A stretch of DNA of 64,000 nt, from positions 1,364,001 to 1,428,000 of the forward strand of contig NZ_AP014636.1 of assembly GCF_001547935.1 (NCBI RefSeq), in the 5' to 3' direction. The notes beneath the pieces are model-generated. The model worked only from the letters and a program-made list of their open reading frames with translations. It searched no databases and was not told the origin of the DNA. The stretch is from Vibrio tritonius. Its GTDB lineage: Bacteria; Pseudomonadota; Gammaproteobacteria; Enterobacterales; Vibrionaceae. The position numbers were made by a program, and so were the translations under genes. Positions 1 to 64,000 of this stretch are shown piece after piece (within the stretch, counting starts at the first letter, position 1; each line of letters begins with the position of its first letter).

Positions 1-1159
1 GCAGTAACACCAATTTCACTAAGTTTGTTGTTGGCCCAACGTTATAATGCTTGGCTTGACTAAAATCGTAGTGATACGACTGTTTTTTACGTAGCCCGGT
101 TGAGGTTTCTAAGCGCAAATTCATCGCAAACTGGGTTTCAATTTCCAACTGAATATTGTCCAACGCTTCTTTTGCATTGTTTAGCTTATATTCCACTTGC
201 TGCTGATCGAATGCGTTCTCTAAAGCAAACTCTTTTAACACTGTCTGCACCACATCACGTGATTCTGGGGAATTCCACAAACAATGCTCAAGGAGTAAGA
301 GATCGAGCGGGTTAATGCTATCGCGACCATTAAAGAAAGCACTCGCTTTAATCAATTTTACTGCTTTTTTCCAACGACGGTCCGACACATAAAGGTCAAT
401 CACTTCTTTCTCATGGGATTCAAGGCGCGTTTTGATGCGATAGAGCTTATCAAACACATCATCACTGATCGTCATTTGATCCAACTCATGTTGCCATAAA
501 TGATATTCTTCATCAGTGATAGCAAGGCCTTGCGGTACTTTTGCTTCTTGTGCGGTTCCGACAGTTAACATCGACTTAAAGTTCTGTCGGTCTTGAATTC
601 GGTTCACAAACAGGCGCACCAGCATGCGGTCATAAAGTGCATCTAAACCGCTATCTTCTTCCGGCAATTCGTTTGAGGCCGATACCAACAAACGCATTGG
701 AACTTTCTCTATTTCACTGCCGTTTTTGAACGTTTTCTCATTAACAACCGTTAAGAGCGTATTGAGGATAGCGGGGCCTGCTTTCCAAATTTCATCTAGG
801 AAGACAACCTGCGCTTTAGGAAGATATCCTTGGGTTAAACGAACATAACGTCCATTGTCTTTCAATTCTTGAATACTCAGCGGGCCAAATACCTCTTCCG
901 GAGTAGAAAATCGGGTCATTAAGTATTCAAAATAGCTGCTTTGGTCAAATGCCTGAATCAAACGCTTGGCAATCAAACTTTTCGCAATACCCGGAGGACC
1001 AAGAAGAAAGACACTCTCTCCACTTAATGCCGCCAGCAGGCAAAGCTTTATTGTATGTTCACGCTCGTAAACCCCTTCGCTCAATGCTTTTGCAAGTTTT
1101 GTTATACGTTCAGAAAGCAATGCTTGATGTGCATGATTAGCCTTAGGTGATGAGGTCAT
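1..1159 (-). CDS. ravA: RavA, MoxR-family AAA+ ATPase (3' end of gene outside window)
   Basis: This is a regulatory MoxR-type AAA+ ATPase; in enterobacteria RavA works with the VWA protein ViaA and the inducible lysine decarboxylase. The reverse-strand frame is open from an ATG at 1157-1159 to the window edge, about 386 codons, so the C-terminus is missing. Visible motifs are the Walker A GPPGIAKS, the stretch [20 protein letters not shown], the Walker [13 protein letters not shown] and the sensor-1 region [10 protein letters not shown]. All closely match E. coli RavA as I remember it. An AAGGA ribosome site lies about 8 nt before the ATG. viaA would be expected beyond the left edge and cannot be seen. 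Confidence 0.92.
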
Positions 1160-1406
1160 ACTGGGTTCCTTGGCGTGCGATTCGACTCTTTATCTTCATG
1201 TCATACTTCTATTGTTTAGCACAGCTAATATGCTGTTTTATTCGCTTTGCGCAATTTATGACTGAATGACTCTATTTTTATTTATTGTTTGCAAATATGA
1301 CAAGAATAGCAACCTTAGTTTAACTAAATCGCCAAAAGCATCTGGGTATCACGGTCGATTTACGCTATGGTACTGACCCATTGAAGGGAAAATAAAGACC
1401 TAAGTC

Positions 1407-1928
1407 ATGAATAGAACGATTCATCAGTGGAAAAAAACCGTCTCTCTTACCGAGCAAGACATGGAACTTCCCAACGGCAAATCCATCACACATACTACCA
1501 TTGTCCATCCGGGTGCGGCCGTCATCATTCCTCTCACCGAAGACAACCAGATCGTCATGGTGTATCAATATCGTCCATCACTACGAAAATGGATGCTTGA
1601 AGTCCCAGCAGGCACCATGGAGTTAGGTGAAAACCCGCTTAACTGCGCCGAGCGCGAGTTGGAAGAAGAAACAGGTTACAGTGCTGAACATTACACAGCG
1701 TTGGGTCAATTGACTCCCATGGCTGGCATGTGCGATGAAATCCAGCATCTCTTCATTGCTAAAGGATTAAACAAAACAGCGCGTTATGAGTGTGATGAAG
1801 ATGAAATAATTGAAGTATGCAGCTACTCAATTGCAGAACTAGAATCGATGATTGTGTCAGGAGAGATTACCGATTCCAAAACCATCGCTTGTCTTTATAA
1901 AGCGAAACTCTGTGGTCATCTAGATTAA
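1407..1928 (+). CDS. Nudix hydrolase, ADP-ribose pyrophosphatase-like
   Basis: A 173-residue Nudix hydrolase that probably cleaves ADP-ribose or a related nucleoside diphosphate derivative. The complete Nudix box (GX5EX7REUXEEXGU) runs from about residue 69 to 91, with the core RELEEETGY. The preceding segment YQYRPSLRKWMLEVPAG is typical of the ADP-ribose pyrophosphatase branch. It stands alone, with about 240 nt of non-coding DNA on each side. The ribosome site is weak, but the N-terminus fits the family. The exact substrate cannot be decided from sequence. Confidence 0.85.
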   Translation: MNRTIHQWKKTVSLTEQDMELPNGKSITHTTIVHPGAAVIIPLTEDNQIVMVYQYRPSLRKWMLEVPAGTMELGENPLNCAERELEEETGYSAEHYTALGQLTPMAGMCDEIQHLFIAKGLNKTARYECDEDEIIEVCSYSIAELESMIVSGEITDSKTIACLYKAKLCGHLD

Positions 1929-2166
1929 GTATTTTGTTACTCTTTTTGTAAATTAGGGTAAATACTTTATTCTATAATCAGAGTCTGTGCTGTTATGGGC
2001 TGTAGCGAAAGCCTGCATCAAGTGGCTAATAAACAATCAGTTATGTTTACTTTGGGCGAAAAGTAGGCTCAACCTATATCGACTTAGGTTGATCTTGAGC
2101 GAACAACCGCATAGGCTGCTTCATTCAGCAAATTTATCACAACGACGATAGTAATTTAGTGTAAAA

Positions 2167-2892
2167 ATGAGAGAAAAACGACAAGGGCGCCGTAGTGCGG
2201 AAGATGCACAAAAAACCCGTTTTACAATTCTAACGGTAGCGGCAGACCTCTTTTGTGAATTTGGCTATGCCAAAGTATCATTGCGCCAAATAAGCGATAA
2301 AGCCGGTGTATCACACAGCCTGTTGCGCCACCACTTTGGCAGCAAAGAAAAGATTTGGCATGCAATCAGTGATGGTTTGCATTCTTACATGTCGCAGTAC
2401 ATGAAATTGATTCTATCGCACATTCCACCAGAAACGCCGGCCAATATTTTACTTTACCGCTTTACCTTACGCTTGCTCGCACATAGTTTGGTCAATCGTA
2501 AGCCGATTCAATTGATAGCCGATTCCGTTCGCCAAGACGATGCGTTATTTGATTATTACATTGGTACGGCAGGAGAAATCGAACATGTTATTGAAGAGCT
2601 AGCAGGCGAATACAATCAACAGTTTCCTGATAAAAGCCTCAATGTTTGGGAAGTAAAATGGCAACTGTTAATGTTTGCGCACAGTGCTGCTAGCCTTACA
2701 CCATTTTTAAAAGAGACATGGTCTGAGGTCACCACTGACTTGAACGAATGTCTACTACTCCACCTCAATCTCTTTAATCAAACCTTGGTTGCTAAATATC
2801 ACGTTGATGAAGAAAACGTTGAACATCCGAAAAGCATTCAAGAATTAGTGTATGACATGAAATGCGATTGGGGTGATATTACCCCAAATTAA
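2167..2892 (+). CDS. TetR-family transcriptional regulator
   Basis: A 241-residue one-component regulator. Residues about 18-65 form the TetR DNA-binding domain, with the signature sequence SLRQISDKAGVSHSLLRHHF followed by GSKEKIW. The rest is a helical ligand-binding domain with no recognisable ligand. It is transcribed toward the convergent DEAD-box helicase gene and a strong bidirectional hairpin lies between them. No divergent partner gene is adjacent, so its target is not evident. The ATG start is preceded by an AT-rich leader without a strong ribosome site. Confidence 0.85.
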   Translation: MREKRQGRRSAEDAQKTRFTILTVAADLFCEFGYAKVSLRQISDKAGVSHSLLRHHFGSKEKIWHAISDGLHSYMSQYMKLILSHIPPETPANILLYRFTLRLLAHSLVNRKPIQLIADSVRQDDALFDYYIGTAGEIEHVIEELAGEYNQQFPDKSLNVWEVKWQLLMFAHSAASLTPFLKETWSEVTTDLNECLLLHLNLFNQTLVAKYHVDEENVEHPKSIQELVYDMKCDWGDITPN

Positions 2893-2941
2893 GTTAGCGA
2901 ATGAACACTCCTCGCTCGCGACGTGTTCTCTTTCATATCAT

Positions 2942-2974
2942 AACTAAAAAGGTGGCCTAGCCACCTTTTTAGTT
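2942..2974. terminator. Bidirectional rho-independent terminator
   Basis: There are 15-bp perfect arms (2942-2956 and 2960-2974) around a CTA loop. The GC-rich core is GGTGGC/GCCACC, flanked by A-runs and T-runs, so it works in both directions. It lies between the convergent TetR and DEAD-box genes. Confidence 0.9.
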
Positions 2975-2998
2975 ATCTCTAACGACAAATTCATCGCA

Positions 2999-4285
2999 CT
3001 ATTTGTTACCACGTTTGCCGCGACCAGCATGAATTTTAAGTTTTGCTTTGAGCTTACGTTTCTCTGCAGAGCGACTTTGTCTCTTAGGTGTTCCATCTGC
3101 CATAACTGGCGTGGTTAAGGTTGGTTCAAATCCACTTAACCACTCCTGCGACAAACGTTTATCAAGCAAACGTTCAATGGCAGATAACATCGGCTCTTCA
3201 TCACGAGCCAGCAGTGAAACGGCAAGTCCTGGATGTCCCGCTCGCCCTGTGCGACCAATTCGATGCACGTAATCTTCTGCTTTAAACGGCATATCAAAGT
3301 TGACCACTTGCTCTAATTGCGCAATATCGAGGCCACGAGCAGCAACATCCGTGGCAATCAACGCACGAATCTTTCCTGCTTTAAAATCATCAAGGGCTTT
3401 TTGGCGCGCACCTTGGCTTTTATCTCCGTTGATAGAGGCGGCTTTAATGCCATCTAATTTGAGTTCATTGGCTAACGCGTCACTGCCCTGTTTGGTTTTT
3501 ACAAACACCAGTACCTGCTGCCAATTACGAGAACCAATCAAATAAGCCAGCAGTTCCCGCTTACGTTTTTTATCCACTGGATATACTTTCTGCTCAACCG
3601 TGTCGGCGGTTGAGTTTTGTGGGGTCACCTGTACCTCTGCAGGCACTTCCATCATGCGATACGCGATAGATTTTACTTTGGCATTAAAGGTTGCCGAGAA
3701 AAACAGGGTTTGGCGTTCTTGAGGTAGACGACGCAGTACACGTTGAATATCGGGCATAAAGCCCATGTCCAACATGCGATCAGCTTCATCTAAAACTAAG
3801 GTTTTCGTCGTTGCAAGAGTTAGGGTCTTTACATGCGCATGATCCAGCAAACGACCGGGAGTTGCGATCAAAATATCGGCCCCTGCCGCCAGTTTATTAA
3901 CTTGCACTTTCATGCTAGTGCCACCGTAAACCGCAACAATGTTAAGGGAAGTGCCTTCGGCGTACGAAACTAGGTTATCTAATACCTGTTGAGCCAGTTC
4001 ACGGGTTGGAACCAAAATAAGTGAACGAACATCGCCTTTGGCAAGTGGCTCCTCGGTTTTATCATCAAGTAGACGCTGAATCAGGGGCAAGCCATAAGCC
4101 GCCGTTTTTCCTGTGCCAGTTTGTGCTCCTGCCAATACATCGCGTCCAGCCAGTACATGGGGAATGGCTTGTTCTTGAATTGGAGTAGGCTGTTGAATAC
4201 GTAGTGATTGCAGCTGAGAGATCAAAGCCGGATTGATGCCTAATTGGCCGAATGTGGATGGAATTTCTGGCGTCTTTTCGGACAT
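2999..4285 (-). CDS. DEAD-box ATP-dependent RNA helicase, RhlE-like
   Basis: A 428-residue RNA helicase, probably acting in RNA remodelling or ribosome assembly. In order it has the Q motif PTPIQEQAIP (about 33-42), Walker A AQTGTGKT (54-61), PTRELAQQ, DEAD (166-169), SAT (197-199) and HRIGRTGRAG (341-350). The C-terminal tail from about residue 395 is strongly basic and likely contacts RNA. Length and motifs fit the RhlE/SrmB group, and I cannot choose between them with certainty. The start codon of acpH lies about 600 nt upstream, and the acpH stop is 36 nt before this start, so the two genes are probably co-transcribed. Confidence 0.9.
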   Translation of the reverse strand: MSEKTPEIPSTFGQLGINPALISQLQSLRIQQPTPIQEQAIPHVLAGRDVLAGAQTGTGKTAAYGLPLIQRLLDDKTEEPLAKGDVRSLILVPTRELAQQVLDNLVSYAEGTSLNIVAVYGGTSMKVQVNKLAAGADILIATPGRLLDHAHVKTLTLATTKTLVLDEADRMLDMGFMPDIQRVLRRLPQERQTLFFSATFNAKVKSIAYRMMEVPAEVQVTPQNSTADTVEQKVYPVDKKRKRELLAYLIGSRNWQQVLVFVKTKQGSDALANELKLDGIKAASINGDKSQGARQKALDDFKAGKIRALIATDVAARGLDIAQLEQVVNFDMPFKAEDYVHRIGRTGRAGHPGLAVSLLARDEEPMLSAIERLLDKRLSQEWLSGFEPTLTTPVMADGTPKRQSRSAEKRKLKAKLKIHAGRGKRGNK

Positions 4286-4321
4286 GATGTTTACCTGTTA
4301 CCATGAAGGACGCGAATTGTA

Positions 4322-4903
4322 TCAGAGTTGAACCCGTTTGGCTTCGTTTAACACTTGCGGATAAAAATCGGTAAATAGTGTCTGTAACGCAGCATAATTA
4401 GCCAATAAACTCTGACTGCAGAGAGCCACCGGAGCAATGCGCTCACTACGTGTGGCGATGCGTTTAAGTGCAAATTCAATATTATCGAAGTCTTGATATG
4501 ATTCAAGCCATCGTCCCGACCACATACGATCTGTCATCCGCAGATACTGAGCTGGCAAATCCGGTTCATAGGAATGCTTAACTTGCTGCTTAGCATGGGC
4601 AACAAACTCCGTTAAATCCAGTGCTGAAAATTCATTCCAACGAGACGCCAAGCAGTGATCCCAAAACATATCGAGAGCGATAGGCGCAAAGCGTTGCAGC
4701 GGCTTTGGAAACAATGCCTTTGCTTGTTTGATGATGTCATGACGATCGGTATAAGCATCAACCCATCGATGCAGCAAGATCCCTTGTACCACTTCGTCTG
4801 AATATCGACCATGTGGCGCTCCCTTAACAAAATCCCCCAGTAAGTTACCAAGCAAATTACTTTGGCTATGTTCAGCAATGTGTAAATGGGCGAGATAGTT
4901 CAT
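4322..4903 (-). CDS. acpH: Acyl carrier protein phosphodiesterase AcpH
   Basis: A 193-residue protein of the DUF479/AcpH family, which removes the 4'-phosphopantetheine group from holo-ACP. The N-terminus MNYLAHLHIA, the GNLLGDFVKG segment with Asp24, and the HRWVDAYTD motif (His45, Asp49, Asp53) are diagnostic metal-site elements of this family. Length equals the E. coli enzyme. It lies directly upstream of the DEAD-box gene on the same strand with a 36-nt gap, suggesting one transcript. Confidence 0.9.
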   Translation of the reverse strand: MNYLAHLHIAEHSQSNLLGNLLGDFVKGAPHGRYSDEVVQGILLHRWVDAYTDRHDIIKQAKALFPKPLQRFAPIALDMFWDHCLASRWNEFSALDLTEFVAHAKQQVKHSYEPDLPAQYLRMTDRMWSGRWLESYQDFDNIEFALKRIATRSERIAPVALCSQSLLANYAALQTLFTDFYPQVLNEAKRVQL

Positions 4904-4987
4904 GTGTGGCGTTCACGGTATGGATTTAGAAAGATAAAGAGAATAGCAGAAAGACTGAAGCCAGCGCTGGGCGCTGGCAACTTCTAG

Positions 4988-5110
4988 TTATGCCCGTGAT
5001 GAATCGTTTTCATCACTACGAGTTTCTTGATACTCACTGAGATCAAAACCGATCTCCATGGCATCTAACAGTTCAAGACTATCGTCTTGCTGATTAATTT
5101 GGTCACTCAT
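4988..5110 (-). CDS. Small acidic hypothetical protein, 40 residues
   Basis: An ORF of 40 codons that reads MSDQINQQDDSLELLDAMEI at its N-terminus. It is supported mainly by an excellent Shine-Dalgarno sequence, AAGGAGG, seven nt before the ATG, and by its position as the next gene upstream of acpH on the same strand (84-nt gap). The product is acidic, soluble and without a signal peptide. I do not recognise the family. Without comparative data the coding status is likely but not proven. Confidence 0.6.
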   Translation of the reverse strand: MSDQINQQDDSLELLDAMEIGFDLSEYQETRSDENDSSRA

Positions 5111-5367
5111 AGTCGACCTCCTTCTTATCATTATTAACCCCGATGTATTCGTGATAATCATTATTCAGTTTTCGGTGCATCGCTGCTTCAGCAAGATGAC
5201 CATATCAATGTGATTATCCCAATACGTGGGTACTACCTAGCTGAACTTATATATCGTGGCGAATAGCACGACTTTCAAGAGCTCAACAAGATAATGCAGC
5301 GAAACTAATGTCGCTGTGTCCTTTTTATATCGCTTTTATGTCAATAACATGACAACATCAAAACGAG

Positions 5368-5430
5368 TATCCCCAATTCACCTCAAGATACTGTTTCAGC
5401 AAGGATGTATCTTGAAGTCACTTAGGTATA
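5368..5430. repeat. Short hairpin copy of the TATACCC-type dispersed repeat
   Basis: A 63-bp element consisting of the two ends of the repeat family brought together. The left end TATCCCCAATTCACCTCAAG pairs with the right end GTATCTTGAAGTCACTTAGG around a short centre. It is diverged from the other copies, so it is probably old. Confidence 0.65.
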
Positions 5431-5485
5431 ACTACCTTTAACACAAATCCGACATTCATGTCACCACATCTTTGCTCGCCACTAT

Positions 5486-5503
5486 TGTAAACATTAATGT
5501 ACA
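5486..5503. promoter_or_regulatory. Candidate TyrR box upstream of the aromatic amino acid permease
   Basis: TGTAAA-N6-TGTACA matches the TyrR consensus TGTAAA-N6-TTTACA at 11 of 12 fixed positions. A weaker second box, CGTATA-N6-TTTACA, is at 5635-5652 just before the start codon. E. coli tyrP likewise has a strong and a weak TyrR box. The assignment is by motif only. Confidence 0.55.
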
Positions 5504-5654
5504 ATTTTGGATTTTTATTTTTACAAATAGATTGACTGGCAAGATTAAGTCTTGGAGAATAACCGGATAAACACAACATATTGCTAGTTGGTTGACTAAT
5601 AAACGAACAAAACTCTTTAGCAAAAACATTAAACCGTATAATAAAGTTTACATT

Positions 5655-6860
5655 ATGATGAAATCAAAGCTTCTAGGTAGTACTTTGATCATTGCCGGTA
5701 CCACTATTGGTGCGGGAATGTTAGCCCTACCACTTGCCTCTGCCGGAATTGGATTTTCTACATCGCTGATGATCATGGTCGCGTTGTGGGTACTTATGTC
5801 GTTCACTGCCCTATTGATGGTAGAAGTACATCAATACGCCGAAAGCAATGCCACTTTGCACACACTAGCGAAACAAATTTTGGGTGAAAAAGGCAAATGG
5901 ATTGCCACTTTTGCCATGCTCTTTCTTTTCTATTCGCTCTGTGCTGCTTACATCGCCGGTGGCGGCGCGCAGTTCAGTGATCGCATGCACGATATGCTTG
6001 GGCTAGAGTTGCAAGGTTCTGTGGGCACATTACTGTTTACGGTTATTGTGGCTGCGGTAGTTACTATCGGTACAGGTACTGTAGACCGAGTTAACCGTGT
6101 ACTGTTTACTGGCAAGCTGATTGCAATGGTGCTCGTGTTATTCTTTCTAGCGCCGAACGTAACGGAATCTTACTTACTAAGCATGCCACTTCAACAAGGT
6201 TTGATTGTGGCTGCGATTCCTGTGATTTTCACTTCGTTTGGCTTTCACGGCAGCATTCCAGCGATTGTGAACTACCTTGATGGTGACACTCCGGCACTGC
6301 GTAAAGCCATTATTTTGGGTTCTGCGATTCCGTTGATCATCTATGTTTTTTGGCAGCTCGTTACATTAGGCGTCGTTAGCCAGAACGAATTGGTTGATAA
6401 CTCTGGATTGTCTGCCCTGATCAGCACCTTAGCGGTCAAAGTGCATCATTCGAATTTAAGCAACGTCATCGGCATTTTTGCTGACCTAGCATTATTGACC
6501 TCATTTTTGGGCGTAAGCTTAGGTCTGTTTGAATTTCTTGGTGATATTTTGCGTAAAAATAGTACGGCAAGCATGAATCGCCCAGTCGCAGCCATGATTA
6601 CGTTTTTACCACCTCTAGCGTTTGCGTTGTTTTACCCAGAAGGCTTTATCATGGCACTAGGCTACGCTGCAATCGCTTTAGCCATCTTAGCCATTTTCTT
6701 ACCATTATTTATGGTGGTAAAAGTGCGCCAACAAAAGTCAGATGTAAAATACCAAGTTGGAGGCGGCACTCCTGCGCTGGTATTGACAGGCGTAGTCGGG
6801 GTAATGATTATAGGAGTGCAATTGCTAGTAACAGCAGGCGTGCTGCCCGCACTAGGTTAA
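5655..6860 (+). CDS. tyrP: Aromatic amino acid permease, TyrP/Mtr type
   Basis: An inner-membrane proton symporter of the hydroxy/aromatic amino acid permease family, about 401 residues with roughly 11 membrane helices. The N-terminal motif IIAGTTIGAGMLALPLA is the family signature, and SFGFHGSIPAIVNY is the second conserved block. Upstream in-frame TTG codons could extend the protein to 5592. I chose the ATG at 5655 because family members begin just before the first helix and are about 400 residues. A TyrR-like box upstream supports tyrosine or tryptophan as substrate. Which of the two cannot be decided here. Confidence 0.85.
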   Translation: MMKSKLLGSTLIIAGTTIGAGMLALPLASAGIGFSTSLMIMVALWVLMSFTALLMVEVHQYAESNATLHTLAKQILGEKGKWIATFAMLFLFYSLCAAYIAGGGAQFSDRMHDMLGLELQGSVGTLLFTVIVAAVVTIGTGTVDRVNRVLFTGKLIAMVLVLFFLAPNVTESYLLSMPLQQGLIVAAIPVIFTSFGFHGSIPAIVNYLDGDTPALRKAIILGSAIPLIIYVFWQLVTLGVVSQNELVDNSGLSALISTLAVKVHHSNLSNVIGIFADLALLTSFLGVSLGLFEFLGDILRKNSTASMNRPVAAMITFLPPLAFALFYPEGFIMALGYAAIALAILAIFLPLFMVVKVRQQKSDVKYQVGGGTPALVLTGVVGVMIIGVQLLVTAGVLPALG

Positions 6861-6912
6861 ATCAATCACTGTCGGTTGATAACACCCGATTAAACACCAA
6901 AGACTCTAACTC

Positions 6913-6950
6913 CATCCCCAGTGCATCCTTTATAAGGCTGGGGATGTTCG
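6913..6950 (+). terminator. Hairpin terminator after tyrP
   Basis: Perfect 9-bp arms CATCCCCAG (6913-6921) and CTGGGGATG (6938-6946) enclose a 16-nt loop. A pyrimidine-rich stretch ending TTTT follows about ten nt later, so the termination signal is plausible but not textbook. Confidence 0.6.
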
Positions 6951-6959
6951 CTCTTCTTT

Positions 6960-6977
6960 TATACCCAAATGACCTCA
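6960..6977. repeat. End fragment of TATACCC-type dispersed repeat
   Basis: TATACCCAAATGACCTCA is identical to the outer 18 nt of the full repeat at 29664-29929 apart from common variants. Only this one end is present. Confidence 0.5.
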
Positions 6978-7145
6978 CAAATCGATCCATGAAAAATCGA
7001 TCCATAAAAATTCCCTTTTTTGTCGCCTAACTGCAACCTAACTGTCATTTAACTCCAGCACACTAACTATCAGATGGTTCTGAATTAACTTAACGGCGTC
7101 GTAACACTCCATAAGTTAATGTCTCATATAAATAAGAGAGTTGGG

Positions 7146-8123
7146 ATGCGCAAAATTCAATATTATTTATCCAGCGTAATGTACAGTTTAGTTCCTAACC
7201 CCATCATGCGCGGATATGTCAATTATCGCCTTAACCGTCTCAGTCATGAGCAACGCCAATCCATGCAACAGCGGCTCAATTACTATCATCAAGTACAACA
7301 CCGTTTCTCCACTACCCCCGAAGCAAAACAAGCCTCTCATTTTAAGAAAAACTGTGGCAGCACCTACTATTACGACATGCTTAAAGTCATTAAAGGGTTT
7401 GATCCGAATTTCAGTTTTGATTTTATCCATGGCGACGTAACAGAAGTCCCAAGTTCACCTACGTTTGTGAAAAGTCGCCCAATCGCGGGCCATAACCACA
7501 ATTCCATTTTGCTCAAGCTTAATGAAGTACGACACTATCGTTTTGTGAAAGATAAACTCAGCTTCAGTGAAAAATTGGATCGTGTCGTATGGCGAGGCAG
7601 TGGTTTTCGTCCTAATCGACGTTTACTCCTAGAAACCTATTTTTCTCACCCACGCTGTAACGTCGGACGAACCGATACCGAAGATCACGATCAACTGCGC
7701 TATGTTTTGCCTAAAATGAGCATCAAAGAGCAGCTTAATTACAAGTTTATATTGAGCTTAGAAGGGAAAGATGTAGCCACTAACCTAAAATGGATTATGT
7801 CATCTCAATCGCTTGTTATGACCCCGAAATTGGTCTTCGAGACATGGTTCATGGAAGGAAAACTGATTCCTGGCGTGCATTATGTGGAGCTTAAAGATGA
7901 CTTTTCTGACCTGATTGAAAAGATGGACTACTATCTTGCTCATCCAGACGAAGCTGAACAGATCATCTCAAATGCCAATCAGTGGGTTGCCCAGTTTAAG
8001 CAGCTCGGACAAGAACGCTTACTAAGCTATTTAGTTGCAGAGCGTTATTTCAACCTTTCTCAAATTCCGCAAACCGCTCCTACCCCGCCTTGGCTATGGC
8101 GATGGAATAAAACCAACTCCTAA
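7146..8123 (+). CDS. Glycosyltransferase family 90, LPS-modifying type
   Basis: A protein of about 325 residues related to the family 90 glycosyltransferases (LpsA/CAP10 type), which add sugars such as xylose or glucose in lipopolysaccharide or capsule. The diagnostic stretch is KFILSLEGKDVATNLKWIMS followed by TPKLVFETWF, and WRGSG occurs further upstream. The ATG at 7146 has a nearby purine-rich GAGAG site. An alternative ATG at 7119 would add nine residues. The gene is alone, with no other polysaccharide genes nearby, so the acceptor is unknown. Confidence 0.8.
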   Translation: MRKIQYYLSSVMYSLVPNPIMRGYVNYRLNRLSHEQRQSMQQRLNYYHQVQHRFSTTPEAKQASHFKKNCGSTYYYDMLKVIKGFDPNFSFDFIHGDVTEVPSSPTFVKSRPIAGHNHNSILLKLNEVRHYRFVKDKLSFSEKLDRVVWRGSGFRPNRRLLLETYFSHPRCNVGRTDTEDHDQLRYVLPKMSIKEQLNYKFILSLEGKDVATNLKWIMSSQSLVMTPKLVFETWFMEGKLIPGVHYVELKDDFSDLIEKMDYYLAHPDEAEQIISNANQWVAQFKQLGQERLLSYLVAERYFNLSQIPQTAPTPPWLWRWNKTNS

Positions 8124-8223
8124 TTCAGCGCCCTAATTTTGTTTTGTATAGAACACGAGATATTGCCAAACCTTGAAGAACAAATATCATCGTGACTTGC
8201 GGTAACGCTCTACGATAACGAGA

Positions 8224-9183
8224 TTAAAGCTTCACTTTAAACCAGTAGTACAACGTATATTGGTCGGTGTAAAATTCGCTCGGATGATCGACAGGTAAAC
8301 CCAGCGACAAAGTCGTTTCATAACGTTGATGCGCCAACATAACCGATAACGCGGCACCAACCACAGTATCATTTGCTAACGTATAAAAGCGGTCTTGCCC
8401 AATTTGCCCCATGTCGATAGACAGTATCGTCATCACTTTACCGACATCAGGGATATCACCTAAATCGTAATTCAAATCATTGCGCCAAAAATAACCTTCG
8501 CTTCCGGTGGTTTGCACAAACTCAAAACCATGCAACGCGTAATCATTCACCACGGAAACCGGAGCATTGCCAACACGATCTGAACTCCAGATACCATAAA
8601 CATAGGTAGAGTAGCCCAAATTCGACGTTAACGGATAACCGTAACTCATCGATAACTCTTCTTTATGAATTTGCTGATAAGTATCTGAAGCTTGGCGAGA
8701 GCCGCTTTCTGATTCAGACCATAATGTTGTTCTACTCACCATAGGAACAAATGTGAGTTCATTATCAAATAGCTTGGTGCTGTATTCTACGGCTAAGCGA
8801 ATGCGTGAACCTTGCTCAGTACGCGGTCGCAACAAATCATCTAACTTTTCTTGCTTGAATGCATCTTGCCCAAAAGAAAAACTGACGGTACCCAATGCTG
8901 GCAACGCCTTAATAATGGGTTCATCACTATACCATTGCCATATCTTTTGCGAAGTCACAGTAACAGGAGCGAGATCCCAACCTGCTGGAGAAAATTTGGC
9001 AGTTTCAAATAAACATTGAGCATCACTCGATCTGCTTTCCACACCATACGAAGATACCATTAATGACAAGTTAGCAGGTTCACACTGGTCTTTTTGTCCA
9101 GAAAAATTAAGCCAAGGCGATGACCAGCTCAAGGTAGAGCTACCCATTAACACTAGACTTAATATGGTTTTGCCAACTGACAC
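8224..9183 (-). CDS. Outer-membrane beta-barrel protein resembling the C-terminal half of TpsB/ShlB transporters
   Basis: About 319 residues. The N-terminus carries a signal peptide-like segment (KTILSLVLMGSSTLSWS). The rest alternates hydrophobic and polar residues in the manner of a beta barrel and ends in YYWFKVKL. The C-terminal third, with GYFWRNDLNYDLG, DMGQIGQDRF and LGLPVDHPSEF, resembles the barrel end of two-partner secretion transporters. No POTRA domains are present and no partner exoprotein is adjacent. I chose a GTG start at 9183 because GGGAG lies eight nt before it; a TTG at 9198 is also in frame. The family assignment is tentative. Confidence 0.5.
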   Translation of the reverse strand: MSVGKTILSLVLMGSSTLSWSSPWLNFSGQKDQCEPANLSLMVSSYGVESRSSDAQCLFETAKFSPAGWDLAPVTVTSQKIWQWYSDEPIIKALPALGTVSFSFGQDAFKQEKLDDLLRPRTEQGSRIRLAVEYSTKLFDNELTFVPMVSRTTLWSESESGSRQASDTYQQIHKEELSMSYGYPLTSNLGYSTYVYGIWSSDRVGNAPVSVVNDYALHGFEFVQTTGSEGYFWRNDLNYDLGDIPDVGKVMTILSIDMGQIGQDRFYTLANDTVVGAALSVMLAHQRYETTLSLGLPVDHPSEFYTDQYTLYYWFKVKL

Positions 9184-9340
9184 GATATCATCTCCCAAAT
9201 CTCAATGTCGCAAGTTTTACTCATTGCCAAGATCAATTACAGATCACAACATAATACAGTCGATCAATATCACACTAAATACCCCGTTCGGATCATTCAT
9301 CAGACACTTAGATTATCGCTAATTTACTAATATTGATTTT

Positions 9341-9359
9341 ACTAATGAAAATCATTTGT
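9341..9359. promoter_or_regulatory. Candidate Fur box before the TonB-dependent receptor
   Basis: ACTAATGAAAATCATTTGT matches the 19-bp Fur consensus GATAATGATAATCATTATC at 13 positions, including the central AATGA and AATCATT blocks. It lies about 100 nt upstream of a siderophore receptor gene, which is the expected place. Confidence 0.55.
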
Positions 9360-9461
9360 ATTTATCTTCCAAGTATGAGAAAACGTGCCCTTTGTTATTC
9401 ACATTTTTACACTTTGCAACAAATTTTATAAATAACACGCTTTATCAAAAGTAGAAAATCA

Positions 9462-11657
9462 ATGATATTAACCACTTCTAAGATTGTTCGCCCAAGCGCT
9501 TCTTACGCTGTTCGTCACCAATTAAAATGCTACACACTCACATTGTCACCACTGGTATTAGCGATGTTCGCAACGCCAGTGCGCGCCGAAGAATCGCACG
9601 CAACTGACAACCAACCAGAGCCCGAAACCATTGTCGTAACAGCTCAGCAACACCAAATTGGTTACACGATGCCGAGCAGTTCCGTCGCTACAAGGGGGAA
9701 TGTTTCAGTGATGGATATTCCCAAAGCGGTGGCCACTGTAAGCGCTCAAGTTTTACAAGATCAAAACTCCGATTCCTTGATTAACGCATTAACCAATGTC
9801 AGTGGAATAACACAAACCAATAACTTTGGTGGTAAAGACGACGCGATCATTCGTCGTGGTTTCGGCGCGTCTAGAGATGGTTCAATATTGACGGACGGAC
9901 TTAAAACCGCGCTACCTCATTCATTTAATGCCACTACGGAGCAAGTTGAGGTACTAAAAGGACCATCATCCACACTTTATGGGGTATTAGATCCAAGCGG
10001 GATGGTGAATTTGGTTACCAAAAAGCCACAAACGGAATTTGGAGCTAAGGTATGGTCGAAACTCTCTGCCATGGGAGCTGGTCGCTACGGTCAAAAATAC
10101 GGTTTAGACATCACCGACAGCATTAGCGACAGCCAATTTGCCTACCGTTTTATCGGTGAATATGAAGACAGTGACTACTGGCGTAACTTTGGCACAAATC
10201 GCAATTGGACAGTTGCTCCATCACTAATGTGGAGCACTGATACAACTGAATTGGTTTTATCCTACTTCCACCAGCATTATCTGATTCCTTATGATCGCGG
10301 TACCATTTACGACACCGAGAAAAATGAGTTCGTCAATGTAAGTCCACGAACTCGGCTGGACGAGCCGCTTTCAAAATACGAAGGTGACTCAGACCTAGCC
10401 AAAATCTCGCTAAACCAAACGCTAAATGACATTTGGAATCTCGATACGCGTTATGCCTATTCACAAGATGATTTTAAAGCTAATCAAGTACGGACTCGTA
10501 GCTACAATTCCACGACTGGCGCTGTAAAGCGCAGAGCCGATGTTCGAGGTTTCTATAAAGTCAAAACCCATGCGGTACGCAGTGACTTGACCGGCAGTGT
10601 TGACCTATTTCAAAAGCAAAATGATCTGCTGTTTGGCGCGTCATATGATCGCGAGAAAACTCGCCGATCAAAACTGCAAACTTGTAATCAAAACTCGAAC
10701 TTTAATGTTAACGATCCTACATATGGTCAAATGGAAGGTTGTACCTATGATGCATCAAGTGCGGTGTTAGAGTACGAAACCATCAATACAACGTCTGTGT
10801 ACGGTCAAGATCAGTTCCATCTAAACGATCAATGGATTCTTGTGGGCGGCTTACGTTACCAACAATATGACATTGTGGCTGGTCGAGGCGATACACAAAA
10901 TACCGACACAAATGGCCATGCCTTATTGCCAAACGCCGGCGTTATTTGGAAAGTTGACCCTATGGTTTCACTCTACGCGAACGTCGGTAAAACCTTCCGT
11001 CCTAATAGCTCAATGACTAGCGAATACGGTAACTTAGATCCCGAAGAAGGCATTTCTTACGAGGTCGGAAGCAAGTTTGATATTAATCAGCGCATAAACG
11101 CAACTCTCGCCGCCTACCACGCACGCAAAAAGAATGTTGCGTATTCAGAAACCGTTGATGGTATGACGGTTTATAACACAGCGGGTTTGGTCCGTTCGCA
11201 AGGTATTGAGTTAGATATGACAGCCCAGCTCACCGAGCGTTTACAAGCCATTGGTAGCTATGCTTATACCGATACCAAAGTCTTGAAAGACCCAGATTAC
11301 GAAGGCAAAGCCTTACCTAACGTAGCGAAACATACTGCGTCACTTTTCCTTTCTTACAATCACGGCAATTTATTCCAAGATAATGACAATCTTCGTTACG
11401 GTGGCGGCGTGCATGGCGCTTCAAAACGTGCGGGTGATAACGATAACTCATTCTATTTACCTGAATATGCAATTGCCGACCTGTTTGCTGCTTACACGTT
11501 CAAAACCACTAATCCGATTAAGGTTCAACTGAACTTGAATAATGTTTTTGATAAGGAATACTACACCTCGTCAATCGGAAGTTCTGCTTACGCTATCGCC
11601 GTGGGTCAGCCATTTAATGCAACGTTAGATATCAGCATGGCATTTGGTGCAATGTAA
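9462..11657 (+). CDS. TonB-dependent siderophore receptor
   Basis: A 731-residue outer-membrane receptor that imports a ferric siderophore using TonB energy. A signal peptide ends around residue 43 (PVRA|EE), followed by a TonB box region ETIVVTA. The plug domain spans about 70-185, with NALTNVSGI, RRGFG, VEVLKGPSSTLYG and GMVNLVTKKP. The rest is a 22-strand barrel with conserved blocks such as YANVGKTFRPN and NLNNVFDKEYYTSS. The architecture is that of the FhuA/FoxA/FhuE-type siderophore receptors, but the ligand cannot be named. A Fur-like box upstream suggests iron repression. No siderophore biosynthesis or ABC genes are adjacent. Confidence 0.9.
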   Translation: MILTTSKIVRPSASYAVRHQLKCYTLTLSPLVLAMFATPVRAEESHATDNQPEPETIVVTAQQHQIGYTMPSSSVATRGNVSVMDIPKAVATVSAQVLQDQNSDSLINALTNVSGITQTNNFGGKDDAIIRRGFGASRDGSILTDGLKTALPHSFNATTEQVEVLKGPSSTLYGVLDPSGMVNLVTKKPQTEFGAKVWSKLSAMGAGRYGQKYGLDITDSISDSQFAYRFIGEYEDSDYWRNFGTNRNWTVAPSLMWSTDTTELVLSYFHQHYLIPYDRGTIYDTEKNEFVNVSPRTRLDEPLSKYEGDSDLAKISLNQTLNDIWNLDTRYAYSQDDFKANQVRTRSYNSTTGAVKRRADVRGFYKVKTHAVRSDLTGSVDLFQKQNDLLFGASYDREKTRRSKLQTCNQNSNFNVNDPTYGQMEGCTYDASSAVLEYETINTTSVYGQDQFHLNDQWILVGGLRYQQYDIVAGRGDTQNTDTNGHALLPNAGVIWKVDPMVSLYANVGKTFRPNSSMTSEYGNLDPEEGISYEVGSKFDINQRINATLAAYHARKKNVAYSETVDGMTVYNTAGLVRSQGIELDMTAQLTERLQAIGSYAYTDTKVLKDPDYEGKALPNVAKHTASLFLSYNHGNLFQDNDNLRYGGGVHGASKRAGDNDNSFYLPEYAIADLFAAYTFKTTNPIKVQLNLNNVFDKEYYTSSIGSSAYAIAVGQPFNATLDISMAFGAM

Positions 11658-11708
11658 CGATAACGGGTAGTAACGATTACTTAAATCGGCAATACTGAAT
11701 ATAACGAC

Positions 11709-11737
11709 AAAGCGCGAGTGTTTCACTCGCGCTTTTT
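11709..11737 (+). terminator. Rho-independent terminator after TonB receptor
   Basis: AAAGCGCGAGTG, loop TTT, then CACTCGCGCTTTTT: perfect 12-bp arms followed by a T-run. A strong terminator. Confidence 0.92.
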
Positions 11738-11746
11738 ATACAATTA

Positions 11747-11841
11747 CGTTGAAAGGGAATAACCATTCCTTCCGTCATTGAGCTTGACCTGTGCTCGTTG
11801 ATGAAGCTCTGAAGTCTGCATCTTGAGGTCATTTGGGTATA
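11747..11841. repeat. Right-end copy of the TATACCC-type dispersed repeat
   Basis: About 95 bp nearly identical to the right part of the full-length repeat at 29664-29929, from GTTGAAAGGGAATAACCATT to the terminal TTGAGGTCATTTGGGTATA. The left half is absent. Confidence 0.8.
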
Positions 11842-12140
11842 TGTATATGCCCATTCACCTAAATCAGATAAGTTTTTATTACGCGGTACCTTTTCTTTGC
11901 CATGCTTTACGAAAGCAAGAAGTAATATGCACTCTATCTCTTTATTATTTGAATCAATAATCTCTTTACCTATAATCCTACCTTTATAACAAACGTGATC
12001 GCGATCTCATTATTTGACAAGAGCGTTTTTTGCCCTGATAATATTCACCTCGTCTAGAGACGACTATCCATTTTATTTGTCAATTTCATTACCTCTAGAT
12101 TAATGTCACACAATATGTATATCTATATTTAAGAATTATT
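11842..12140. other. AT-rich intergenic stretch without recognisable gene
   Basis: About 300 nt of AT-rich DNA before the 12141 membrane gene. I see no ORF with a ribosome site, no clear regulator site and no RNA gene. It presumably carries the promoter of the membrane protein gene. Confidence 0.5.
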
Positions 12141-12779
12141 ATGATCAATAAAGCAATAATTAATGCTCTTATTATTACAGGGCTACTTATTCTAGTGAGT
12201 TTATGTATCCGCCTAGACGTATTATATTTTCATAATGACATGGGCGAAAATTCGGTTACCGAGATGGCACAGCTTGTCTTACTGTGTATTTCTATTTTCA
12301 GTTTCTTTTACTTAGGTAAGCGTAAACCTGAGTTACGCCATGCCGCTTGGCTTATTGGTAGCTTTTACCTTGTACTTTTCATCCGTGAAAACGATGGGCT
12401 TTTAGATAATATCTATCATGGTGCATGGCAAGTTCCAGCGGTCATTGTCACCTTGTCTGCACTCATATTTGCAAAGCAAGGCGGAAAGAAAACGTTTGCG
12501 GAAATGAATATTATTTTATCAGCTCGTAGCATTAACATTGTCATAATGGCTACTCTTATGCTAATCGTATTTTCCCGATTTTATGGCATGAATGAATTAT
12601 GGAAAACATTATTACAACATGCATTTGTCAGAGAAGTGAAAAATGTATCTGAAGAAAGTATAGAACTTTTATCCTATGCAATGATTTCATACGGTTCGAT
12701 AAAAGTATGTTGGGAAATATCTCGCTGCAAGATACAAAATAACATTAAAAGTTATCTAAATGTTATTGAAGAAAATTAA
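12141..12779 (+). CDS. Unrecognised multi-pass membrane protein
   Basis: A 212-residue protein with about five hydrophobic segments (residues roughly 8-24, 42-60, 70-82, 98-110 and 130-150) and a basic, soluble C-terminus. I do not recognise the family. Base composition is visibly more AT-rich than the neighbours, and copies of the dispersed repeat lie on both sides (11747-11841 and 12796-12843). That pattern suggests a strain-variable or acquired gene. The ATG start is preceded by AAGAATTATT, which gives no strong ribosome site. Confidence 0.7.
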   Translation: MINKAIINALIITGLLILVSLCIRLDVLYFHNDMGENSVTEMAQLVLLCISIFSFFYLGKRKPELRHAAWLIGSFYLVLFIRENDGLLDNIYHGAWQVPAVIVTLSALIFAKQGGKKTFAEMNIILSARSINIVIMATLMLIVFSRFYGMNELWKTLLQHAFVREVKNVSEESIELLSYAMISYGSIKVCWEISRCKIQNNIKSYLNVIEEN

Positions 12780-12795
12780 AAATAACCACTAATTA

Positions 12796-12843
12796 TATCT
12801 CCAAATGACCTCAAGATGCTGTGTCTGAGGTCATTCGGGTATA
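12796..12843. repeat. Short hairpin copy of the TATACCC-type dispersed repeat
   Basis: 48 bp made of the two repeat ends: AAATGACCTCA and TGAGGTCATT are inverted around a 12-nt centre. It lies between convergent 3' ends (the 12141 gene and galE), so the hairpin may act as a transcription stop for both. Confidence 0.75.
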
Positions 12844-12844
12844 T

Positions 12845-13861
12845 TTATACTTCCGGATAACCCTGTGGGTTATTCGATTGCCAACGCCAAGTATCTTGCG
12901 TCATTTCATCTAAAGTACGCACCGCTTTCCACCCTAAATCGTTCTGAGCTTTGCTTGGATCTGCCCAACATTCAGCAATATCACCCGGGCGACGTTCAAC
13001 CAATTGGTAAGGTACTGGTTTACCACACGCCTTTTCGAAGGCTTTCACCATATCCAGCACACTGTAACCATTTCCTGTACCTAAATTATAGACATGCAAA
13101 CCCGCTTGCTTGCCAACACGGTTTAAAGCTGCAATGTGGCCATCAGCAAGGTCCATTACATGGATGTAATCTCGCACACCTGTGCCATCTTTCGTTGGGT
13201 AATCACTACCAAAAACTGACAGGAATTCACGACGACCTACTGCAACTTGAGACACAAATGGCATCAAATTATTTGGAATGCCTTGTGGGTCCTCTCCCAA
13301 CTCACCGGATGGATGAGAACCAACAGGATTGAAGTAACGCAGGAGTGTGATGCTCCAATCAGGGTTGGCTTTTTGGAAGTCGGTTAAACACTCCTCAACC
13401 ATTAATTTACTGCGGCCGTACGGGTTCGTTGCACTGGTTGGAAAATCTTCAGTAATAGGTACGCTCGCTGGGTCACCATATACAGTGGCAGAAGAACTAA
13501 ACACGATTGATTTCACACCGGCTTCACGCATTGCGTCAACAAGCACTAATGTGCCATTTACGTTATTGTCGTAGTACTCCAGCGGTTTTTGAACCGATTC
13601 ACCTACCGCTTTTAAACCGGCAAAATGAATCACAGCGTCAATACCATACTTCTGCATCGTGCTAACAAGTAAAGCTTTATCGCGGATATCGCCCTGAACA
13701 AACTCAGGTTTAACTCCAGACACCTTTTTCACACGTTCCAACACGCTCGCTTTACTGTTGTAAAGGTTATCGAGAATAACAGGTGTCATTCCTGCTTCAA
13801 TCATTTGAATGCATGTGTGACTGCCAATGTAGCCCATACCACCTGTAACTAAAACCTTCAT
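12845..13861 (-). CDS. galE: UDP-glucose 4-epimerase GalE
   Basis: A 338-residue short-chain dehydrogenase-type epimerase interconverting UDP-glucose and UDP-galactose. The NAD-binding motif GGMGYIGS (7-14), the SSSATVYG block with the catalytic Ser124, and the Y148-x3-K152 catalytic pair are all present. Length equals E. coli GalE. No galT, galK or galM lies next to it, so it probably serves surface polysaccharide synthesis as well as galactose use. An AGGCTAGG-like ribosome site precedes the ATG. Confidence 0.95.
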   Translation of the reverse strand: MKVLVTGGMGYIGSHTCIQMIEAGMTPVILDNLYNSKASVLERVKKVSGVKPEFVQGDIRDKALLVSTMQKYGIDAVIHFAGLKAVGESVQKPLEYYDNNVNGTLVLVDAMREAGVKSIVFSSSATVYGDPASVPITEDFPTSATNPYGRSKLMVEECLTDFQKANPDWSITLLRYFNPVGSHPSGELGEDPQGIPNNLMPFVSQVAVGRREFLSVFGSDYPTKDGTGVRDYIHVMDLADGHIAALNRVGKQAGLHVYNLGTGNGYSVLDMVKAFEKACGKPVPYQLVERRPGDIAECWADPSKAQNDLGWKAVRTLDEMTQDTWRWQSNNPQGYPEV

Positions 13862-14000
13862 ACCTAGCCTCCATTTAATGTTTGCTTGATTGTAACGGTT
13901 AATTATTTTTAAATCACGGTGTTAGAGTCTTAAAGGTTGAGATTAACCCCAATATGACATTCGTGATACGAAGATGACAAATTGCGCTAACTTATTCTCA

Positions 14001-14014
14001 GTAACCTAGGTTAC
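14001..14014. promoter_or_regulatory. Perfect palindrome upstream of pxpA
   Basis: GTAACCTAGGTTAC, a 14-bp perfect palindrome in the galE/pxpA divergent intergenic region. This is a typical size for a dimeric regulator site. The regulator is unknown. Confidence 0.4.
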
Positions 14015-14054
14015 ACTCGGCAAAGAATTCACCACTGACGACTCAGTAAGCTCA

Positions 14055-14070
14055 ATTCGGTTAACCGAAT
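14055..14070. promoter_or_regulatory. Second perfect palindrome upstream of pxpA
   Basis: ATTCGGTTAACCGAAT, a 16-bp perfect palindrome 100 nt before the pxpA start and 54 nt centre-to-centre from the palindrome at 14001. It is an operator candidate; no regulator is identified. Confidence 0.45.
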
Positions 14071-14170
14071 GGCATCTAAACATAAAATGGTGATGCAACA
14101 TGAGCATTTTCTGCATAAATCGTCATTCATGACTAGGCTTTAACGCAGAATTGGCAGAAGGATATGGCAC

Positions 14171-14911
14171 GTGACTTTACAGAATATTACGTTGAACTGC
14201 GATATGGGCGAAAGTTTTGGCGCTTGGACAATGGGGGATGATGAGCAAGTAATGCCTTGGATCGATATGGCGAACATCGCTTGTGGCTTCCACGCTTCCG
14301 ATCCTCATGTGATGAGCCGTACGATCGACTTAGCAATAGAGCATGAAGTCATGATTGGTGCTCACCCAAGCTACCCTGATTTACAAGGCTTTGGCCGTCG
14401 AGCGATGGCGTTTACCGAGCAAGAAATCAGCGAACTGCTTATCTACCAAATTGGTGCACTAAAAGCACTCTGCGAAAGTAAAAATACCCGTTTAGACTAT
14501 GTCAAACCGCATGGGGCGCTTTACCACGACATGATGAATCAACCAGATGTGTTTCGTGCCGTTGTGGATGCAGTCTCGTGTTTCAACGTCCCACTCATGA
14601 TCATGGCAACCAGTAACAACCAAGAATTTCTTGATGTAGCGGATCTGTATGATGTACCACTGCTATTTGAAGCTTTCGCCGATCGAACCTACCAAGGCAA
14701 CGGACGTTTAATGCCACGCACAGAAAAGGGCTCTGTACTGGCAAAAGAAGAAGATATTATTAATCAGGTGAAGCAGATTGCGCGCTATGGCAAAGTCACT
14801 AGCGCTGATGGTTTTGTCATTCCCATGGAAGCAGATACCTTATGTGTCCATGGCGATAACAAAGATGCGATTGCCTTAATTGAAAAGATTCGGTATCACC
14901 TCAATCCATAA
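14171..14911 (+). CDS. pxpA: 5-oxoprolinase subunit A (LamB/YcsF family)
   Basis: A 246-residue LamB/YcsF-family protein. With PxpB and PxpC it converts 5-oxoproline to glutamate using ATP. Family blocks are visible: LNCDMGESFG near the N-terminus, NIACGFHASDP, GAHPSYPD, VKPHGALYH and FADRTYQ. The start is GTG with AAGGA about ten nt upstream; the ATG at 14164 is out of frame. pxpB and pxpC are not adjacent, which is unusual for this gene. They would have to be elsewhere, or the protein has a different partner. Confidence 0.88.
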   Translation: MTLQNITLNCDMGESFGAWTMGDDEQVMPWIDMANIACGFHASDPHVMSRTIDLAIEHEVMIGAHPSYPDLQGFGRRAMAFTEQEISELLIYQIGALKALCESKNTRLDYVKPHGALYHDMMNQPDVFRAVVDAVSCFNVPLMIMATSNNQEFLDVADLYDVPLLFEAFADRTYQGNGRLMPRTEKGSVLAKEEDIINQVKQIARYGKVTSADGFVIPMEADTLCVHGDNKDAIALIEKIRYHLNP

Positions 14912-14944
14912 CAAAATGCTATCGCATCTCCAGAGCTGACAGAG

Positions 14945-16405
14945 TTATTCACCAAGCACTTTTGCAAGCGCCTGTGGGTAACCTCGATCATCGGCCATTG
15001 CTAGCGCCTTATCTTCCACTTGCTGAGCAGTAAGCTTCATACTGATGGGGTGAGTTAACTCTATGTCTTGCACACCATCCGCAGCAGCCAATTGCCACTG
15101 CTGAGCTATTTTACGTACCGCAGATAACGCTGATGACCCTTTCACTATTTCAATTCGCGCATAATGATCTTCTTCAAAGCTCACATCAGCCGCACGCAGC
15201 GTCGCATCATCTCCCGGGATCTGTTGGGCACCAAACAACGGCTTGCCCGCAATACCCGCACTGTTAAACGTGGGCATAAACTGACTCATGTGTGAAATTG
15301 CGCGATCGGTACGTTCGATCTGAGCATCCAAACTCCATCCTTGAGTTAGCTTTGTTTGTAAATACGTCGGCAGTACGGGTTGGGCTGAACGTAAATCAGA
15401 ACTCACTAAGCCATCTTTAAATAGAGTGATACCTTCCGTCATACCGTGCAGTTGAAACACACCATCGGCGTAAGGCGTCAGTTGCGCCATTCCGTTTGGC
15501 GTACCGCGCTGTCCATGAAAGATCACTTCAGGCCATAACTGCTGACAATCTGGCCAATGAGTGACATAAGCCGCCTTAAACTCCACCAAACGCTTACGAT
15601 AATGGCGAGCCATATCATCAATTGAGCCGGTTTGATAACCACAAGCATTGATTACATAATCGACGGTAACTTGCTCTTTGACACCGAGGTCACTAAGAAG
15701 CGTCACTTGCCACTGAGCATCTGTGTATTCAAGATCAATGACGGTAGTTTGTGTGCGCACATCGCAATTCGGCAAGCGTTCAAGAACAAGTTCCGCGCTA
15801 GCGCCTAACCGAAACACACTCCATCCATACTCTTGTACAGCAATCAGCGGATATTTGATTGCATCAAGATTGATATTTTGTACCACTGGGATCATCCATT
15901 CATCAACAGTGCTTGGATGTTCTGGCTGAGTACACTGCTGCAATGCTTCAAGTTCAATGCGATTGTAGGTGCGAAAATAATCGTTAGGATTACCCAACAA
16001 CTGATTACGCGCATCTTCATTAACTAACAACTGATAAGCTGAACGAAGGGTATTTAAGCGAGGTAAAATATCCATTGGGTCACCCGGATCACTATTGGGC
16101 ACCGCAATCACTGTCGGACGTTTATTGAGAGTGTGTGGATAAAGTCGTACCGTCTCTAATGATTGACGAAGCAATTCAATACATTGCTGCTCCGAAATTT
16201 CACGATAGAGGTTACCTCCAGCATGCAAGTGACAAATTGGTGGTCCATTGACCAGCCCCTCTCCTTTTTCGATCAAAAGCACATCTTGACCTAATTCACC
16301 TAGGTGCACAGCCGCTGTTGCGCCCGCCACACCGCCGCCAATAATTGCGATCTTAGGTCGGTTGGTTTTCAGGTCTGTCTTTACCATTACACTCTTACTC
16401 ATCAT
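14945..16405 (-). CDS. FAD-dependent oxidoreductase
   Basis: A 486-residue flavoprotein with an N-terminal dinucleotide-binding motif IIGGGVAGATAA (about 21-32) followed by VLLIEKGEG. Later comes the second FAD contact VINACGYQTG. The overall pattern resembles the DAO/glycine-oxidase-like families, but I cannot name the substrate. It converges with pxpA at a 33-nt gap. A CRP-type palindrome sits 29 nt before the start codon. No strong ribosome site precedes either of the first two ATG codons, so the start could be slightly downstream (M7). Confidence 0.75.
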   Translation of the reverse strand: MMSKSVMVKTDLKTNRPKIAIIGGGVAGATAAVHLGELGQDVLLIEKGEGLVNGPPICHLHAGGNLYREISEQQCIELLRQSLETVRLYPHTLNKRPTVIAVPNSDPGDPMDILPRLNTLRSAYQLLVNEDARNQLLGNPNDYFRTYNRIELEALQQCTQPEHPSTVDEWMIPVVQNINLDAIKYPLIAVQEYGWSVFRLGASAELVLERLPNCDVRTQTTVIDLEYTDAQWQVTLLSDLGVKEQVTVDYVINACGYQTGSIDDMARHYRKRLVEFKAAYVTHWPDCQQLWPEVIFHGQRGTPNGMAQLTPYADGVFQLHGMTEGITLFKDGLVSSDLRSAQPVLPTYLQTKLTQGWSLDAQIERTDRAISHMSQFMPTFNSAGIAGKPLFGAQQIPGDDATLRAADVSFEEDHYARIEIVKGSSALSAVRKIAQQWQLAAADGVQDIELTHPISMKLTAQQVEDKALAMADDRGYPQALAKVLGE

Positions 16406-16434
16406 TGTTGTTCGGCCATTCTAAAACGAGTTGA

Positions 16435-16452
16435 TTGTGAAAAAAATCACAA
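16435..16452. promoter_or_regulatory. Consensus CRP-type binding site
   Basis: TTGTGA-AAAAAA-TCACAA fits the CRP consensus TGTGA-N6-TCACA with no mismatch in the ten fixed positions. It lies 29 nt upstream of the FAD oxidoreductase start. That is close enough that a repressing position or a very short leader is likely. Confidence 0.6.
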
Positions 16453-16693
16453 ATTTTACGCGGTCTTAGCCTTTTCCGATCATTGCTAAATAAATAATAA
16501 CAGCGAAGTAAACGAATGGCGAACTCACTTGCACAACGCCATAATATGCGTATACGTGAATACCATTTTTTCAAGCCAAATTTTTCAAAAAAAAAGCTTG
16601 ACTGAGATCTTCGCGATCGTTGATTTTGCCATACTGTGCATAACGCATCTGCCTGATCCAACGGTGCGGTAAAGGCTAGCGCCAAAACACGAG

Positions 16694-16744
16694 TTATCAA
16701 CAGCCTGAGTTATCCCAAACTTTATCCACTGTTTTTGTGGATAA
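16694..16744. promoter_or_regulatory. Cluster of DnaA-box-like sequences
   Basis: Four 9-mers lie in about 50 bp: TTATCAACA (16694), TTATCCCAA (16710), TTATCCACT (16722) and, on the other strand, TTATCCACA (16736-16744), an exact DnaA-box consensus. The last two also form an inverted repeat with 8-bp arms around TGTTTTT, so a hairpin just downstream of the ybbP stop codon is an alternative explanation. Confidence 0.4.
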
Positions 16745-16768
16745 CTAAATTTATCAGAAGATAAAAAG

Positions 16769-19231
16769 CTAGCTAAACGCTTTATTTAAAGGGATTAGCA
16801 ACCTACGAAGTAAACTGCTTACTACCACCGCTAAGATGGCAAATGTTACTATTGGTAACACGATCCACAGCATAATATGCAGCTTTGGTTGCATATCAAA
16901 TCCGTACATCATAATCGCTCCAACCACTGCATCGGCACCAATACAAGCGACCCAACCAGCAACGAGAGCAAGTAAACCGAATTCTGCCCAGATCGTTCGT
17001 ATCACTCTTTTTCTACTCGCCCCCAAGGTTCGGTAAAGTTGGATCTCTTGTTGGCGTTGGCTCAAGCTCAAGCGTAGCAGCGTGAAAATCAATAAAACCC
17101 CAGCAATCACCCCAAGCCCAGCCAGTACCGTCATCGACCAAACAATCTGCTGCAGCAACTTCTCAATTTTTGCTCCCATAGAGCGAATATCAATGAGACT
17201 CACCGTTGGGTGCTGTCGTGATAGGGTCACTAGCAAAGGGTTGTCTTTATCACTTAGGCGAAAACTCACCAGCCAGGTTGCAGGGACAGACGCCATTACA
17301 TCCGGACTGAATATAAAGTAAAAATTGGGTTTCATTTGACGCCATTCCACATGACGTATAGTGTTTACTTTCGCAGTAAAAGTTTCGCTGTTAATCACAA
17401 AAGTCAGCTCATCGCCAATCTTGATCCCCAAATCTCTGGCGAGATCTTCTTCTACCGACACCGCCCCCTGCGCTTGCCAAACACCAGCAACAATAGGGTT
17501 GTAATCTGGTAGATTTTCACCCCATGTGAAATTCAACTCACGACCTAAAGCATCTTCCCCTTCTTGGCCATTAGCGCGCTCCTTAGCATTTTGCCCATTA
17601 ATCAACGTTAGTCGACCTCGGGAGATAGGATAAGCAGGTGATCTTTCAACCTTGGCGGCATCCAGAGTTTGCAGATAACTCTCTTTTTCATACGGAGCAA
17701 TATTGATCGCAAACGCATTCGGCGCATCCGGTGGGAGCGTCTGTTGCCAATCGGTTAACAAATCGGTACGAACCAACCACATCACAGCCAGTAGCATTAA
17801 AGAAAGCGATAAAGCACCAAACTGCAGCGTACTCGCCGCTCCAGATCGTTGTAATCGACTGATCGCTAATTTAACCGTTGGACTTAAAGGCAAATAGTTG
17901 GTTAATTTGATGATCAGTAACCCCGTGATACCCAACAACACAAACAAGACCACAATACCAATTAGAACAAACCAAATCAGCGTATTACCTTGATACATGT
18001 AAACCAATGCAGCCAAGGGTAACAGTACAAGCCACCATGCTCTTTTACGCCCTTTCTCCGAACTCTCATTCATTACTTGCGCCGGACGTATCATCAACAA
18101 ACGATCAAAAGGAATCCCCAAAGCTGGAATAGCAATGAGTAAACTGGTTAGCAGCGCAAAACCTAATGGCGCAAAACCGTAACTAGGTAAAGGGTCCGGT
18201 AACATGTCTGTCAGCGGTATACGGAGCATGATTTCCAAAACAACACCCACCAATGAGCCCAATATCGCAGCCGTCCCGTAAAGCACCAAAGTTTGAATCG
18301 CCAACCAACGGACTATCCACCCACGGCTGGCCCCCAAACTTTTCAACATAGCAATGGTTTGCTGACGCGAAGCCACATAGTGCTGACAAGTAAGCACGAG
18401 TGTGGTGGCGGCCATGATAACCACAATGGCAACAGCCAAAGAGAGATATTGTTGGGTGCGTTCAAATACATCAGACGTTCTACTGGTGCTACTTTGATCA
18501 CGCCACCGGTCACTTGGTGTTAAAGTGACTTGCTGCTTTAACTTAGCAATATCAGAATCACTGCCATTAACGAACAATCGATATTGAACTCGACTGCCCA
18601 TCTGCACTGCTGCGGTTTTCGCCACATCGTCTTGATGAATGAGAACGGCCGGCATCTGCTGAAATGGGTTGAAGCTCAATCCAGGCTCTTCGCCAATACG
18701 CCCTGTAATTGTAAAGTCTGCATCTCCGATACTTAAGTGTTGCCCCACTTGCACGTCTAATAACGCAAATAGCCGTTCATCTAACCAAAGTTCACCCGGT
18801 TTTACATGATGAACAATCTGACCATTTGTGCCTTCTAAACGCATTTCACCTCGCAATGGATAGACACTATCGACCGCTTTCACCGTCACTAACTGCATTT
18901 TATCATCGGCACTAAAAGCCATAGTACCAAACCGAGTCAAAAGCGATGTTGTCACAGGCAGGGCCTTCACACGTTCCCATGTCTGTTCAGGGATAGGATT
19001 ACCCGACACCAACACTGTATCAGCGGTGAGTGCGTCTTTACCCTGCTTTACGACCACTTGCTCCATTCGTGTTGCCAGGGCTGTCAAAGCAAAGACACAG
19101 GCAATGATAAGAACTAATGCCAATGCGACAGGCCAAAGTTTACCATGACGAATTTCGGCCAAGCTCCAACGTAACAAACGTCCATTTAGCTGGCCTTTGC
19201 TCATAACGTTTGATACATGAATACTGCTCAT
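16769..19231 (-). CDS. ABC transporter permease, FtsX/MacB type (YbbP-like)
   Basis: An 820-residue inner-membrane permease of the FtsX superfamily with two FtsX-like modules. There is a membrane helix near residues 34-54, a periplasmic domain, helix groups near 265-380 and 400-490, a second periplasmic region, and a final helix group near 690-810. Fold duplication and length match the YbbP family that pairs with YbbA. Its start overlaps the end of the ATPase gene by four nt, so the two are translated together. The cargo is unknown; related systems handle lipids or lipoproteins. Confidence 0.85.
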   Translation of the reverse strand: MSSIHVSNVMSKGQLNGRLLRWSLAEIRHGKLWPVALALVLIIACVFALTALATRMEQVVVKQGKDALTADTVLVSGNPIPEQTWERVKALPVTTSLLTRFGTMAFSADDKMQLVTVKAVDSVYPLRGEMRLEGTNGQIVHHVKPGELWLDERLFALLDVQVGQHLSIGDADFTITGRIGEEPGLSFNPFQQMPAVLIHQDDVAKTAAVQMGSRVQYRLFVNGSDSDIAKLKQQVTLTPSDRWRDQSSTSRTSDVFERTQQYLSLAVAIVVIMAATTLVLTCQHYVASRQQTIAMLKSLGASRGWIVRWLAIQTLVLYGTAAILGSLVGVVLEIMLRIPLTDMLPDPLPSYGFAPLGFALLTSLLIAIPALGIPFDRLLMIRPAQVMNESSEKGRKRAWWLVLLPLAALVYMYQGNTLIWFVLIGIVVLFVLLGITGLLIIKLTNYLPLSPTVKLAISRLQRSGAASTLQFGALSLSLMLLAVMWLVRTDLLTDWQQTLPPDAPNAFAINIAPYEKESYLQTLDAAKVERSPAYPISRGRLTLINGQNAKERANGQEGEDALGRELNFTWGENLPDYNPIVAGVWQAQGAVSVEEDLARDLGIKIGDELTFVINSETFTAKVNTIRHVEWRQMKPNFYFIFSPDVMASVPATWLVSFRLSDKDNPLLVTLSRQHPTVSLIDIRSMGAKIEKLLQQIVWSMTVLAGLGVIAGVLLIFTLLRLSLSQRQQEIQLYRTLGASRKRVIRTIWAEFGLLALVAGWVACIGADAVVGAIMMYGFDMQPKLHIMLWIVLPIVTFAILAVVVSSLLRRLLIPLNKAFS

Positions 19232-19905
19232 AGACGTTCCTCCAACTCACCAGCATGCATATAAAAACAACGTTGGCAACGAGCCGCTAAGTCGGGATCA
19301 TGAGTCACTAGCACAAGTGTTGTGCCATTGTCTTGATTGAGCTTGAACAGCAGATCAATGACAGTTTGCGCAGTAGCTTGATCGAGATTACCAGTCGGTT
19401 CATCGGCAAACAGAATTTGTGGCTGAATCATAAATGCACGGGCTAACGCAACACGCTGCTGCTCTCCACCAGACAATTGCGCCGGAGAATGATGCAAACG
19501 ATGCCCAAGCCCAACTTGTTCGAGTAATGCAGTGGCACGCTCGATGTTTTCTTTTTCCCCTTTCAGTAAACAAGGTAAGGTAACGTTTTCCAAAGCCGTT
19601 AAACTAGGAATCAACAAAAAGCTTTGAAATACAAACCCTATTGAGTTAGCTCTCAATGCCGCTCTCTCTTCATCCGTTAGCAAACTCAGCCCGTGTCCAA
19701 GCAGGTGAACTTCACCTTGTGTGGGTGCTTCAAGCCCAGCCAATAACGTCATCAATGTCGATTTCCCCGCGCCTGATGTTCCGACAATCGCCACTGTTTC
19801 TTGCTCATAAATTTGTAAGCTAACGTTTTTTAAGATTGTTAATTGCTCTTGTTTGGTGGAGACTACTTGAGTTAACGATGTCGCAGAAATAATGGATGAT
19901 TGCAT
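19228..19905 (-). CDS. ABC transporter ATP-binding protein, YbbA-like
   Basis: About 225 residues of the LolD/MacB-type ATPase class. Walker A GTSGAGKST, the ABC signature LSGGEQQRVALARA and Walker B ILFADEPTGNLD are intact. I place the start at the ATG complementary to 19903-19905, giving MQSSIISATSLTQ. An in-frame upstream start at 19947 would lie deep inside tesA. The gene is divergent from tesA, with start codons that overlap. YbbA, YbbP and TesA occur together in E. coli as well. Confidence 0.88.
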   Translation of the reverse strand: MQSSIISATSLTQVVSTKQEQLTILKNVSLQIYEQETVAIVGTSGAGKSTLMTLLAGLEAPTQGEVHLLGHGLSLLTDEERAALRANSIGFVFQSFLLIPSLTALENVTLPCLLKGEKENIERATALLEQVGLGHRLHHSPAQLSGGEQQRVALARAFMIQPQILFADEPTGNLDQATAQTVIDLLFKLNQDNGTTLVLVTHDPDLAARCQRCFYMHAGELEERL

Positions 19906-20503
19906 GATTCGAAGACTTTCCTTGTTGTTACTATTGTTGTGTTCCACCAGCGCTACGAGTCAAACATTAATGATTCTCGGAGATAGCCTTAGCGCAGGTT
20001 ATCAAATGCCGATTGAGCAGGCTTGGGCCAGTTTACTCAGTCAACAGCTGAGTGAAAAAGGAAAAAATGTTACTGTTATTAACGCTAGCATCTCTGGCGA
20101 CACTTCAGGAAATGGTTTAGCACGTTTGCCCGGGTTGTTAACAAAACATCACCCCGATGTTGTATTGGTTGAATTGGGGGCAAATGACGGGCTACGGGGT
20201 TTTCCCCCTACCCTGATTACCAATAACTTACGTCAAATTGTGCAACAAATACAGTCAAGCGATGCAAAAGCGATCGTGATGCAAATTCGCATGCCTCCCA
20301 ACTATGGCAAGCGTTATACCACTATGTTTTATGAGGTTTTCGCCAAAGTCGCACAGCAAGAAAAAGTGCCCTTAATCCCCTTCTATTTGGAACAAATAAT
20401 CACGAAACCCGAATGGATAATGCCTGATGGTTTGCACCCAAGACCTGAGGCTCAAAGCTGGATTGCTCACTACATGGCTAACGAATTACTCCCATATTTA
20501 TAA
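19892..20503 (+). CDS. tesA: Multifunctional acyl-CoA thioesterase I / lysophospholipase TesA
   Basis: A periplasmic SGNH/GDSL hydrolase of about 203 residues with a signal peptide (residues about 5-23, LSLLLLLLCSTSATS). Block I GDSLSAGY carries the nucleophile Ser, GANDGLRG is block III with Asn, and DGLHPRPEA is block V with the Asp-His pair. The ATG at 19892 and an internal ATG at 19904 are both possible starts. The second overlaps the ybbA start codon on the other strand by two bases. Confidence 0.93.
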   Translation: MDDCMIRRLSLLLLLLCSTSATSQTLMILGDSLSAGYQMPIEQAWASLLSQQLSEKGKNVTVINASISGDTSGNGLARLPGLLTKHHPDVVLVELGANDGLRGFPPTLITNNLRQIVQQIQSSDAKAIVMQIRMPPNYGKRYTTMFYEVFAKVAQQEKVPLIPFYLEQIITKPEWIMPDGLHPRPEAQSWIAHYMANELLPYL

Positions 20504-20595
20504 CAAATATCACCACTTTTAATGGTCTAGCTCAATAAAGCCCCGTGAATTATGGGGTATTCTCGTCCCTTCTGTTCAACACGATGGTGACACTA

Positions 20596-21798
20596 ATGCA
20601 CATAGAACCCGTTATTAAGGGTGTGGTGGCAAAAACCGCCCATCCATTAGGTTGCGAGCAAGCTATCTTGCAGCAAATTGAGTTTGTAAAAAAAGAAGAG
20701 CCTATTACTCAAGGGCCAAAACGAGTTCTGATTCTAGGCGCATCTTCTGGTTATGGTCTGGCAGCACGTATTGCCCTTACTTTTGGCGGCGCACAGGCTG
20801 ATACCATTGGCGTATCATTAGAAAGAACTCCATCAGAAACACAAACTGGCAGCGCCGGCTTCTACAACAATTACTATTTCAAGAAACACGCAGAGAGTGC
20901 GGGTAAAACTGCGGTCAATATTCATGGTGATGTTTTCTCTCAAGAATTGAAAGATCAGGTCATTGAAGCCATTGAAACTTATTTCGAAGGCGAAGTTGAC
21001 CTCATTATTTACAGTATTGCGAGTGGCAAACGTCGTCAGGCTAACTCTGACCAGTTTTGGTACTCTTTTATCAAACCGATTGGTGATACCGTAGCAGGTT
21101 CAACGATTATTCTTGAACATGATCAGTGGCAAAATCTGCAATTGACTCCAGCGTCAGATGATGAACTCAGCAGCACCATTAAAGTGATGGGGGGTGACGA
21201 CTGGGAAAAATGGGTAGATGCATTAATCAATGCCGATTCGATTGCCGAAGGCTGTAAAACCATCGCTTTCTCCTATATGGGTCCAGAAATCACCCATCCA
21301 ATTTATCTCGATGGCACTCTTGGACAAGCGAAAATCGACCTGCATCAAACCAGTCACTCGCTGAATTTGAAGCTGGCTAACTACGACGGCGGCGCCTACG
21401 CTACCGTGTGTAAAGCCGTCGTAACAAAAGCGAGTATGGTGATTCCAGGACTCAGCCCTTACATGATCGCTCTGTACAAAGTGATGAAAGAAACTGGTAC
21501 TCACGAAAACACCATTGGTCAAATGCAGCGTTTATTCCGTAATAAGCTCTACGGACAAGATACAGTACATGTAGATGGAGAGCGTTTAATTCGCATGGAT
21601 GATTACGAACTGGCTCCAGAAACCCAAGTTAAAGTGAATGCCATTTTGGATCAACTTAACGAATCGAATTTCCGAGAACTTGGCGATTACGCAGGATTCA
21701 AACAAGAATTTATGCAGCTAAATGGCTTTGGATTTGACGCGGTTGATTACGCACAAGATGTCGATCTCACCCCGTATTTGAAGCAAGATAGCGAATAA
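20596..21798 (+). CDS. fabV: Trans-2-enoyl-ACP/CoA reductase, FabV family
   Basis: About 400 residues of the FabV/TER family, which performs the NADH-dependent last reduction in fatty acid elongation. Upstream GTG/ATG codons would extend the ORF to 20545, but the ATG at 20596 gives the family N-terminus MHIEPVIKGVVAKTAHPLGC. The nucleotide-binding GASSGYG and the catalytic Y-x8-K pair in IYLDGTLGQAK are conserved. Compared with V. cholerae FabV as I remember it, the middle section (after YSIASGKRR) is quite different. This may therefore be the divergent second copy found in some vibrios (FabV2). Confidence 0.85.
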   Translation: MHIEPVIKGVVAKTAHPLGCEQAILQQIEFVKKEEPITQGPKRVLILGASSGYGLAARIALTFGGAQADTIGVSLERTPSETQTGSAGFYNNYYFKKHAESAGKTAVNIHGDVFSQELKDQVIEAIETYFEGEVDLIIYSIASGKRRQANSDQFWYSFIKPIGDTVAGSTIILEHDQWQNLQLTPASDDELSSTIKVMGGDDWEKWVDALINADSIAEGCKTIAFSYMGPEITHPIYLDGTLGQAKIDLHQTSHSLNLKLANYDGGAYATVCKAVVTKASMVIPGLSPYMIALYKVMKETGTHENTIGQMQRLFRNKLYGQDTVHVDGERLIRMDDYELAPETQVKVNAILDQLNESNFRELGDYAGFKQEFMQLNGFGFDAVDYAQDVDLTPYLKQDSE

Positions 21799-21828
21799 AT
21801 CGTTCCTATTTTCAGTTCAATATCGATT

Positions 21829-21875
21829 AGCCTGATGTTCCACCGCCAAAAGCGGGAAGAATATCGGGCTTTTTT
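21829..21875 (+). terminator. Terminator after fabV
   Basis: Outer arms AGCCTGAT and ATCGGGCT (one G-U pair) enclose an inner CCGC/GCGG hairpin and are followed by TTTTTT. Confidence 0.7.
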
Positions 21876-21996
21876 GTTGTCAATTCCACCAATGTGCAGC
21901 GAAAGCAGCGCTAAGTTGCTATCCTGACTTTACTCTGGAGAACACGGTTTTTATAATCCCCCTCCTTTTACCTCAGACAAAACGAGCTGTCATACT

Positions 21997-23646
21997 ATGG
22001 ATCAACTAATCTCAAGACTGAAAAAACTCGAGAAACAGAATTATCGTGCCTATCAGCAGATCAAAGGCGACTATGACTTTGGTGACTTCAATCTGTTCAT
22101 CGATAACATCCAGTCCGATCCATACGCACCAGCGTCACGTGTACGAGCATTCCGAGCTTGGGCACCTTCTGGTCTAGCGTTTCTACGTGATAAATCGGCG
22201 GCTTACCAAATCGCAGCACGCGATTTTATCGCGCGCAGCTTCGCTCAGTTTGCACTGCATGAAAATGACGTTCAGATTGCCTTAACCGGTCAAACCGTGC
22301 TTGATTCAACGTCTGTTGTATTCACAGAAGAAGGCATCGAACTGCGTTTTCGTGTGAATATGCCCGCCGATGGTCGCCAAATTTTGGCGAAGAAGGCAAT
22401 TAACCTTTTAACGTTCCATCTGCCTAAATTCATCCGTCGTGCCACAATGGCGCGAGAATTGGATCTGGACACGCTAGCGCATCATTGCGCAGTCATTGAA
22501 GACCAGGAAGCTCTGCGCAATCAACTAAATGAACATAACTTAATTGGTTTTGTTGCCAATGGCAGTATCTTACCTCGCCTCGCGGGTAACAGTGATTTAC
22601 CGATGAAGGACGCCGTGCCATTCAATGCTCCAGATTCTCTTGCAATCACATTAACGACGCCAAATAAAGGGTCCATTACCGGTTTAGGCATCAAAAAAGG
22701 GATCACCTTGGTTGTCGGTGGTGGGTTCCACGGTAAGTCAACCCTACTTACCGCAGTAGAGCGTGGCATCTATAACCACATTCCAAGTGACGGACGTGAA
22801 TATTGCGTAACCGATCGTCAAGCCATGAAGATTCGTGCTGAAGACGGGCGCTGTGTACACAACCTTAATATTTCAAACTACATTAATCATTTACCAATGG
22901 GGCGAGACACGCACTCATTCAGTACACAAGATGCCTCAGGGTCAACTTCCCAAGCCGCTTGGTTACAAGAATCGATTGAGGCTGGTGCAACGACCTTACT
23001 CATTGACGAAGATACCTCTGCAACCAACTTCATGATTCGTGATGAACGCATGCAAGCACTGGTCAGCAAAGGAGATGAACCGATTACTCCACTGGTTGAT
23101 CGTATCGGACAACTACGCGACACCTTAGATATGTCGACTTTGATTGTTATGGGCGGATCGGGAGACTATTTAGATGTTGCAGACACCGTCATTCAAATGC
23201 AAGATTACCAAGCCATTGATGTCACAGAAAAAGCACACGAAGTGATCGCTCGTCACCCAAGCACGCGTCATAACGAATGTGAATATGAGTTGCAGCAGGT
23301 ACCAGCTCGCCAATTTCATTGCGGTGGTTTGCAGAAGATCCTAGCAGATGGCAAATTCCGAGTCAGTGCCAAAGACGCACATACGTTACGTTTTGGCCGT
23401 GAAACCGTTGATCTCTCAGCCTTAGAACAACTTGAATCGGCAAGTGAAGTGAATGCTATTGGATGGTTATGGTTCCAATTAGCACAAAATCCTGGGTGGA
23501 GCAAACAGCCTGTTGAGACTATTAAGGCCTTACTACACCACGAATGGTATAAAACAATGCCAAATCAAGGTGATTTGGCATTGCCTCGTGCTATCGATGT
23601 GATGGCAGCGTTAAATCGTATGCGCCAAGCACAATTCAAAGCTTAA
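21997..23646 (+). CDS. ABC-class ATPase (PF09818 type)
   Basis: A 549-residue protein of the 'predicted ATPase of the ABC class' family. The P-loop is VVGGGFHGKSTLL (around residue 240), and the Walker B-like TTLLIDEDTSATNFMIRDERM follows further on. The N-terminal part, with DPYAPASRVRAF, is conserved in the family. It has no membrane segments and no permease partner. The function of this widespread family is not established, although an RNA-related role has been suggested. The last four nt overlap the convergent J-domain gene. Confidence 0.8.
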   Translation: MDQLISRLKKLEKQNYRAYQQIKGDYDFGDFNLFIDNIQSDPYAPASRVRAFRAWAPSGLAFLRDKSAAYQIAARDFIARSFAQFALHENDVQIALTGQTVLDSTSVVFTEEGIELRFRVNMPADGRQILAKKAINLLTFHLPKFIRRATMARELDLDTLAHHCAVIEDQEALRNQLNEHNLIGFVANGSILPRLAGNSDLPMKDAVPFNAPDSLAITLTTPNKGSITGLGIKKGITLVVGGGFHGKSTLLTAVERGIYNHIPSDGREYCVTDRQAMKIRAEDGRCVHNLNISNYINHLPMGRDTHSFSTQDASGSTSQAAWLQESIEAGATTLLIDEDTSATNFMIRDERMQALVSKGDEPITPLVDRIGQLRDTLDMSTLIVMGGSGDYLDVADTVIQMQDYQAIDVTEKAHEVIARHPSTRHNECEYELQQVPARQFHCGGLQKILADGKFRVSAKDAHTLRFGRETVDLSALEQLESASEVNAIGWLWFQLAQNPGWSKQPVETIKALLHHEWYKTMPNQGDLALPRAIDVMAALNRMRQAQFKA

Positions 23647-24287
23647 CTGAAAATGTCCTGATATTGCTCATCACGCAGGACATGCCAAGCCTCACACAAA
23701 ATTCGGAATTTTTCTGAATTGCCATTTTCTCGGTCCGGATGCCAACGGAGTGCCAAGCGGCGCCAGGTTTTCCGGATCTGAGTAGAACTCGCTGATTCAT
23801 CCAGTTCAAACAACCTCAATGCTTGTAGACGACTGAGATTTTTATGATCTCCATCGCCACCAACAAATTTTCGATAACGGGTCCAGAATTCATTTAGTAG
23901 CCGTTTCACTTCCCCTTCATTGGCTTCGTAGTTTTCCCACTGCATGTAGTAATCACGTAACGGATTTTCAGTGTCAATGTAATGCATCTGACTTTGAAAC
24001 ATCGGACTCAATACGATATCCATTGCTTCTACCTGCAACCATTTTTCTGGATAGAGCGTCTCTTGCAACTGAAAGAGCGCATTCATCATTAAAAAATTAC
24101 GTTTAAACAGGTCTTTTTCTGGCGAGTCATCCAATGTTGGCATAAAACCAATTTCACCAAGATGAGAAGCCAGTGTATGCACTTTCCAACCGGAAGGTTG
24201 ATGTTTCAGAACTTCAAAAATTGGCCAAACTAATGGGTTCTCCATATAGCCCTGAAACGTCGCTGTAAGGTGGTGAGTTTCTGACAT
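23643..24287 (-). CDS. DnaJ-related protein with C-terminal J domain
   Basis: 214 residues. The last 60 form a J domain with ALRLFELDESAS, the RLALRWHPD helix II/HPD motif, and a typical helix III ending. The N-terminal 150 residues match the DNAJ_related domain found in gammaproteobacteria. It should stimulate an Hsp70 ATPase, with the N-terminus choosing the client. The J domain at the C-terminus rather than the N-terminus is normal for this subfamily. The 3' end overlaps that of the ABC-class ATPase by four nt. Confidence 0.82.
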   Translation of the reverse strand: MSETHHLTATFQGYMENPLVWPIFEVLKHQPSGWKVHTLASHLGEIGFMPTLDDSPEKDLFKRNFLMMNALFQLQETLYPEKWLQVEAMDIVLSPMFQSQMHYIDTENPLRDYYMQWENYEANEGEVKRLLNEFWTRYRKFVGGDGDHKNLSRLQALRLFELDESASSTQIRKTWRRLALRWHPDRENGNSEKFRILCEAWHVLRDEQYQDIFS

Positions 24288-24785
24288 AGTGCGTCCACTG
24301 CGAAAATTGTCATTCTATTCAAATCTATCCAATCACGTTTGTCGAGTAGCAAACTTGGCAAAGCAACCGGATTTTGACCCCGAGTCCATTTCCTAGTAAC
24401 ACTTATCTCATTTGTGTCACTATCTTCCTAGCAACCTTAGATACTCTAATAAACCTAAAAATGAATTTCGTTCAAACAGTTAACTAAGGCATGACATGGC
24501 TCTAGCAATAAGAATAGGACAAGGTAGATAATACTTCAGGGTAAATGATTAATATTTTTATATAGTTACTAGGTTTTGAGACTTACTCCAAAAATCCATA
24601 TATTTGCAATACAGTGTAATAATACCAATTGTTGTTCTATCTGATGCATTAGTGAGATTATTGTCCACCCCGTAAGTCTCTAGAAAAAACGTTTAATATC
24701 AACACTAAATACGTTTCGCATGGCATGTATCATTATGGAATTCGCTATGCTGTAAAACTGACTGCCATCAAGGATTGAATGCACT
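24288..24785. other. Intergenic region with no gene found
   Basis: About 500 nt between the J-domain gene and the DUF2238 gene, which diverge from it. Both promoters must lie here. It is AT-rich in the middle. The pair TGAGACTTAC and GTAAGTCTC is inverted about 100 nt apart, which may be chance. I found no ORF with a ribosome site and no recognisable RNA. Confidence 0.5.
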
Positions 24786-25391
24786 ATGACCGTACCTCGC
24801 CAACTCACTTGGTTTACGCTCGGCTATGCCGTGCTATTTATTTTTTCAGCTGTCGCCCCAAATTCCCAGTCGGTATGGATAGCAGAAATCATTCCTGTGA
24901 TGCTCATGCTGGCACTCACATGGTGGATATCAACGTTAGTTCCTCTGAGTAAAACCGCTTACTGCCTGATATTCATTTGGATGGCCTTGCATACGATAGG
25001 TGCCAAATATACCTTCGCAGAAGTGCCATTTGGTTGGTTCAATCAATTGATTGGTTCAGAACGTAACAATTTTGACCGAGTTGCTCATTTTGCCATTGGG
25101 CTGTACGCCTATCCGATTGCAGAAGTGGTAATTCGTCGGCGTTTAGCTCCCTCTTGGTTAGCAAGAGCATTTGCTCTTTTTGTCATTATGAGTATTGCTG
25201 CAGGCTACGAAATCGTAGAATGGTGGTATGCTGATTTAGCGGGAGGAGAAAACGGTATCGCTTTTCTAGGTTCACAAGGGGATATCTGGGATGCACAAAA
25301 AGACATGCTGTGTGACACCCTTGGAGCACTATGCGCCTTGAGCCTACTAAGTTGGCAATGTCGACATAATCCTAGGCGTTTTCAGGATTAA
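24786..25391 (+). CDS. DUF2238 (YjdF-type) inner-membrane protein
   Basis: 201 residues with about six membrane helices, starting at ATG 24786. The conserved polar positions of the family are visible within the membrane part: the HTIGAKYTF, FDRVAHFAIG and GYEIVEWW motifs, and GDIWDAQKDM. These His, Asp and Glu residues suggest a metal or lipid-head-group site, but the function is unknown. It is followed by a hairpin terminator overlapping the convergent cutA stop codon. Confidence 0.82.
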   Translation: MTVPRQLTWFTLGYAVLFIFSAVAPNSQSVWIAEIIPVMLMLALTWWISTLVPLSKTAYCLIFIWMALHTIGAKYTFAEVPFGWFNQLIGSERNNFDRVAHFAIGLYAYPIAEVVIRRRLAPSWLARAFALFVIMSIAAGYEIVEWWYADLAGGENGIAFLGSQGDIWDAQKDMLCDTLGALCALSLLSWQCRHNPRRFQD

Positions 25392-25423
25392 AACAGCGAA
25401 CAAAAAACAATTTATAGCGTAGG

Positions 25424-25453
25424 AATAAGGCGATCCGTCACCTTATTTTTTTT
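25424..25453 (+). terminator. Terminator after DUF2238 gene, overlapping cutA 3' end
   Basis: AATAAGG (25424-25430) and CCTTATT (25441-25447) form a stem with a ten-nt loop, followed by a run of T. The T-run encodes the last codons and stop of cutA on the other strand. Confidence 0.7.
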
Positions 25454-25769
25454 GTGTATTTTGCTTTATCCAAGCAAGATAAGGGTGAAAACCTTCGGTG
25501 ATGGGTACTTGCACAATTTGCGGCACGTCGTAATCGTGAAGCGCAGCAACGGTTTGTTCAACATCTGAATAACACTCTAGTTGTGTTTTGATGACTAACA
25601 ATACTTCATCGTCATGGCAAACCTCTCCCTGCCATACGTAATGACTGCTGATCGGCATGGTTTGAATACAGGCAGCCAATTTTTGCTCAAGCAATGCCTG
25701 AATCATTGACTGGGCATTTTCCTGTTTATTCGTGGTGGTTAGCACGATACAAAAATCTTGGGGGTTCAT
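25443..25769 (-). CDS. cutA: CutA divalent-cation tolerance protein
   Basis: 108 residues, the usual size of this trimeric ferredoxin-like protein linked to copper tolerance and of uncertain biochemical role. Diagnostic stretches are LLEQKLAACIQ, YVWQGEVCHDDEVLLVIKT and VPQIVQVPITEG. The ribosome site GGAGG-like region precedes the ATG. The HAD phosphatase gene is upstream on the same strand, so the two may share a transcript. Confidence 0.92.
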   Translation of the reverse strand: MNPQDFCIVLTTTNKQENAQSMIQALLEQKLAACIQTMPISSHYVWQGEVCHDDEVLLVIKTQLECYSDVEQTVAALHDYDVPQIVQVPITEGFHPYLAWIKQNTQKK

Positions 25770-25823
25770 CTTATACCTCCAAAGGAATGAATGTCTCTAT
25801 TCTAGCGAATTTGCCATGTGAAG

Positions 25824-26489
25824 TCATTTAGGCAGTTCGAGAAATTGCTTTAGATCAGTCAGTTGCTGTAACGGTTCCACTTCAGCAAAACCACAATCGT
25901 GAAGTAGCCTGTCACCTTGCAAATGAAAAGTTTTCACCCCCGCAAGAACCCCAGCAGTTACACCCTGCACGGTATCATCCACATAAATACAGTCATCCAG
26001 CCGATACCCCATGTTCATCGCACAATAATGGATAAGGTCAGGATCAGGTTTCCAACTATTTGCATCAAAGCCGGAATAAATATGGTTTTCAAAGTACGGC
26101 AAAAGTCCCGTAATTTTCAGTATCTCAGCCGTTTTTTCACGCGGAGCATTGGAAGCAATACACATATCAATGCGTTGTTTTTTCAACTCCTCAAGCAAAG
26201 ACTTAGCACCAGGCATGGGCTGCAGCTCAGATTTGAATAGAGCTTCGGTGCGACGACGGTATTCCACTTCTAGCACATCAACATCTGCATGAGTGCATGT
26301 TGCTATTAGCAATTGATTTAAAATATCTGCGCTTTTCCCGCCATCGAAATGTTGCATCACTTCATCGAGCCTAAGACAAACTCCAATTTCTACTAATAAC
26401 TGTTGAAGTACCTGACAACACAAACGCTCACTATCAACGAGCGTTCCTTCACAATCAAAGATGACACATTGTTTTTTTATTTTTGCCAT
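25824..26489 (-). CDS. HAD-superfamily phosphatase, YieH-like
   Basis: About 221 residues, start ATG at 26489 with GGGGAG five nt upstream; a longer frame to 26522 lacks support. Motif I is DCEGTLVDSE, motif II is CIASNAPREK, and the end of motif III/IV is WKPDPDLIHYCA and YVDDTVQGV. The fold is close to E. coli YieH (6-phosphogluconate phosphatase). The second motif I acid, normally Asp in DxDGT, is Glu here (codon GAA). This residue acts as the general acid/base, so activity may be altered or tuned. Confidence 0.8.
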   Translation of the reverse strand: MAKIKKQCVIFDCEGTLVDSERLCCQVLQQLLVEIGVCLRLDEVMQHFDGGKSADILNQLLIATCTHADVDVLEVEYRRRTEALFKSELQPMPGAKSLLEELKKQRIDMCIASNAPREKTAEILKITGLLPYFENHIYSGFDANSWKPDPDLIHYCAMNMGYRLDDCIYVDDTVQGVTAGVLAGVKTFHLQGDRLLHDCGFAEVEPLQQLTDLKQFLELPK

Positions 26490-26657
26490 ACAATCTCCCC
26501 CTCTTTGCAGTGTAATCGCCAAGAAGTGAGGAGAAATGATGTACTTAACAGAATATTGTTAGGCTAGGTAAGCAATGTAAATAATTTTAGCCCAAGTCAC
26601 TAAAACAGACTTTTCGTGCTGCCCCTCTCGCACGATAACGTGACATAAGCAAATACA

Positions 26658-27188
26658 CTACCCCAAAAGAGACTTACCGATAGGTTGCTCTAACCAAATG
26701 TGCGCATCGGTTTGTACCACGCCACTTTTTTGTACTACGGCTTGAATAAAGTCAGCACAAGATGGATAAAGAAGATTGGTTTTGACCACGACATCAGAAA
26801 CTAGCACCTCATTATTCTCTTTGGTGACTAACGCGGCGGCAACAGGGACACTATCGGCAAACCCCAAGTAAAGCGAGCATGGTTCGGAATAGATAATTTG
26901 TGTAAAAAATTCTACTAGATCACTTTGCGCCGACTCATCTTGCACAAGAGTCGATTGCAACACCGCAAACATCACCGTCAGACGGTGAAAGTCTACTAAA
27001 AATACGCCTTCTAGCTGGCCATCAGTGACAGCGTCACCAAGCGTCAATGACACGACTTCTCGATCGGCGAGTAGCGCTTGATAACAATCGCGTCCACGCA
27101 GGCTTTCTACCGTAGGAAATTTAACGTCGACTTGTTGCCATAGCCAACTATTTTTCACTTGGAATACTCTAGGGGTTACTTGAGTCAT
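26658..27188 (-). CDS. Hypothetical protein, possibly degenerate GNAT fold
   Basis: A 176-residue soluble protein. The middle section, YLGFADSVPVAAALVTKENN, resembles strands beta-4/beta-5 of GNAT acetyltransferases, but the acetyl-CoA loop (R/Q-x-x-G-x-G/A) is not visible. I do not recognise the family and the fold remark is a guess. It stands alone between the HAD gene and creA. The start is ATG at 27188. Confidence 0.65.
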   Translation of the reverse strand: MTQVTPRVFQVKNSWLWQQVDVKFPTVESLRGRDCYQALLADREVVSLTLGDAVTDGQLEGVFLVDFHRLTVMFAVLQSTLVQDESAQSDLVEFFTQIIYSEPCSLYLGFADSVPVAAALVTKENNEVLVSDVVVKTNLLYPSCADFIQAVVQKSGVVQTDAHIWLEQPIGKSLLG

Positions 27189-27351
27189 AGTATTGCTTCA
27201 TTTCGAGCGAGGTGTTACTTCACTATCAAACCATTCGACAAATAACACTGCCGTCATGATGATTAGGAATCACACCTCGTAATTATTATGGGTATTGAAG
27301 GATACCCTCGTGATATGAGGATACTGTTCATATCTAGTTGTCACAAGTGGT

Positions 27352-27386
27352 TTATCCCATGTGACCTTAAGATGCAGGTTCAAGCG
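27352..27386. repeat. Degenerate left end of TATACCC-type dispersed repeat
   Basis: TATCCCATGTGACCTTAAG and following GATGCAGGTTCAAGCG align with the left end of the 29664 copy with several mismatches. Confidence 0.45.
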
Positions 27387-27469
27387 GAACAGTGACAATA
27401 TCCACGGGATAATTTTGGCGCACTGAAATTGAGCTGCTATGATGAAGCATCAGTTATCACGGAATAAGA

Positions 27470-27946
27470 ATGATGTTAAAAAGAACACTTAGCGTTGCTT
27501 TGCTTGGCCTGTTGCTTAGCGGTTGTGACAATTCGGAAGTCGGCGATGTAAGTTTAGGCATTTTCACCACCAAAGATATTAAAATCAATACACTAACCGA
27601 CCCTGACGTTCCCGGGGTAACTTGCCATGTCGCCAGTATTGAAGCTAATCTCAGCTTGTCTGATCCTTCAGACTCTTCCATTGCCTGTCGTCAAACTGGT
27701 GAGATTACTCCAGAAATGATTGCGAACGTCGATAAATCTGAATCTGGTGAAATCGTATTTAAAAAATCAAAAAGTATTTTCTTTAAGTCGATGAAAATTC
27801 GCCGTATTTTTGATGTAAAAAACCAAACACTTATGTACATATCTTACTCAACAAAAGAGACGTCGGGCAGCTTTAAACACAGCCTATCGACAGTACCACT
27901 CTGGGGTACTAAAGCTTACAATGTGTACACTGGTGAGACGAAATAG
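27470..27946 (+). CDS. creA: CreA-family lipoprotein
   Basis: 158 residues beginning with a lipoprotein signal: LLGLLLSGC with Cys19 as the lipid anchor. The body, with VGDVSLGIFTTKDIKI, DPDVPGVTCHVA and SIACRQTGEI, is the CreA family. Its function is unknown despite conservation across proteobacteria. Members are usually about 150 residues, as here. It is monocistronic in this window. Confidence 0.85.
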   Translation: MMLKRTLSVALLGLLLSGCDNSEVGDVSLGIFTTKDIKINTLTDPDVPGVTCHVASIEANLSLSDPSDSSIACRQTGEITPEMIANVDKSESGEIVFKKSKSIFFKSMKIRRIFDVKNQTLMYISYSTKETSGSFKHSLSTVPLWGTKAYNVYTGETK

Positions 27947-28133
27947 CGTTATCCATCACCAACATTAAGAACACCCAGCACAAAGGTTGCGATAAAGAGG
28001 TTGTCCGGTAAGATGGTACACCCTCTTTTATTGCAAGCTCTTCCCTGTCCTTTGGAAATCCCCTTAATAAAAGTGCAACTTCGCTGAAAATTTTGTGATA
28101 TTATCCGCGAAAATTTTTAACCGCATTCGCAAC

Positions 28134-29438
28134 ATGAAGTTTCCCGGACAACGCAAATCTAAACACTATTTCCCGACACAAAATCGAGATCCACTCCTTA
28201 AGCAAATGCAGCAGACGCAAGCGCTTTATAATCCAACCATCATAGGGATTGGACAAACCATCGTGGACATCGAAGCTCGTGTCGACTCTGAGTTTTTGGA
28301 AAAATACCAACTCAGTAAAGGTCACTCTCTCGTACTTGAGGAATCGAAAGCAGATGCGCTGTATGCAGAGTTGGTCGAACGAGATCTTATCACTCACCAA
28401 TATCCGGGTGACACCATTGGCAACACCTTACACAACTATTCTGTGTTAGCTGACAGTAAGTCTGTATTGCTCGGTGTAATGTCAAAGAATATCGAAGTGG
28501 GGTCTTATGCGTATCGCTATCTCTGCTTAACGTCTTCGCGCGTCAATATGAACTATCTGCAAACGGTAGATGGGCCAATTGGCCGCTGTTATACCCTTAT
28601 TTCAGAAGATGGCGAACGTACCTTTGCAATCAACGAAGGTCAGATGAATCAATTGCACCCAGAGAGCATTCCCGAGTCTATCTTCGAAAAAGCGTCTGCA
28701 CTGGTGATTTCATCTTACTTAATGCGTGGTAAACCTACCGATCCTATGCCAAGCGCCGTTCAACGCGCTGTGAACCTTGCCAAAGAATACAATGTGCCTG
28801 TTGTATTAACACTGGGCACAAAATACGTCATTGAAGGTCGTGCTGAGTGGTGGCAAGAATACCTAAAAGACAACGTATCTGTCTTGGCTATGAATGAAGA
28901 TGAAGGTTTGGCTTTAACAGGCCATGCAGATCCATTAGTGGCCGCAGACAAAGCTCTAGATTGGGTTGATTTGGTACTCTGTACAGCCGGACCTATCGGT
29001 CTGTATATGGCTGGCTATGTAGACGAAGATGCTAAGCGAGAAACCGAATCACCATTACTGCCTGGTAACATACCTGAATTCAATAAATTTGAATTTAGCC
29101 GCGCAATGCGCAAACAGGTGTGTGCTGAACCCAAAAAAGTGTACTCACACATTGGCCCGTACTTAGGTGGCCCGTTAAAAATCAAAAATACCAATGGCGC
29201 TGGTGATGGTGCACTATCGGCACTCCTACACGATATGGCAGCCAACAGCTATCACGCAAAGAACGTACCTAATTCGGCTAAACATCAACACCCATTTTTG
29301 ACCTACTCGTCATTATCACAGGTGTGTCGTTATGCAAACCGAGTGAGCTATGAAGTTCTTACTCAGCACTCACCTCGTCTTTCGAAAGCGCTGCCAGAGC
29401 GTGAAGATAGCCTTGAAGAAGCCTATTGGGACCGATAA
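28134..29438 (+). CDS. gsk: Inosine-guanosine kinase
   Basis: A PfkB-family kinase that phosphorylates inosine and guanosine in purine salvage. I chose the ATG at 28134, giving MKFPGQRKSKHYFP and 434 residues, the same length as the E. coli enzyme. An upstream in-frame start at 28095 would add 13 residues. The C-terminal PfkB signature NTNGAGDGALSALLHD carries the catalytic Asp. The N-terminal substrate region IIGIGQTIVDIEARV is also typical. Confidence 0.93.
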   Translation: MKFPGQRKSKHYFPTQNRDPLLKQMQQTQALYNPTIIGIGQTIVDIEARVDSEFLEKYQLSKGHSLVLEESKADALYAELVERDLITHQYPGDTIGNTLHNYSVLADSKSVLLGVMSKNIEVGSYAYRYLCLTSSRVNMNYLQTVDGPIGRCYTLISEDGERTFAINEGQMNQLHPESIPESIFEKASALVISSYLMRGKPTDPMPSAVQRAVNLAKEYNVPVVLTLGTKYVIEGRAEWWQEYLKDNVSVLAMNEDEGLALTGHADPLVAADKALDWVDLVLCTAGPIGLYMAGYVDEDAKRETESPLLPGNIPEFNKFEFSRAMRKQVCAEPKKVYSHIGPYLGGPLKIKNTNGAGDGALSALLHDMAANSYHAKNVPNSAKHQHPFLTYSSLSQVCRYANRVSYEVLTQHSPRLSKALPEREDSLEEAYWDR

Positions 29439-29444
29439 TTTTGT

Positions 29445-29469
29445 AGAGCAGCCTTAGCTGCTCTTTTTT
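29445..29469 (+). terminator. Rho-independent terminator after gsk
   Basis: AGAGCAGC, loop CTTA, GCTGCTCT, then TTTTT. Perfect 8-bp stem. Confidence 0.9.
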
Positions 29470-29663
29470 ATGATTGATTTATCACATAGAATGACGCCTA
29501 AGCTCTTTCTACATAATGCCTAACTAGGCAAACGTTGTCGTCAATATGCACCCAAATAACAGTGCAACCCACACTAATGAGATCAACTCGATAAATATCG
29601 TCATTGACTCTGTTTTTGTAATTATGCACCATAGGTTGGCTGTTTTATTAACAATATTGCTAT

Positions 29664-29929
29664 TATACCCAAGTAACCTCAAGATGCGGTTTCAGCGAGA
29701 ATGTATTCGCTTATAGGCAAGGCACCGATTTGAATACATAGTGATTCTACGTAGAAAATCGGTAACGCAGCATAGGAGCGAATACAACTCGCCCCTTGGG
29801 AGCTCATCAACAAGCCCATTTCTGCGCCCAATGACGTTGAAAGGGAATAACCATTCCTTCCGTCATTGAGCTTGACCTGTGCTCGTTGATGAAGCTCTGA
29901 AGTCTGCATCTTGAGGTCATTTGGGTATA
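29664..29929. repeat. Full-length TATACCC-type dispersed repeat (266 bp)
   Basis: The longest copy in the window. It starts TATACCCAAGTAACCTCAAG and ends TTGAGGTCATTTGGGTATA, so the ends are inverted repeats of about 24 bp. The interior carries no real gene; the short reverse ORF inside is an artefact of the repeat. The size, the inverted ends and the many truncated copies fit a MITE-like element, but no transposase for it is seen here. Confidence 0.75.
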
Positions 29930-30087
29930 CAAGGGAGCTGTTTATGTTGCCTAATCCTGATAAATACCCTTAGTGGGTAATCAAATTAGATTAATCACTC
30001 TACTATACTGTGATATGCTAATCTTATTGACAAACCTGATGATAGAAGAAACGTTTTTATATTCCCTAATGATGAGTAATTAAGTAG

Positions 30088-31824
30088 TTGAACGTATCAG
30101 TGAATAATGACGAGAGTGATCTAAAATACGAGCTAGCTGATGTGACCCATTATCAGCGCTTAGTGCAATTTTTGGATATTGTTTCTGAAGGGTTATTCCA
30201 CATGGACAATAGCCAAACAATTACACTGTATACCCCTGAATTCTACTCTCAGTTTGGTATCAATAGTTCAACGATTACACTCGACGATTGGTTCAATCTG
30301 ATCCACCCACTGGATCGTGAGCCACTGCGCCAAAGAATCAAACATCACATGTTGATTTCTGAATCTCAAGATACCCATCGTAAAAATGAGTTTCGGATGC
30401 GTAAAACTAATGGTCAATACACTTGGGTGGAAGCGAGCGTTATTTCCAAATCAAATCATTGCGATGGTTTCTATATTGGTCGTCACCGCGATATTTCTGA
30501 TCAAAAACTGATGGAGTCTTACCTACGTCAGGCTGCTTTCTACGACAATGCGTCAGGCATGTCTAACCGAGTCAAATTGATTACAGATATTGAGCTAGCT
30601 CAGAAAGAAGCTGTTCATACAACCTTAATCTACTTTCAAATTGAGGACATTCGCTCTTATCTCAACCAGTATGGTGTGGAAGTCGCACAGCATTTGATTC
30701 ATCACTTGATGTCAGCCGTACAAGCGATTCCTAATCACCTGACTGAATGCTATCGCGTCAGATCAGACGATTTTGCCGTGCTTCTTTCAGGAGAATTCAG
30801 TCAAGATGAACTGATGACCATGTGTTGTAATATTTACTCTAAATACTTAAGTTCTATGAAGGAAGACGGGCATCTATACGGTGACCACATGAGTATTGGT
30901 GTTTATCCGAACTTCAGTGAAGATGTTAATGCAGAGCAAATCATCAATATTGCGTCACGCACATGCCAATTTGCTTCAGAGCAGAACAAATCGAAAGTCG
31001 AGATTTACAGCGGCAAAACAGGATACAAAGTAGACCGTTTTTTCTTTATTGAGCGCGGTCTAAAAGAAGCGCTCAATCGCCGCTCACTCAATGTCAAATT
31101 CCAACCGATCGTCAAATCAGAAACTGGAGCTGTTGCAAGTTTTGAAGCGCTTGTTCGTTGGCGCACCCAAGAATTTGGTGAAATATACCCAGATGAATTT
31201 ATTCCCGTTGCCGAGAAAAAAGGGCTCATTGGGGAATTGGGTTACCAAGTTTTCGCCAAAGCGTGTGAATTCATTAGTCAATACAACATCAACAACCAAG
31301 TGACGACACGAGTTAACGTGAATGTGTCCGTATTGCAACTGCTTGATCGCTCTTTCCCAGAGCAAATTAAAGCCATTGCAGACGAAGCAGGCATTCCCTC
31401 CCACTCTATCGTGTTGGAGTTGACCGAAACCGTTATTCTCGATGGCAATAAAAATGCACTGCAACAATTACGCTGCCTTAGCGATATGGGATTTCAGCTT
31501 GCATTAGATGATTTTGGTACAGGTTTTAGTTCAATCAATAGCTTCTTTGATTTGCCTATTAATCAAATAAAGATCGACCGTACTATGGCGTGTAAAACCA
31601 TGGAAAATGATGATTTGAACAATTATTTGGAGTTCATCATTCGCATGTGCCAGCAAAAATCGATTGCTGTCGTTATCGAAGGTATCGAAAACAGCGAAAT
31701 GTATAAGAAGTTTCAACGTATGGGGGCGTCATACTTACAAGGCTACTGGCTTTCTAAACCGCTTTCCCTCGCTAGTGCAAGCCATTACACACTCTCAAGT
31801 GATAGCCCAAACACAACAATATAA
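30088..31824 (+). CDS. PAS-GGDEF(degenerate)-EAL protein, probable c-di-GMP phosphodiesterase
   Basis: About 578 residues, cytoplasmic. The N-terminal PAS domain (about 20-145) ends in YIGRHRDISDQK. A GGDEF-fold domain follows, whose active site reads RSDDF, so it cannot make c-di-GMP but may bind GTP. The C-terminal EAL domain keeps FEALVRW, NVSVLQL, ELTET, LDDFGTGFSS, IKIDR, IEGIE and LQGYWLSKP, so hydrolysis is expected. The start is uncertain: TTG at 30088 or GTG at 30100. The diguanylate cyclase gene follows after 84 nt. Confidence 0.85.
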   Translation: MNVSVNNDESDLKYELADVTHYQRLVQFLDIVSEGLFHMDNSQTITLYTPEFYSQFGINSSTITLDDWFNLIHPLDREPLRQRIKHHMLISESQDTHRKNEFRMRKTNGQYTWVEASVISKSNHCDGFYIGRHRDISDQKLMESYLRQAAFYDNASGMSNRVKLITDIELAQKEAVHTTLIYFQIEDIRSYLNQYGVEVAQHLIHHLMSAVQAIPNHLTECYRVRSDDFAVLLSGEFSQDELMTMCCNIYSKYLSSMKEDGHLYGDHMSIGVYPNFSEDVNAEQIINIASRTCQFASEQNKSKVEIYSGKTGYKVDRFFFIERGLKEALNRRSLNVKFQPIVKSETGAVASFEALVRWRTQEFGEIYPDEFIPVAEKKGLIGELGYQVFAKACEFISQYNINNQVTTRVNVNVSVLQLLDRSFPEQIKAIADEAGIPSHSIVLELTETVILDGNKNALQQLRCLSDMGFQLALDDFGTGFSSINSFFDLPINQIKIDRTMACKTMENDDLNNYLEFIIRMCQQKSIAVVIEGIENSEMYKKFQRMGASYLQGYWLSKPLSLASASHYTLSSDSPNTTI

Positions 31825-31908
31825 ATTTCATCAAATATTCATAAAGTTACCCTCTTAATTAAAAACAAATCTCAATAGAATCGATGAGACATAAGGAAGT
31901 GTTTCATC

Positions 31909-33222
31909 ATGATTCTTAATCAACCCTACATCACTAATACACCAGAGTTATCTTCATCATCATTGGAGTTAAAGTGCCTTTTCTTGGCGTTATGTATTGT
32001 GTTTTTAGTCAATACTCCAATGAGCTATATTAAGTCAGGACGAGAAGATGCGTTTGCTAAACAATTAATAGTGTTAGAGCACACCTACCTTATCCATGAC
32101 AAAATATTGAGGCTACTATCATCGATAAGTAAAACCGACATCGCGCAGTCATATCAAAAAAATCCGAAACCTTTTAATGAGTTACGCGAATCATTTCTAG
32201 CATCCCAAGACCTTATTCAGAATATTGCCATACATCTTGTCGATAAACCTTCGGCAAAAACAACCAAAAAACCAATCAACAGCGCTTCTCCATACCAGCG
32301 GTGGAACCCGAACTATCCAACGCATAACTACCCTATTTATCACGATAAGCAGCAAATAGGTTCTCTATCGATAACGCTCAACTTATCTAAATTTGCCAAT
32401 TATCAAGCACCTAACACCCTTGTATTAGACGATCAAAGCAATGCGGTAATGAGCACCTTTGGCCCTGTTACGCAAGGAAAACCGTTTGTTTCACTCTATC
32501 CACGCGCATGGTATGACTTACAAGCAACCCAAAGGCCGACAGGACTATTAGAATATGAAACGCGAAGCATCTCCTATCGTAAAGTTCACTTACCCGAAAA
32601 CCGAACCCTATTCTTATTGCGCGTAATTGATAATAACGAATTAGTACCACCCTATTTTTATCTCATATTGTTTCTTGGTAGTGCACTGGTAGCAATCAGT
32701 GTCTACGTATATCGTATGCGCAAAAGTCGAGCAAAACTGACTCAGATGACATACTGCGACTCTTTATCTGGCCTATATAATCGCCACTATCTCACCAAAA
32801 TAGTTGAACAAATATCAACACAACAGCATTACTGGATATGTATGTTCGATATCGACCATTTCAAACAGGTAAACGATGCCTATGGTCATGATATTGGGGA
32901 TAACGTGATAAAACATGTCTCCCACATGATGAAAAATCGAGTACGTAATACAGACTATGCATTTCGTATCGGAGGCGAAGAATTCGTGGTGATTTTAAAT
33001 GTGGAGAGTCTTGGCGATGCACTGTCTATAGTGCAACGAATCAGAAGCGATGTGGAGTATTATACAACAGGGCCTCAAGTTACTATCTCAGGAGGCCTAT
33101 GTTGTTTTGATGGACAGTGGCAGGAGTGTCTAAAGCAGGCCGATACTCTTCTTTATCAGGCAAAACAGAGAGGACGAAACCAAATTTGTTATCCTCCTTT
33201 GCCGTTGAGCCAAGCCAGTTAA
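31909..33222 (+). CDS. Membrane-bound diguanylate cyclase
   Basis: 437 residues. Membrane helices near 22-37 and 249-269 bracket a periplasmic sensor of about 210 residues that I do not recognise. The GGDEF domain has the active motif GGEEF (355-359) and the inhibitory I-site RNTD (346-349) exactly five residues before it. The enzyme should therefore synthesise c-di-GMP under product feedback. It lies directly after the PAS-EAL gene on the same strand and converges with the protease gene. Confidence 0.88.
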   Translation: MILNQPYITNTPELSSSSLELKCLFLALCIVFLVNTPMSYIKSGREDAFAKQLIVLEHTYLIHDKILRLLSSISKTDIAQSYQKNPKPFNELRESFLASQDLIQNIAIHLVDKPSAKTTKKPINSASPYQRWNPNYPTHNYPIYHDKQQIGSLSITLNLSKFANYQAPNTLVLDDQSNAVMSTFGPVTQGKPFVSLYPRAWYDLQATQRPTGLLEYETRSISYRKVHLPENRTLFLLRVIDNNELVPPYFYLILFLGSALVAISVYVYRMRKSRAKLTQMTYCDSLSGLYNRHYLTKIVEQISTQQHYWICMFDIDHFKQVNDAYGHDIGDNVIKHVSHMMKNRVRNTDYAFRIGGEEFVVILNVESLGDALSIVQRIRSDVEYYTTGPQVTISGGLCCFDGQWQECLKQADTLLYQAKQRGRNQICYPPLPLSQAS

Positions 33223-33229
33223 ACTCTGT

Positions 33230-34291
33230 TCAATTCCTACGCCACCGAGCGACCACAACAAGGAAAAGGATTCCATACCATGTCACACTTCCACCACCGG
33301 AAGATGAAGACGCTGTGGAAACATTACTCGATGAAGAACTTGAAGATGAACTCGAGCTTGAACTACTTTCTGAATAGGCTTCACGCTCTTCATCCGTAGC
33401 GGTATATTTAGCCGTCACCTCGCCATCAATCACTTCTTGAATCCAATCTTCATAATCATAAACTTCCGTAAATACCGCATCGACACCTGAGCTGCCAATG
33501 GCTGAGCCACAAGTACTAGGACCAAAACTGGTGATCCCCACCTGAACTAAGCTGCCTGTATAGTCAGTATAAATCGGGCCACCAGAGTCTCCCGAACAGA
33601 TCCCGTTGCTCAAGTTGGTGGTCGTATCGGTTTCACTGCCTTTAAAACAGAGCTGTGAATCATTGATATTCGCGAGATCACCTGAGCAAGTATCATTAGG
33701 CACATAATCCATCGAGGTTTCTAACAGTTCATCACTGACACTGCTGCTCGTTGACGTTTTGCCATGCCCGACAGCTGTAAAACTATAGTCATTGTCATCA
33801 TCATCGGTTCCATCACTGCCGAGTCGATAGGTATCATCATCAGGCAAGGTGCTTGAACCGGACACGTTCAATTCCGACTCAAGCTCAATGATCGCGATAT
33901 CATTGGGCCATAAGTTGGTTGATGAATATTGGTAATCATCTGGATAATAAAAGGATTTTGCCCGTACATAGGTGGCGTTACTTGGAAAATTAGATAGGTT
34001 ATCCACTTGAGCTACCACGGTATAAAGCAAGTAAGACTCGTTGGGCTCGCTATCCTCATCGGTAACACAGTGTGCGGCAGTCAGTACGTGTGAAGAGTCG
34101 AGCATAGTACCACCACAGTACATACCATAAGTATAACCAGTGATGCTTTCTCGATAATAAAAAAGATTCACAAAGGCTGGATACGTTGACACAGTGGTCG
34201 ATGTACCATTGACAATATAAGTCGATACATCAGCCGCATAAGCAGAAATGGTCGAGAGAAATAAAAGGGCGAAAAACGAAATGGATTTCAT
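33230..34291 (-). CDS. Secreted trypsin-like serine protease with GlyGly-CTERM anchor
   Basis: 353 residues. A signal peptide ends at about Ala19/20, and a short propeptide precedes the trypsin-type mature start IVNG (26-29). The catalytic triad is His74 (TAAHC), Asp131 (NDIAI) and Ser236 (GDSGGP). After the protease domain comes a serine-only linker (about 306-324), then GGGS, a hydrophobic helix and the basic end WRRN. This is the GlyGly-CTERM sorting signal processed by rhombosortase. The architecture matches the VesA/B/C-type proteases secreted by the type II system in vibrios. Confidence 0.88.
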   Translation of the reverse strand: MKSISFFALLFLSTISAYAADVSTYIVNGTSTTVSTYPAFVNLFYYRESITGYTYGMYCGGTMLDSSHVLTAAHCVTDEDSEPNESYLLYTVVAQVDNLSNFPSNATYVRAKSFYYPDDYQYSSTNLWPNDIAIIELESELNVSGSSTLPDDDTYRLGSDGTDDDDNDYSFTAVGHGKTSTSSSVSDELLETSMDYVPNDTCSGDLANINDSQLCFKGSETDTTTNLSNGICSGDSGGPIYTDYTGSLVQVGITSFGPSTCGSAIGSSGVDAVFTEVYDYEDWIQEVIDGEVTAKYTATDEEREAYSESSSSSSSSSSSSSSNVSTASSSSGGGSVTWYGILFLVVVARWRRN

Positions 34292-34371
34292 AACGAGAAC
34301 CTAGCTTTTTTATAAAAACGAGATTATCTGAATCACATAGCTGGCTTAAACCGTTTTACATCAATTTACAT

Positions 34372-34467
34372 TATACCCAAGTAACCTCAAGATGCGGTTT
34401 CAGCGAGATTGTATTCGCTTATAGGCAAGGCACCGATTTGAATACATAGTGATTCTAGGTAGAAAAT
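34372..34467. repeat. Left-end copy of the TATACCC-type dispersed repeat
   Basis: 96 bp identical to 29664-29759 except for two substitutions, in the same orientation. The rest of the element is missing. Together the two copies form direct repeats about 4.7 kb apart. Confidence 0.8.
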
Positions 34468-34556
34468 ATATGTACGCCACTGTAACGAAATCAGCCCCAA
34501 TGGGGCTGATCTATTTTTAATCAAAATACAGATTAGATGAGTAGCTGCTGTCGGCG

Positions 34557-35693
34557 CTAGCCACGATAGTAACGTTGTGGCACAAAAGGCATTTTGGTGA
34601 CTGTCATGGGAAGCTTTTTGCCTCGCACTTCTGCCAAAATTGCGGTGCCAATATCGGCATATTCAGTATCAACATACGCCATTGAAACTGGTACTCCCGC
34701 TGTAGGTCCTGCCGTACCACTAGTCACGATACCAATTCGCTCGCCTTGCGCTGAAAACAGTTCAGTGCCTTCACGAACCGGGGCTTTGGTTTCACCAACA
34801 AGACCAATACGTTTGCGATCAACCGATTTATTGGTGATTTGATCCAAAATAATGGCATCGCCTGGAAAACCACCAGCACGTTCACCATCGGCACGGCGTA
34901 CCTTGCTGATTGCCCAAAGCAAACTTGCTTCAACTGGCGTAGTGGTTGTATCAAGATCATGACCATACAAACATAAGCCACATTCGAGACGTAAAGAGTC
35001 ACGTGCTCCCAAGCCAATCCATTCCACTTCGTCAAAGGCGGTTAACTTACGCGCCAGAGCAGCAGCTTCGGCAGCGGGGACTGAGATTTCATAACCATCT
35101 TCACCGGTATAACCACTGCGGCTGACAATGCACTCTACGCCATCGATATTCACTTGCTGGATATCCATAAAAGACATGGTGCTCACAGCCGGTTGCAAAC
35201 GTGCCAAAACCTCTGCAGCTTTCGGACCTTGGAGCGCTAACAAGGCTCGGTCTTCAATCACTTCTAACGATACGTCGGCTGGGAGATGAGCTTGAATATG
35301 AGCAATATCTTGCGCTTTACACGCCGCATTGACGACCACAAATAGGTGCGAACCCAAATTCGCAACCATTAAATCGTCTAAAATGCCACCTTGCTCATTG
35401 GTAAAAAACGCATAGCGCTGCTTACCCTCAGGAAGATCAAGAATATCCACAGGAACTAATGCCTCTAACGCTTTTGCGGCATTAACACCATGCAAGCGTA
35501 ATTGCCCCATATGAGAAACATCAAATAAACCAGCGGCATCACGTGTGTGAAGGTGCTCTTTTTTAACTCCTAACGCGTATTGCACTGGCATGTCATACCC
35601 AGCAAAAGGCACCATTTTAGCCCCAGCTTCAAGATGCAAAGCATGCAGTGGCGTGTGAAGCAGTGAGTCGTGAGTTTCTGTCGCTTGAGTCAT
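34557..35693 (-). CDS. gcvT: Glycine cleavage system T protein (aminomethyltransferase)
   Basis: 378 residues. GcvT takes the aminomethyl group from lipoylated GcvH and passes the one-carbon unit to tetrahydrofolate. The N-terminus [19 protein letters not shown], the DVSHMGQ motif, the [13 protein letters not shown] block and the C-terminal [20 protein letters not shown] are typical. A GGGAG ribosome site precedes the ATG. It is not in an operon with gcvH and gcvP here; the regulator gene and a 462-nt gap lie upstream, with operator-like sites in that gap. Confidence 0.94.
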
Positions 35694-35814
35694 TCTTTTC
35701 TCCCTTTAATCAGACTCTTTATTTCTATCATGATAGGCCAACCGGATCGGAAAAAGCTTCTACGTATCGGTTTTCAACCTGTTGGGGCTGCATTTTGGCC
35801 ACATCGAGACTAAG

Positions 35815-35833
35815 TATACCCAAATAACCACAG
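35815..35833. repeat. End fragment of TATACCC-type dispersed repeat
   Basis: TATACCCAAATAACCACAG resembles the outer 19 nt of the repeat. The rest is absent. Confidence 0.4.
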
Positions 35834-35917
35834 TCCATTTTTGTCTTCAACCTAGCAAAAGAGAGCTGATTAACATCGCAAACTTTTAACACTTGGAGAA
35901 ATAAGACCGCCAGTTAA

Positions 35918-35933
35918 GTTTCCTATAGTAAAC
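35918..35933. promoter_or_regulatory. Operator-like site 1 of the glycine cleavage regulator
   Basis: GTTTCCTATAGTAAAC, a near-palindrome, about 225 nt upstream of the gcvT start codon. It shares the core with the sites at 36118 and 36904. Confidence 0.6.
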
Positions 35934-36117
35934 AAGAATGCTCATTTTTTCGCTTACAGACAAGCAAAATCTACCAATCATGATCACGTTTAACCGAAAG
36001 GATAAGACAAAGGTGGAATAAAACTAGAGAAAAGTGGTCAACAAAGGTACTTCATTGACCAACATAGAGAGGCCACTGATAAAATAAGTTTAAATAAACA
36101 GCAAGCAATCGATTGCT

Positions 36118-36132
36118 TTTACTATAGGAAAC
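36118..36132. promoter_or_regulatory. Operator-like site 2 of the glycine cleavage regulator
   Basis: TTTACTATAGGAAAC is the reverse complement of site 1 over its 15 nt. It lies between the regulator stop codon (36156) and gcvT. Confidence 0.55.
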
Positions 36133-36155
36133 TAAAAAATGCAGAAATTAGAAGG

Positions 36156-36782
36156 CTATTTAGCGGTAACCCAAAGGATAAGCGCATCGTCATCACTTAC
36201 AGAAACCAACATATGCCCCATGTTAGCATCGTAATAAACATTGTCTCCTGCGGCCAATCGCACTGGTTCATAAAACTCAGTGTAAAACATAACTTCCCCT
36301 TCCAATATCAATAAGAACTCTTCGCCATCATGACGAATCCATTCTCGGTATTCGTCAAAAGAGCGTGCTCGCACACGGCTTTTAAATGGCATCATTTTCT
36401 TATTTGAAAGCTGCGTTGCGAGTAATTCATGTTCATAGGTTTGCGTTGGATGAGGTTTCCCCGCTTCTTTTCTGGTGATATCTCGCCTACCTGTCGCAAT
36501 TATTTTCTTTGGTGGTTCAAATAGTTGAGGCATATCTATAGCCAAACCATGTGCTAACTTTTGCATTGCTTGGAACGTTGGAGATATTTGCTCGTTTTCG
36601 ATTTTACTCAATGTTGAACGGGCCAAACCGGTACGTTGACTGGCCTCTTCCAGTGTTAATCCCAAGTTGCCACGAATTGTTTTAATTCGTTCACCTAAAC
36701 GCAAAGGTTCTATGTGGTTAACCTCGCCCGCTTCACGAGCTAAGGTCATCGATGGATACTCATCGTAAATTTCGTCGGGCAT
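36156..36782 (-). CDS. XRE-family regulator with C-terminal cupin domain
   Basis: 208 residues. The helix-turn-helix domain spans about 30-84 (GLTLEEASQRTGLARSTLSK), and a cupin sensor domain covers about 130-205 (ILEGEVMFYTEFYEPVRLAA). I place the start at 36782 because AAGGA stands at the ideal distance; the open frame runs up to 36932 but passes through the palindrome at 36904. Position between gcvT and gcvH, plus three matching palindromes around it, suggests it controls glycine cleavage and itself. The cupin may sense glycine or a related metabolite, but the ligand is not known from sequence. Confidence 0.85.
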   Translation of the reverse strand: MPDEIYDEYPSMTLAREAGEVNHIEPLRLGERIKTIRGNLGLTLEEASQRTGLARSTLSKIENEQISPTFQAMQKLAHGLAIDMPQLFEPPKKIIATGRRDITRKEAGKPHPTQTYEHELLATQLSNKKMMPFKSRVRARSFDEYREWIRHDGEEFLLILEGEVMFYTEFYEPVRLAAGDNVYYDANMGHMLVSVSDDDALILWVTAK

Positions 36783-37761
36783 GCTTTCCTTCACGTCATC
36801 TTTCCTGTTTGGTTTCTGCCTTAATGTTGCATTAAGCGTGCGTAATAGCAAAGCAAAGTCACAGAATAATTCCGTGCGCCATGTATCAAATACGCACCTT
36901 ATGTTTCCTATAGGAAATTTTTGTTTGATCATTTCTCACACGCAGAGTATGTTATCACCTTGTTAGGGAGCGGATTCTCCCACTGATTATGGATTTTTCG
37001 GCACAACTTTTATTTAACGGTTTGAGCGTGTTTTTAAAACCTCAAATAGAGTTAGTTGCCCAAGTTGATATGGACGTTTTTTGGTGAATTATTGCTTAAC
37101 CACAATACATCTTGCGATACGAGTGCCCTCACTTCCCCGCATTAGTGCAAATGCCTTGACGCGTTTCACCAAGATGTTTCAACGTCCCGTTTTTTATTCC
37201 GGATCATTATGCAAAGTGCGCCGTCTTGAGCATTATTCTCATCAAGCTCATTACACCACTGAGCGGTCCAACTCATCGTATTTAAATAGCATTTCTTACC
37301 TTTTATTGTCTTTTTTGACCCAATTTTGCTCAACAACCACACCGCTCAAGCATTTTAATCTCAGTACAAACTCCTCTAATCAATCAGTGATCGGTGGCAC
37401 AAACACCATGGCATATCTGTTGCAAACTGCCGAAGAAGTATCCCATCGAGTGAGTTCTACTTTTGGTGCTCAAACGGTTCGTGTCACAGCAAACCTGATG
37501 AATGTTATCGCTGTCGCAAAAGGGTCACTTTATCTCGGTCAGAAGCGCCTATGCTTAGGTTGAGCATGCAGTTAGGTACGCAGGTTTTCTTGCTAAGTAA
37601 ACCTCATTTTGAAGTATTTCAGTTTAACGACTTTTTGAGAGACTGTGTGACAACCGCTAAAAACACGTTTTAGTCTTGGGCTAGGTTTAAAAGGGTTGGG
37701 TATACATAGTTTCGAAACGAATCATTTTTATATCGGTAAGCTTATTTTTGGAGATTAAGTA
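36783..37761. other. Long intergenic region between regulator and gcvH
   Basis: About 980 nt without a gene I can support. The regulator palindrome at 36904 is here, as must be the divergent promoters. A TTG-started frame of 160 codons at 37081-37563 has no ribosome site, no known domain and codon use that looks random, so I do not call it. The gcvH leader contains GAGAG and short hairpins, but I could not fold a canonical glycine riboswitch. Confidence 0.55.
36904..36917. promoter_or_regulatory. Operator-like site 3: perfect palindrome before the XRE-cupin gene
   Basis: TTTCCTATAGGAAA, a 14-bp perfect palindrome 122 nt before the regulator start codon, at its presumed promoter. It matches sites at 35918 and 36118. 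Confidence 0.65.
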
Positions 37762-38160
37762 ATGGATAAAACACTGAAGTTCACAGACAGCCATGAATGG
37801 GTCCGCGACAACGGGGACGGTACGGCAACGATCGGAATTTCTGAACATGCCCAAGAAATGTTGGGTGATGTTGTGTTTGTTGAACTGCCTGAAGTTGACA
37901 GTGAGATCGATGCGGGCGATACCTTTTCCCTCGTAGAATCCGTTAAGGCGGCTTCCGATATTTATGCACCAGTTTCTGGTGTTGTTATCGAAGTAAACGA
38001 AGAATTAGAAGACAGTCCAGAGCTTGTAAACTCAGAACCTTACGATACAGGTTGGATTGTTACGGTAAAAATGTCCGATCCAAGTGAGCTTAACGATTTG
38101 CAAAGCGCTGCAGAATATGAAGCTTCATTGGAAGAGGAAGAAGATGAAGACGACGAATAA
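37762..38160 (+). CDS. gcvH: Glycine cleavage system H protein
   Basis: 132 residues, the lipoyl carrier of the glycine cleavage complex. The lipoylation site is Lys62 in [16 protein letters not shown] sits about eight nt before the ATG. The C-terminus ends in a run of acidic residues (EEEEDEDDE), a little longer than the usual GcvH tail. gcvP follows after 109 nt, with a hairpin between them that may lower read-through. Confidence 0.95.
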
Positions 38161-38188
38161 CATCGTCGTTTACATCTAGTGTGGATGG

Positions 38189-38213
38189 CCCGGAGAGACT
38201 TCGGGTCGTTTTT
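38189..38213 (+). terminator. Hairpin between gcvH and gcvP
   Basis: CCCGGAG, loop AGA, CTTCGGG (one G-U pair), then TCGTTTTT. This looks like a weak terminator, so it could set the GcvH:GcvP ratio. Confidence 0.6.
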
Positions 38214-38269
38214 GACGTCACTATTTTCAACGACCTACCTCAGTAACGTTGTTGAGAAGGTAAGGAAAC

Positions 38270-41131
38270 ATGACTGATTTACTTCATAGCCTAAGCTCAG
38301 CCAACGAGTTCGTTACTCGTCATAACGGACCGAGTGAGCAGGACCAAAAAGAGATGCTCAATACAATCAATGCTGAATCGTTATCAGCATTGATTAAAGA
38401 AACCGTGCCAGCCTCGATTCGTCTTGAATCACCGCTCAAATTGACTAGCGCCCAAAGTGAAGCCGATATGCTGCATACACTGAAGGGATTTGCTCATCAA
38501 AACCAAGTAAAGAGAACGTTTATTGGTCAAGGCTATTACAACACCTTCACGCCAAACGTGATTTTACGTAATGTATTAGAGAATCCGGGGTGGTACACCG
38601 CTTATACTCCCTATCAGCCCGAGATTTCCCAAGGTCGTCTTGAATCACTATTGAACTATCAACAGATGGTCATCGACCTTACCGGAATGGACATTGCCAA
38701 TGCATCGCTTCTAGACGAAGCCACTGCGGCGGCGGAAGCTATGGCCCTTTGCCACCGCGCGGGCAAGAGCAAAAGTCAGCGCTTCTTTGTCGCAGACAGT
38801 GTTCACCCACAAACCATCGAAGTGGTGAAAACTCGCGCTGAGTTTTTAGGTTTTGACGTGGTTGTCGGAGCGATTGACGACCTTGCCAGCGCAGATGTTT
38901 TCGGTGCTCTGTTGCAATACCCAACCACAACAGGCGATGTTTTTGACCTCACTGATATTATCGCTCAAGCACAAGCCAACAAAACGTTAGTGACTGTGGC
39001 AACCGATTTATTAGCTTCTGCTTTATTAAAACCAGCGGGTGAAATGGGGGCGGATGTTGTGATTGGCTCAGCACAACGTTTCGGTGTCCCAATGGGTTAC
39101 GGTGGCCCACACGCAGCCTTTATGGCAACCCGTGACAAACATAAACGTACTATGCCAGGGCGCGTTATCGGCGTATCTATTGATGCCAAAGGCAACCAAG
39201 CACTACGCATGGCGATGCAAACGCGTGAACAGCATATTCGCCGCGAGAAAGCGACATCCAATATCTGTACTGCGCAAGCATTACTCGCCAACATGGCCTC
39301 TTTCTTTGCGGTATATCATGGTCCTGAAGGCATCAGAACCATTGCTCGTCGTACCCATCATATGACTGCGATTTTGGCTGCTGGACTAACCAAAGCCGGT
39401 TTCGAACTAGAGCACAATCACTTCTTCGATACCATTACAGTGATGACGCGTAACCGCACGCAAAGCCTTTATGCGACTGCGCAATCGCTCGACATTAACT
39501 TACGTAAATTTGATGATCGCTTAGGTATCAGTTTTGACGAAACCACATCCATTGAAGATGTGCACACGTTACTGACCGCGTTCGGTGCCATTGATTCCGC
39601 CTATGAACTCTCCAGCCGTATTGCTGAAAACGAGTATTCAGCCATTCCTGAAGGCTGCCTACGTACTTCGAGCTATTTAACTCATCCCGTGTTCAACACT
39701 TACCACAGTGAAACACAGATGATGCGTTACTTGAAAAAGCTGGAAAACAAAGACTACTCGCTCACTCATGGCATGATTCCTCTAGGCAGTTGTACCATGA
39801 AGCTCAATGCGGCGGCTGAAATGCTACCCATTACATGGCCAGAGTTTGGTTCATTACATCCATTTGTGCCCAAAGAACAAGCGGCAGGTTACACTGCATT
39901 AGCTGAAGATCTCAAAGAGAAGCTCTGCGTCATTACAGGCTATGATGCCTTTTCACTGCAGCCCAACTCAGGCGCTTCTGGTGAATATGCTGGTTTGATC
40001 GCCATTCAGCGCTATCATCAAAGCCGCGGCGACCATGAGCGTAACGTCTGTTTGATACCAAGTTCTGCTCACGGCACTAACCCTGCATCGGCAGCCATGG
40101 CATCTATGAAAGTGGTGGTGGTAAAATGTGACCATAACGGCAACATCGACTTAGGCGATCTTGCGGATAAGATCGAAGCTAATAAAGAAAGCCTCTCATG
40201 TATCATGATCACTTATCCATCGACTCACGGTGTGTATGAAGAGCAAGTACGTGAAGTGTGCGATATGGTGCATGCTGCGGGCGGTCAAGTTTATCTTGAT
40301 GGGGCGAATATGAACGCCCAAGTGGGCCTAACTTCTCCGGGTTTTATTGGTTCAGACGTGTCTCACCTTAACCTACACAAAACCTTCTGTATCCCTCACG
40401 GGGGCGGTGGTCCGGGCATGGGTCCTATCGGCGTGAAAGCCCATTTAGCGGCTTTCTTACCGGGTCACGTGGAACACGGTATTGATGGTTCCAACTATGC
40501 GGTTTCGGCCGCAGACATGGGTAGCGCATCTATCCTTCCGATCTCTTGGGCCTACATCGCCATGATGGGTAATGAAGGCTTAACCAAGGCGACCGAAGTG
40601 GCTATTTTGAATGCCAACTACGTGATGGAACGTTTACGCCCACACTACCCAGTACTTTATCGTGGTAATAATGGCCGCGTGGCACACGAATGTATTATCG
40701 ACATTCGTCCGATCAAGGAAGCCTCTGGCATCAGTGAAGAAGACATAGCTAAGCGTTTAATGGACTACGGTTTCCATGCGCCCACCATGTCATTCCCTGT
40801 CGCAGGCACTCTGATGATTGAACCTACCGAATCAGAAGATTTGGCAGAGCTAGACCGCTTCTGTGATGCAATGATTTCCATTCGCTTAGAAATTGACAAA
40901 GTACAAGCGGGTGAATGGCCTTTAGAGGACAACCCTCTGGTGAATGCGCCACACACTCAAGTCGATTTGATGAGTGCTGAATGGACACACGCATACAGCC
41001 GAGAAGTCGCCTGCTACCCATCACCTTACAGCAAAACGATGAAATATTGGCCAACGGTTAATCGCGTCGATAACGTCTACGGCGACCGTAACTTAATTTG
41101 CTCATGCCCAAGTATTGAGAGCTATGAGTAG
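38270..41131 (+). CDS. gcvP: Glycine dehydrogenase (decarboxylating), P protein
   Basis: 953 residues, the fused GcvPA/GcvPB form typical of proteobacteria. It decarboxylates glycine and loads the aminomethyl group onto lipoyl-GcvH. The PLP lysine is Lys704 in [18 protein letters not shown], close to the E. coli position. Other blocks are [35 protein letters not shown] and [10 protein letters not shown]. The ribosome site AAGGTAAGGAA precedes the ATG. Confidence 0.96.
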
Positions 41132-41158
41132 TTAAATACGACTTATGCTAAAAAGACT

Positions 41159-41187
41159 AAGGGGAGCAATATTGCTCCCCTTATTTA
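41159..41187 (+). terminator. Terminator after gcvP
   Basis: AAGGGGAGCAAT and ATTGCTCCCCTT form perfect 12-bp arms, followed by ATTTA. Strong hairpin. Confidence 0.85.
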
Positions 41188-41197
41188 CATTAAAAGT

Positions 41198-41261
41198 GAG
41201 CTTGACTTGTGCTCGTTGATGAAGCTTTGAATTCTGCATCTTGAGGTCATTTGGGCATATA
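41198..41261. repeat. Right-end copy of TATACCC-type dispersed repeat
   Basis: Starts GAGCTTGACTTGTGCTCGTT and ends TTGAGGTCATTTGGGCATATA. Matches the right end of the 29664 copy with a few changes. Confidence 0.75.
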
Positions 41262-41353
41262 GATTGATCAACTCCCTATTTAGGGGTAAAAAACGTAACA
41301 TATATCTGTCGTCTCACGTACAATTGGCTCAAACAACGACCCTATAAACCATT

Positions 41354-41617
41354 ATGAACAACGTCATTTTCGCATCCTTACTCTGTGGACTACTGAGCGC
41401 ATGCTGCTCAGCAGGCGGACAGTCTCAAAATACCGTCACGGTAGCAACGCCCGTACCAAGATCACATACACAAGAACGTGTGGCAGCGGGTGATCCTTCT
41501 GTTGAGGTCCAAAGTGCAACAGGAACACTCTCATCAGGCCCTTACATTCCGGTAAAAAGTGTCTTTTCACACACCAATAATGACGAATTTGAAAATGCTC
41601 AAGACGCAACACAATAA
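41354..41617 (+). CDS. Small predicted lipoprotein
   Basis: 87 residues with a lipoprotein signal: a hydrophobic N-terminus and the lipobox LLSAC, then a Ser/Thr/Val-rich mature part without hydrophobic helices. I do not recognise the family. It lies 64 nt before glk on the same strand and may be co-transcribed. No function can be inferred. Confidence 0.7.
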   Translation: MNNVIFASLLCGLLSACCSAGGQSQNTVTVATPVPRSHTQERVAAGDPSVEVQSATGTLSSGPYIPVKSVFSHTNNDEFENAQDATQ

Positions 41618-41681
41618 CCTGTTGTCTTTTGGTAAACGTTGATCAAAAGTGGATTGAGTATTCATAGGTAACGGAGGATTT

Positions 41682-42650
41682 ATGTCACAGCAGTATGCAT
41701 TGGTGGGCGATATCGGTGGCACGAACGCTCGCTTGGCACTTTGTGCTTTAGATAACGGTCAAATCAGCCAACCCCTCACCTATTCAGGAGCGGATTACCC
41801 CAGCCTTGAGGTGGTGATAAAAAAATATCTATCTGAAGTGAATCAACAGGTGACCACAGCATGTCTTGCTATCGCTTGTCCGATCAACAGCGATTGGGTA
41901 TCGATGACCAATCACAGCTGGGCATTTTCCATTCAGGAACTCAAACAACAGTTGCAACTCGAACGCCTCGAAGTGATCAACGACTTTACCGCTGTTTCAA
42001 TGGCAATCCCCGCTCTTTCTGCGCAAGATTACCTGCAAATTGGTGGAGGACAACCTCAATCAGGAAAACCTATCGCCATCTTTGGTGCGGGAACAGGGTT
42101 AGGTGTCGCACATCTTATTCAAGTCAACAAGCAATGGCTTAGCCTCCCAGGTGAAGGTGGGCATGTCGATTTTGCACCTTGCAGCGATGAAGAAGACTCA
42201 CTCCTAAAATGGTTACGTCAGCAATTTGGCCGAGTGTCGGCAGAACGTTGCTTATCTGGGCAAGGGTTGGTGCATATCTATAATCACCATGTTATTTCCC
42301 AAGGACGCGAACCAGAAGCATTAACACCGAAAGAGATCACCGAACTTGCATTAGCAGAGCAAAACCCTGATTGTGTTGCGACGCTATCACTATTTTGTGT
42401 GTTACTAGGACGTTTTGCCGGTAACTTAGCCTTGAATATGGGCACCTTTGGTGGGGTCTATCTTGGTGGAGGTATTGCACCACGCTTTAAAGAGTTCTTG
42501 CTCGCATCGGATTTTCGCAAAGCATTCGAAGAGAAAGGTCGCTTTAATGAATACTTAAATGCCATTCCGGTTTTTCTGCTCACTCACAAAGAACCCGGAT
42601 TACTTGGTGCTGGAGCCTATTTACGCCAAGCACTAGGCAAAGCGCTTTAA
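41682..42650 (+). CDS. glk: Glucokinase
   Basis: 322 residues of the bacterial Glk family, phosphorylating free cytoplasmic glucose with ATP. The phosphate-binding motif [12 protein letters not shown] (10-21), [22 protein letters not shown], and [11 protein letters not shown] with its catalytic-region residues are present. Length equals E. coli Glk. The ribosome site GGAGG lies seven nt before the ATG. Confidence 0.94.
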
Positions 42651-42675
42651 TATTAAATGTCCATGAATGAGTTAA

Positions 42676-42701
42676 GGGAAGGTTATTACCTTCCCCTTTT
42701 T
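42676..42701 (+). terminator. Terminator after glk
   Basis: GGGAAGGT, loop TATT, ACCTTCCC, then CTTTTT. Confidence 0.88.
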
Positions 42702-42712
42702 CATCCGCACAT

Positions 42713-43099
42713 TTAGGCAAGATATAACATAAACGCAGCGGCAAATGCTGGAATACCCGCAACGAAAAGCGTTAATCCGGTGCCCGCATCCATATAAGCC
42801 GATGCATTACCAATTTTAGTCAACTGACGGAACTCTCCATTGGCACGCACTGGTGCCGTATATCGGTCAAACCAACTAATCGTACTTTGCGCTTTCGCGC
42901 TTTTATCCGATACAAAGCCCGCTAACGCCCAAATAACTACCGTGATAAAGAAGAGAAAATCGCATAAATTCTGAGGCTTAAAAAGATCAACAACCTGCGA
43001 TAAGCCATAAACCACCACAGCAGCAACCACGTTGATCCCCAATACCATCACTAACCATTTTTTCACGTATACATCCTTATCTTGTATTCTTCTCATCAT
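42713..43099 (-). CDS. Small two-to-three-helix membrane protein, unknown family
   Basis: About 128 residues from the ATG at 43099, which has GAGG six nt upstream. A GTG at 43066 also has AAGGA upstream and would give a 117-residue protein beginning VKKWLVMVLG. Hydrophobic segments lie at the N-terminus, in the middle (DFLFFITVVIWALAGFV) and at the C-terminal end. I do not recognise the family. It converges with glk; the glk terminator lies between the two stop codons. Confidence 0.65.
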   Translation of the reverse strand: MMRRIQDKDVYVKKWLVMVLGINVVAAVVVYGLSQVVDLFKPQNLCDFLFFITVVIWALAGFVSDKSAKAQSTISWFDRYTAPVRANGEFRQLTKIGNASAYMDAGTGLTLFVAGIPAFAAAFMLYLA

Positions 43100-43207
43100 T
43101 TTAATCCTCAGCAGCAATCAAATAGGGTGAATTATTTCTGAGCTACAAAAGATTGCCGCATTAAACACCAATATGAAACAAAATGCACCAATAAAACTCG
43201 ATAATAC

Positions 43208-43350
43208 AAGGACAGACACTTTAAGGGGGGCAAAGATAAAGTGTCTGTCCCCTCAAGCAGCTTAGAGGGACAGGCATCTTAAACACTAGAGCCGTCAGCT
43301 TAGAAGGACAGGCACCCTAAGTATTAGTTTTAGGTTAGAAGGACAGGCAC
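43208..43350. repeat. Cluster of five REP-type motifs (a-e)
   Basis: Cores: GGACAGACAC 43210, GTGTCTGTCC 43241 (inverted), GGACAGGCAT 43268, GGACAGGCAC 43306 and 43341. The first two form perfect 13-bp arms (43210-43222 and 43238-43250), a BIME-like hairpin. The last three are direct copies about 36 nt apart, each preceded by TTAGAAG or TTAGAG. They lie upstream of ppa. Confidence 0.8.
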
Positions 43351-43544
43351 TCTAAGTCGTCTTTTTCATATCGTTACTCTTTCAGGCATTGCGCTTTGGT
43401 TTGGGTCGCGTAAACTCAGTCGCGGATTTCTCTAAAATTGAGTGTCTCCATATTGAGCAGTTGCTTCATCGGTGGATGATTATCGTTACCGCTGAGTAAC
43501 AAAAACTGTTAAAATGCGCGCGAAATATTGATAAGGAAGCTGAA

Positions 43545-44075
43545 ATGGCAGATTTTAATAAAATTTTAACTCCAGGCGATTACGAAAATGGCCTAGTGAA
43601 TGTAGTTGTAGAAATCCCAACTGGTAGCAACCACAAAATTGAATGGAACCGTGAGCTTGCTGTGTTCGAACTTGATCGTGTTGAACCACAGATTTTTGCA
43701 AAACCAACTAACTACGGTTTTATTCCGCAAACTCTTGATGAAGATGGCGACGAACTTGACGCACTAATCATCACTAGCGAACCACTAACAACTGGTATCT
43801 TCCTACAAGCTAAAATCATCGGCGTAATGAAATTCGTTGATGACGGCGAAGTTGATGACAAAGTTGTTGTCGTTCCTGCTGACGACCGTAGCAACGGTAA
43901 TGCGATCAACTCTCTAGAAGATCTTCCAGCGCAACTTATCAAGCAAATCGAATTCCACTTCAATCACTACAAAGATTTGAAGAAAGCTGGCACAACTAAA
44001 GTTGAAAGCTGGGGCGACATCGCTGAAGCAAAAGAAGTTATCGCTGAATCAATCCAACGTTGGAACGACCAATAA
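43545..44075 (+). CDS. ppa: Inorganic pyrophosphatase
   Basis: 176 residues, the soluble family I pyrophosphatase that hydrolyses pyrophosphate. The metal-binding motif DEDGDELDALI is intact, and NYGFIPQTL is present. Codon use is visibly that of a highly expressed gene. The ribosome site AAGGAAG lies six nt before the ATG. Confidence 0.95.
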   Translation: MADFNKILTPGDYENGLVNVVVEIPTGSNHKIEWNRELAVFELDRVEPQIFAKPTNYGFIPQTLDEDGDELDALIITSEPLTTGIFLQAKIIGVMKFVDDGEVDDKVVVVPADDRSNGNAINSLEDLPAQLIKQIEFHFNHYKDLKKAGTTKVESWGDIAEAKEVIAESIQRWNDQ

Positions 44076-44141
44076 TCGATTGATGATGTTTAGTAACCTC
44101 ACTCATTATTTAGAGTGAGCCGTTACATAAACGCACAATTA

Positions 44142-44176
44142 AAAGCCGCTAGCACGAAAGTGTAGCGGCTTTTTTA
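44142..44176 (+). terminator. Terminator after ppa
   Basis: AAGCCGCTA and TAGCGGCTT arms with an inner CAC-GAAA-GTG hairpin (GNRA loop), then TTTTT. Confidence 0.9.
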
Positions 44177-44199
44177 TATCCATTTAAAGAGACAATCTT

Positions 44200-44213
44200 A
44201 GAAGGACAGGCAC
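44200..44213. repeat. REP-type motif (f)
   Basis: GGACAGGCAC core at 44204-44213, preceded by TTAGAA, downstream of ppa. Confidence 0.7.
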
Positions 44214-44238
44214 CACAAACTGCCCCAAAAAAGCTCTA

Positions 44239-45000
44239 CTATCCTGCCACTTCTAGCGGTAATCCTGCCTCTTCAAACAGCACTTGGTATCGAGCATTTG
44301 GCGAAGAATCGGTGATGCACAGAGAAAAATCCTTGAGATGCCCAACCTTAACCGCACCACGTTTACAGAATTTGGATGAATCAAGTAACAAAATGGCTCT
44401 ATCTGATGCTTTCATCATCGCCTTTTTTACCGCGACTTTTTCTGAGTCAAAATCCAGAACATAACCATTTGCATCGAGTCCAGAAGCACAAATTACGGCA
44501 CAATCGGCGCTGTACGATTGAATGTCTTGGCAGGTTTTCGCTCCTGTTAAAGAGCCATCAGCACCGCGAATGACGCCCCCAGTCACTACTACCGAATGGT
44601 CCATTTCAAGTTGAGACAACAACAAAGCCGCTGACAAATTATGCGTAATAATTTGCTTATGGGGGAGCGACTCCATGGCACAAGCCAGTTGCTCACAGGT
44701 CGTGCCCGTATCAAGAAATAAACTATCAATCAATCGAATATGCTCTACGGCAGCATGCGCGATAGCCACTTTGGCTTGCGCCATCACCGAGGACTTAAAA
44801 TTATGACCAAGGCGAACTTCTGGTTCAGCTTGTGTCACCCCGCCATGAAACCGCTGCAGAAGATTATCGCTACAGAGCTTTTTGATATCCCGGCGAATGG
44901 TCGGTTGAGAACAACCCAGCTCATGAGCGAGCAACTCGATGGAGGCGTAGCCTTGTTCACGTACGATTTCGAGCAATTTATTGTGTCTAACTTGGGACAA
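44239..45000 (-). CDS. DeoR-family transcriptional repressor
   Basis: 253 residues. The N-terminal helix-turn-helix (ASIELLAHELGCSQPTIRRD) is followed by the DeoR effector domain with SLFLDTGTTCEQLA and DCAVICASGLDANGYVLDF. DeoR effectors are usually sugar phosphates. The start is TTG at 44998-45000, supported by TTTGGAG eight nt upstream; an ATG further up is out of frame. The ribosome site borders the repeated 28-bp element at 45013-45040, so self-regulation is likely. Confidence 0.85.
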   Translation of the reverse strand: MSQVRHNKLLEIVREQGYASIELLAHELGCSQPTIRRDIKKLCSDNLLQRFHGGVTQAEPEVRLGHNFKSSVMAQAKVAIAHAAVEHIRLIDSLFLDTGTTCEQLACAMESLPHKQIITHNLSAALLLSQLEMDHSVVVTGGVIRGADGSLTGAKTCQDIQSYSADCAVICASGLDANGYVLDFDSEKVAVKKAMMKASDRAILLLDSSKFCKRGAVKVGHLKDFSLCITDSSPNARYQVLFEEAGLPLEVAG

Positions 45001-45012
45001 GCGATGATCTCC

Positions 45013-45040
45013 AAAGTGTCATATTGAGCATTTATGATCA
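45013..45040. promoter_or_regulatory. DeoR operator candidate, copy 1
   Basis: A 28-bp element starting AAAGTGTCA and ending ATGATCA in the divergent deoR/LOG-like intergenic region. It is repeated at 45763-45790 with about 20 of 28 positions conserved. Confidence 0.6.
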
Positions 45041-45098
45041 AGTTTATCAGAGCCAACCAACAAGTTGCTCCTTTCAACTCAAGAGTCATAAAAAATTC

Positions 45099-45725
45099 AT
45101 GAACACATTGTTTTCTATAGATAATTCGAATCACACACTGCTTTATAGAGCACATCCAACCCTCATTCGAGTCATCGATATGCAGTCGAGCTTTGCCCAA
45201 AAAGTCGTTCAATGTCGCGATGAGTTTGCTCTACTGGCGCTTCTTTTTGAGCATAACAAAGAGATTCAAATGCCACCTGTCGGCGTTATTGGTCCCAAAG
45301 AAGCCACCGATGAGCAATATCAAGTGGCTAAGCAACTCGGTCAGCGCTTAGCTCAGTTAGGGCTGACCATAGTATGCGGCGGGCGTAATGGAGTGATGGA
45401 AGCTGTATGTTTAGGTGTGCACCTTGCGGGAGGCCAATCGATCGGTATTTTGCCTGGAGACCATTGGACTGAAGCCAACCAATACGTCACCTTTCCTATT
45501 GTTACTAATATGGGGCCGACGCGTAACTCATTGATAGCTCAAACCGCTTTTGCTTTGATTGCCGTGGGTGGTGGTTACGGCACGTTAACAGAAATGGCAT
45601 TTGGCTTACATTACAATAAGCCCGTCTTTGCTTTAGCTAATGCACCTGAAGTCGATGGCGTAAAATACTACGAAGATATTGAACCCATCCTACATCGTGT
45701 CATTGACGCTTTGTTGCAACGTTAA
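45099..45725 (+). CDS. LOG-like Rossmann protein (TIGR00725 type)
   Basis: About 208 residues from the ATG at 45099; a later ATG at 45180 is possible. The core begins at VGVIGPKEATDEQ. Then come TIVCGGRNGVMEAV, NMGPTRNSLIAQTAFA and VGGGYGTLTEMAF, which match the nucleotide-binding LOG/TIGR00725 fold. Classical LOG enzymes release a base and ribose 5-phosphate from nucleoside monophosphates, but here the usual PGG-x-GT-x-E motif reads GGGYGTLTE. The N-terminal 55 residues precede the usual family start and are unexplained. The gene heads the ABC operon and is divergent from deoR. Confidence 0.75.
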   Translation: MNTLFSIDNSNHTLLYRAHPTLIRVIDMQSSFAQKVVQCRDEFALLALLFEHNKEIQMPPVGVIGPKEATDEQYQVAKQLGQRLAQLGLTIVCGGRNGVMEAVCLGVHLAGGQSIGILPGDHWTEANQYVTFPIVTNMGPTRNSLIAQTAFALIAVGGGYGTLTEMAFGLHYNKPVFALANAPEVDGVKYYEDIEPILHRVIDALLQR

Positions 45726-45762
45726 GTCAAACCGATAAATAAAGCTTCAACAACACGCAATC

Positions 45763-45790
45763 AAAGTGTCACATCCAAACTTCATGATCA
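45763..45790. promoter_or_regulatory. DeoR operator candidate, copy 2
   Basis: A 28-bp element AAAGTGTCA ... ATGATCA before the first permease gene, matching 45013-45040 in the same orientation. Confidence 0.6.
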
Positions 45791-45791
45791 C

Positions 45792-45812
45792 AAACAATCA
45801 AATTGATTGTTT
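45792..45812. promoter_or_regulatory. Perfect 21-bp palindrome before permease start
   Basis: AAACAATCAA and TTGATTGTTT are inverted around one central A. The palindrome ends six nt before the ATG at 45819 and overlaps the usual ribosome-site position, so it may control translation or be a repressor site. Confidence 0.55.
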
Positions 45813-45818
45813 AGAGTC

Positions 45819-46598
45819 ATGAAAAAGATCACTTATCTCTACCTTGTTTATCTCACTCTTCCTATCGCCTTGCTGGCGGTAGGATCCTTTGGCCAAAGTT
45901 GGGTTAATACTCTGCTGCCATCAGGTTTTACCTTAGAGTGGTATCAGCAAATATGGAACTCAACGTCCTATCATAGAGCACTTATCACGAGCATCGAAGT
46001 GTGTCTCGCTGCAGGGCTATTAAACCTTGTGACGGTGACGCCTTGCGTTTATCTGTTACAAGTTTACGGTTCCTCTCGTTTGAAACAGTGGTTAAGGCTG
46101 AGCGCTTTACTGCCTATCGCTGTCCCGGAATTGGTGATTGGCTTTGGCTTTATTTTGGCCTTTACCAGCGATGAACTGCCGTGGCTTGGAGCCACCTGGT
46201 TACTTATCATTGGCCATTGGGTTTTAACCTTTCCCTACTTCTTTTTTAGCCTTCTTGCGGATAGTGAGAAATCGCCGCTTGAGCAGCTAGACAAAGTCGC
46301 CCAATCGTTTGGAGCTAATGCTCTGAAACGATTTATCACCGTATTTCTTCCATTAGCAAGCCAATCGCTGATGACAGGCTTAATTACCGTAGCAGCCATT
46401 TCTCTTGGGGAATTTCAGCTTAGTAACCTGATTGCCGGCTTTATGAACCGCACCTACCCCACTTTATTGCTGCAAGCATTTTATGGCGCGACAGGTCTCG
46501 CCTGCGCTGCCACTATGATTCTACTGCTCCTTGCGATGGTAATGTCATTTCTCTCCAGCGCACAGCAGTGGTCTAAAAACAAGAGTTGTCCATCATGA
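45819..46598 (+). CDS. ABC transporter permease 1
   Basis: About 259 residues from ATG 45819, six membrane helices. The EAA-type loop is in EQLDKVAQSFGANALKRF, where the ATPase docks. It is of the CysTW/PotC class found in iron, polyamine and phosphonate importers. Its stop codon overlaps the ATPase start (ATGA), so the two are coupled. The same operon holds one ATPase, one binding protein and a second permease. Confidence 0.85.
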   Translation: MKKITYLYLVYLTLPIALLAVGSFGQSWVNTLLPSGFTLEWYQQIWNSTSYHRALITSIEVCLAAGLLNLVTVTPCVYLLQVYGSSRLKQWLRLSALLPIAVPELVIGFGFILAFTSDELPWLGATWLLIIGHWVLTFPYFFFSLLADSEKSPLEQLDKVAQSFGANALKRFITVFLPLASQSLMTGLITVAAISLGEFQLSNLIAGFMNRTYPTLLLQAFYGATGLACAATMILLLLAMVMSFLSSAQQWSKNKSCPS

Positions 46599-47635
46599 TT
46601 GAATTTAAATCGGTAAACTTCACTTATCCCAATAGCACTGTTGGTGTCCATGACATTTCTCTGCAGGTCAACACTGGAGAACTGATCGCCATTTTAGGCA
46701 AAAGTGGTTGTGGCAAAACAACATTACTCAAGCTTCTTGCTGGATTTGAGCAGCCTAACAGCGGCGAGATTTGGATTAACAATGTCAATCAAGCCAACCT
46801 ACCTTGTGCCAAGCGTCGCCTTGGTATTGTGTTTCAAGATTATGCGCTGTTTCCCCACTATTCCGTGCTTAAAAATGTCATCTATCCATTAAAAATCAAT
46901 AAGATTGACAATGCTGAGCATAAAGCTCGTCGCATGATTGAACTGGTTGGCCTGTGCGGAATGGAGCATCGTTTGCCACATCAGCTTTCGGGCGGTCAAA
47001 GACAACGCGTTGCCCTCGCACGAGCCTTAGTTTTTGAGCCTGCGGCATTACTGCTTGATGAACCGCTCTCGGCACTCGATGCTTCGTTACGCCATGAGAT
47101 GCGCCAAGAGATTGTTAAGATTCAAAAAGAGCTGAATATGACCACCTTTTTGATCACTCACGATCAAGAAGAAGCCATGACCATGGCCAATCAAGTGGCG
47201 GTAATGCACAACGGAAAAATACAGCAATGTGCATCACCACTGGAGTTATACCACCAGCCCAACAGCCTAGAAGTGGCTCGCTTTGTCGGCAAGGCCAATG
47301 TTTTGCACGGTAAAGTCACAGCTGAGCATCAAGTGCTAACCGAGCTTGGTCCACTGACTGTGAATCGATCTTTAGTCACAGGGGAAAAAGTGGATCTGAT
47401 TGTGCGTCCAGAACACATCCAATTAGAAACCAATCACCACGCGAGCAATCAATTCACGATTACTCGCCTGCATCAACAACAGTTTTTGGGCCACACCATG
47501 GAGTACACGCTGCAAGTTGGCGATGTCACTCTGCAAGCGTGCGCCCCGCACCTTAATCACCCATTAACACACTTATCTATTCCATCTGAATCTATTCATG
47601 TCCTGTACACGGAGACGTCACATGAAACTGCATAA
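46595..47635 (+). CDS. ABC transporter ATP-binding protein
   Basis: About 346 residues from ATG 46595; the TTG at 46586 is not needed. Walker A GKSGCGKTT, the signature LSGGQRQRVALARAL, Walker B LLLDEPLSALD and the switch THDQEEAMT are intact. The C-terminal TOBE-like domain, with VDLIVRPEHIQLET, fits the PotA/AfuC/PhnT class. Start and stop overlap its neighbours. Confidence 0.92.
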   Translation: MIEFKSVNFTYPNSTVGVHDISLQVNTGELIAILGKSGCGKTTLLKLLAGFEQPNSGEIWINNVNQANLPCAKRRLGIVFQDYALFPHYSVLKNVIYPLKINKIDNAEHKARRMIELVGLCGMEHRLPHQLSGGQRQRVALARALVFEPAALLLDEPLSALDASLRHEMRQEIVKIQKELNMTTFLITHDQEEAMTMANQVAVMHNGKIQQCASPLELYHQPNSLEVARFVGKANVLHGKVTAEHQVLTELGPLTVNRSLVTGEKVDLIVRPEHIQLETNHHASNQFTITRLHQQQFLGHTMEYTLQVGDVTLQACAPHLNHPLTHLSIPSESIHVLYTETSHETA

Positions 47636-48701
47636 ACTTTCTTGCGCTGGTGCGGCACTGGCGCTTATTGCCTCTTCTTCTGTTTTCGCTCAAGCGCTGC
47701 AAGGGCCTGAGTTATACAAAGGAGAGCAACAACAATACGACAAAGCCTTAGATGAAGGCATGGTGGTCTCTTTTGACACTGGCCCAACTTGGGCAAACTG
47801 GGGAACCATGTTTAGCGCGTTTAAAAAGCGCTATCCAGGCGTAGAAATTGTTTATAACGACCTTGGTTCTGCCGCGACTGTCGTTGCATTAGATAAGTCA
47901 AAACACCGCCCTCAAGCCGATACAGCGTATTACTTTGGCGCCTCAGCCATTGATGCGAAGCAAAAGAATTTGCTGACGGGGTATAAGCCCGACAACTTTG
48001 CGCAAATTCCTGACGTGTTCAAAGACAAAGACGGAAAGTGGTTTACGATTCATACTCTTAACGTCGCTTTTTTGGTGAATAAAAAGCTCGTTAAAGAGGT
48101 ACCTACCTCTTGGGCTGATCTGCAAAAAGCGCAATACAAAAACAGCATTGTCTATCAAGACCCACGCACCACTGGTCAAGGACAAGTTGTCGTACTCGCG
48201 GCTAACCTTGCCGAAAAAGGCACCATGACCAACATCAAACCAGGTGCCAATTACTTTGGTGAACTGCAGAAAAAAGGCAACGTGCTGCGCGTGGTTGGCA
48301 CAACACCTTATGCTCAATTTGTTAAAGGTGAGATTCCTATTTGGATCGGTTACGAAAATGACGGTCTCAAAGCCGAGCTCAAAGACGGTATGGGCGACAA
48401 CGTTGCCGTGGTGATTCCTAAAGAAGCATCATTGGCAGCGCCTTATGCTATTTCAATGGTCAAAAATGGCCCCAACCCAGAAGCAGCAAAACTGTGGTTG
48501 AACTTCATTATGTCTCAACAAGGGCAATCGATCTTTGCCGAAGGCTATGTTCGTCCAGTTCTCACCAACATGGCCTTGCCTGATTCGGTGAAAGATAAGT
48601 TAGTCAAAGCACCACAAATTCAGCCACTGGATCTCAATGCGGCGGCAGCGATTAAATCCGACTTGGATAAAGCGTGGTCACAACAGGTACTAGGCCATTA
48701 A
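47622..48701 (+). CDS. ABC transporter periplasmic substrate-binding protein
   Basis: About 359 residues from ATG 47622, which overlaps the ATPase gene by 14 nt and has GGAGA upstream. The signal peptide is AGAALALIASSSVFA. The mature part resembles family 1 (iron/AfuA/polyamine-like) binding proteins, with GPTWANWGTMFSAFKKRYPG and YQDPRTTGQGQ. Which ligand it binds is unknown; pairing with DeoR and a LOG-like enzyme suggests a sugar phosphate or nucleotide-derived compound. Confidence 0.85.
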   Translation: MKLHKLSCAGAALALIASSSVFAQALQGPELYKGEQQQYDKALDEGMVVSFDTGPTWANWGTMFSAFKKRYPGVEIVYNDLGSAATVVALDKSKHRPQADTAYYFGASAIDAKQKNLLTGYKPDNFAQIPDVFKDKDGKWFTIHTLNVAFLVNKKLVKEVPTSWADLQKAQYKNSIVYQDPRTTGQGQVVVLAANLAEKGTMTNIKPGANYFGELQKKGNVLRVVGTTPYAQFVKGEIPIWIGYENDGLKAELKDGMGDNVAVVIPKEASLAAPYAISMVKNGPNPEAAKLWLNFIMSQQGQSIFAEGYVRPVLTNMALPDSVKDKLVKAPQIQPLDLNAAAAIKSDLDKAWSQQVLGH

Positions 48702-48732
48702 TGACCAACCATTTAGTAGAAGGAATCAAAGC

Positions 48733-49554
48733 ATGAAATTAGCAAAATGGGCAGTATGGTTTCCGATGCTTCCCGGACTCTTAGGCTACGGATTGTTTTT
48801 CCTGTTTCCTGTCATATTGGTATTTTCAGAGGCGCTCAGTGCGCCTCTTGAAACCTTTAACCGGATGATATCAGACAGCTACCTACTTTCGAGCATCGGT
48901 GGAAGCTTGGTACTTGCTGGCAGTGCGTCATTGATGTCACTCTTGGTTGCTCTGTTTATCGCCTATTTTCTTAGTCAAACTTCACCACGGATGAGGCAAT
49001 GGCTCAGTATCGCAATTGCACTTCCCCTCGTGTTCAGTGGTTTGATTGTTGCTTACGGCTTCATTCTTACTTTCGGTCGCGCAGGATTTGTCACCCAACT
49101 ATTGGGACAGATTGGCATTCCCGAAGGACAATTTGGTAATGTGATCTTTACGCCAGTGGGCCTTGCGATGGTATATTGCTACTACTTGATCCCACGAGCC
49201 GTGTTTATTTTGCTCCCAGTGATACTTAACTTTGACTGGCAACAGATGAAGGTTTCCGAAAGCTTCGGGGCAAACCGCTGGCAGAGTTATCGTTACGTAT
49301 TCTTACCACAACTCTATCCAGCAATGATCACCTCACTCTGCGTAATGGTCTCCGTCGCGTTAGGCGCCTATGGTACAGCACTGGCGTTATCGGGAACTCA
49401 GCTCAATATTTTACCTCTGGCTATCTACAGCAAAATCTCCGATGGCGGCACCGATTTCCCAGTTGTTGGTATGCTATCCCTGTTATTGGTCGGCCTGTGT
49501 GTTTTGTTTACATTACTTGCCGATAAACTCAAGCAACGCCTAGAAGCCATGTAA
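48733..49554 (+). CDS. ABC transporter permease 2
   Basis: 273 residues, six membrane helices, with the EAA-type loop KVSESFGANRWQSYRY. AAGGA lies before the ATG. It closes the importer operon in the order permease, ATPase, binding protein, permease. A REP hairpin with a T-run follows five nt after the stop. Confidence 0.87.
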   Translation: MKLAKWAVWFPMLPGLLGYGLFFLFPVILVFSEALSAPLETFNRMISDSYLLSSIGGSLVLAGSASLMSLLVALFIAYFLSQTSPRMRQWLSIAIALPLVFSGLIVAYGFILTFGRAGFVTQLLGQIGIPEGQFGNVIFTPVGLAMVYCYYLIPRAVFILLPVILNFDWQQMKVSESFGANRWQSYRYVFLPQLYPAMITSLCVMVSVALGAYGTALALSGTQLNILPLAIYSKISDGGTDFPVVGMLSLLLVGLCVLFTLLADKLKQRLEAM

Positions 49555-49558
49555 TAAA

Positions 49559-49610
49559 ATGCCTGTCCTTCTCTTGCAGGGACAGGCACTTTTTTAGAAG
49601 GACAGGCACC
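49559..49610. repeat. REP-type motifs (g, h, i), g/h forming a terminator-like hairpin
   Basis: ATGCCTGTCC 49559 and GGACAGGCAC 49580 form an inverted pair with GCCTGTCC/GGACAGGC arms, followed by TTTTTT. A third copy GGACAGGCAC is at 49600. The hairpin lies directly after the ABC operon and before the RAYT gene. Confidence 0.85.
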
Positions 49611-49708
49611 TCAATTTTTGAAGTCACTCGCATTCACCTCTATCACGGCTATTCCTTCGATAATTTCTTCGCCAATCTAGAGATTCTTATCTCAACAGGT
49701 CTTTCGTT

Positions 49709-50668
49709 ATGACTACAGCCAGAAGCAAGCAAATCGACCTAACTGTTACGCCTTATTATCACTGTGTATCGCGCTGTGTGAGGCGAACATATTTGTGTGG
49801 GTTTGACGAGAAAACTCAGCAATCTTATGAACATCGTCGTCTCTGGCTAGAACAAAAAATTCATCGTTTGGCACAAATGTACTGCATTGATATCTGTGCC
49901 TATGCAGTCATGAGTAATCACTACCATCTGGTAGTACATGTAAATAAACAAAAGGCATTAGCGCTATCGGAGCAAGAAGTAATGGAAAGATGGTCGATGG
50001 AACACCAACTCGACCCGCTACTCGCTCGTTATCAACAAGGCAGGATGACAGATAAAACTAGCGTGCAGGTTTGTCAGGGAATCATCGAAAAGTGGCGAGA
50101 AAGGCTTTACTCACTCAGTTGGATGATGCGAGAGCTCAATATGTCGATCGCGATGATGGCCAACAAAGAAGATGATTGCACAGGACACTTTTGGGAAGGT
50201 CGTTATAAATCCCAAGCATTGTTAGACAAAAATGCGCTCTTAGCCGCCATGACGTATGTTGATCTCAATCCCGTTCGCGCAAAAGCGGCGGCAACACCTG
50301 AAGACTCTGAACATACCTCGATAAAACTGCGTATCGAAGCGCAGAAAAAGGCCCAAACGACACCTGATTCACTACTCCCTTTTATAGGAAATGAGAGAGA
50401 ATCGCCCCCTATTGGCATCCCTTTTCATTTGAATGATTATCTGCAATGGGTGGATTGGATCGGCAGGCGAGTACGCAGCGATAAATTGGGTCATATCGAT
50501 GCAGACTTACCTAATATTTTGCAACGATTAGACGATAGCCACCCTCAGTTTCCGGATATCTATAATCAATTAGAGCAACGTGGCTGCTTATGGGTTGGAA
50601 GCCAAGATAAATTACATCACGCTAAAATGCAGCTAAACCGGCAGCGCATTCAAGGGATTGCCGTCTAA
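49709..50668 (+). CDS. REP-associated tyrosine transposase (RAYT, Y1/HUH family)
   Basis: A 319-residue Y1-type HUH nuclease. The HUH motif is HYH (71-73) in MSNHYHLVVHV, and the catalytic Tyr is most likely Tyr182 in MTYVDLNPVRAKA. CTGHFWEGRYKSQALL is also a family hallmark. RAYTs are single-copy domesticated relatives of IS200/IS605 transposases that nick REP hairpins. The gene lies inside a 10-kb stretch that holds every copy of the GGACAGGCAC motif seen in the window, which supports their being its cognate REPs. It has no IS-like ends. Confidence 0.92.
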   Translation: MTTARSKQIDLTVTPYYHCVSRCVRRTYLCGFDEKTQQSYEHRRLWLEQKIHRLAQMYCIDICAYAVMSNHYHLVVHVNKQKALALSEQEVMERWSMEHQLDPLLARYQQGRMTDKTSVQVCQGIIEKWRERLYSLSWMMRELNMSIAMMANKEDDCTGHFWEGRYKSQALLDKNALLAAMTYVDLNPVRAKAAATPEDSEHTSIKLRIEAQKKAQTTPDSLLPFIGNERESPPIGIPFHLNDYLQWVDWIGRRVRSDKLGHIDADLPNILQRLDDSHPQFPDIYNQLEQRGCLWVGSQDKLHHAKMQLNRQRIQGIAV

Positions 50669-50691
50669 CCACATGCTTTGACCTAAGAAAC

Positions 50692-51651
50692 TCACAAAAC
50701 CAAATTCTGCGGGCTTCCCTTGGCGTATTGCACCACATTTTCAAAGGCTTTGCCGAAATAAAGCTCATAGCTGCTCTGCTCTACATAACCTAAGTGCGGT
50801 GATGCAAGAACATTTTCTAGTGTCAGCAACGGCTCATTAGCAGTGGTCGCTGGCTCATTAGCATAAACATCAATAGCAGCCTGTTTTGAGGGATGTTTTA
50901 ACAGCGTTTGGTATAAAGCCCCATCTTCTACAAGCTCTGCTCGGCTGGTATTCACAAATAGCGAATCGGCCTTCATCAATTCAAGATCAGCACTCGTTAC
51001 ACATGCTTTGGTGACTTCGTTTAAACGAAGATGTAAAGAAACAATATCTGCCTGAGTAAAAAACGCTTGTTTTGATTCAGCCGCATCAAAACCGTCTTGA
51101 ACTGCCTTTTCTCTTGATGATGCACTGCCCCAAACCAAGACATTCATACCAAAGGCTTGAGCAAATTTCGCGATGCGCTGCCCGATTTTCCCATATCCCC
51201 AAATACCCAAAATTCGGCCATTAAGCGTGCGTCCCAGCCCTAGCGATCCTGAACTTTGCCAGTTACCTTGCTGTAATTGATTCACGTACGCAGGAATATG
51301 GCGCGACGCAGCCATAATCAGCGCCCAACAAAGCTCTGAGGGAGCCACGGGAGAGCCAACTCCTTCTGCGACATCAACACCATATTGAGCACATAGTTTA
51401 GGATCAATATGTTGGCTCACCTTCCCTGTTTGGCTAATCAATTTTAAACAAGGGAGACGTTCTAACAAAGCCGACGTAATCCACGTTCTCTCACGGATGA
51501 GGACCAAAACTTCGACGCTTTGTAAGCGTTCAATAAGCTCATCTTCGCTGTAGGTTTGATTCAATACCTGAACGTCATGGTCCGCTAAGAGCGAAAAACA
51601 ATCAAGGCGACGCACGGCATCTTGATAATCATCCAATATGGCAATTTTCAT
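50692..51651 (-). CDS. D-2-hydroxyacid dehydrogenase family protein
   Basis: About 319 residues from ATG 51651 (AGGAG ten nt upstream). The NAD-binding GYGKIGQ is present, along with the catalytic Arg in NTSRAELV, Glu in DVYANEP and His in SPHLGYVE. Relatives act on lactate, glycerate, phosphoglycerate or phosphonate-type substrates, and the substrate is not clear here. A REP motif lies 30 nt upstream, between this gene and the RDD gene. Confidence 0.88.
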   Translation of the reverse strand: MKIAILDDYQDAVRRLDCFSLLADHDVQVLNQTYSEDELIERLQSVEVLVLIRERTWITSALLERLPCLKLISQTGKVSQHIDPKLCAQYGVDVAEGVGSPVAPSELCWALIMAASRHIPAYVNQLQQGNWQSSGSLGLGRTLNGRILGIWGYGKIGQRIAKFAQAFGMNVLVWGSASSREKAVQDGFDAAESKQAFFTQADIVSLHLRLNEVTKACVTSADLELMKADSLFVNTSRAELVEDGALYQTLLKHPSKQAAIDVYANEPATTANEPLLTLENVLASPHLGYVEQSSYELYFGKAFENVVQYAKGSPQNLVL

Positions 51652-51681
51652 AGAAATCAAACTCCTAGCAAAAGACTTAAC

Positions 51682-51726
51682 GTGCCTGTCCTTCTAACTA
51701 ATCTACGCATTTAAAAGTGCCTGTCC
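51682..51726. repeat. REP-type motifs (j, k)
   Basis: GTGCCTGTCC at 51682-51691 and 51717-51726. Copy k lies inside the 3' end of the RDD gene and encodes its last residues and stop. Confidence 0.8.
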
Positions 51727-52154
51727 TTGTAAAAAGGTTTCACCGCCTTGACCACAACCGTGCCGGCGATAAGATCATGCCAGCCTTGTTTTCGGCTACT
51801 GAAAGCTATCCAGAGAAAGCCAAGACACAATGGAAAAGCGCTAATGTAATAACCAATATAACGAATAACTGAGCGACCAATACCAATCGGCTCACCTGTC
51901 GTGGCGTTCACAATCTTCAACTTCAAGATCATTTTGCCTGGAGTTGCTGAGCGATACACCCAGAAAATCATGGTGGCGATAAATGGGAAAATCCAACTAA
52001 TACCAATACTTGAACTTGCTTGCATCTGCATGCCATTTGCCCAATTGAAATAGCTATAGGCAGAATCGGCAAACGGAAGAGCCACCAGCAACATCAACAC
52101 AGTATCAATAATTGATGCGCCTAAACGAATCCAAAAACCTGCGTAAACCAGCAT
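51711..52154 (-). CDS. RDD-family membrane protein, C-terminus formed by a REP
   Basis: About 147 residues from ATG 52154 (GGAAG upstream); an upstream ATG at 52232 is possible. It starts YAGFWIRLGASIIDTVLML, the RDD signature, has about three membrane helices and the motif RSATPGKMILKLKIVN, and is a probable transporter-like protein. The last codons, reading KDRHF and stop, coincide exactly with the REP core GGACAGGCAC plus flanks. The ORF end therefore was probably created by the REP insertion. Confidence 0.82.
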   Translation of the reverse strand: MLVYAGFWIRLGASIIDTVLMLLVALPFADSAYSYFNWANGMQMQASSSIGISWIFPFIATMIFWVYRSATPGKMILKLKIVNATTGEPIGIGRSVIRYIGYYISAFPLCLGFLWIAFSSRKQGWHDLIAGTVVVKAVKPFYKDRHF

Positions 52155-52266
52155 TTTGTCTTCCACGTAATATCCTTCTATTTTGTTACGTTGATACTGA
52201 GCATTCTGTTGGCTAGCGTTTTCACTTGTCATCAAAAGGAAACCGAACTTACTGTACCAATTTAGA

Positions 52267-52302
52267 GTGCCTGTCCTGCTAATATTTTTAAGATGCCTGT
52301 CC
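52267..52302. repeat. REP-type motifs (l, m)
   Basis: GTGCCTGTCC 52267 and ATGCCTGTCC 52293, between the RDD gene and a GNAT gene. Confidence 0.75.
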
Positions 52303-52322
52303 TTATATTAAATATTTACTGA

Positions 52323-52856
52323 CTATCTTTCTTTAGCCAAACCATAAATCGCATGGTCAACAATGCGACCATTGAGATTTTCAGCACGGGTAATGATACC
52401 TTCTAACGTAAACCCTAACCGTTCACACAAACTGCGGCTGGCCTTGTTCCCTTCTGCGGCCGCAATCTCCACTTTTTCCATCTGATACTCTTCAAAAGCC
52501 ACTTCAATTAACTTACGGACGACTCGAGTCATGATGCCACGGCCTTGATAGTCTTCACGTAACCAATAGCCGATTTCGACTTTCTTTAAATTATGATCGA
52601 TGGAGTTAAAAGAGACTGTGCCAACAATCTGCCCTGAGAAAATCACCGAACAGGTTAACGATTTGCCTGCCGCATAGTTTTGCAGTGACGTTTGGATAAA
52701 GCTGAGGAAAAAGCCTTCGCCATCAGCGTGTTCTGGCCATGCAAGCCATTGACTAAGATAAGTTCGCTGCTGGGCGACGATGTCATAATAGATTTTAGCA
52801 AATGAGGGCTGAATCAGAGCCAAACGTAATTCTTGGTCGATGTCGAGTGTAAACAT
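52323..52856 (-). CDS. RimL-type GNAT acetyltransferase
   Basis: 177 residues. The acetyl-CoA loop is YQGRGIMTRV, preceded by KKVEIGYWLRED, and RLGFTLEGIITRAENLNGR is typical of the RimJ/RimL group, which acetylates protein N-termini. AGGAG-like GGAGAA precedes the ATG. It is one of four GNAT genes in this region. Confidence 0.87.
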   Translation of the reverse strand: MFTLDIDQELRLALIQPSFAKIYYDIVAQQRTYLSQWLAWPEHADGEGFFLSFIQTSLQNYAAGKSLTCSVIFSGQIVGTVSFNSIDHNLKKVEIGYWLREDYQGRGIMTRVVRKLIEVAFEEYQMEKVEIAAAEGNKASRSLCERLGFTLEGIITRAENLNGRIVDHAIYGLAKER

Positions 52857-52896
52857 AGGTTCTCCTTTACCACTATGTAGACGATGATGAGTTAAG

Positions 52897-52950
52897 GTGC
52901 CTGTCCTTCTAAGAAAGCAAGAAACAGCGGCGGAATTAAAGTGCCTGTCC
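52897..52950. repeat. REP-type motifs (n, o)
   Basis: GTGCCTGTCC 52897 and 52941. Copy o is next to the stop codon of the following GNAT gene, and the stop TAG is part of the conserved TTAG flank. Confidence 0.8.
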
Positions 52951-52952
52951 CG

Positions 52953-53408
52953 CTAAGGAAGAACATATTCCAGTAAGGGCAACTGGCGGTTTTGTGGTTT
53001 ACTAAACTCTTCACCTATGCGCTTGGCACCTAAATGAAGATAAAAACCGGCAGCATCGGGGTCAGATACAATCGTAAAACGGGCTATGCCTAGTGCTTGG
53101 CATTGACAAAGAATTTCTTTGAACACTTCGCGGCCAAGCCCTTTCCCGGCATAGTCTGGCAACAGCCATAGGTGGTCGAGATAGTTTGTCTCACCTTGCA
53201 ACAAAGCAAAGAAACCAGCAATGTTATCCTCCACCACAACCAATTTGACCGTATTCGCCGTAATGTACGATGGCTCGATGCGTAAATCTTTACGCCAAAT
53301 ATCCAGCTGTTGCCGAGAATAGCCCCAATACCCTTTTGATTCGATGGCGATATCACTGAGCAATTCACCTTGCTCTGGTAGCGCATCTTTAAAAGTAATC
53401 TTTTCCAT
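52953..53408 (-). CDS. GNAT acetyltransferase
   Basis: 151 residues. The acetyl-CoA loop is DYAGKGLGREVF and the C-terminal helix region is DAAGFYLHLGAKRIGEE. The substrate is unknown. The stop codon comes from the REP flank at 52950. It is 31 nt downstream of the VOC gene, so they may be co-transcribed. Confidence 0.85.
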   Translation of the reverse strand: MEKITFKDALPEQGELLSDIAIESKGYWGYSRQQLDIWRKDLRIEPSYITANTVKLVVVEDNIAGFFALLQGETNYLDHLWLLPDYAGKGLGREVFKEILCQCQALGIARFTIVSDPDAAGFYLHLGAKRIGEEFSKPQNRQLPLLEYVLP

Positions 53409-53439
53409 TACAACCTCTTGGGGTTATTTGAATAAGGTT

Positions 53440-53862
53440 TTAAGATTTGGTTTTTTCACCCAAATACTGGCTAAAGCGCAGCAGATAACCGTCGGGGTCT
53501 TGCACGAGAAATTCGCGCTGACCAGATAGCATATCGCCAACGTCATACCAGCTCTCTTTCATCTCGCGATACAGCGCAATTTGTGCCGATACCAAACGGC
53601 CATGCACAGGCGCAATATCGGCTAACTCTATTTGGAAATTGATCCCACGCCCTAACGGAAACTCAAGCGCCCCAGTGTTCCAACCCGATTCGTGAATTTG
53701 TTCCAGCATCAGTTGGACATTTCCCATATCGAGATAAGCAAAATCTGGATTTGAACGTTGGTTACGAATCGAGAAGCCCAAAATCTCACAATAGAAATGC
53801 AGTGACTTGGAAAAATCGGTCACTGATAACTCAGGAACCATTGGGTTCCAATACTCTTCCAT
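53440..53862 (-). CDS. VOC-fold protein (glyoxalase/bleomycin-resistance type)
   Basis: 140 residues with the paired beta-alpha-beta-beta-beta units of the VOC superfamily. The N-terminal half has VPELSVTDFSKSLHFYCEIL, and the C-terminal half has REFLVQDPDGYLLRFSQYLG. Members act as dioxygenases, isomerases or drug-sequestering proteins. This one is close in length to the bleomycin-binding type, but binding cannot be proven. Confidence 0.82.
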   Translation of the reverse strand: MEEYWNPMVPELSVTDFSKSLHFYCEILGFSIRNQRSNPDFAYLDMGNVQLMLEQIHESGWNTGALEFPLGRGINFQIELADIAPVHGRLVSAQIALYREMKESWYDVGDMLSGQREFLVQDPDGYLLRFSQYLGEKTKS

Positions 53863-53945
53863 AAGTTCCTAACCTATTATTTAAAAACAATAAAAGAGCA
53901 GAATACGTTGTCAGAGAGAAAATAAACAGTGCGAATCGTTATCTA

Positions 53946-54395
53946 TCAATGTGAAAGCGTTTTACCTAGGCAAATTGAGAGTGTGCTAACGCGATATTTA
54001 CCAAAAGGCGCTATTGGTCTAAATCCTTTTGCTAAGTAGAAATCCACTGCGGTTTGATTGACTAAACGAGTGGAGAGAATGACTTGATGAAAACCAAGCT
54101 CATTCGCGATAGCAAGCAATTGCTTTAATACAAAGCTGCCACCACCTGATATTTTTGAATAAATGCGTTTTAGTTCTCCAACACTTGAAGAGTGAGAACG
54201 TAAAGCACCGCAGGCAACAGGCTTATTGCCAAGATAGACGACCAATTGAACCGCTTCTTGACTGGTTCTAGCGGCGTGCGTAAATGAACTTGCACCAGAA
54301 TCACCGGTTAACTTAGTCAGTACCTGATTCAACTCGCCTGCTAATTGACAAAAATCAGCATCATCTTCCATGACTTGTCGACAATGAAAATCCAT
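53946..54395 (-). CDS. GNAT acetyltransferase
   Basis: 149 residues, with GELKRIYSKISGGGSFVLKQ as the acetyl-CoA loop and VDFYLAKGFRPIAPFGKY near the end. The loop lacks the usual Arg-x-x-Gly-x-Gly spacing in part (GGG), but the fold pattern is clear. Substrate unknown. Confidence 0.82.
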   Translation of the reverse strand: MDFHCRQVMEDDADFCQLAGELNQVLTKLTGDSGASSFTHAARTSQEAVQLVVYLGNKPVACGALRSHSSSVGELKRIYSKISGGGSFVLKQLLAIANELGFHQVILSTRLVNQTAVDFYLAKGFRPIAPFGKYRVSTLSICLGKTLSH

Positions 54396-54536
54396 TTAGC
54401 CTCCGATGCCGCTAGGTAAAATCAATTGCATGAAGCGTCACTTATTATCATTTGACTCAGCTAAGTGATTCATCGGTGCCCAAGCTAATCTCATAGAGCA
54501 CGCGCTCTCCTCCTGACGTTTAATAGACAAGATGTA

Positions 54537-55109
54537 TCACTTGGTCACATCAATCATACGGACAAACGTAAACGCATTGTTTTCAAAGCGATATTCAAAA
54601 ATCGCGCAGTTGGGAATGCCATTTTTAAGCACTTCTTCGTGGTTTTCATGCCAATGCATCAAAAACTGTTTGCATGAACCGGCATGAGATACTGCTAAAA
54701 CCGTATTGTGCTCCGGCTTTTGCATGATCTCAGTACATGTTGCTACCACACGTTCACGCACTTTGGCTTTCGCTTCTCCGCCAAATTGCACGTAGTAGGT
54801 TTCTCGCATATCGATATTTGGGTGCAAATCTTCGCTTTCTGATTCGTAGGTACCGAAATTGATCTCTTTAAGTCCTTTTAAGCGCTGATAAGGCATTTGT
54901 TGATGCGTCACGATTTCTGCGGTATCACAGGCACGTTCAGAAGAAGAGCTGTACAGGTGATCCAATTTGATATCGTCGAAAAAACGCGACGCCATCTTTG
55001 CTTGTTCAATACCGGTTTCAGTTAGAGGGGAATCGCACCAGCCTTGGATTTTACGTCGTACGTTAAAAAGGGTTTGCCCGTGGCGCATTAAGTAAAACGT
55101 CGTTGCCAT
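54537..55109 (-). CDS. Histidine phosphatase family protein
   Basis: About 190 residues from ATG 55109. The RHG motif (LMRHGQTLFN) near the N-terminus carries the catalytic His, and the second His is in AVSHAGSCKQF. Relatives are phosphoglycerate mutase-like phosphatases and alpha-ribazole phosphatase. The exact substrate is unknown. Confidence 0.88.
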   Translation of the reverse strand: MATTFYLMRHGQTLFNVRRKIQGWCDSPLTETGIEQAKMASRFFDDIKLDHLYSSSSERACDTAEIVTHQQMPYQRLKGLKEINFGTYESESEDLHPNIDMRETYYVQFGGEAKAKVRERVVATCTEIMQKPEHNTVLAVSHAGSCKQFLMHWHENHEEVLKNGIPNCAIFEYRFENNAFTFVRMIDVTK

Positions 55110-55184
55110 CAATCTTATTCCTTAAACTTTAAATTCTTGTATGTGTGTTTCTTTTAGTCACTGCGTTAACTTTTAATCATGGCG

Positions 55185-56195
55185 TTAAGAAGAAGGGTTG
55201 GGGATTACAAGGTGAGCAAAACCGTGAGCTTTCAACAATTGCTCCATGATCTCAATCACTTTGCGACTGGTCGCATGACAAAGCAGTGGCGATTGCGTCT
55301 CCCGCTGCAGGATAAGCCCTGATATATGATCAATTTCGTGCTCAAAGCCACCGCCCTGCACCTCGGGTTCGAGTTGGTACGTTTGGCCTTTGTACGCAAT
55401 ATCGATACGTTTGGGGTTCCACCATTTTTCTGCAATGGTGATTGAAAGTTCAGGACCTTTAATCACCGCATAGCGCGGCAGGTCTTTGGTAATTGAGCCG
55501 CCAATCCGACCTTGAATTACCCCATCAAAAAGACACTCCACGGTCTGATCAACAGCAATATCTGGGTAGGTTTGGGTTATGGTTGTGCGCGGAAAAGGAA
55601 CAGGGTGGCCGAGCACTCGGCATAAATCAGCAAACAGCCACAACCCATACACGCCAACATCCAGCGTTGCGCCGCCGGATAACGTTGCATCAAAGATACG
55701 CAGCTGCGGATCGTAGGGATGAGCACCACCAAACGCCGCTTCAATCGAGGTTACCTCAGGTTGATGCTCTATCAAAAACTGGCATAGCTGCTGATAAGCA
55801 GGAAATGCCACTGATTTCATCGCCTCAGCCAAAATCACGCCATTGTTAACGGCCAATTCAGCCATCGCATCCCATTGTTCAACACAAATGAATGCTGGCT
55901 TCTCAACCAGAACATGTTTTCCGTGGCGCAAAAAAAGTGCCACCAGCGGCAAATGGGCGGGATGAATGGTAGCGACATAAACAGCGTCAATCGAAGAGTC
56001 GCTAGCCAATTCGTCATAAGAGCCATAAGCTACTTTACAACCATATTGGTCAGCAAAATCCTCGGCGCGCTGCTGCTGTCTTGCCGCAACAGCACTTAAA
56101 ACACCATATTGACTACTATTGACTAAATCGGTGGCAAAGCGGTGCGCAATTGCGCCTAATCCAGCTATGCCCCAACGTATTTTCTGCGTGGTCAT
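55185..56195 (-). CDS. Gfo/Idh/MocA-family oxidoreductase
   Basis: 336 residues. The N-terminal NAD(P) motif is GLGAIAHRFA, and the conserved EKP is in VLVEKPAFI. The C-terminal Gfo-type domain follows, with GGATLDVGVYGLW. It acts on a sugar or dihydrodiol, not identifiable here. It lies next to the small GNAT gene at 56236. Confidence 0.88.
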   Translation of the reverse strand: MTTQKIRWGIAGLGAIAHRFATDLVNSSQYGVLSAVAARQQQRAEDFADQYGCKVAYGSYDELASDSSIDAVYVATIHPAHLPLVALFLRHGKHVLVEKPAFICVEQWDAMAELAVNNGVILAEAMKSVAFPAYQQLCQFLIEHQPEVTSIEAAFGGAHPYDPQLRIFDATLSGGATLDVGVYGLWLFADLCRVLGHPVPFPRTTITQTYPDIAVDQTVECLFDGVIQGRIGGSITKDLPRYAVIKGPELSITIAEKWWNPKRIDIAYKGQTYQLEPEVQGGGFEHEIDHISGLILQRETQSPLLCHATSRKVIEIMEQLLKAHGFAHLVIPNPSS

Positions 56196-56235
56196 CTCAT
56201 CTCTCTTGTCACGTTATTGCTGCTTTAAAAGCGAA

Positions 56236-56658
56236 TTATTTTAAGTTCTTTTCCATTGCTAAATGAGGGATGCCTGCTTCGATAAATTCGTCACCAAAAG
56301 AGACAAAGCCCAATTTACGATAGAAGTCGACCGCATGGATCTGAGCCCCTAGATAGACACGAGGATAACCTTGTAACTCAGCTTCTTTGATTAATGAACG
56401 CACCACCTGAGCGCCAACACCTTGACCACGGTAAGCCGCTAAAACAGCAATACGACCAATATGCCCGTCGGCGAGTAAACGACCAGTTGCTACGGGTTCA
56501 CCGTCAATGGTAATGAGGGCGTGTAGCGCATTGGCATCGCATCCATCAAATTCAAGCGTTGGATCGATGTCTTGCTCTTGAATAAAAACTTCATCACGTA
56601 TGGCACGAATTTGTGGCGCATACTCTTCGTTATAACTCACATTGGTTATGAACAGCAT
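56236..56658 (-). CDS. GNAT acetyltransferase
   Basis: 140 residues with the acetyl-CoA loop AAYRGQGVGAQVVRSL and the end VDFYRKLGFVSFGDEFIE. The N-terminus (IRAIRDEVFIQEQDIDP) resembles the YjcF/ElaA type. Function unknown. It is the fourth GNAT gene of the region and lies 40 nt upstream of the Gfo/Idh/MocA gene. Confidence 0.85.
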   Translation of the reverse strand: MLFITNVSYNEEYAPQIRAIRDEVFIQEQDIDPTLEFDGCDANALHALITIDGEPVATGRLLADGHIGRIAVLAAYRGQGVGAQVVRSLIKEAELQGYPRVYLGAQIHAVDFYRKLGFVSFGDEFIEAGIPHLAMEKNLK

Positions 56659-56945
56659 TACTATCCTTTTGACTCAATTACCAAATTACTTAGAGAGACA
56701 GCATACCCAAATGTGCAATCAGTGGGTAGTCAGATAAACGAAACAGGTTAATTAGTTGTGTTTCTCTTTCTTGCACTTTTATCCTTACATTACAGTTTTT
56801 CTGTCGAGGAAATAGCAGAGACAAGGTATGATGTTCGTATACAGACTAGCCTTAAAATCAACAGCTAAATTCAGAGATCTATGCCTGACTGAAAGCTATC
56901 GAAGTAAATGACTTTATCTTAGTAAAAAACGAGACTGAACTTTTC

Positions 56946-58298
56946 ATGACAACAAACGACGGTTTACCCATGCCACAACGCATTGGAGCGGTACTCACCA
57001 TTGCATTGGGTATTACTATGGCAGTGCTTGACGGCTCGATTGCCAATGTGGCATTGCCCACTATCGCTACCGAATTAAACACCACCGCCGGTGCTTCCAT
57101 TTGGATCGTCAATGGCTATCAATTGGTCATCACCATGACCTTACTTTCGTTGTCTTCGCTAGGTGATATTGTCGGCTATCGTCGCATTTACAAAATCGGC
57201 TTAGTACTGTTTTCTGCGATGTCGTTATTGTGCGCCCTGTCTGATTCACTATTGACCTTAACTTTAGCGCGCGTAATGCAAGGTTTTGGCGCAGCTGCGT
57301 TAATGAGTGTCAATACCGCGCTTATTCGGCTGATTTATCCTAAAAGTAAATTAGGCCGAGGGATGGGGATCAACGCTTTAGTGGTCGCTATTTCCGCGGC
57401 CGCAGGACCAACCGTCGCGGCGGGGATTCTCTCTTTTGCCTCATGGCAATGGCTGTTTGCGATTAACGTTCCCGTTGGCATCGTTGCCTTGCTACTAGCG
57501 CTTAAATATTTGCCAGCCAATGATTCTATAGGTGGGCGTAAATTTGATGCGGTGAGTGGCGTGCTTAACGCTCTGACCTTTGGTTTGTTCTTTATTGCAT
57601 TAACCAGTTTCTCTCATCAACAAAACCTTTTATATGTCGGATTTGAGCTGCTGGCAACGTTGATCGTCGGCTTTATTTTTGTCCGTCGTCAACTCAGTAA
57701 TCCCTTTCCTTTACTCCCTGTAGATTTACTGCGTATTCCGATTTTCTCTTTATCCATTTGTACGTCCATTTGCTCTTTCTGTGCCCAGATGCTGGCGATG
57801 GTTTCCATCCCTTTCTATTTTCAACGCACGTTAGGACTAAGCGAAACAGAGACAGGTTTGCTGTTAACCCCATGGCCACTGGCAACAATGGTGTTAGCGC
57901 CGATTGCCGGACGCTTGATTGAAAAAGTCCATGCGGGAATTTTAGGCGCGATAGGCCTTGCGGTGTTTGCTTGTGGGCTTTTCTCATTGGCGATGTTACC
58001 AACCTCTCCCGATTACCTTGATGTAGCATTACGCATGGCACTGTGCGGTGCAGGCTTTGGTCTATTTCAGTCACCAAACAATCACACCATTATTAGCGCT
58101 GCGCCACGTAATCGCAGTGGCGGTGCCAGTGGCATGTTAGGTACGGCGCGATTGGTAGGTCAAACATCAGGCACGGCGCTGGTTGCTCTACTGTTTAACC
58201 TTTTTGCTGACAATGGTACTCACATTTCGCTTATTACCGCAGGCTCATTTGCTTTAGTGGCTGCGGTAGTAAGTGGCCTACGTTGGAAAGCGCATTAA
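56946..58298 (+). CDS. MFS multidrug exporter, DHA2 (EmrB/QacA) family
   Basis: 450 residues with about 14 membrane helices. Motif D1 is VLDGSIANVALPTIA, and motif A-like GDIVGYRRIYKIG follows helix 2. This is typical of 14-helix drug:proton antiporters. A dispersed-repeat copy begins just after the stop. No regulator is adjacent; the substrate is unknown. Confidence 0.9.
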   Translation: MTTNDGLPMPQRIGAVLTIALGITMAVLDGSIANVALPTIATELNTTAGASIWIVNGYQLVITMTLLSLSSLGDIVGYRRIYKIGLVLFSAMSLLCALSDSLLTLTLARVMQGFGAAALMSVNTALIRLIYPKSKLGRGMGINALVVAISAAAGPTVAAGILSFASWQWLFAINVPVGIVALLLALKYLPANDSIGGRKFDAVSGVLNALTFGLFFIALTSFSHQQNLLYVGFELLATLIVGFIFVRRQLSNPFPLLPVDLLRIPIFSLSICTSICSFCAQMLAMVSIPFYFQRTLGLSETETGLLLTPWPLATMVLAPIAGRLIEKVHAGILGAIGLAVFACGLFSLAMLPTSPDYLDVALRMALCGAGFGLFQSPNNHTIISAAPRNRSGGASGMLGTARLVGQTSGTALVALLFNLFADNGTHISLITAGSFALVAAVVSGLRWKAH

Positions 58299-58301
58299 GT
58301 T

Positions 58302-58406
58302 TATACCAATGAACTTGAAAGGGAATGCCATTCCTGCCGTCATTGAGCTTGACCTGTGCTCGTTTATGAAGCGCTGAAGTCTGCATCTTGAGGTCATTTG
58401 GGTATA
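58302..58406. repeat. TATACCC-type dispersed repeat, internally deleted
   Basis: About 105 bp. It starts TATACCAATGAACTTGAAAG and ends TTGAGGTCATTTGGGTATA. The right half matches 29850-29929 closely, and the left interior is missing. A reverse ORF here is an artefact of the repeat. Confidence 0.8.
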
Positions 58407-58424
58407 AAGGGATCATTCCCTTCA

Positions 58425-58453
58425 AATAAAGAGACCACCTCTTCGGTGGTCTC
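58425..58453 (-). terminator. Terminator for the DUF2256/SugE operon
   Basis: GAGACCACC and GGTGGTCTC form perfect 9-bp arms around a 5-nt loop. On the minus strand they are followed by TTTATTT, downstream of DUF2256. Confidence 0.75.
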
Positions 58454-58482
58454 GAAAACTCATGACTCTCTTGAAACATTGA

Positions 58483-58638
58483 TTAATGATTTACAGAACG
58501 ACGGTTACGGCGACAACGCTCTGAGCAATAACGCACACTTTCCCAGCAGGTTTGCCATTTTTTGCGCCAGACAAAGGGTCTACCACAAACTATACAGATT
58601 TTGCTGGGCAAATTGGTTTTCTTTGGCGTTTTGCTCAT
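58483..58638 (-). CDS. DUF2256 zinc-ribbon-like small protein
   Basis: About 51 residues from ATG 58638 (AAGGAACC upstream). The pattern is CxxC...CW...[11 protein letters not shown], matching DUF2256, probably a small metal-binding protein. It follows the exporter gene by 36 nt and is likely co-transcribed with it. Confidence 0.82.
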
Positions 58639-58674
58639 CCTTGGTTCCTTGTCGTCGCTTCTCACCTCTTTAGC

Positions 58675-58992
58675 TTAATGAGCCAATTTAAGAACAGCTA
58701 CTCCGGCGATGATAAACATCACTCCAATGTAACGAAACATTGAAGTTGGATCGCCATAACATAACACGCCAACAAGAAATGTCCCTGCAGCACCAATACC
58801 AGTCCACACCGCATAGGCAGTGCCCATCGGAATGGTACGCTGCGCTAAAAACAGCAGTGACCCACTGATGACCATAAACGCAATGGCCATCAAAATCCCC
58901 ATCCACTTCGTTGATTCGGATTGCGCGAATTTCAAACCGATCGGCCAGCCAATTTCCGTTAAACCCGCTAACAGTAAATACCACCAACTCAT
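58675..58992 (-). CDS. sugE: SMR-family exporter, SugE/Gdx type
   Basis: 105 residues with four membrane helices. The motif GLTEIGWPIGLKFAQ (with the essential Glu) and GTAYAVWTGIGAAGTF identify the SugE/Gdx branch of small multidrug resistance proteins, which exports guanidinium or quaternary compounds. It is divergent from the lysR gene at 59130; no guanidine riboswitch was seen before it. Confidence 0.87.
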   Translation of the reverse strand: MSWWYLLLAGLTEIGWPIGLKFAQSESTKWMGILMAIAFMVISGSLLFLAQRTIPMGTAYAVWTGIGAAGTFLVGVLCYGDPTSMFRYIGVMFIIAGVAVLKLAH

Positions 58993-59129
58993 AGATTCAC
59001 ATCCTCTTAAACAGTTTGATTGTTAACTCACAAAACCAACTATTGGTAGATTATTTATCGCGTGAGATTGCGAAGTATAGTATCAATGATTATGATGAAT
59101 AAAAGTTAATAACTATCGAATATTTTCAT

Positions 59130-60011
59130 ATGTTAAGTCTTGAGCAAATTCGCATGTTGGTGTTGTCTGCAGAGCTAGGATCCTTCTCCGCTTGTGCCAG
59201 AAAAATGGGCAAAGTTCAGTCTGCCGTTAGCCATGGTATCAATACCTTGGAGATCGATTTAGGTGTGGAATTATTTGACCGCAGCGCTCGTAATCCGGTA
59301 CTCACTCCAGCCGGCGAACGTTTACTCCGCAGTGCAAAAACCTTGGTAGCGCAATCGGACGATCTTGAGCGTATGGCCAATTCAATTCATCACGGAGAAG
59401 AAAGTTCGCTGATGGTGGCTTATGATGATGGTCTATTTACCCCCAAACTGGCACAACTATTTAATGAATTTTCTAACCAGTTTCCCTATATTCAATTAGA
59501 TCTGCGAGGCTGTACTTCTACCGATATCAGTGATGAAATTGTGCATGGTGAAACCGACTTAGGCATTATGTTTTCTGAAATAGAAACCATCAAACAAGTC
59601 GATTTTTGTTACGTAGGCAGTATCGATTATATTGCGGTGTGCCACCCTAGTTTCCCCTTAGCAACTCACACAGTCACTTCGGCATCAGATCTGACGCCAT
59701 ATCGCCAAATAGCGGTACGTGGTAGAAAAAAACAAGAATCTCAGTCTCTTATTACCTTATCACCAAAAGTGTGGTGGTGTTCTAGCTACCACACAGTGAT
59801 GGAATTGGCGAAAGCGCAAATTGGCTGGGCTTATTTACCTGCTTTTATGGTAAAAGAGGCAATAGAACAAGGAGAGTTAATCAATATTCAGGTGGCGTTT
59901 GACCACAAACCTTGGTCGGTCCCCGTTGATTTGGTCTTTAAAAAAGGAGCCAATTGTGGTCCAGCGTATCAATGGCTATTTGATGAACTTAAACGAACTT
60001 ATGCAGGATAA
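59130..60011 (+). CDS. LysR-family transcriptional regulator
   Basis: 293 residues. The N-terminal helix-turn-helix (LSAELGSFSACARKMGKVQSA) is followed by a substrate-binding domain. It is divergent from sugE with 137 nt between them, the classic arrangement for control of the neighbour. Inducer unknown. Confidence 0.87.
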   Translation: MLSLEQIRMLVLSAELGSFSACARKMGKVQSAVSHGINTLEIDLGVELFDRSARNPVLTPAGERLLRSAKTLVAQSDDLERMANSIHHGEESSLMVAYDDGLFTPKLAQLFNEFSNQFPYIQLDLRGCTSTDISDEIVHGETDLGIMFSEIETIKQVDFCYVGSIDYIAVCHPSFPLATHTVTSASDLTPYRQIAVRGRKKQESQSLITLSPKVWWCSSYHTVMELAKAQIGWAYLPAFMVKEAIEQGELINIQVAFDHKPWSVPVDLVFKKGANCGPAYQWLFDELKRTYAG

Positions 60012-60039
60012 ATAACGTAATTTAGATTAAAAACACAAA

Positions 60040-60071
60040 AAGCAGCAGAGCGATGACTCGCTTTGCTGCTT
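60040..60071. terminator. Bidirectional hairpin between lysR and map
   Basis: AAGCAGCA and TGCTGCTT arms with an inner AGCG/CGCT stem. No long T-run follows, but it lies between convergent stop codons. Confidence 0.6.
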
Positions 60072-60111
60072 AGTGGTATCGCTTCACTTTCAGTATTTTC
60101 TCAACTCTAGA

Positions 60112-60900
60112 TTAACCAATCCGAGGTAAAACTTCTTCTTTACGGTAAGTAAGCACTTCATAACCGGTTGGTGTTACCAGAACGGTATGCTCAGATTGAG
60201 CAGATAACTTTTTATCTCGGGTAACCACGGTCCAACCATCTCGTTTATTTTTGATTTTCGCCGTGCCCTGATTGATCATCGGTTCGATGGTAAAGGTCAT
60301 TCCCTCTTTTAACAGCATACCTGTATTGGCTTTGCCGTAATGCAGCACGTGAGGAGCTTCATGCATCTCTTGACCAATGCCATGACCACAATATTCGCGG
60401 ACTACACTGTAACCATGAGTTTCAGCATACTTTTGAATTGCGTAACCGATATCGCCTAACCGAGCGCCCGGTTTTACCTGACGAATCCCTTCCCACATCG
60501 CTTCGTAAGTCGATTTAACGAGCTTTCTCGCTAATGGATTGGCATCGGGCATCACGTACATTTTACTTGAATCGGCAATGTAACCATTTTTCTCTAAAGT
60601 AATATCTAAGTTAATGATATCCGTTGGTTTGATCACCTCTCCCTCTTTGGGCATACCGTGACAAACCACCTCATTCAGAGAGGTATTCAAACAGTATTGG
60701 TAATCGTACTGACCTTTGCTCGCCGGGCGAGATTTCAGCTCATTAACAATAAAGTCTTCCACTTTGTCGTTGATGTTCATGGTCGTGATACCCGGCTTAA
60801 CAAAGTCATCAAGCATGGCAAATACCTGAGCCAGCAAACGGCCTGATTCTCTCATCAGCTCAATTTCATCAGCTGATTTAATCGTTACCACCTCACTCAT
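60112..60900 (-). CDS. map: Type I methionine aminopeptidase
   Basis: About 262 residues from ATG 60900. It removes N-terminal Met. The five metal ligands are visible: Asp in INLDITLEKNG, Asp in IADSSKM, His in GHGIGQEMHE, Glu in FTIEPMI, and Glu in SAQSEHTVLV. It overlaps the ParD-like gene by eight nt, so the two are coupled. This is probably not the main map copy, which is normally beside rpsB. Confidence 0.9.
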   Translation of the reverse strand: MSEVVTIKSADEIELMRESGRLLAQVFAMLDDFVKPGITTMNINDKVEDFIVNELKSRPASKGQYDYQYCLNTSLNEVVCHGMPKEGEVIKPTDIINLDITLEKNGYIADSSKMYVMPDANPLARKLVKSTYEAMWEGIRQVKPGARLGDIGYAIQKYAETHGYSVVREYCGHGIGQEMHEAPHVLHYGKANTGMLLKEGMTFTIEPMINQGTAKIKNKRDGWTVVTRDKKLSAQSEHTVLVTPTGYEVLTYRKEEVLPRIG

Positions 60901-61111
60901 CAACCACTTCCTCTGCTGAAAAATCCATCGGTAGTTCGACATTTTTCATCAACTCATTGATGATTTCGTTAAACGACATCTGCGGATTTGTCTCAGCTAA
61001 CATACCGATTTTCATCCAAAATTCGGCTTGAGAATTTATCGAACGCAACATGACGGCGCTTGCTGTACGAATTTCTTCATGCAGTTGATCTGAAATTTTT
61101 ACAATACCCAT
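60893..61111 (-). CDS. ParD-like ribbon-helix-helix protein
   Basis: 72 residues from ATG 61111. The N-terminus GIVKISDQLHEEIRTAS is a ParD/ribbon-helix-helix DNA-binding motif, matching the ParD-like family. ParD is normally an antitoxin beside ParE, but no ParE is here; the partner is map, whose start overlaps the 3' end by eight nt. No clear ribosome site precedes the ATG, and an imperfect inverted repeat lies directly upstream. Confidence 0.8.
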   Translation of the reverse strand: MGIVKISDQLHEEIRTASAVMLRSINSQAEFWMKIGMLAETNPQMSFNEIINELMKNVELPMDFSAEEVVDE

Positions 61112-61150
61112 AATATACGCTTTATATACATAACATATACGAAGTGTATT
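61112..61150. promoter_or_regulatory. Inverted repeat upstream of parD-like gene
   Basis: AATATACGCTT and AAGTGTATT are imperfect inverted ends, with TATAT/ATATA inside, next to the start codon of the ParD-like gene. Candidate auto-operator. Confidence 0.35.
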
Positions 61151-61373
61151 CTTCTGATGACCAATGTCAACCAGTACGGATACGTATCTTGTTGCCACTA
61201 CAGCAATTATTCCCCCCTGTTTTATACGCCGGATAACATCACGTCTGAAGCACAAATAAACTTACACATCGGTATTTCCCATCTATATTTTTTCTATTGA
61301 CCAATTCAATAAAGACTTAAGTCAATAGTCACATCATTGTTGTGCCATGTTGCGAACAGGTTTGAGGGAACAC

Positions 61374-63389
61374 ATGAAAATTAAGACCAAAATATTGGCA
61401 AGTTTTGCCGTGTTAACACTGCTCATGGGGGCAATCATCTTTAACGCCTTAAAAGGGATTAATTCGCTGCAAGCGGAACTCGACTATATTATTGGTCCGG
61501 CGTGGTCAACGGCAGATGGTGCGATGGAAACTACCATTGAAATCCAGGGTCAGATGCTGGCGTTGAACAAACTTACTGAAGGTGCCTCTTTCACTGAAAT
61601 CGATGGCGAGTTACAAGAGCATATTAGCAACGCAGACTTGGCCTTAAATGAAATGTTCAGTGCTGCTTTAATCCCTCAACAGCAAATTGACACCCTTAAA
61701 GCCTTTTATTCTCGCTATCAGCAATCTCGCGACAATCTGATTAAGACTTATCGTAACTTCGCTCAAGCCAAAGAGAACTTCCATCAAAAATCTAACCAGA
61801 TTGTTGAATTTGGCAAAGAGTTGGAAGAAGTCGGGGACCAAGCGGTGGAATACTTAGAATCCAATCCCAACGAAAAATACAGCTGGGCCGATGAAATCGC
61901 TCCACGCTGGGCGGCAGCCGATGGTGGGATGGAGTCAAATATCGGCTTACTGTGGAAACTATATCATCTCGAATCATTGCTAGATTCAGGGGATATTGAG
62001 CAAGGACGTGCCGACATTAAAGAAGCGAACCAATTCCAGATGGATGCAGCCAACGAGATGTTTGCCACTCCTACGTTTGACCGTAATGTGGGTGGGAAAT
62101 GGGGCAACAAGAGCTATAAAGAAGTGTATTTGGCACTAAGCCAAGAGCATCAAACCGCTCTTGAACAACTGCTTTCCGCGTTTGATAACTATCAAAAATC
62201 CAATCATACCTACGTTCAAGCCTCTAATGCATTAATTGATGATATGGTGAAAGTAGAATCGATGGCCGACGAAACCGTCGACAGCCATAAATCGATTATC
62301 GATAACGTGAAATCGACCCTACAACAAACGATTATGCTTACCATCATCATCGTTGTCTCTATCGCAGTGGCCTGTTCAATTTGGCTCACACGCTCTGTGC
62401 TTAAACCGATTGCTCGCGTCCAATCCAGCCTGCAAGACATCGCCGACGGTGATGGTGATTTAACCAAACGAATCGAGATCGAATCGAATGACGAATTGGG
62501 CGAATTGAGTAATACCTTTAACCGTTTCATCGGCAAAATTCAGTCGCTAGTCAAACAGACTCGGCAATCTATCGACCAAGTGAGTGGCGAAATTAGTACC
62601 TTCAGTCGCACTTCCGAACAAGCCAGTAATTTAATCAAGCAGCAAAACAGTGCAACAGGTCAAATGGTGAATACCATTGATGGCGTGCTTGCCAACGCAA
62701 CAGATGCCGCCCAAAGCGCCCGTAGTGCAGCCGAATTGGTGAAAAGCATTGAAGGCAACACACAGCGCACCTTAGCGAGTGTGATGAGTGCGACCAAAGA
62801 GGTTAATCATTTGGTTGAATTGGTTAAACACGGCACTGAGGTGATAGATTTTGTGAAAAGTGATGTCGTCAACATCGGTACTGTATTGACCGATATCAGT
62901 GGCATTGCAGAACAAACCAACTTACTGGCACTCAACGCAGCAATTGAAGCAGCCCGAGCAGGTGAACAAGGGCGCGGCTTTGCGGTCGTAGCGGATGAAG
63001 TACGTAATTTGGCGAATCGAACTCAACAAAGCACTCAGGTGATCCAAGAGCGCATTCAGAAGCTGCAACAAAGCGCCGATGAAGCAGTGAGCGTCATGAA
63101 TGCCTCACAAGAAAAAGGTCAAAGTACCGCAGAGACGACCACGCAAGCGCTAGAAGCGCTCGATATGGTGGTGAGAGAAATTTCGCACATCGCATCGATG
63201 AATGTGCAGACGGCCAATGCGGTCACCGCTCAAGAGCAGGAAGCGCATAATCTATCGCAGAACGTTAATCACATTAACGATCTCTCATCGAACACCGCCA
63301 GCCAAGTCTCTGAAACCGTACAAATTACCCGCTCGATTGCGAATTTGCAGCAGCAACTGCAGCAACAAATTGCCAATTTCAAGGTATAA
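61374..63389 (+). CDS. Methyl-accepting chemotaxis protein with duplicated helical sensor
   Basis: About 671 residues from ATG 61374 (GAGGGAA upstream). Membrane helices are at about 8-28 and 318-339. HAMP follows, then the signalling domain with the hairpin tip [20 protein letters not shown]. The periplasmic part contains two copies of the same module. P-x-W-x-x-ADG-x-ME is at about 42-52 and 177-187, and NEMF at 92-95 and 227-230, both offset by exactly 135 residues. The ligand is unknown. A terminator hairpin follows. Confidence 0.92.
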
Positions 63390-63409
63390 ATCGACTCCCT
63401 CCCAAATGG

Positions 63410-63437
63410 ACAAGGGCAAGCTCATGCTTGCCCTTGT
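63410..63437 (+). terminator. Hairpin after the chemotaxis gene
   Basis: ACAAGGGCAAG and CTTGCCCTTGT form perfect 11-bp arms around CTCATG. Only a short T/A tail follows. Confidence 0.7.
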
Positions 63438-63516
63438 TACTTGCTCTGACTCGTTATTACTTGCGCTTAGAAATTGGCTCGTACCCTTTAATCACCGACA
63501 TCATTGGGCGTTATGG

Positions 63517-64000
63517 TTAGGCAATGCGCACCACGCTAGTTAAATTCAAAGTTCTGGCTTGATACTCATTCACATAAGCACCAACCAATTGAGTGGTAGC
63601 TTGATTCAGGTGCAGCACATCCGCTTCACGCAAGTCAGAGTATGACAGATCCCAATCCACGGCTTCGCATGCATTAACCAGTGACCCTGAGAAATTACAG
63701 TGCGACATCACCACTTGATTGACTTTAATATCACGCAGCTGGCAATCGGTTAGGTTGACACCATCGATCATAAGGTGGCTTAACTCCATACCTTGGCAAT
63801 CACATTGACGCAATGTTAATTGGCTTTGAGCTGTCGCAGTACCTGCAAATACGGCGTTAGAGAGCACCATATGAGATAGCTGACAAGACTCTAGGCGCAG
63901 GCCAACCGCCTCAACATCTCGCCACACCGCATGGCTTAAGTCACACTGCTGGAATAGAGCACCACTTAGGTTTGACTTAGAAAAATCACACGGAGTCGGC
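63517..64000 (-). CDS. Pentapeptide repeat protein, Qnr-like (5' end outside window)
   Basis: The frame runs open to the window edge, with about 160 codons visible. Five-residue repeats of the A(D/N)LxX type are seen, such as CDFSKSNLSGALFQQCDLSH and LESCQLSHMVLSNAVF. The C-terminal end, with GAYVNEYQARTLNL, resembles the Qnr quinolone-resistance proteins that mimic DNA on gyrase. The N-terminus lies outside, so length and full repeat count are unknown. Resemblance to Qnr is by eye and the protein is diverged. Confidence 0.7.
   Translation of the reverse strand, partial: PTPCDFSKSNLSGALFQQCDLSHAVWRDVEAVGLRLESCQLSHMVLSNAVFAGTATAQSQLTLRQCDCQGMELSHLMIDGVNLTDCQLRDIKVNQVVMSHCNFSGSLVNACEAVDWDLSYSDLREADVLHLNQATTQLVGAYVNEYQARTLNLTSVVRIA

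What the first reader, a model, noticed from the sequence alone, without database searches (positions are those of the whole stretch)
43208..52950. RAYT gene inside a 10-kb cloud of its probable REP motifs
I counted 15 copies of the core GGACAGGCAC (or one-base variants) between 43.2 and 53.0 kb and none elsewhere in the window. The only HUH-type gene (49709-50668) lies among them. Several copies share the flank TTAGAAGG, and two pairs form BIME-like hairpins (43210/43238 and 49559/49580). RAYTs are known to be linked to REPs. The core here differs from the enterobacterial GTAG-headed REPs I know, so this may be a lineage-specific REP family.
Basis: partly seen in the sequence, partly recalled or inferred. 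Interest (0 to 1): 0.75.

Follow-up and report, generated by a model that had tools for sequence, protein, structure and literature searches.

The report
Transposase genes with private repeat clouds
A family of transposase-like genes in Vibrio and other bacteria is bracketed by, and surrounded with, copies of its own 21-letter DNA site, branches of the family keeping their own version nearby, and some neighbouring genes come and go exactly at those sites.

Summary
The cluster is real: 15 copies (10 exact, 5 one-off) at 43.2-53.0 kb, none elsewhere in the window, 2.4 expected. They are not canonical REPs but sharply bounded 21-bp sites, TTR-N4-GACAnnCAC-NN-YAA, without GTAG foot or consistent stem covariation. 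The genome holds 18 RAYT paralogues. Over 65 RAYT loci the site lies upstream in sense (100 vs 8) and downstream inverted (63 vs 7). In 11 recent copies (86-95% identical) upstream homology starts at the site, and a related genome lacks all 11 at the syntenic places: the sites look like ends of a mobile element of about 1.3 kb. The middle dinucleotide follows the RAYT tree; 36 of 38 GGACAGGCAC copies lie within 25 kb of the four G-type RAYTs, none near the 14 others. Some gene indels have sites at both borders. The protein fits TnpAY1 subclass 2.3, for which a 2018 survey found no REP-like repeats; TIRtrons are the closest known arrangement. Cleavage of the site by the protein is inferred, not shown.

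The parts
49709..50668 (+). RAYT / Y1 (HUH) transposase gene, 319 aa; HuH = H71-Y72-H73, catalytic Y183
49615..49708 (+). leader between the proximal site and the start codon; resembles the leaders of the other G-type paralogues (TTGAAnTCACTCG)
   Evidence: by eye
49594..49614 (+). 21-bp site, left end nearest the RAYT
49574..49594 (+). 21-bp site
49554..49574 (-). site, one-off core, inverted to the next copy
43204..43224 (+). site, one-off core (GGACAGACAC)
43236..43256 (-). site, one-off core, inverted to 43204-43224; degenerate in G208
43262..43282 (+). site, one-off core; absent in G208
43300..43320 (+). 21-bp site
43335..43355 (+). 21-bp site
44198..44218 (+). 21-bp site, shared with G208
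51677..51697 (-). 21-bp site, nearest inverted site downstream of the RAYT
51712..51732 (-). 21-bp site; the end of the RDD ORF lies inside it
52262..52282 (-). 21-bp site, one border of an indel: G208 has a 125-aa DUF4440 gene here
52288..52308 (-). site, one-off core, other border of the same indel
52892..52912 (-). 21-bp site
52936..52956 (-). 21-bp site

Best explanation
The RAYT is an HUH-Y1 enzyme whose recognition site is the 21-bp unit TTR-N4-GACAnnCAC-NN-YAA. Two units in inverted orientation form the ends of an autonomous element of about 1.3 kb (shown by alignment of recent copies). The enzyme nicks single-stranded DNA at the unit and joins unit to unit (inferred from the enzyme family). 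That moves the element and scatters solo units, mostly within about 25 kb of the encoding gene (distribution shown, cause inferred). Joining of two units in direct orientation deletes or inserts whatever lies between them, including whole genes (borders shown, the enzyme's part inferred). The dinucleotide in the core (G-type or C-type) follows the RAYT lineage, so each lineage keeps its own cloud.
Against: No cleavage or transposition was tested. No target-site duplication could be read; only one of the 11 empty sites (L037) was clean on both sides. Solo arrays also grow by ordinary tandem duplication (22-bp periods and 27-33-bp duplicates in G036/G008, by eye), and gene loss between repeats can be RecA recombination or slippage. 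G087, G102 and G021 have raised motif counts but no RAYT hit. Exact GGACAnnCAC is missing next to 10 of 12 plasmid relatives and in 8 of 14 genome-contig relatives. Most indels have no unit at either border: 45 of 64.
Confidence: 0.62

Rival explanations
1. The units are the ends of the RAYT element, but the clouds and the gene losses are passive: units multiplied by tandem duplication and remnants of old RAYT insertions, and genes between them were lost by homologous recombination or replication slippage.
For: Tandem 22-bp arrays and 27-33-bp duplicates (by eye); segment B in G036 is bordered by long imperfect direct repeats that contain the units; 45 of 64 nearby indels have no unit at either border.
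Against: Copies lie in separate intergenic places up to 25 kb away with conserved genes between them in both species. Copies and RAYTs are type-matched. The two units round the 0.42-kb gene share only an 11-bp run plus their edges.
Confidence: 0.25
2. A canonical REP/REPIN population with a RAYT.
For: RAYT fold, inverted pairs in the window, proximity. Nunvar 2010 (PMC2817692, two passages seen) reports REPs made near a rayt gene in Thauera.
Against: No GTAG/GTGG foot and no consistent stem covariation. Copies hug the gene and are not spread over the genome. The repeats are the ends of recently moved elements.
Confidence: 0.06
3. The unit is a regulatory or protein-binding site (autoregulation of the RAYT, or a directional host signal) and does not take part in DNA movement.
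For: A copy lies about 110-160 bp upstream of many RAYT starts, with a conserved leader in the recent copies. Copies are polar about the RAYT: clusters at 0.5-15 kb are +19/-3 upstream and -22/+5 downstream, Fisher 2e-6.
Against: Polarity is confounded with gene direction (6:4 in discordant places) and absent beyond 15 kb. A regulatory role explains neither the inverted downstream copies nor the element ends nor the indel borders.
Confidence: 0.07

Closest known systems
TIRtron / TIRYT (Di Nocera et al. 2013, PMC3733652)
   Same: RAYT-like HUH gene between inverted repeats at similar distances; GGGGACAG and GGGGACAC, the form of part of the units, fit their consensus GGGGWSAS; repeats can form families in dimers and clusters.
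   Different: They describe long TIRs. Of their 26 examples 20 fall in subclass 2.1, all with helix-turn-helix tails (PMC6006769 section 20). Here: a sharply bounded 21-bp site, a protein of the subclass 2.3 type, type-specific clouds in one genome, recent mobility, and gene indels at the sites.
TnpAY1 subclass 2.3 (BMC Genomics 2018, PMC6006769)
   Same: 319 aa (their median 325); HuH-to-Y spacing 110 (their median 110); several divergent copies per genome; relatives on plasmids of Alteromonadales, one of the two orders where they find it most.
   Different: The survey found no REP-like sequences for subclasses 2.1 and 2.3; here each of 18 paralogues has GGACAnnCAC copies in its 20-kb stretch and 35 of 65 loci have the inverted pair.
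RAYT/REP systems (REPtrons, REPINs; E. coli TnpAREP, PDB 4er8)
   Same: Fold and catalytic motifs; repeats beside the gene; each transposase with its own repeat family (PMC6006769 section 12).
   Different: No GTAG foot or stable hairpin; copies are local; the gene itself has moved recently.
IS200/IS605 (IS608, ISDra2)
   Different: Here the ends are inverted copies of one linear site; end hairpins were not seen.

Membership tests
RAYT / TnpAREP-like Y1 protein | HuH and Y---NP motifs in an IS200-like core | tested here: met
   H71, H73, Y183, N187 and P188 invariant in 45 sequences; Y1_Tnp over cut-off; 4er8 best match. NCBIfam REP_Tyr_transpos matches below its cut-off (42.5 of 80 bits).
Canonical REP | GTAG/GTGG foot on a stable hairpin | tested here: not met
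   Unit logo without GTAG; no stem covaries consistently.
Canonical REP | Copies dispersed over the genome | tested here: not met
   36 of 38 G-type copies within 25 kb of matching RAYTs.
TIRtron / TIRYT | Inverted repeats flank the gene | tested here: met
   100:8 and 63:7 orientation; both sides in 35 of 65 loci.
TIRtron / TIRYT | GGGGWSAS in the repeats | tested here: inconclusive
   GGACA[GC] fits, but only 36% and 47% of G-type sites have G at -2 and -1.
TIRtron / TIRYT | Helix-turn-helix tail (20 of 26 cases, per PMC6006769) | tested here: inconclusive
   Pfam finds only Y1_Tnp in the protein; the C-terminus was not searched alone.
TnpAY1 subclass 2.3 | HuH-Y spacing about 110 and length about 325 | tested here: met
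   Spacing 110, 319 aa.
TnpAY1 subclass 2.3 | Subclass-specific distal C-terminal domain and MCL cluster | not testable with these tools
   Their profiles and clusters are not held.
Autonomous insertion sequence | Defined ends, recent copies at different places, empty sites in relatives | tested here: met
   11 of 11 absent in G208.
Autonomous insertion sequence | Target-site signature | tested here: inconclusive
   Flanks too diverged; one locus clean on both sides.
Integron cassette array | Tyrosine integrase IntI and attC sites | not tested
   Considered because genes lie between direct units; no integrase or attC search was made.

The most novel reading that the evidence does not exclude
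The unit arrays round each RAYT are working borders of a gene-cassette system run by an HUH enzyme: genes between units are cut out and put in again and again at the same sites, without an integron integrase. In six related genomes with one RAYT each, a 2.3-2.4-kb gene segment next to the RAYT is present in three and absent in three, with units at both borders in all 9 comparisons, and the pattern needs at least two changes on the RAYT tree as drawn (one of the forks is weakly supported).
Probability: 0.3. Interest if true: 0.85.

Novelty: new variant of a known kind. Interest (0 to 1): 0.62.

Why it matters
It supplies a repeat partner for a RAYT subclass for which a survey reported none, and shows RAYT-like genes that have moved recently. 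One genome with 18 enzymes and two cleanly separated site types is a ready-made set for learning which residues read which bases. If the cassette reading holds, it is an HUH-based way in which bacteria swap whole genes at fixed sites.

Tried and rejected
Hairpin model of the unit (TTR.RRG/CNYYAA): rejected as a stable stem. In the main set of 74 units -4/+12 covaries (p 0.003) and -6/+14 weakly (p 0.04); the other sets give other isolated pairs (-2/+11 p 0.011 in 125 units; -2/+10 p 0.006 in 83; -4/+12 p 0.03 and -2/+10 p 0.05 in 19), never a whole stem. Orientation set by gene direction alone: cannot be separated from RAYT-centred polarity (28 of 30 clusters, plus one tie, where both agree; 6:4 where they conflict). 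PF01797 as a RAYT census: abandoned, it finds 3 places in the genome, 2 of them among the 18 full-length genes that the protein search finds; so its silence in G087, G102 and G021 says little by itself. Rfam on six RAYT loci: nothing at E up to 1. Viral contigs: no relative. PDB by sequence: no HUH hit. The 20 'control' stretches hold 13 sites, 10 of them in L062, which turned out to be a RAYT-less cloud; they were kept in the count. Genome-contig relatives L072-L077 (6 of 14, distant or partial) have no exact copy and were left out of the 65-locus table. By the exact pattern 7 of 65 loci have no rightly placed site; by a looser one 2 of them, L078 and L089. In the polarity table copies with poor edges were dropped by a score filter and 7 of 38 stretches as orthologues. 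Search for the motif strings in papers: 500 papers hold one, 40 listed, none recognisable by title as about this; the other 460 were not seen. I make no claim that the motif is not in print.
Full report
WHAT WAS CLAIMED AND CHECKED. Fifteen copies of GGACAGGCAC (at most one mismatch) lie at 43210-52950 and none elsewhere in the window; shuffles give 2.4 on average and never 15. The window is G000:C2:1364001-1428000 of a two-contig, 5.2-Mb genome; the first named matches of its RAYT are Vibrio proteins. The RAYT (49709-50668, 319 aa) is the only one found in the window. Genome-wide there are 38 exact copies and 1 of the reversed control; with one mismatch 186 and 98.

NOT ONE RAYT BUT EIGHTEEN. 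A protein search of the own genome finds 18 full-length paralogues, the other 17 being 51-63% identical to the window's. I fetched 20 kb round each and 20 control stretches. A k-mer count showed related motifs at several other loci: GGACACTCAC and GGACACACAC. GGACAnnCAC occurs 104 times in the 18 RAYT stretches (at least twice in each) and 13 times in the 20 controls, 10 of these in one control stretch explained below.

THE UNIT. Thirty-eight G-type copies give a logo that starts at -6 and stops at +14 with next to no information outside: T T R N R R GGACAGRCAC N Y YAA; T at -5 is invariant, A at +13 and +14 about 90%. Sixty-nine copies of the other types (CA, CT, CG, GT) give a looser version round GGACACWCAC. 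Covariation for a bulged stem was sought in 74, 125, 83 and 19 distinct units; isolated pairs stand out (in the first set -4/+12, 0.64 paired against 0.50, p 0.003), but no stem as a whole, so I treat the unit as linear.

THE UNITS BRACKET THE GENE. In 65 RAYT loci (18 own, 8 of G208, 29 of the family, 8 of 14 genome-contig relatives, 2 more) the upstream 450 bp hold 100 sense and 8 antisense copies, the downstream 450 bp 63 antisense and 7 sense; 58 loci have at least one rightly placed copy, 35 have both. The set includes Myxococcota and Planctomycetota relatives. Of the 14 genome-contig relatives 8 lack exact copies: L067, L071 and the distant or partial L072-L077; L067 and L071 have copies by a pattern that also allows CAT for CAC.

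A TEST ON RECORDS NOT USED BEFORE. Twelve plasmid records with relatives (Pseudoalteromonas, Catenovulum, Shewanella and others) hold the exact pattern at 2 of 12 loci, so the exact motif does not generalise. In the other 10, the most frequent 8-mer of the orientation-corrected flanks is GACACCCA, in 9 of 10 loci against 0 of 10 in the opposite orientation. It was picked after looking, and is followed by C or T, but it fits GACAnnCA; in most of the copies printed the TTR and YAA edges can be recognised at the same spacing (by eye).

TYPE MATCHING. The first variable base (G or C) agrees between left and right flank in 31 of 35 loci (permutation p 1e-4). On a 64-protein tree the label needs 6 changes against 18.9 for shuffled labels. 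In the own genome 36 of 38 exact G-type copies lie within 25 kb of one of four G-type RAYTs (1.5 expected) and 0 of 38 near the 14 C-type ones (5.2 expected by area). Of the first 100 of 132 C-type copies, 59 lie within 25 kb of a C-type RAYT (13.7 expected over the whole genome, 11.2 over the part listed) and 0 near a G-type one; the list covers contig 1 and contig 2 up to 1.13 Mb, so two of the four G-type RAYTs. One C-type core lies inside a G-type stretch (L025, in a gene).

RECENT MOVEMENT. Eleven of the 18 paralogues are 86-95% identical to each other. Aligned upstream, their homology begins at the unit; downstream it fades after the stop, and an inverted unit lies about 160-220 bp after the stop in 10 of 11 and 489 bp after it in the other. 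In G208, which shares the window locus at 92%, the places of all 11 were found by at least one flank (15 of 18 typed segments matched); both flanks align within a few kb in 9, and none holds a RAYT: the eight RAYTs of G208 lie elsewhere. At L037 the related sequence departs 12 bp and 2 bp from the outer units, at L031 (left) 6 bp (by eye). No target-site duplication is claimed.

GHOST CLOUD. Control stretch L062 (C2:950-970 kb) has ten sites and no RAYT. With its neighbour it is syntenic (81-95%, mostly 94-95%) with a G208 cloud that still has its RAYT (C2:915639); the two genomes part about 45 bp after the unit they share on the RAYT side. So a cloud without RAYT can mean a lost RAYT. That may explain G087, G102 and G021, whose motif counts are raised against their controls without a RAYT hit, but was not tested there. 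In 37 genomes of the genus, motif-to-control ratio and RAYT count correlate (Spearman 0.50, p 0.0017).

LOCALITY AND POLARITY ELSEWHERE. Two genomes of genus g9 with one RAYT each hold 31 of 43 and 22 of 33 GGACAGRCAC copies within about 15 kb of it. Copies upstream are + in 15 of 16 and 12 of 13, downstream - in 13 of 15 and 8 of 9. Over 31 of 38 RAYT stretches (7 orthologous ones dropped), clusters 0.5-15 kb away are +19/-3 upstream and -22/+5 downstream (Fisher 2.3e-6); beyond 15 kb there is no polarity. Gene direction follows the same pattern, and where the two disagree the count is 6 to 4, so the cause is open. Preferred production of REPs near a rayt gene was already noted for Thauera (PMC2817692, two passages seen).

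GENES COME AND GO AT UNITS. At window 52267/52293 G208 carries a 125-aa DUF4440 gene exactly between the two units; the window has 5 bp there. Unit arrays also differ in length: upstream of the RAYT at C1:2701875 G000 has 74 bp and at least one unit more than G208. Over 20 syntenic pairs, 64 indels of 60 bp or more: a unit within 40 bp of at least one border in 19 (2.3 expected), of both in 7 (0.04 expected), of neither in 45. Of the 7, three are RAYT copies, one is two array-length changes merged by the chaining, three are cargo: 0.42, 2.4 and 3.1 kb. The 2.4-kb segment of G036 holds a 707-aa protein with PRiA4_ORF3 and DUF domains; the 3.1-kb one a Na+/H+-antiporter-like and a Cys/Met-metabolism gene. 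In six g9 genomes, 18 of 40 pairwise indels of 250 bp or more (not independent) have units within 60 bp of both borders (0.23 expected). The 2.3-2.4-kb segment is present in G036, G016 and G041 and absent in G008, G026 and G031, with units at both borders in all 9 comparisons, which needs at least two changes on the RAYT tree as drawn. Other indels there, among them one of about 11 kb, have no unit at the borders.

MECHANISM. Shown: unit boundaries, inverted bracketing, type matching, locality, recent copies, indels at units. Inferred from the enzyme family: single-strand nicking at the unit by Y183 and transfer to another unit, in cis more than in trans. Open: whether solo units are made by the enzyme or by tandem duplication, and whether cargo loss needs the enzyme.

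Noticed in passing
window 41259-58298: The cloud region is about 90-96% identical to G208 while the neighbouring 26-41 kb are mostly 75-84%: a patch of raised identity, possibly exchanged between the species. No genome-wide baseline was made.
   Followed up: partly
window 51711-51732: The RDD ORF ends inside a unit, so its last residues are encoded by the repeat.
   Followed up: no
L026 (G000:C1:2695209-2699697) and the syntenic G208 stretch: Units repeat inside an ORF, in frame as DVGTGTS-like heptads (by eye); unit number differs between the species.
   Followed up: partly
window 53946-54395: A 149-aa ORF (acetyltransferase-like by eye) present in the window is missing in G208 without a unit at its borders.
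   Followed up: partly
L139 (G208:C2:407961-408917): The G208 orthologue of the window RAYT carries a stop inside the matched frame.
   Followed up: no
G000:C2:615854-621296: Eight C-type copies in 5.4 kb, among them three inverted pairs spaced 41 bp, with no RAYT within 50 kb.
   Followed up: no
G103: Fourteen IS200-like Y1_Tnp genes, eleven with the same or nearly the same score: an ordinary IS expansion in a genome without a hit to this RAYT.
   Followed up: no
L008-L018 upstream: About 145 bp between unit and start codon are conserved among the 11 recent copies; no Rfam match in six RAYT loci searched, three of them from this group.
   Followed up: partly
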